Below, piece by piece: positions 1 to 18,661 of a stretch of DNA of 18,661 nt (within the stretch, counting starts at the first letter, position 1; every line of letters starts with the position of its first letter). The stretch comes from Planctomycetes bacterium UBA2386. Lineage in GTDB: Bacteria > Planctomycetota > UBA1135 > UBA2386. Position numbers and translations under genes: made by a program. Under the pieces are notes generated by a model that worked only from the letters and a program-made list of their open reading frames with translations, did no database searches and had not been told where the DNA came from. Location of the stretch: positions 1 to 18,661 of the forward strand of contig DDSQ01000100.1 in the NCBI GenBank assembly GCA_002343845.1, given 5' to 3'.

Positions 1-583
1 CAGCCGCCGCTCCGTCGCCGAACAGACCCATGCTGATCAGGTTCGCGATCGAACGATCCTGCGGCTGCAGCGTCAGTGAGCACTGTTCGACCGTCAGCAC
101 CAAGGCCACGCCACCGGGGTGCCCGCGCACGTAGTCGGTGGCGCGCGAAACCGCCGCGGCGCCGGCAACGCAACCCAGCCCGAACATCGGCACGCGCTTG
201 ACGTCGGGACGCAGCCCGAGCCGCGTGACGAGGTGGGCATCGATCGACGGGCTGGCGAGGCCGGTCACCGTCGAGAAGAAGATCGCGTCGACCTCGGCGG
301 GCGCGACCTTCGCCGCGGCCAGGGATCGCGTGCACGCGGCCTCGCCGAGTTCGATCGCACCGCCCAGCCACGCCGCGTTCGCCGCGGTGAAGTCGCCGAG
401 CCGTGCGTAACGTTCGAGCGGCAACGTCAGGTAGCGCCCCTCGATCCCCGAGTTCGCATGCAACGAGCGGATGCGGGCGGCCAGCCTGTCGTCGGCGCCG
501 ACGATCCGCACGATCTCCTCGGTCAGCACAGACTGCGGATACCAGTGCGCAGGGAATGCAGTACGCACGGCAGCGATCTTCAT
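1..583 (-). CDS. Type III polyketide synthase (chalcone/stilbene synthase family), 5' part
   Basis: The protein would condense a CoA- or ACP-bound starter, in bacteria often a long fatty acyl chain, with malonyl-CoA units to give an alkylresorcinol or alkylpyrone in the cytoplasm. About 194 residues lie in the window, the N-terminal half of a family usually 350-400 long; the catalytic His and Asn are beyond the left edge. The nucleophile is visible as Cys138 in FGLGCVAGAA, followed by EQCSLTLQPQD and the family signature GLFGDGAAA near the window edge. The ATG at 583-581 overlaps the TGA of the upstream methyltransferase gene (ATGA at 580-583), so it is probably the last or a late gene of the leftward operon and translationally coupled. 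Membership of the family is seen directly. Starter choice and product are inferred from the neighbouring O-methyltransferase, ICMT-like methyltransferase and flavoprotein. No frameshift is visible. Confidence 0.95.
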   Translation of the reverse strand, partial: MKIAAVRTAFPAHWYPQSVLTEEIVRIVGADDRLAARIRSLHANSGIEGRYLTLPLERYARLGDFTAANAAWLGGAIELGEAACTRSLAAAKVAPAEVDAIFFSTVTGLASPSIDAHLVTRLGLRPDVKRVPMFGLGCVAGAAAVSRATDYVRGHPGGVALVLTVEQCSLTLQPQDRSIANLISMGLFGDGAAA

Positions 584-1314
584 GGCCAGAGCCTGGGCAG
601 CAGATACGGAACGGTCGCTTTGTAGGCCGCGAACTTCGAACCGTGGTGACGCAACCACCGCGCTTCCTTGTGCAGCGGACCCAAGACGCAGTACAGCAGC
701 CACCCCCCGGCCAACAGCAGCCAGTCGAGCGACCAGGTCGGTGCCGTCAGCAGCACCAGGCCGAAACCCAGGTAGATCGGCTGCCGGCAGGCGCGGAACA
801 GGCCGTCGGTCGGCATGCCGCCGTAGTCGACCGGGTGCCTGCGCCACAGCGCCAGCCAGCCGGCGGCGCCGGTCTGCAGGCCGAGGCCAGCGTCATGCAT
901 CGCCTTGCCGAGGAACGCCCAGGCCAACACGAAGGCGATCCACTGCGCGGCGCCGAGCCACCCCGTTGGCGTGTGCCACACGATGCCCGAGGGCGTCCAC
1001 AGGCCGAACACCAGCAGCAACTGCAGCGACGTGATCAACGCGTACGTCGACGAGGCCAACGTCCGGCCGTGGCCGAACGGCGACAACCGCGCGACGACGT
1101 GCCGGCCGCGCGCACCCAGCAGCCAGCTGTGCAACAAGGGGAACTGCGCGACGAGCAGCAGATTCGCGACGATTGCCAGCCCGCCGTCCACGCTGCCGAG
1201 CCCCACCTGCAGACCGGTCGCGAGGGACACCGCCATCGCGGCGACGGCACCGCCGAACGCGGCCAAGCTGGTGACCGCCATCGCTGCCGCTGCAACTCGT
1301 GGGGCGAGTGTCAC
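580..1314 (-). CDS. Integral-membrane methyltransferase, isoprenylcysteine carboxyl methyltransferase (ICMT)/BpsB-like
   Basis: A polytopic membrane protein of 244 residues with five or six hydrophobic segments, ending in the ICMT/PEMT-type region: GLFRACRQPIYLG (Arg177, Pro179, Tyr181), two hydrophobic spans, then KEARWL and a C-terminal Tyr-rich VPYLLPRLWP tail. In this family the R-x-P-x-Y region and the acidic stretch near the C-terminus bind S-adenosylmethionine. In Bacillus, BpsB of this family O-methylates the alkylpyrone made by the adjacent type III synthase BpsA, and the next gene here is a type III synthase. I therefore infer methylation of a lipophilic polyketide at the inner membrane. 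The start chosen is GTG at 1314, whose GTGA overlaps the upstream stop; an ATG 11 codons downstream is the alternative. The stop overlaps the synthase start. The second residue of the usual Glu-Glu pair is replaced (KEA), so activity is likely but not certain. Confidence 0.85.
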   Translation of the reverse strand: MTLAPRVAAAAMAVTSLAAFGGAVAAMAVSLATGLQVGLGSVDGGLAIVANLLLVAQFPLLHSWLLGARGRHVVARLSPFGHGRTLASSTYALITSLQLLLVFGLWTPSGIVWHTPTGWLGAAQWIAFVLAWAFLGKAMHDAGLGLQTGAAGWLALWRRHPVDYGGMPTDGLFRACRQPIYLGFGLVLLTAPTWSLDWLLLAGGWLLYCVLGPLHKEARWLRHHGSKFAAYKATVPYLLPRLWP

Positions 1315-2018
1315 GCTGCACTCCGCCGGTAGAGGGCCGCATAGCCGACGCGCAAGTCCTCGCTGCGCTCGAGTTGGATGACCCCGTGGCGCAGGGAGCG
1401 GAGCAGGCGCGGGCGTTCCCCGCAGCGTTGGACCCGCACGAGTCCCGCACGAGTCGCGTGGGTTTCGAGTTCGTCGGGAGCGACGAAGTGGTCGTAGCGG
1501 TGCGTGCCTCGCGGCACGAAACCGAGCCCCTCGGCGAGCCAGATCGCGAGCCAGCGGGCACGCTGCGTTCGCGCAATGGTGTTGACGAACAGGTGCCCGC
1601 CGACAGCAAGCACCCGGGCCGCCTCGGCGAGGGTGGGCGCGATCCGGCTCGGCGCCACGTGTTCGAGGACATCCGCCAGCAGTACCAAGTCGGCGCAGCC
1701 GTCCGCCACGGGCGCCTCGTCGATGGCCCCCCGCACCGGCGCCACCCCAGGCTGCTGCCGGGCCTGCAGTTCGCGGAGTGCTTTCCCGGCGATGTCGACC
1801 GCCACGACCCGGGCGCCGTCCTGTGCCAGCGGCACCGCCAGCAGACCGCCGCCACAACCAAGATCGACGACCAGTCTCCGCTGCGCCGCCGGCAGCCAGT
1901 CCCGGAGCAGGCCGAGCCGGAACGTGGTGACCGCGCGCAACGACGCGAAGGCACGGCAACCAGGGTCCCACCAGCCCCCGCGATCGAAGTGCGCGTCCAC
2001 CGCAGGAAGGTCCTTCAC
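1311..2018 (-). CDS. UbiG-like class I SAM-dependent O-methyltransferase
   Basis: A soluble 235-residue methyltransferase. The N-terminus has HFDRGGWWDPGC, which resembles the FD...WWD opening of UbiG. Motif I is VVDLGCGGGLL (residues 50-60), the acidic ribose-binding residue follows in VVAVDIAG (Asp75), and LLADVLEHV is the post-motif-II signature. The C-terminus (DLRVGYAALYRR) also resembles UbiG. UbiG O-methylates catechol hydroxyls during ubiquinone synthesis; beside a type III synthase and a flavoprotein hydroxylase, an O-methylation of a hydroxylated alkylresorcinol is the likeliest step. The gene starts with GTG at 2018 and shares GTGA with the stop of the lipoprotein gene; its own stop shares GTGA with the ICMT-like gene. 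A true ubiquinone-pathway UbiG is possible but less likely, because no other ubi gene is present. Confidence 0.88.
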   Translation of the reverse strand: MKDLPAVDAHFDRGGWWDPGCRAFASLRAVTTFRLGLLRDWLPAAQRRLVVDLGCGGGLLAVPLAQDGARVVAVDIAGKALRELQARQQPGVAPVRGAIDEAPVADGCADLVLLADVLEHVAPSRIAPTLAEAARVLAVGGHLFVNTIARTQRARWLAIWLAEGLGFVPRGTHRYDHFVAPDELETHATRAGLVRVQRCGERPRLLRSLRHGVIQLERSEDLRVGYAALYRRSAA

Positions 2019-2431
2019 TGCAGCGCCTCGTGCCGCAGGACCACGCGACCCGCCCCCGACGTCAACCGTACGAACTCGCCGACGACCTCGACCGCCACCG
2101 GCGGCCCGTCATCGAGGTGCAGTTGGCCGCCCGCATGGCGCCAGGTTCCGTCGCGCGTCTGGAACGCGACGACGTCGGTCTCGATCAGCGCCGCTGCGGT
2201 GTAGGTTCCGTCGGCCCGGAACCAGTACCAGATGCGACGCAGGGACGCTGCCGCTTCACCTTGGACTTCGACCGACATGTAGAGCCCCGCCCACGCGAAC
2301 TCCGGCGCCGGCACGAACGCCAACGACTCGGTGCCGGTGGCGACGAGCCGCAGGCCGGGGTCGACGACGTTCGAGGCGATGCAACCCGACAGCACCATCG
2401 TCGCGAGCACGACGCACTTGGAGGCGTTCAC
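2015..2431 (-). CDS. Small predicted lipoprotein of unknown function
   Basis: I do not recognise a named family. The 138-residue product begins with a short positive N-terminus and a hydrophobic stretch ending in the lipobox LSGC (mature Cys17), so it should be a lipoprotein anchored to a periplasm-facing membrane. The rest is rich in predicted beta strands: a W-rich patch (RRIWYWFRADGTYTAA), then GTWRHAGGQLHLDDG, loosely like lipocalin-type small barrels, but I cannot assign it. The start chosen is GTG at 2431 because it gives a clean signal peptide and overlaps the YceI stop by GTGA; a longer open frame reaches 2485 but adds only an arginine-rich stretch that would spoil the signal. Its place between a YceI gene and two methyltransferase genes suggests a role in handling the cluster's lipid product. 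That role is inference only. Confidence 0.8.
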   Translation of the reverse strand: MNASKCVVLATMVLSGCIASNVVDPGLRLVATGTESLAFVPAPEFAWAGLYMSVEVQGEAAASLRRIWYWFRADGTYTAAALIETDVVAFQTRDGTWRHAGGQLHLDDGPPVAVEVVGEFVRLTSGAGRVVLRHEALQ

Positions 2432-3540
2432 TTGGCGGCTCCAGCGACGGCGCCGGCGCGGGCGCGCGCCCTGAGGGCGATCCACACCTTCACTTCGTCC
2501 TGCATGTTGACCAGCCCGAGTTGGCTCGGCACCGGCACGCCGTAGTCACTGAGCAGCAATGGCACCTGACCGGTGACCACCACGCGCTGCTGGGGGTCCA
2601 CCTCGATCCGGATCGGCATCTCCACTTCGCGACTCACGCCGCGGATCGTCATGCGCCCGTGCACCGTGCCACGCGACGTCCGGCCGGCGATGTCGACGCC
2701 ATCGGCTGCGGCGACGAAGCGGGCCACGGCGAACGAGATCGTGGGGTGCGCCGTCACCTCCAGGTGTTCCCGCATGTTCGTGTCGCGGCCGTCGACCCCG
2801 GTGCCGAGGGTTGCCGCCTGCACCTCGATGCCACCGCTCCAGGCTCCATCCTTGCCCGCCAGGTCGGCCCGGAACGAACCTCGCAACTGCGACGTGACAC
2901 CGCTGAAGTCGTGCAACGTGCTCTTCGCGTCGAAGCCGACACGCGACAGTTCTGGCACGACATCGAAGTCGTGGACGACGTCGAAGGCGAACACGGCCTT
3001 CGGCACGGTGAAGGACAGGAACGTCGTCGTAGGCGCAGGAGCAACCGGTTCGATCGCCGGAGGCGGAGCCGGCGAGACATCGGGAGCGTTCGCCGTCGCC
3101 GCACCGCCCTTCGACGATTCCGGCGATGCAACCACGGGGCCGGGGGGCGCCACCGGCACGGTGCCGCCGCCTGCCAGCGCGGGCGCGTTGGCGGCAAGGC
3201 GGTCTTCGAGCCGCGACAGCCGCGTCGTCAGTTCGGAGTTCGCCGCCCCCAGCGCCACCAGCCGCTGGCGGAGTTCGTCGGTACGCTGCGCTGCGCCGGC
3301 TTCGAGGCCACGACCGAGCTTCCCGAAGTTGTCGGCGATCGCCTGCTGCAACTCGCTCACGGTGCGACCCAAGCCAGCGACGTCGTCGCGCAGCAGGGCC
3401 ACGGGATCGACGGCTTCACGTGCCGCATCCTCGCTGATCACGACGTTCACGCGATCGCGCAGCACGACGAAGCCCGCCGTGGCCCCACCAACCAGCGACA
3501 ACACGAACAGGACGCCCAACCACTGCAGCAGCCTCGCCAT
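2428..3540 (-). CDS. Membrane-anchored coiled-coil protein with C-terminal YceI domain
   Basis: A 370-residue protein in four parts: one N-terminal membrane helix (about residues 5-27), a heptad-rich helix likely to form a coiled coil (about 45-118), a Pro/Ala linker (about 126-172), and a YceI-like beta-barrel domain (about 196-357). The barrel carries the expected TLHDFSG (208-214) and GRDTNMREHLEV (251-262) signatures. YceI proteins form a lipocalin-like tunnel that binds polyprenyl or quinone lipids; most are about 190 residues with a cleaved signal peptide, so this one is nearly twice the usual size and tethered. It is the first gene of the leftward operon. The ATG at 3540 lies directly before the membrane helix; there is no good ribosome binding site. 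An in-frame extension to 3657 exists but adds only low-complexity residues. Inferred role: periplasmic reception or transfer of the polyketide lipid. Confidence 0.9.
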   Translation of the reverse strand: MARLLQWLGVLFVLSLVGGATAGFVVLRDRVNVVISEDAAREAVDPVALLRDDVAGLGRTVSELQQAIADNFGKLGRGLEAGAAQRTDELRQRLVALGAANSELTTRLSRLEDRLAANAPALAGGGTVPVAPPGPVVASPESSKGGAATANAPDVSPAPPPAIEPVAPAPTTTFLSFTVPKAVFAFDVVHDFDVVPELSRVGFDAKSTLHDFSGVTSQLRGSFRADLAGKDGAWSGGIEVQAATLGTGVDGRDTNMREHLEVTAHPTISFAVARFVAAADGVDIAGRTSRGTVHGRMTIRGVSREVEMPIRIEVDPQQRVVVTGQVPLLLSDYGVPVPSQLGLVNMQDEVKVWIALRARARAGAVAGAAK

Positions 3541-3698
3541 GCCGGACGCGAGGCAAGGCCCGTACCCACGGCACGCACCCACGGTCGCACGGCGCGCTGC
3601 TCGGTGCATGGGGTGCGGACCGTGCATTCCTTGCGCACTGGCGTGTAGGACCTGCATGGTCCTTCGACCCGCCCCCCTCGGCATGGTGGCGGCACGGC
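3541..3698. promoter_or_regulatory. Divergent control region between the two polyketide-cluster operons
   Basis: This 158-base gap separates the leftward YceI-first operon from the rightward MMPL-first operon and must hold both promoters. It contains a perfect 6-bp dyad AGGACC-TGCAT-GGTCCT (3647-3663), a GTGC...GCAC dyad (3622-3638), and a direct repeat ACCCACGG at 3564-3571 and 3577-3584 (13-base period). The motif GTGCAT also recurs at 3604 and 3622. I see no convincing sigma-70 -35/-10 pair on either strand. The dyads are candidate operators for a shared regulator; no DNA-binding regulator gene is in the window. Confidence 0.45.
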
Positions 3699-5687
3699 GT
3701 GTGCCATGCGGCTGCCACCTGCGTGGCGAACGACGTGACGAGATCCTGGCCCCGCCACCTCCCATGGCTCTCGTTCGTGCTGCTGCTCGGCGTCGCGACC
3801 GTGGGCATGCTCCGACAACGGGTCGACCCGACGAACCACGCGCTCAAGGACCCGACCAGCCGCGATGCCGACGCGCTGCGTGAGCTGCACGAAGTCGTCG
3901 GCGACGACCCGATCCTGCTGCTCGGATTCACGACGCGGGGCGGTCTGCCGATGGCCGACGCCGACCGCGGTCACCTCGAACGGCTGCGAGTGCAGCTCGC
4001 CACGCAGCCCGACGTGCGGGCAGCAACCGCGATCCCGCTGGCGGACGAAGGCCTGGCCGTCTTCTCGCTCGAACTCACCGGCGACGAGGCGCACGCCGCC
4101 GGGGAACGGGCCATCGCCACCGCCGACGCCGAGAAACCGCCGACTGTCGACGTACACGCCGCCGGCTTGTCGCACCTGGAAGGGACCATCGCTGCGCGAA
4201 TCGCCGCCGAGCGGGCGCGCGTGGTGCCGATCGTCATCGCGGTGCTGGCGCTCGCGCTCGCTTGCATCTACCGCCACGCCACGCTCGTGGTCGCCGCCCT
4301 GCTGCCCGCGATCGCCGCGATCGTGACGCTCGAAGGCGCCCTCGGCTGGCTCGGACATCCGCTCGACCCGATCGCGTCGATGCTCGATCCGGTGCTGCTC
4401 ACGATCGGCGTCGGCGGTTCCGCGCACTTCATCCAGTCGTTCCGCCTGGGGCAGGCGGCAGGGCTCACCAACGCCGCCGCCGCGGCGAGCGCCGCCCGCG
4501 ACGTTCTGCACCCCGCATTGCTCGCGACCGCCACCACGATGATCGGTCTGTGGTCCGTCGGTATCAGCAGCATCCCGGCCGTGGTCGACTTCGGCATGCG
4601 CGGCGCGCTGGGTGTCGCCCTCACCAACGCCTTCGCGTTCTGGCTGCTGCCGGGCGTTCTCGGGTCGTTCGCGCCGCCTGCGGTCGCTGGCAGCACGTCC
4701 GCAAGGCAACGCAGCGCGAACGTGCGCCGATGGCGGGTGCCGATCCTGGTCGGCACGACGGCGGCCACGGCATGGCTGCTCGCCGGCGTCTTCGCGTTGC
4801 GCGGCGACAACGACCCGCTGCGCGTGTTGCCGGCCGGCGAACGTGCACAGCGGGACCACGAAGCACTCGCCACGCGCCTCGGCGGCATCGAGGTCTGCCA
4901 CTTGCTGGTGCCCGAGCGCAGCCGCGCTGCCGAGCCGTCGCGCCTGCTGCCGTTCGTTGCGGCAGTACGAGCCGAGCCCGGCATCGCCGGCCTGGCCGGG
5001 GAAATGGTGCGCAGCCCGAGCGGTGCGCTGGCAATCCCCCTGCTGCTGGCACCGGGCGGCAGCGCCCAGCGCACGGCGCTGTTCGACGACATCGACCGCA
5101 CGGCGCGTGCACTCGGCCTCGAGAACGTCCGCGTCGCCGGAGCGGCCGTGCAGATCGCCCGGGACTCCGACCGCTTGCTCCAGACGTTGGGCACGAGCGT
5201 GTTCCTCACCATTCCGAGTCTGTGGCTCGCGATGGCATTTGCACTGCGTTCCTGGCGCCTGGCGATACTGGCGTTGCTGCCCAACCTGCTGCCGGCGATC
5301 TGGTTGTACGGCGGCATGGGTTGGATCGGACGACCGGTGTCGGTCGCGACCGCCATGATCGGCAGCACCCTGCTCGGGATCATCGTCGACAACACGATCC
5401 ACCTGCTGCACGCCATCCTGCCGTCGCGTGGCGCCGCCAGGCATCCACATGGCGTCGCCGAAGCGCTCGCCCGCCGAGGACCGGCGATCCACACCAGCAG
5501 CCTGGTGCTGATGCTCGGGTTCCTGGCAACCACGATCAGCGGCCTCGGGACGACCGTCGAGTTCGCCGTGCTCGCCGCGGCGACGATCGGCATCGCCTGG
5601 TTCGCAACGGCGATCGTGCTGCCGCTGCTGCTGAGCGACGAGGACGACAGGGGTGCGATGCGCGATGCGGTCGGAGCCCCGGCATGA
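3699..5687 (+). CDS. MMPL/RND-superfamily lipid exporter, 12 membrane helices
   Basis: A transporter of 662 residues with the RND layout: helix 1 (about 20-37), a large extracytoplasmic loop, helices 2-6, helix 7 (about 347-368), a second large loop, then helices 8-12. The repeat motifs lie in helix 4 (GVGGSAHF, 238-244) and helix 10 (GIIVDNTIHLL). The proton-relay Asp is present in helix 10 (Asp564) but Gly240 occupies the matching place in helix 4. MMPL proteins use the proton gradient to move lipids such as hopanoids or mycolyl glycolipids outward; here a phenolic or quinone lipid is inferred. It leads the rightward operon and its stop overlaps the flavoprotein ATG (ATGA). The start is uncertain: GTG at 3699, 3723 or 3735 are all in frame and none has a Shine-Dalgarno sequence; 3735 would place the start closest to helix 1. 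Confidence 0.9.
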   Translation: MCHAAATCVANDVTRSWPRHLPWLSFVLLLGVATVGMLRQRVDPTNHALKDPTSRDADALRELHEVVGDDPILLLGFTTRGGLPMADADRGHLERLRVQLATQPDVRAATAIPLADEGLAVFSLELTGDEAHAAGERAIATADAEKPPTVDVHAAGLSHLEGTIAARIAAERARVVPIVIAVLALALACIYRHATLVVAALLPAIAAIVTLEGALGWLGHPLDPIASMLDPVLLTIGVGGSAHFIQSFRLGQAAGLTNAAAAASAARDVLHPALLATATTMIGLWSVGISSIPAVVDFGMRGALGVALTNAFAFWLLPGVLGSFAPPAVAGSTSARQRSANVRRWRVPILVGTTAATAWLLAGVFALRGDNDPLRVLPAGERAQRDHEALATRLGGIEVCHLLVPERSRAAEPSRLLPFVAAVRAEPGIAGLAGEMVRSPSGALAIPLLLAPGGSAQRTALFDDIDRTARALGLENVRVAGAAVQIARDSDRLLQTLGTSVFLTIPSLWLAMAFALRSWRLAILALLPNLLPAIWLYGGMGWIGRPVSVATAMIGSTLLGIIVDNTIHLLHAILPSRGAARHPHGVAEALARRGPAIHTSSLVLMLGFLATTISGLGTTVEFAVLAAATIGIAWFATAIVLPLLLSDEDDRGAMRDAVGAPA

Positions 5688-6898
5688 GCGACGATGTCCT
5701 GATCCTCGGTGCCGGGCCGGCCGGATCGACCCTCGCATGGCGCCTCGCCCGTGCCGGGCTGCGCGTGCGCATCGCCGACCGCGCCGACTTCCCGCGGTCG
5801 AAGCCGTGTGGCGAATTCCTGAGCCCGGCATGTGCCGGGCATCTGCGCGAACTCGGCTTCGACGACCCCTGCGCACAACTCGGTGCGACGCCGGTGCGCA
5901 GCATGTGCCTCGGCGGCTTCGGGGTCACTGCGACCGGCCGATTCCGGCACCTGCCAGGGCGCCCCGACGCGTCGGCACCCGGCTTCGGAATCCGCCGGTC
6001 CGTACTCGACGAGCGCCTGCTGCGCGCCGCCGAAGCCGCCGGCGCTCGCTTCACGCCACGAACGGAGTTCCTCGCACTCCTGCGGGACGGCAACGGACGC
6101 GTCGCGGGGGCTGCGGTGCAGAACGGCGCGACCACGACCCGCCTCCCTGCCCGATTCGTCGTCGGCGCGGACGGACTGCACTCGCGCGTCGCGCGGTCCA
6201 TGGGTGTGCACCGTCGCGTCGCGTGGCTCGACCAATTCGCGCTCACCACGCACTACGCGACCGCCGAGCCACACGACGACGCGGACGTGCACCTGCTGCC
6301 GAGCGGGTTCGCCGCCACCACCGGCGTCGGCGAGGGCATCTTCAGCTTCAACCTGGTGTTGCCGCGTACACGATTCCGCGGCCGGACGACCGGGGACTGG
6401 GATGCCTTCGTGCAGGCACACGTAGCCGGCTCCGAACGGATCGCGGCGCGGCTGGCGGCGGCGCGACGCTGCGGACCGTGGCGAGGTTGCGGCCCGTTCG
6501 GTCATCGCACGACGACGGTGTGGCAACCCGGCGTGGCGTTGGTCGGAGATGCGGCGGGCTACGTCGATCCGATGACCGGGGAAGGCATCTACTACGCGCT
6601 GTTCGGCGCGAGGGCGCTGGCGGGTGCCGTGATCGCGGCACTCGCGGATCCTGACGCCGAAGCCGACGCGCTCGCCGGCTACGCGGCGGCCCGACGCCGT
6701 GAACTCGGACCGCGTATGCGCGCCGCCAGCCTGCTGCAACGCGCCTTGCGCCATCCGTTCGTCGTACGCAGCGGCCTGCGCGCGCTCGAGCGCTGGCCGG
6801 CGCTCTGCGACCTGGTCGTGACGCTGACGGGGGACACCATCCACCCGCGCGAACTCTGGCGGCCTTCGTTCTGGCGCGACTTCCGGAGGGCTCTGTGA
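5684..6898 (+). CDS. FAD-dependent oxidoreductase, geranylgeranyl reductase/aromatic hydroxylase type
   Basis: A 404-residue flavoprotein with an N-terminal Rossmann motif (LGAGPAG, residues 8-14), the RADFPRSKPCGEFLSP segment typical of the geranylgeranyl-reductase branch of p-hydroxybenzoate-hydroxylase-fold enzymes, a VVGADGLHSRV motif, and the second FAD motif GDAAGYVDPMTGEG beginning at Gly288. Related flavoproteins beside type III synthases, such as SrsC of the Streptomyces srs operon, hydroxylate alkylresorcinols on the way to quinones; others reduce isoprenoid double bonds. Hydroxylation is the better fit given the O-methyltransferase genes across the divergent promoter. The ATG at 5684 overlaps the MMPL stop and the TGA at 6896 overlaps the next GTG, so it is coupled on both sides. 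The halogenase Trp motif is absent. Substrate is inferred. Confidence 0.88.
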   Translation: MSDDVLILGAGPAGSTLAWRLARAGLRVRIADRADFPRSKPCGEFLSPACAGHLRELGFDDPCAQLGATPVRSMCLGGFGVTATGRFRHLPGRPDASAPGFGIRRSVLDERLLRAAEAAGARFTPRTEFLALLRDGNGRVAGAAVQNGATTTRLPARFVVGADGLHSRVARSMGVHRRVAWLDQFALTTHYATAEPHDDADVHLLPSGFAATTGVGEGIFSFNLVLPRTRFRGRTTGDWDAFVQAHVAGSERIAARLAAARRCGPWRGCGPFGHRTTTVWQPGVALVGDAAGYVDPMTGEGIYYALFGARALAGAVIAALADPDAEADALAGYAAARRRELGPRMRAASLLQRALRHPFVVRSGLRALERWPALCDLVVTLTGDTIHPRELWRPSFWRDFRRAL

Positions 6899-7563
6899 AC
6901 ATCGCCCTCCACGGCAAGGTGCTTGGGCCGCTCGCGATCGCAGTGCTGGCCTGCCTGCCGCACGCCCTGCCCGCACCGAGGCCACCGGCGATCGGAGCAG
7001 CCTCGCCAGTCGCGATGCCGCGCCTGCACGGACTGCCCGACCCGAAACGTCCCAGTTCCTTCGAACTCGACGCTGAAGCGTCCTCGGTGGGCATCCTCGT
7101 GCACGACGGCGATGGTGATCGCCGACTGCGCTGCGAGGGCGTGCTCGGCACGCTGCACTTCGATGCCGATGGCACGGCGCGACTGGAACTTCACATCCCT
7201 CTGACGGCGCTGCATACCGACGACGATGGCCCACCCATCGACCTGCCGCGGTTGCTCGGCGTACATCGCGGGGACGAGATCGCGTTGCGCGCCAACCTGG
7301 CCGCCACGACCACGAGCGACTTGCCCGGCGTCACAGCCCGCACCTGGGTCGGCACGTTGACCTTCGGCTCGCAGGTGCGTCGGCAGCTGCTCGAGACCTG
7401 GACGTGTTTCCTGCCGGGGCGCCCGTTCCGACTGCAAGGGCACGGCACCGTGCCGGCCAGCGACTATGGCCTGCCGCGCCGTGGCCTGTTCTCCTTCCTC
7501 GATGCACCCGCCCACTTCACCCTCGGCCTCGACCTCGCCTTCCGGCGACCACGTCAGGACTGA
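6895..7563 (+). CDS. Secreted YceI-like protein, divergent
   Basis: A 222-residue protein with an N-terminal signal-like hydrophobic segment (about 8-26) followed by a beta-rich domain (about 53-217). The pattern of a starting strand SSFELDAEASSVGILV, a middle LHIPLTALHTDD and the closing DYGLPRRGLFSFLD strands resembles YceI, but the usual DMREHL signature is replaced by IDLPRLLGVHRGD, so the lipid-binding loop differs. It is the second YceI-type gene in this divergent cluster and sits directly downstream of the flavoprotein, sharing GTGA at 6895-6898. Its 3' end overlaps the probable start of the kinase gene. Inferred role: periplasmic binding of a product or intermediate. Family assignment is moderately sure; an unrelated beta-barrel protein is the main alternative. 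Confidence 0.7.
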   Translation: MNIALHGKVLGPLAIAVLACLPHALPAPRPPAIGAASPVAMPRLHGLPDPKRPSSFELDAEASSVGILVHDGDGDRRLRCEGVLGTLHFDADGTARLELHIPLTALHTDDDGPPIDLPRLLGVHRGDEIALRANLAATTTSDLPGVTARTWVGTLTFGSQVRRQLLETWTCFLPGRPFRLQGHGTVPASDYGLPRRGLFSFLDAPAHFTLGLDLAFRRPRQD

Positions 7564-9058
7564 CGGGAACGGCTCGCCGCGGCGGTCGCTGGCCCGCGCG
7601 TTGTTCCTGGTCTTCGCGCCGCTGTGCACCGTCTTGGCCGCGGCGGCGGCCCTTCAGTTCTTCCTGGCGCGCACCATGCACCACGACGTGCGCAGGCTGT
7701 TCGAAGAGCTTCGCGAGGTGGCGAACGCCCGGACGCTCGTCGACGAGTTGCGCGGCGTAGCCACCTGGGTGCAGGCGGCACCGCTCGCGACCGCGGACAC
7801 GCAGCCACTCGTCATCGCCGACGTACGCCAGCATCACGACGCCGCGCGCACGACGCTGACGCGGTTCTCGACCCCCGACGATCCATCGCGACCGCTTCAC
7901 GACTCCGCCGAGCGGGGCATCACTGCACGCCTCGAAACCACGCTGCAGGCGATCGACGCCCGGCTGGGCAAGGCTCCGCTGCGCGAACTGCGCGATCAAG
8001 CGACAGCTGCGCGGCAGGACGCCATCGCCTTGACGGCCCTCGTCGACAACGAGATCCGCGAGATCGGCGGCCACCTCGACCAGCGCAGTGGCGACATGGC
8101 GCAGTTCCTGCTCCTGTGCGGGCTCGCGACGCTGCTGACGGTCGGAGGACTCGGCCTGTGGCTGCTCCGCCGCGTTCTGCGTCCCGTTCGCGCGCTGCGC
8201 CACGCCGCAGTGCGGTTCGGCGCCGGCGAGTGGGAAGCGCCGACGGCGGTGATGCACGACGATGAACTCGGGGATCTGGCGGTCACCTTCCACTCGATGG
8301 CCGAACGGCTGCGGCGCAATCAGAAGGACCTCGAGCAGCGCGTCGAGGAGCGGTCGAAGGAAGTCCTGCGCAGCGCCAAGCTCGCGCAGCTCGGCACGCT
8401 CGCCGCAGGGGTGGCCCACGAGATCAACAACCCGCTGGCCAGCATCGTCGCCGGCACCGATGGCATGCTCCGCGGCCTGGCGACGGGCACCGCAGCCGAC
8501 CCGGTCGAACTTCGCGAGTACCTGCAGTTGCTGCGCAAGGAGGCGATGCGCGCCCGCGACATCACGGCCCGCCTGCTGCGCTTCGCGCGCCAGGACCGGG
8601 GACAACGCGTGCCAGTGGACCTGACTGCCGAGGCACGCGAGGTCGCTGCGATGTTCCAGCATCAACTGCAGGACGCCGCCGTGGAACTGCGGTGGCGCGG
8701 CGACGGCGCGATGGCGACCACGGTTCTCGGCGATGCGTCGGAACTGCGCCAGGTGCTGTTCAACCTGCTGCGCAACGCACTGGATGTCAGTCCACGCGGC
8801 GGGGCGATCACGATCGAGTTGGCGCGCCGCGACGGCATGGTCGATCTGATCGTGAGCGACGAAGGCCCAGGCATCGCCGCCGGGGACTTCGAACGCATCT
8901 TCGAACCCTTCTTCACGACCAAGGAACCCGGCAAGGGCACCGGCCTCGGGCTCGCGATCGTGCATCGCATCGTGACCGGCCACGGCGGCGAAGTCCGCGC
9001 CGCCAACACCGGGCGAGGCGCCGCGTTCACCGTGCGGCTGCCAGCCGACGGCCGCTGA
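7502..9058 (+). CDS. Sensor histidine kinase, NtrB/ZraS-like, orphan
   Basis: With an ATG start at 7502 the product has 518 residues: membrane helix 1 (about 33-56), an extracytoplasmic helical domain of about 140 residues, membrane helix 2 (about 199-222), a HAMP segment, a short coiled coil, then a HisKA domain with AAGVAHEINNPLASI (phospho-acceptor His306) and a HATPase domain with the N box NLLRNALD (Asn425), G1 box DEGPGI (Asp453), F box FEPFFTTK and G2 box GTGLGL (479-484). All catalytic residues are intact. The start is uncertain: ATG at 7466 or 7502 overlaps the YceI gene by 62-98 bases, and a TTG at 7601 would avoid overlap but lies inside helix 1. No response regulator is encoded in the window. 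Its place in the operon suggests that it senses envelope or lipid state; that is inference. Confidence 0.92.
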   Translation: MHPPTSPSASTSPSGDHVRTDGNGSPRRSLARALFLVFAPLCTVLAAAAALQFFLARTMHHDVRRLFEELREVANARTLVDELRGVATWVQAAPLATADTQPLVIADVRQHHDAARTTLTRFSTPDDPSRPLHDSAERGITARLETTLQAIDARLGKAPLRELRDQATAARQDAIALTALVDNEIREIGGHLDQRSGDMAQFLLLCGLATLLTVGGLGLWLLRRVLRPVRALRHAAVRFGAGEWEAPTAVMHDDELGDLAVTFHSMAERLRRNQKDLEQRVEERSKEVLRSAKLAQLGTLAAGVAHEINNPLASIVAGTDGMLRGLATGTAADPVELREYLQLLRKEAMRARDITARLLRFARQDRGQRVPVDLTAEAREVAAMFQHQLQDAAVELRWRGDGAMATTVLGDASELRQVLFNLLRNALDVSPRGGAITIELARRDGMVDLIVSDEGPGIAAGDFERIFEPFFTTKEPGKGTGLGLAIVHRIVTGHGGEVRAANTGRGAAFTVRLPADGR

Positions 9059-10318
9059 TCATGGCCCGACGATCGCGGAGACCCGGTTGCTGATCGTCGC
9101 GCCGAGCGCGTTCGACTGGTCGTAGACCGCGATCTGGCTCTCGATGGTCGCGCCCGCGAGCGACAACGTCTCGGGGATCGGCAGCACGAACGTCGTGTTG
9201 CCCGCGCCGTCGGCGATCTGCACCGGCGTGTCGACGAACACGACTTCGAGCACGCAGCCTGGGGCTCCGTTCGACGTGAGGTCGAGGAACGTCGCCGCGA
9301 AGCCGATCACGTGCAGGGCGATGCCGCCGGCGTCGAGGTTGCTGCCGCGCACGGCGTAGGTGGTGCCGATCGCCGGCCGTTCGACGCGCAGCGGCGCGCC
9401 CGGGCCGACCAGCGTCGTCGCCACCGAGGCGACGCGACCGCCGCACCCGCCGGCATGCACGGTGACGCCGGCGGCCGGCCCGGCGTGGAGATCCAGGTAG
9501 TAGCGACCCCCGACGCTGCCAGCCCACCCGCGGATCGCGACCTGGTAGGTGCCCGCCGGCAGGCGCACGTCGAGCGGCGTGTCCCAGACGCCGTAGTCCC
9601 GCGCATGGAACGGGCCGGCCAGCAGGTTCGGCGGCGTGCTGCCGTCGAACAGGTAGAGCACCGGGTCGTCGGCGCGCGGCGTCAACGGATGCGTCGCCGT
9701 CGCCGCGAGGTTGGCGCGCACGAAGGTCTCGTTCGCGAGTTGGAACCGCCAGAAGTCCCAGTCCCCCGCCGCCCCGACGCTGGCCAGCACGCCGTTGCCG
9801 CGCACCGGCAGCGTCACGAACGTGGCGGTGCCGCCGCTGCGCGGGTCGTTGTTCTCCGGACCTTCGGCGACGATCGGCGGCACGGCGAAGGTCGTCGGCA
9901 CACTGGCCCGCACGTCGAGCACGTAGCTGCCGGAAGTCGCGGCGAACGCCCCGGCCTCGACGGCGACGTGGTAGGTGCCGGCCGGCAACGCACGGACGTG
10001 CAGCCGCGAGTAGCGCCCGCAGCCGACGCCGTCGTCGTTCGCAGCGAGCGGCGAACCCGAGCCATCGAGCAGCACGAGTCGCGTGTCGCCGATCTCGGTG
10101 GTCACGCCCGGGCCGGTCTCGAGCCGCAGATCGCGGGTGGCGACCAGCACCACGCGCCACCAGTCGCTGTCGGCGGCGTTCGCGAGCCCGCCGAGCGCTT
10201 CGCGGCCGATCGGCAGCACGGTCGCGGTCGCGACCGATGCGTTCGGCTCGGCACCCTCGGGCACCTGCTGCGCCGACGTGGCGCCGAGCAGCAGCAATGC
10301 AGCGAACCGGGGGACCAT
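9059..10318 (-). CDS. Secreted protein with two PPC-like beta domains, function unknown
   Basis: The 419-residue product has a signal peptide (about 1-17, ending TSAQQ) and no catalytic domain that I can recognise. Two pre-peptidase C-terminal (PPC)-like beta-sandwich repeats follow, about 23-138 and 150-282; each shows the D-x-D/W-F/W-R core (DSDWWRV, GDWDFWRF) and a LPAGTYxV strand near its end. A C-terminal module of about 130 residues ends in ALGATISNRVSAIVGP, a type of tail I associate with secreted planctomycete proteins. PPC domains are usually attached to secreted peptidases or surface proteins; here they stand alone, so adhesion or a structural role is possible. Its stop codon abuts the kinase stop with no gap. 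A -10-like TATCCT lies 10 bases before the ATG. Confidence 0.85.
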   Translation of the reverse strand: MVPRFAALLLLGATSAQQVPEGAEPNASVATATVLPIGREALGGLANAADSDWWRVVLVATRDLRLETGPGVTTEIGDTRLVLLDGSGSPLAANDDGVGCGRYSRLHVRALPAGTYHVAVEAGAFAATSGSYVLDVRASVPTTFAVPPIVAEGPENNDPRSGGTATFVTLPVRGNGVLASVGAAGDWDFWRFQLANETFVRANLAATATHPLTPRADDPVLYLFDGSTPPNLLAGPFHARDYGVWDTPLDVRLPAGTYQVAIRGWAGSVGGRYYLDLHAGPAAGVTVHAGGCGGRVASVATTLVGPGAPLRVERPAIGTTYAVRGSNLDAGGIALHVIGFAATFLDLTSNGAPGCVLEVVFVDTPVQIADGAGNTTFVLPIPETLSLAGATIESQIAVYDQSNALGATISNRVSAIVGP

Positions 10319-10328
10319 GGATCGGCGC

Positions 10329-10334
10329 AGGATA
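10329..10334 (-). promoter_or_regulatory. Possible -10 element for the PPC-repeat gene
   Basis: TATCCT on the minus strand (4 of 6 matches to TATAAT) ends 10 bases before the ATG at 10318. No -35 match and no Shine-Dalgarno sequence is visible in the short gap, which would fit a leaderless or very short-leader transcript. A hairpin of CGGCGC/GCGCCG type overlaps the same bases, so the call is weak. Confidence 0.25.
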
Positions 10335-10355
10335 CCCGCCCGCGCCGTCGCGCCG

Positions 10356-11984
10356 TCAGCGCCGTGGCCGCAACATCAGGATGCGCTGGTCCGGATCGAC
10401 GAACCACTCGTGGTCGCCGACGCGCAGCCGGCCGGTGCCGCCGGTCATCTCGACGCGCACCTCCTCACCGCGCAGACGCACCGGCACCGGCAGCGAGAAC
10501 GGCCGATCCCCGGGCACCTGCCAGCGCAGCACCAGATCCCCGGCGACCACCTCCCTGGCCAGCGTCGGCAGACCGGCGGACCGCACGTAGACCTCGAAGA
10601 ACCAGCCCAGGTCCTCACCCGCCAGTTCGCTGCACAGCCGCACGAAGTCGTCGGTGTCGGCGAAGCGCACCTGCGAGCCGTCGGTCGCCTTCGCCGCCGC
10701 CTCGGTCGGGTAGCAGAACTGCCGCAGCGCCGTGAAGAACCGCTGGTCGCCGAGCAGCCAGCGCAGCGTGTGCAGCACGTGGCTGCCCTTGTAGTAGAGG
10801 TCGTTGCTGCCGCCGGCGAAGTAGATCTGCGCGCTGGTCTTGCTCTCGCGCGGCGCGATCGGCGAACGGTTGCCGTGCCGGTACTTGCCGATCTCGTCGG
10901 CATAGGCCTGCTTGCCGAACCGCCGCTCGCGGTAGAGCGGCTGCATGTAGGTGCCAAAACCCTCGTGCAGCCACATGTCCTTCCAGTCGCTGCAGGTGAC
11001 CAGGTTGCCCCACCACTCGTGCGCGAGTTCGTGGTTGTGCAGCCAGTCGTACTGCTCGTCCCGGAAGCCGTTGCCGTAGGCGATGATCGTCTGGTGCTCC
11101 ATGCCGAGGTGCGGGGTCTCGGCGATCCCGTACTTCTCGGCGCGGAACGGGTACGGCCCGAGCAGTTCCTCGAACACGCGCAGGTGGTCCCGGAACTGCG
11201 GGGCGCAGCGTTTCGCGCGCTCGACGCTCTCCGGCAGCACCCACAGCACGAACGGCATCACGGTGCCGTCGATGCAGGTGTAGGAGTCCGCGATCTCGAC
11301 GTACGGCGCGATGTTGAGGGCGATGTTGTAGTTGGCGATCGGCTGCTGCGTTCGCCAGTGGAACGTCGTGCGTTCGCCGCTCGTCGCTGGTTCGCCGACG
11401 AGCACGCCGTTGCTCGCGAGCACGAGCCCCTTCGGGATCGTGCAGACGAGGTCGAAGCCGTCGGGCTTGTCGGACGGGTGGTCCTTGCACGGCCACCACA
11501 GGTCGGCCCCCTCGCCCTGGCAGCTCGTCGCGATCCACGGCGCGCCGTCCTTGGTGGTCTTCCAGGTGAAGCCGCCGTCCCAGGGTGGGTTCTTGGCGAC
11601 GCGCGGCGCGCCGCCGTAGCGCACCGCGACCTCGAACAGAGCGCCAGCGGCGATGGCGGGCTCGGGAGTGACGAGGATGCGGCCGGGCACCCGCTCGAAC
11701 TTCGCCGGCTTGCCGTCGACGGTCACGTCGTGCACCGACAACGCCGCATCGAGGTCGAGCCCCAGCGTCGCCGCCGGCGCCAGCAGCGAGGCGCGCATCG
11801 TCAGGGTGCCGGCGATCGACTTGGCGGCGACGTCGACGTCCAGTTCGAGGCGGTAGTGCCGCACGTCGTAGCACGCCTGGTCCGCGCGCAAGGGGCCGCC
11901 CGAGACGTTGCGTGGCTCCTGGGCCACCACCTCGGCCAGGAGCAGCGCGACCAGGAACACGGGACGGCGCCACGAGTCGTTCAT
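10356..11984 (-). CDS. Secreted M1-family zinc aminopeptidase
   Basis: A 542-residue metallopeptidase with an N-terminal signal peptide (MNDSWRRPVFLVALLLAEVVAQ). An N-terminal beta domain is followed by the catalytic domain: the substrate-anchoring loop GMEHQ (294-298, the local version of GAMEN), the zinc site HELAH (His318, Glu319, His322) and the third ligand Glu341 in WLHEGF, spaced exactly HExxH-x18-E. A later YYKG probably supplies the transition-state Tyr. It should remove N-terminal residues from peptides outside the cytoplasm. The chain stops soon after the catalytic domain with only a small beta domain and lacks the large helical C-terminal domain of PepN. The ATG at 11984 is preferred over an upstream in-frame ATG at 12008 because it begins at the signal peptide. 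TAGAGT lies 8 bases upstream. Confidence 0.95.
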   Translation of the reverse strand: MNDSWRRPVFLVALLLAEVVAQEPRNVSGGPLRADQACYDVRHYRLELDVDVAAKSIAGTLTMRASLLAPAATLGLDLDAALSVHDVTVDGKPAKFERVPGRILVTPEPAIAAGALFEVAVRYGGAPRVAKNPPWDGGFTWKTTKDGAPWIATSCQGEGADLWWPCKDHPSDKPDGFDLVCTIPKGLVLASNGVLVGEPATSGERTTFHWRTQQPIANYNIALNIAPYVEIADSYTCIDGTVMPFVLWVLPESVERAKRCAPQFRDHLRVFEELLGPYPFRAEKYGIAETPHLGMEHQTIIAYGNGFRDEQYDWLHNHELAHEWWGNLVTCSDWKDMWLHEGFGTYMQPLYRERRFGKQAYADEIGKYRHGNRSPIAPRESKTSAQIYFAGGSNDLYYKGSHVLHTLRWLLGDQRFFTALRQFCYPTEAAAKATDGSQVRFADTDDFVRLCSELAGEDLGWFFEVYVRSAGLPTLAREVVAGDLVLRWQVPGDRPFSLPVPVRLRGEEVRVEMTGGTGRLRVGDHEWFVDPDQRILMLRPRR

Positions 11985-11992
11985 GCGGCGGC

Positions 11993-11998
11993 ACTCTA
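11993..11998 (-). promoter_or_regulatory. Possible -10 element for the M1 aminopeptidase gene
   Basis: TAGAGT on the minus strand (4 of 6 matches to TATAAT) ends 8 bases before the ATG at 11984. There is no good -35 match and no Shine-Dalgarno sequence. If real, it implies an almost leaderless transcript and a transcription start separate from the epimerase gene upstream. Confidence 0.25.
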
Positions 11999-12030
11999 CG
12001 CACGACACCGCCGCCGTGCAGGCGCGGCGA

Positions 12031-12999
12031 TCAACGCTGCGTTCGCCAACGCTGCACCAGGTCCTTCGCGGCGCCCGCCCACTCGGGCCACGCGAAGCGG
12101 AACCCGTGCGCGAGCAGGCGCCCGGGCACGACGCGGCGGCTCTTCAGCACGAGCTCCGTCTCGGTGCGCAGCAAGAACGCGCCGACTTCGAGCATCCAAC
12201 GTGTCGCCGGCAGACCCAGGCGCGTCCCCCATGCGCTGCGCAACGCCCGCAGGAAGTCGGCGAACGGCAGCGGTGCGGGCGCTGCGATGTTGACCGGTCC
12301 GGCGATCTCGTGGGCGATCAACCAGCGCACCGCGCTCACGAAGTCGTCGCCGTGGATCCACGACACGAACTGCCGCCCGTCGCCGGGGGTGCCACCGAGG
12401 CCGAACCGCACGAGCCGCAAGAGCACGTCGAAGATGCCGCCGCGATCGGGCGTCATCGTCATCGCCGAACGCAGCAGCACGAGCCGCGTACGCGGCAGCG
12501 GACGTTCCTGCGCTGCCGCCTCCCAGGCCTTGGCGACGTCGATCGAGAACCGCCAGGTCGCGGGCACCGACGGCTCGTCGCCGCCGAGCACGCCGGTCGC
12601 TTCGTCGTTCGCCGCATCGTGGCGGTGCGCGTAGATCGTCGCCGTGCTCGCCTGCAGCCAGACGCGCGGCGGTCGCCGCGCCGCCGCGATCGCCGCCCCG
12701 AGAGCGCGCGTGCTGTCGACGCGCGACCGCAGGATCGCCGCGCGGTTGCTCGCCGTGTAGCGACAGTCGACGGAACGCCCGGCGAGGCCGATCACGACGT
12801 CGGCGCCTTCGAGTTCGTGGGCCCAGGCCCCGAGGTCCCCGCCCGCGACGAACGCAGCACCGGCGTCCCAGGTCGCGGTGCGCCACGGCACGCTGCGCGG
12901 CGTGCGCCCGAGTTCGACGACTTCGTCGCCGGTGGCAAGGAACGCACGCGCCAGCAGCGTGCCGACCTGGCCGGAGCCGCCTGGAATCACGACCTTCAT
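12031..12999 (-). CDS. TIGR01777-family NAD(P)-dependent epimerase (YfcH/SDR39U1-like)
   Basis: A 322-residue extended short-chain dehydrogenase. The dinucleotide-binding motif is IPGGSGQVG at the N-terminus (Gly7, Gly10, Gly13). Other hallmarks of the TIGR01777 group are GLAGRSVDCRYTASNRAAI, the RSRVDSTRAL segment, QASTATIYAHRHD, and SWIHGDDFVSAVRWLI, with a C-terminal DUF1731-like tail (LPATRWMLEVGAFLLRTETE). The group is named after sugar epimerases but its natural substrate is mostly unknown; some members accompany cell-division or tetrapyrrole genes. The ATG at 12999 gives the expected N-terminus; an open frame reaches 13140 but would run through the divergent promoter region. It is divergent from the aminotransferase gene and upstream of the M1 peptidase gene on the same strand with a 46-base gap. 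Confidence 0.9.
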   Translation of the reverse strand: MKVVIPGGSGQVGTLLARAFLATGDEVVELGRTPRSVPWRTATWDAGAAFVAGGDLGAWAHELEGADVVIGLAGRSVDCRYTASNRAAILRSRVDSTRALGAAIAAARRPPRVWLQASTATIYAHRHDAANDEATGVLGGDEPSVPATWRFSIDVAKAWEAAAQERPLPRTRLVLLRSAMTMTPDRGGIFDVLLRLVRFGLGGTPGDGRQFVSWIHGDDFVSAVRWLIAHEIAGPVNIAAPAPLPFADFLRALRSAWGTRLGLPATRWMLEVGAFLLRTETELVLKSRRVVPGRLLAHGFRFAWPEWAGAAKDLVQRWRTQR

Positions 13000-13102
13000 C
13001 CGCTCAGGAACGGCCCCCCGCCCCCGCGAATTGCTCGCCCGTCGGGTTCGCTCGCCGTCGGCCCCGCCCGCTCGCGGCGATGGAACGCACAGGGTGCCGC
13101 CG

Positions 13103-13108
13103 TATGGT
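13103..13108 (+). promoter_or_regulatory. Possible -10 element placing transcription start at the aminotransferase GTG
   Basis: TATGGT (4 of 6 matches to TATAAT) lies 6 bases before the GTG at 13115; TGGAAC sits 16 bases upstream as a poor -35. The spacing would put the transcription start at or next to the start codon, which fits a leaderless message and supports the GTG at 13115 over the ATG at 13139. It is inference from one short motif. Confidence 0.3.
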
Positions 13109-13114
13109 GCGCGC

Positions 13115-14281
13115 GTGGTCCTGCGCCAGTTCCCACCCATGGGGGTCTACGAGACCCTGTTCCGCTTCGCCGAGGTCAGCCACAAGTACATGGGCGATCC
13201 CGGCACCCATCCGTGGGCGCAGGGCTTCCCGCTGACGACGCAACTGCCCGGCGGCCCGAGCCTGCCCGACTCGATCGCGATCACCGCGACCGATCGCATG
13301 TACCCGAAGGCCGACGGCCAGCCGCCGCTGCGCGAAGCGATCGCCGCGTACTACCGTCGCTTCCACGGCGCGAAGATCACCGCCGACCACGTCGCCGTGT
13401 TCGCCGGCGGGCGGCCGGGGATCTGGGCGATCCTCGCGTTCCTGCTCGAGGACTGGCAGTGCACGATCGAGGAGACCGAGTACACGCCGTACTGGGACGC
13501 GTTGAAGCTGCTGCGCCGCCCCACCGTGCTGATCCCGAGCAACCCGGGCAACAACTTCCGGCCGACCCTCGCCGACCACCCGACCGCCGACCACACGCTG
13601 CTGATCAAGAGCAACCCGTGCAACCCGACCGGGGTGACGTGGAGCGGCAAGGAGCTGCAGCAGCTCGTTCGGCACTACAGCGATCCGCGCCGCGCGGCAT
13701 TGGTCGACGAGGCCTACGAGTTCTTCCACGCCAGCGACAGCGTCAGTGCGCTGCGGTACGTCGACGACATCGACGCCACCAACCTGTTCCTCAGCGGTGC
13801 CGCGACCAAGGGCCTGCAGGTGCCCGGCATGCGCATCGGCTGGATCGTCGCGGCGAAGAAGCACATCGAGATCTTCCGCAACTTCAGTTCGATCGCGATG
13901 GGCGGCGTGTCGCGCGCCTCGCAGCTCTACGTCACGCAGCTGCTGCAGCCCGAACGGGTCGCCCAGGCGCGCCAGGCGGTCGCGACGTTCTACGGCAGCC
14001 AACGCAAGCGCTATGGCGAGGGGCTGCGCAACCTCGGCTTCGAGCTGTTCACCGGCGACGGCGGCTTCTACCACTGGGGACGGCTGCCGAAGGGACTCAC
14101 CGGCGATGCGTTCAACGAACGGCTGATGAAGCACGACGCCGCGATCCTGCCCGGCCGGCTCTGCGACATGGCGCGCCGCGGCGACCACGGCCCGCTCGGG
14201 AGCTTGGTGCGCTTCTCGTTCGGGCCGTTGACCGCGGACTCGTACGAGAACGACCTCGCGATCATGGCCCGCTGCTTGTGA
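13115..14281 (+). CDS. PLP-dependent class I/II aminotransferase
   Basis: A 388-residue fold-type I aminotransferase. Visible landmarks are NPCNPTG (167-173), the pyridine-nitrogen Asp198 and Tyr201 in DEAYEFF, the Schiff-base lysine Lys232 in SGAATKGLQVPG, and a phosphate/carboxylate-binding Arg in the C-terminal VRFSFGPL. It should transfer an amino group between an amino acid and a 2-oxo acid; the substrate cannot be read from the sequence. GTG at 13115 is chosen because the extra residues (VVLRQFPP) run smoothly into the conserved-looking GVYETLFRFAEV; the alternative is ATG at 13139, eight codons later. It is a single-gene unit, divergent from the epimerase and convergent with the dehydratase, and its stop codon forms part of a perfect hairpin. 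Confidence 0.92.
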   Translation: MVLRQFPPMGVYETLFRFAEVSHKYMGDPGTHPWAQGFPLTTQLPGGPSLPDSIAITATDRMYPKADGQPPLREAIAAYYRRFHGAKITADHVAVFAGGRPGIWAILAFLLEDWQCTIEETEYTPYWDALKLLRRPTVLIPSNPGNNFRPTLADHPTADHTLLIKSNPCNPTGVTWSGKELQQLVRHYSDPRRAALVDEAYEFFHASDSVSALRYVDDIDATNLFLSGAATKGLQVPGMRIGWIVAAKKHIEIFRNFSSIAMGGVSRASQLYVTQLLQPERVAQARQAVATFYGSQRKRYGEGLRNLGFELFTGDGGFYHWGRLPKGLTGDAFNERLMKHDAAILPGRLCDMARRGDHGPLGSLVRFSFGPLTADSYENDLAIMARCL

Positions 14282-14302
14282 CGGCGCGCGTCGGCGCCGT
14301 CA
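14279..14302. terminator. Perfect 9-bp hairpin between convergent genes, probable bidirectional terminator
   Basis: TGACGGCGC (14279-14287), loop GCGTCG, and GCGCCGTCA (14294-14302) are perfectly complementary. The outermost three base pairs are the TGA stop codon of the aminotransferase gene and the TGA of the dehydratase gene on the other strand. The arms are very GC-rich but no T-run follows on either side, so it is either a non-canonical intrinsic terminator or a 3'-end stabiliser. Confidence 0.6.
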
Positions 14303-15262
14303 GTCGGCGAGCAACGAGCGCAGCGTGACGAGCGGCACGTTGGCGCCGCAGACGACGACGGCGCTGCGGCGGCCGCGCGCGCGGGCGTCGGCGAGGCACG
14401 CGGCGATCGCGACGCCGGCTGCGCCTTCGACGAGCTGGTGTTCGTGTTCGAGCATGCCGCGCATCGCGGCGGCGATCGCGGCTTCGTCGACCTCGAGCCA
14501 ACGATCGACGAGTTCCCGGCACAGCGCGAACGTGAGCGCGCCCGGCTCGACGCCGCCGGCGGTGCTGTCGGACAACGTCGGCCCGCACGGCACGTCGACG
14601 ATGCGGCCAGCACGCACGCAGTCTGCCATCGCCGGCGACTGCGCCGGGGAGCAACCGACGAACTCGAGAGCGGGCCGGCGCGCCTTGCCGTAGGCCGCCA
14701 TGCCCGCCACGAGCCCCCCGCCGCCGACGGCGACGTAGACCGTCTGCACTTCGGGCCACTGCTCGAGCAGCTCCACCATCACGGTGCCCTGCCCGGCGAC
14801 GACGTCGGCATCGTTGTACGGCGACACGTAGCGGCGGCCGGTCGAGCCGGCGACGGCGCGCGCGTGCGCTTCGGTGTCGACGCAGTCGTCGCCGTGCACG
14901 TGCACGGTGGCGCCGCGCGCGGCGATGCGGGCGCGCTTCTCGGGCGGCGTGCTGCTCGGCACGAACACCGTCACCGGCACCGCGAGTCGTTGCGCTGCCG
15001 CCGCGAGTGCGAGGCCATGGTTGCCGGACGACGCGGCGACGACTCCGCGCGCGCGGTCGGCGGCCGGCATCGCCAGCAGCGCGTGCGAAGCCCCACGCAG
15101 CTTGAAGCTGCCGGTCGTCTGCACGTTCTCGAGCTTGCAGCGCACCTCGCCCCCGGTCGCCGCCGACAACCACGCCGAGGGCACGGTCGGCGTCTGGACC
15201 ACGATGCCGCGCAGGCGTTCGGCCGCGGCGGCGACGGCAGCGGCGAGCGCTTGCCGCGTCAC
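14300..15262 (-). CDS. PLP-dependent threonine/serine dehydratase (fold type II)
   Basis: A 320-residue fold-type II PLP enzyme. The Schiff-base lysine is Lys54 in TTGSFKLRGA, SSGNHG (78-83) is the substrate loop with the cofactor-contacting Asn, and GGGGLVAG begins at Gly180 and binds the phosphate. A late VVCGAN motif holds the residue facing the pyridine nitrogen. It should deaminate threonine to 2-oxobutanoate and ammonia, or serine to pyruvate. It ends without the C-terminal ACT regulatory domain of the biosynthetic IlvA (about 500 residues), so it resembles catabolic TdcB or serine racemase in length. The GTG at 15262 overlaps the upstream stop (GTGA). It is the last gene of the accC operon and meets the convergent aminotransferase gene at a hairpin. 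Family is certain; threonine versus serine preference is not. Confidence 0.92.
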   Translation of the reverse strand: MTRQALAAAVAAAAERLRGIVVQTPTVPSAWLSAATGGEVRCKLENVQTTGSFKLRGASHALLAMPAADRARGVVAASSGNHGLALAAAAQRLAVPVTVFVPSSTPPEKRARIAARGATVHVHGDDCVDTEAHARAVAGSTGRRYVSPYNDADVVAGQGTVMVELLEQWPEVQTVYVAVGGGGLVAGMAAYGKARRPALEFVGCSPAQSPAMADCVRAGRIVDVPCGPTLSDSTAGGVEPGALTFALCRELVDRWLEVDEAAIAAAMRGMLEHEHQLVEGAAGVAIAACLADARARGRRSAVVVCGANVPLVTLRSLLAD

Positions 15263-16473
15263 GGCGTCTTGCGGTCGCCGACCAGCGGGTCGAAGGCGAC
15301 GCTGCCGCCGGGCGGCAGTTCGAACCGCGCGCCCGACCACGCCGCGGTGCCGCCGTTCGGCGCGCGGCAGATGGTCCGGGCGCCGTCCTGCTCGGCGCTG
15401 CCCCCGGTGACGACGACCTCGGGCGCGATCGGTGCCGCCCCCGCCGTCAGGAAGAACGTCACGCGGTGCATCGGCGCCAGCACCACGTCGCCGGCGCGAT
15501 GGCGCCAGGTGACCTCGGTGGTGCCGAGGTTGGTCATGGTCGCGCGTCCACCCAGCCATGCCGGTTCGTCGGCGCGTTCGAACACCAGATCGGTCACGCT
15601 GGCCGCCGGCGGCGACACGGGCGACGGCGACGGCATGAAGGGCGCCTCGCCCTCGGCGGGCTTCGTCGCGGCGACGACGACCGTCGAGCCGTCCGGCAGC
15701 AGCAACGTGTGCGCACGACCGACGGCGCCCAGCCGCAGCCAGGTCAAACGGCTGACATCGATGCGCACGCCATCGGCGGCGAGTTGCACGATCTGCAGCG
15801 CGGTCGATCCGCTCGCGAACAGCCGCGTGCTGTCGTGCAGCAGCAACTCGAACTCGCCCGCCTGGCGGACTTCGATGGCGGCGCCGGACCGGACGGTGCG
15901 CAGCTTGTCGTGGAACGACAGCGGCACGAACGGCTCTTCGGCGTCGGCCTTCCACCACACCCGTTCGGCGTGTCGCACCAGCAGTCCGAGGTCCGGAGCG
16001 AACGGCAGCGGCGCTGCGCCTTCGATCCGCGACCAACCGGCCCAACCCGGCGGCAGTTCGGGCGGCACTTCGGTGAGGCCTGGGCCGAGCGGCAGCACCG
16101 GCAGCGTGGGCTTGGCGCCGCCTTCTGGCAGCGTCGTCGGCAGGCCGACTGCGGCCGGGTAGCCGCCGTAGCCGCTGAGTTGCGAGGGGAACACCGGCCA
16201 GCCCTGGAAGGTCGGCAGGTTGCGCGGCAGCACCCAGATCGAGTTCGCCGGATCGGCGCCGTAGGGCGACTGCAACAGACTCGGCAGTTGCCCCGTGGTC
16301 TCGGTGCTGGCGGGGAACGCCGGATTCTGCGGCTGCGCCGTCGCCCCACCCTGGCCGCCCTGGGCCGCCGGCGAGCCGGTGCTCGGCGAGGACGGCAGGG
16401 CCGGCTGCTGGGCCTCGGCATGCGCTGCGAGTGCGGCGACCGTGCAGCAGAGCCGCGCGAGCGAACGGTTCAT
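15259..16473 (-). CDS. Secreted protein of unknown function, FecR-like beta segment
   Basis: I do not recognise a defined family. The 404-residue product has a signal peptide (about 1-22, ending AHAEAQQ), a low-complexity Pro/Ser/Gln/Gly region (about 23-65), a Pro-rich part (about 85-150) with repeated PxLP turns, and a beta-rich half (about 165-400). The stretch KLRTVRSGAAIEVRQAGEFELLL, followed by two similar strand pairs, resembles the repetitive strands of FecR-type domains. The C-terminal ELPPGGSVAFDPL looks like the end of a beta sandwich. The ATG at 16473 overlaps the phosphofructokinase stop (ATGA) and its stop overlaps the dehydratase start, so it is co-translated with metabolic genes although exported. 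That context gives no clear function. Confidence 0.8.
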   Translation of the reverse strand: MNRSLARLCCTVAALAAHAEAQQPALPSSPSTGSPAAQGGQGGATAQPQNPAFPASTETTGQLPSLLQSPYGADPANSIWVLPRNLPTFQGWPVFPSQLSGYGGYPAAVGLPTTLPEGGAKPTLPVLPLGPGLTEVPPELPPGWAGWSRIEGAAPLPFAPDLGLLVRHAERVWWKADAEEPFVPLSFHDKLRTVRSGAAIEVRQAGEFELLLHDSTRLFASGSTALQIVQLAADGVRIDVSRLTWLRLGAVGRAHTLLLPDGSTVVVAATKPAEGEAPFMPSPSPVSPPAASVTDLVFERADEPAWLGGRATMTNLGTTEVTWRHRAGDVVLAPMHRVTFFLTAGAAPIAPEVVVTGGSAEQDGARTICRAPNGGTAAWSGARFELPPGGSVAFDPLVGDRKTP

Positions 16474-17522
16474 GGCCCACCTATCGGCATGAAGAAACCC
16501 CCGTACCGATCGAGGAACTGGTCGGGCAACGTCTTTCGGGCCGCGACCGCGGCCTGCAGCGGCACCTCGACGATCTCGCCCGCACGCATCGCCGCCATGT
16601 ACCCGAACCGGCCCTCGAGCACCAGCCGCGCCGCCCGCGCGCCCAGGCGCAGCGCGAACAACCGGTCGAAGGCGATCGGCTTGCCCGCGCGCTGCAGGTG
16701 CCCGAGCACCAGCGGCCGGGCATCCCACTGCAGCCGCGCCTGGATGCGCTTGGCGATCGTCGCCGCAGCACCACCGGTCCGGAACTCGCCGAACTCGTCC
16801 TTCTCCATCGACGACAGGCAGACGCCGTCCTCGAACAGTCGGGCGCCCTCCGCCACCGCGACGATCGCCGAACGGGCGCCGCTACGGCGCAGGCGGTCGA
16901 GGTCCGCGCACAGCGCTTCGATCGCGACCGGGCGTTCGGGCACCAGCACCACTTCCGCACCGGCGGCAGCGCCCGCGTACGCCGTGATCCAGCCGGCGTG
17001 CCGGCCCATGCACTCGACGACGATGATGCGGTGGTGGGATTCGGCGGTGCTGCGCAGATCGTCCATCGCGCGCGTCGCGACCTCCACCGCCGAGAAGAAC
17101 CCGAAGGTGAAGTCCGTCGCGTCGAGGTCGTTGTCGATGGTCTTCGGCACGCCGACCACCGGCACGCCATGTTCGCGGAACAGCCGGTCGGCGGCGCCGA
17201 GCGTGCCTTCGCCGCCGATCGCGACGAGCGCGTCGAGCCGATGCCGCTGCAGGGTCGCCAACACCTTCGGCACCTGGACTGCGGGATCGCGGTACGGGTT
17301 GTCGCCGCTGCTGCCGAGCAGCGTGCCGCCGTAGACGAGCAGGCGCTGGAAGTTCTCGTGCTGCAGCGAGCGCGTGGCGTCGACGATCAGCCCGCGCCAG
17401 CCGTCCTCGAACCCGATCAAGTCGGCGCCGGCCGCCAGCAGGCGGCGCCCGAGCCCGCAGATCGCCGCATTGAGACCCGGGGCATCCCCGCCGCCGGTCA
17501 GCACGCCAACACGAAGCGTCAT
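16470..17522 (-). CDS. 6-phosphofructokinase, PfkA family with mixed ATP/PPi-type residues
   Basis: A 350-residue phosphofructokinase that converts fructose 6-phosphate to the 1,6-bisphosphate. It shows GVLTGGGDAPGLN (6-18), the phosphoryl-donor loop GGEGT (103-107), the catalytic segment PKTIDND (126-132; base Asp130), MGRHAGW (172-178) and a substrate-binding EFRTGG region. The donor loop has Gly106, as in ATP-dependent enzymes, whereas Lys127 before TIDND is typical of the pyrophosphate-dependent branch, where ATP enzymes such as E. coli PfkA have Gly. This G/K combination occurs in actinobacterial-type ATP enzymes, so ATP use is likeliest. It sits between the AmaP-like gene and the secreted-protein gene with ATGA overlaps on both sides. 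Confidence 0.95.
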   Translation of the reverse strand: MTLRVGVLTGGGDAPGLNAAICGLGRRLLAAGADLIGFEDGWRGLIVDATRSLQHENFQRLLVYGGTLLGSSGDNPYRDPAVQVPKVLATLQRHRLDALVAIGGEGTLGAADRLFREHGVPVVGVPKTIDNDLDATDFTFGFFSAVEVATRAMDDLRSTAESHHRIIVVECMGRHAGWITAYAGAAAGAEVVLVPERPVAIEALCADLDRLRRSGARSAIVAVAEGARLFEDGVCLSSMEKDEFGEFRTGGAAATIAKRIQARLQWDARPLVLGHLQRAGKPIAFDRLFALRLGARAARLVLEGRFGYMAAMRAGEIVEVPLQAAVAARKTLPDQFLDRYGGFFMPIGGP

Positions 17523-18190
17523 GGTGTCCCCTGCTCGTCGTCGATCGGGTACTGCGGACCGGTGAACGGCGGCTCCGTGTGCGGCGGCACCTCCGCCGCC
17601 TTCTTGCCGAGCTTGCCGGCGAAGCCCTGGAACTCGAGTTCGATCTCGACCCGCGAACTGTCGGCGACGCGCACCATCTCGCGCAGGCGGTCGCTCATCG
17701 CCGCGCGCAGGCGCTGGCTCGCCGCGAGGTTGTTCTGGCCTTCGGCGCAATGGAACTGCGCCGTGACGAGCAGGCGCTTGGGCTGGCGCACGTCCACCTG
17801 CACGCGCACGCGCGTGACTTCCGGCAGCGCTTCGCCGGCCTTCTGCAGACCGTTCTCGATGGCCTCGCGCGCGATGCGCACCGGCCCGGACGGCGTGTCG
17901 CTGATCACCCAGTTGCTCGGCGGCGCCGACGGCTGACGGCGCACGAGCCACGCGAAGTTCCAGACCAGCAGCCCGATGGCAACCGCCAGCACGAGCCAGG
18001 CCAGCGGCGTGTGCAGCGGTGCAAGCGCGATGCGCCCGTCGCCGAGCGACGCCAAGGGCTGGAGGTCGATGCCGGCCAGCGCGCGCGGCTGCACGAACAC
18101 CACGACAACGCACGCCGCCGCCGCGTTCGCAGCGACCAGGTTCGTCACCAGCAACAAACGATCGAACACGCGGTGACGACTGCCGCCCAT
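17519..18190 (-). CDS. AmaP-like (alkaline shock membrane anchor) protein
   Basis: A 223-residue membrane protein with two hydrophobic helices (about 12-35 and 63-85) and a cytoplasmic domain (about 93-200) that carries SGPVRIAREAIENGLQKAGE and TRVRVQVDV...LLVTAQFH, the pattern of the Asp23/AmaP group. AmaP anchors the alkaline-shock protein Asp23 to the membrane in Firmicutes; in other phyla such genes often sit beside accB/accC. No asp23/gls24 partner gene is visible in the window. The ATG at 18190 follows the accC stop by four bases and has a GAGG ribosome-binding motif four to seven bases upstream, one of the few in the window; its stop overlaps the phosphofructokinase ATG. The C-terminal 25 residues are Pro-rich and probably disordered. 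The assignment is by pattern and could be wrong. Confidence 0.72.
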   Translation of the reverse strand: MGGSRHRVFDRLLLVTNLVAANAAAACVVVVFVQPRALAGIDLQPLASLGDGRIALAPLHTPLAWLVLAVAIGLLVWNFAWLVRRQPSAPPSNWVISDTPSGPVRIAREAIENGLQKAGEALPEVTRVRVQVDVRQPKRLLVTAQFHCAEGQNNLAASQRLRAAMSDRLREMVRVADSSRVEIELEFQGFAGKLGKKAAEVPPHTEPPFTGPQYPIDDEQGTP

Positions 18191-18194
18191 CGCC

Positions 18195-18661
18195 TCACCG
18201 CGGCGTGAAGTAGCGGTCGATGAACCCGGTGTCGACTTCGCCCGCGCAGAAGTCGCTGTGCTCGAGGATGCGCAGGAACAAGCCCGCCGTCGTGGTGATG
18301 CCCTCGAGCGTCAGTTCCTGCAGCGCCCGGCGCGCCACCTCGAGCGTGCGTTTGCGGTCGTGCCGCCACACGATCAGCTTGCCGACCATCGAGTCGTAGT
18401 GCGGCGGCACGGTGTAGCCCTGGTAGACGTGGCTGTCCCACCGCACGCCGGGGCCCGCTGGCGCGACGAACTGCGTGATCTTGCCGGGGCTCGGCTTGAA
18501 GTTGTGGTCGGGATCCTCGGCGTTGATCCGGAACTCCATCGCGTGGCCGCGCATCCGGATGTCCTCCTGCTTGAACGACAGCTTGTTGCCGTTCGCGACC
18601 AGGATCATCTCGCGGATCAGGTCGGTGTCGGTGACCATCTCGGTCACCGGGTGCTCGACCT
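18195..18661 (-). CDS. accC: Acetyl-CoA carboxylase biotin carboxylase subunit, 3' part
   Basis: The last 155 residues of biotin carboxylase, which carboxylates biotin on AccB with bicarbonate and ATP in the first step of malonyl-CoA synthesis. The fragment opens with VEHPVTEMVTDTDL, the end of the ATP-grasp core with the catalytic VEHPVTE motif, then GHAMEFRINAEDP (Arg and Glu of the active site), VPPHYDSMVGKLIVW and the usual C-terminal GITTTAGLFLRIL...FDTGFIDR-type ending (here VDTGFIDRYF). The 5' two thirds, including the ATP-binding lysines, are beyond the right edge. It heads the visible part of the leftward operon; the gap to the AmaP-like gene is four bases. Length and motifs look intact, and the identity is secure, although a pyruvate or propionyl-CoA carboxylase subunit of the same fold cannot be strictly excluded. 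Confidence 0.93.
   Translation of the reverse strand, partial: VEHPVTEMVTDTDLIREMILVANGNKLSFKQEDIRMRGHAMEFRINAEDPDHNFKPSPGKITQFVAPAGPGVRWDSHVYQGYTVPPHYDSMVGKLIVWRHDRKRTLEVARRALQELTLEGITTTAGLFLRILEHSDFCAGEVDTGFIDRYFTPR

Follow-up and report, generated by a model that had tools for sequence, protein, structure and literature searches.

A divergent type III polyketide synthase locus in a planctomycete, with candidate lipid export, carrier proteins and sigma-54 control

The genes that surround a type III polyketide synthase (PKS) on a contig of Planctomycetes bacterium UBA2386 raise the question of whether they form one system that makes, moves and regulates an envelope lipid, as an earlier note on this DNA had proposed, or whether they are merely neighbors. 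The window, meaning the whole stretch of DNA analysed, comprises 18,661 nucleotides, and the locus occupies positions 1 to 9058. The features of the locus are as follows.

1..583, minus strand: type III PKS, N-terminal 194 residues (PF00195, E 5.8e-22)
580..1314, minus strand: ICMT-like membrane methyltransferase (PF06966, E 2.3e-6)
1311..2018, minus strand: UbiG-like methyltransferase (PF08241, E 4e-18; TIGR01983, 96 bits, cut-off 102.95)
2015..2431, minus strand: lipoprotein with an LSGC N-terminal, predicted to be lipocalin-like
2428..3540, minus strand: YceI1, with N-terminal membrane helix, linker and C-terminal YceI domain (PF04264, E 3.5e-18, residues 193-357)
3552..3567, minus strand: candidate sigma-54 -24/-12 site GGGTACGGGCCTTGCC, upstream of YceI1 (score 12.0 of 14.5; position conserved)
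3647..3663, no strand assigned: inverted repeat AGGACCTGCATGGTCCT, candidate activator site (half-site pattern in 9/9 close loci, the pattern having been picked post hoc)
3690..3705, plus strand: candidate sigma-54 -24/-12 site CGGCACGGCGTGTGCC, upstream of MMPL (score 12.0 of 14.5; position conserved)
3735..5687, plus strand: MMPL / HAE3-type transporter, start at 3723 or 3735 (PF03176, 35 bits, cut-off 20.5)
5684..6898, plus strand: FAD-dependent oxidoreductase, hydroxylase or reductase (PF01494, E 4.2e-24; TIGR02032, 137.5 bits, cut-off 158.8)
6895..7563, plus strand: YceI2, membrane helix and YceI fold, no Pfam match (model pLDDT 80.4; best Foldseek E 3.8e-7)
7502..9058, plus strand: sensor histidine kinase, HAMP-HisKA-HATPase, with two membrane helices by hydropathy (PF00672, PF00512 and PF02518 above cut-off; start uncertain)

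All nine genes described earlier as two divergent, tightly coupled operons were found in the window, with 4-nt start/stop overlaps at six of the seven gene junctions; the seventh, between YceI2 and the kinase, also overlaps if the kinase begins at the uncertain ATG at 7502. The PKS gene is incomplete, since it starts at 583 and continues past nucleotide 1 of the window. The earlier gene calls hold at the level of families, with four qualifications: the PKS is cut by the window edge, YceI2 matches neither Pfam nor NCBIfam, the ICMT-like protein matches no Pfam ICMT family, and the MMPL start at 3699 is doubtful because it falls inside the conserved promoter site at 3690-3705, which makes 3723 or 3735 likelier. 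The membrane helix of YceI1 spans residues 8-26 by hydropathy.

The locus is more than a chance grouping. In a survey of 154 genomes from one planctomycete class, an orthologous synthase was present in 52, and YceI, lipoprotein and MMPL genes all lay within 10 kb of it in 31 of these, one or two of them in 8 and none in 13. Four of these 13 genomes carry all three on other contigs, and seven have no YceI1, lipoprotein or MMPL gene at all. The gene set is thus kept as a unit in related genomes, and the outcome that the earlier note named as telling against it, synthase homologues found mostly without the YceI/MMPL genes, was not observed. The lipoprotein family occurs in 42 of the 52 genomes with a synthase versus 6 of the 102 without (counts uncorrected for genome kinship). 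The same divergent order of kinase, FAD enzyme, MMPL, YceI1, lipoprotein, UbiG-like and ICMT-like methyltransferases and PKS recurs in 19 of the 27 YceI1-bearing loci fetched, and MMPL is divergent to YceI1 at each of the 42 places where the two lie at most 3 kb apart. Twelve PF00195 places under the cut-off and 12 YceI1 rows (weak matches, or further fragments of a gene already listed) were dropped before counting; the co-occurrence count left out the 10 weakest of the 58 MMPL rows, whereas the orientation count used all 58. Departures from the pattern include a locus otherwise complete but without MMPL (L096), three synthases without YceI1 (L084, L085 and L090), and a YceI1-lipoprotein pair with no synthase or methyltransferase in the next 3.7 kb (L099). 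In four further loci (L093, L094, L095 and L100), YceI genes stand beside other, divergent type III PKSs in differing gene orders, two of them with MMPL.

The PKS matches the chalcone/stilbene synthase N-terminal domain (PF00195) with 78.7 bits versus a cut-off of 27. The catalytic-type cysteine, which the window protein has, does not vary across the 39 aligned relatives, and the catalytic-triad histidine column is kept in 38 of the 39; the corresponding His and Asn of the window protein lie past the window edge. The proposal that the locus makes a lipid draws on a related operon of 'Saltatorellus ferox', whose synthase, expressed in C. glutamicum, yields alkylresorcinols, including methylated ones (Milke et al. 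2024, PMC10896814). There the alkylresorcinol product is demonstrated only with synthases of other strains, and we infer the finished product of the present locus. As for the tailoring enzymes, the ICMT-like methyltransferase matches DUF1295 (PF06966), scores 61.5 bits against the MddA model, far under its cut-off of 270, and matched no Pfam ICMT family at E 0.01; 446 relatives were found at E<=0.001, 120 of them among the matches listed. A comparison of the UbiG-like methyltransferase with viral contigs returned three pattern-matching stretches, none of them a relative. The nearest solved structures to the FAD enzyme are halogenases, and a halogenase role was therefore weighed; visual inspection of known motifs, rather than computation, made this role look unlikely.

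The three putative carriers find support at the level of predicted fold, in keeping with the earlier suggestion that the locus encodes lipid-carrier proteins: two YceI proteins and one lipoprotein (2431-2015) tentatively predicted to be lipocalin-like. YceI1 matches PF04264 with 66.8 bits (cut-off 23.7), while YceI2 matches no Pfam or NCBIfam family at E 0.01, PF04264 included; the predicted fold of YceI2, however, retrieves only YceI-type structures in Foldseek rows 1-21 (TM by query 0.42-0.56). Sequence searches of solved structures with YceI1 and with a YceI2 profile found no relative, and because that profile took in YceI1 sequences, its matches mean only 'YceI-like'. YceI2 is absent from some loci, and in six fewer than 140 nt separate the FAD gene from the kinase. 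The transporter scores 106.8 against TIGR00921, short of the cut-off of 351.9. The MMPL / RND HAE3 pattern has an aspartate in both TM4 and TM10; the TM10 aspartate is present in 23 of 23 proteins and the TM4 aspartate in none, so this transporter departs from the pattern. Export of the product by MMPL is plausible at this locus.

The earlier note recognised the kinase as a sensing component but missed the control system around it. Of 33 relatives, 28 have an NtrC-type sigma-54 response regulator at the locus. In this strain its expected place is beyond nucleotide 1; since it adjoins the synthase in close relatives, it probably lies just outside this window. Sigma-54 sites were predicted upstream of the two operons in 20 of 24 loci (YceI1 starts) and 22 of 24 (MMPL starts), compared with shuffle means of 0.44 and 0.62 and with a single hit among 145 other gene starts; the window is among the 24 and scores 12.0 at each of its two sites. 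Those below score are the YceI1 starts of L011, L016, L022 and L038 and the MMPL starts of L026 and L027, and in L011, L016, L022 and L027 sites scoring 13 or more occur elsewhere in the same region. Within the window alone the sigma-54 core (at most one mismatch) is not above chance, with 18 matches versus 15.4 expected, nor is the loose GG-N10-TGC core (72 versus 76.5), so the sigma-54 claim rests on position across loci. Both this test and that of the activator site are partly post hoc, because the stretches scanned were fixed after the sites had been seen and the half-site pattern was selected after viewing the sequences. One sensor system appears to switch on both operons. Sigma54 and alkylresorcinol are also co-mentioned in six papers, three of them on Azotobacter.

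A locus devoted to a phenolic lipid and governed by a single switch is, in our view, reasonably probable: its two gene groups probably produce an oily phenol or quinone, which they would move outward through the envelope, the product, the direction of export and the signal being what we infer. The synthase, by analogy with its 'S. ferox' homologue, would convert a long-chain acyl-CoA and malonyl- or methylmalonyl-CoA to alkylresorcinols, which the ICMT-like and UbiG-like enzymes may methylate and the FAD enzyme may oxidise at the ring to yield a methylated lipid of the hydroquinone or quinone type. MMPL would extract this product from the inner membrane. Two anchored YceI proteins, together with the putatively lipocalin-like lipoprotein, would then ferry it over the periplasm towards the outer membrane. 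The kinase and the NtrC-type regulator would activate both divergent operons through the sigma-54 promoters, as the comparison across loci suggests. This reading draws on the kept gene order and orientation, the co-occurrence of lipoprotein and synthase, the three predicted carrier-type barrels, the YceI genes near other type III PKSs, the mycobacterial loci described below, the recurrent regulator and promoter sites, and the 'S. ferox' alkylresorcinols. Against it stand the 13 synthases without the three genes nearby, the departures at L096, L084, L085, L090 and L099, the inconstant YceI2, the missing TM4 aspartate and the location of the regulator beyond the window. The make-export-carry-sense unit first proposed is partly supported: unity and, at fold level, carriage find support, the sensing part is extended by the regulator and the sigma-54 sites, synthesis leans on the related 'S. 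ferox' synthase, and export is plausible. More tentatively, the locus could encode a self-contained, sensor-gated trafficking route comparable to Lol or Lpt but for a different lipid: a sigma-54 two-component switch would turn on synthesis and extrusion by an MMPL whose proton relay is half lost, and three lipocalin-type periplasmic carriers would bring the phenolic or quinone product to the outer membrane.

The same genes can be read in other ways. The product may be a redox-active alkylquinone that, as has been proposed for the polyketide quinones of mycobacteria, never leaves the cytoplasmic membrane; the YceI proteins would then handle it on the membrane's surface, and MMPL would do no more than flip it or serve another lipid. 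The UbiG-like and UbiH/geranylgeranyl-reductase-like enzymes belong to quinone-type tailoring families, structural relatives of YceI found by Foldseek include a polyisoprenoid-binding protein, and L096 retains the rest of the locus without MMPL; we nevertheless consider this unlikely, given the constant divergence of MMPL from YceI1 and the presence in the operon of a putatively lipocalin-like lipoprotein for which such a quinone would have no need. The synthase might instead produce alkylpyrones, which the methyltransferases would turn into pyrone methyl ethers with the rest of the locus acting as proposed, and the closest solved structure is indeed the alpha-pyrone synthase Pks11 of Mycobacterium (E 2.1e-49). 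This appears quite improbable, as the 'S. ferox' enzyme, which the paper's tree groups with methylmalonyl-using synthases, gave alkylresorcinols (PMC10896814).

Least probable of all, and in our judgement very improbable, is that two separate functions merely share a promoter region, with a phenolic-lipid operon on one side and, on the other, an unrelated operon for envelope transport and sensing. Six genomes have a strong MMPL and six a lipoprotein without an orthologous synthase, and each of the two is absent from 10 of the 52 synthase genomes; yet in two of the six synthase-less genomes (G092 and G145) the contig ends within the operon. Moreover, the FAD enzyme and YceI2 sit in the MMPL operon, YceI1 and the lipoprotein in the synthase operon, and sigma-54 sites precede both.

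Several known systems resemble parts of this locus. In srsABC of Streptomyces and bpsAB of Bacillus, a type III PKS and a methyltransferase, joined in srs by a flavin hydroxylase, produce methylated phenolic or pyrone lipids; these clusters are not known to hold more than synthesis genes, and no carrier or sigma-54 unit is known in them. Three mycobacterial loci (L031, L034 and L055) place an ICMT-like gene, MMPL, a type III PKS and an FAD enzyme close together, with MMPL between the ICMT-like gene and the PKS, but on one strand and in another order, and YceI1, the lipoprotein and the regulator have no match there. MMPL, type III polyketide synthase and alkylresorcinol are co-mentioned in one paper, on Mycobacterium avium paratuberculosis. 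YceI proteins such as TT1927b (1wub) have the fold of YceI2 and the sequence family of YceI1; unlike TT1927b, the YceI proteins here have a predicted membrane anchor and are encoded within a putative phenolic-lipid locus. Searches of mostly open-access literature found no paper in which YceI occurs with type III polyketide synthase, or with both MMPL and polyketide, and none that brings NtrC together with resorcinol and type III polyketide synthase; nor did they find any report of a divergent transport operon beside the five-gene PKS operon or of its sigma-54 control. The locus hints that planctomycetes, whose cell envelope is unusual, have a route for lipid transport, and because a switch stands here beside a candidate exporter and putative carriers, the job of such lipids becomes testable. 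The hidABC genes of Cyanobium and planctomycetal three-gene operons likewise pair a type III PKS with a methyltransferase and an oxidoreductase to make a lipid derived from alkylresorcinol, but consist of three genes without YceI, lipoprotein or MMPL, and their PKSs belong to a different clade from the 'S. ferox' type (PMC10896814). The closest counterpart is the five-gene operon of 'S. ferox' Poly30, which encodes a lipid/isoprenoid-binding protein, a lipoprotein, two methyltransferases and a type III PKS; the minus-strand operon has the same gene order, as compared by description, so that this half, overlooked in the earlier comparison with known clusters, was already published, while the excerpted description mentions neither a divergent MMPL/FAD/kinase operon nor sigma-54 control (Milke et al. 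2024, PMC10896814). Relative to that excerpted account, the five-gene operon is known, and what this locus adds is the divergent transport operon and the predicted sigma-54 control.

All nine genes of the divergent type III polyketide synthase (PKS) cluster described in the earlier note are present, on two divergent strands of the window, with the following features:

583 to the window edge, minus: type III PKS, first 194 residues
1314-580, minus: ICMT-like methyltransferase
2018-1311, minus: UbiG-like methyltransferase
2431-2015, minus: lipoprotein
3540-2428, minus: YceI1, a YceI protein
3567-3552, minus: predicted -24/-12 site before YceI1
3647-3663: inverted repeat AGGACCTGCATGGTCCT, between the two predicted -24/-12 sites
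3690-3705, plus: predicted -24/-12 site before MMPL
to 5687, plus: MMPL transporter
5684-6898, plus: FAD enzyme
6895-7563, plus: YceI2, the second YceI-type gene
to 9058, plus: histidine kinase, start uncertain
within 10356-18659: M1 peptidase, DUF1731 epimerase, aminotransferase, PALP-family enzyme, phosphofructokinase and the C-terminal part of a biotin carboxylase

Start/stop overlaps of 4 nt at six of the seven gene junctions of the locus point to translational coupling. The true MMPL start is more likely 3723 or 3735 than 3699, because the latter would fall within the conserved promoter site. Beyond the kinase, and convergent with it, lies a PPC-domain protein gene (9059-10318), with relatives in the equivalent position at five comparison loci (L002, L006, L007, L009 and L011); two proteins further on (15259-16473 and 17519-18190) gave no Pfam match.

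Conservation was counted across 154 genomes from the class to which L007 and Pla163 (L044, G002) belong. PF00195 scored above the cut-off at 79 places in 74 genomes; YceI1 lay within 10 kb of 43 places, with MMPL as well at 32 of them, while 36 had neither gene inside that distance. Twelve of those 36 were examined with their flanks, three being orthologous to the window synthase (HMM scores of 283-315 bits) and nine not (63-188 bits). A search with the window's own synthase gave orthologues at 166 bits or more in 52 genomes and other type III PKSs at 125 bits or less at 19 places. YceI1, lipoprotein and MMPL were all found inside 10 kb of 31 of the 52 orthologues, one or two of them near 8, and none near 13; among these 13 genomes, four carry all three on other contigs, two carry MMPL on another contig and seven carry none. 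The lipoprotein family occurs in 42 of the 52 synthase-bearing genomes versus 6 of the 102 without the synthase, as raw counts that ignore kinship. YceI1 and MMPL are divergent at all 42 places with at most 3 kb between them. A phylum sample of 392 genomes included 22 with YceI1 at E<=1e-20, and 10 of these 22 lie outside the 154. The earlier note proposed one make-export-carry-sense system, which synthase homologues mostly lacking the YceI and MMPL genes would refute. These counts therefore do not show that refuting pattern among the orthologues, 31/52 having all three genes nearby; type III PKSs at large divide almost evenly (43 versus 36).

A profile of the ICMT-like protein retrieved 198 relatives from genome_contigs, the best 80 of which were retained for locus comparison. 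The full set in identical divergent order (kinase, FAD, MMPL, YceI1, lipoprotein, UbiG, ICMT, PKS) was present in 19 of the 27 YceI1-bearing loci; contig ends interrupt four (L003, L010, L012, L013), MMPL was not seen in the 1.7 kb remaining to the contig end at L018, and between one and three genes are missing from L020, L025 and L026. YceI2 is not universal among the loci; the FAD-kinase gap is below 140 nt in L019, L023, L024, L025, L039 and L044. Four further planctomycete clusters (L093, L094, L095, L100) were counted as support: in each, a divergent type III PKS (165-225 bits) stands beside a YceI gene in another gene order and an FAD enzyme is present, and L094 and L100 have MMPL as well. 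L092 has MMPL, PKS and FAD without YceI. Counted against the association were L096, which has the locus but no MMPL; L084, L085 and L090, with synthase but without YceI1; and L099, where no synthase was detected downstream of YceI1 and lipoprotein. Neither YceI1 nor MMPL was matched in the alphaproteobacterial loci, where the ICMT-like gene is often accompanied by a UbiG-like one; in L032, L033, L040, L041 and others the UbiG-like gene comes after it with no PKS match, and the pair perhaps serves another pathway there.

A response regulator is the next gene past PKS, and convergent with it, in all 12 of L001-L012 (cut by the contig end in L010). The L012 regulator carries Response_reg, Sigma54_activat and HTH_8 domains, and the others of L001-L012 resemble it; the Pfam scan covered four regulators, the remainder being assigned by similarity. 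The regulator scores at least 390 bits in 28 of 33 loci; in more distant loci it mostly follows the kinase, and L013, L014, L015 and L017 have weaker-scoring ones 2-4 kb past PKS. Such a regulator predicts sigma-54 promoters. In the divergent intergenic regions of 24 loci, -24/-12 sites (score >=12 of 14.5) lie upstream of YceI1 in 20 and of MMPL in 22; dinucleotide shuffles averaged 0.44 and 0.62 (at most 3 and 4), respectively, and 1 of 145 starts of other genes in the same loci had a site. The half-site of the inverted repeat is shared by all 9 close loci, by a pattern chosen post hoc. In all 23 MMPL sequences of this locus family (3735-5687 in the window), the TM10 aspartate is kept and the TM4 aspartate lost; this half-lost proton relay may point to unusual coupling.

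The locus most likely serves synthesis, decoration and outward transport of a phenolic lipid under a joint sigma-54 switch. The synthase would form a long-chain phenolic core, the methyltransferases and FAD enzyme would decorate it, MMPL and carrier-type barrels would move the product outward, and the two-component system with sigma-54 would turn on both operon halves jointly. Gene set, folds, regulator and promoter sites are supported by comparison; product, transport direction and signal are inferred.

Mycobacterial loci L031, L034 (MMPL confirmed by Pfam, E 2.3e-75) and L055, also counted as support, cluster ICMT-like, MMPL, PKS and FAD genes. Our literature searches found no publication on the divergent transport operon or sigma-54 control. 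A five-gene operon of 'S. ferox' with two methyltransferases, the counterpart of the window's minus strand, is described in the consulted parts of Milke et al. 2024 (PMC10896814); its synthase yielded penta- and heptadecylresorcinols in C. glutamicum, with methylated forms attributed to methylmalonyl-CoA, and neighbouring genes are reported there as kept only among a strain's close relatives. Neither the divergent operon nor its control is mentioned in those parts. The cluster is of a known kind, half of it already described; new relative to that half are the transport genes, which are conserved, and the predicted sigma-54 switch, and both offer a handle on the function of these lipids.
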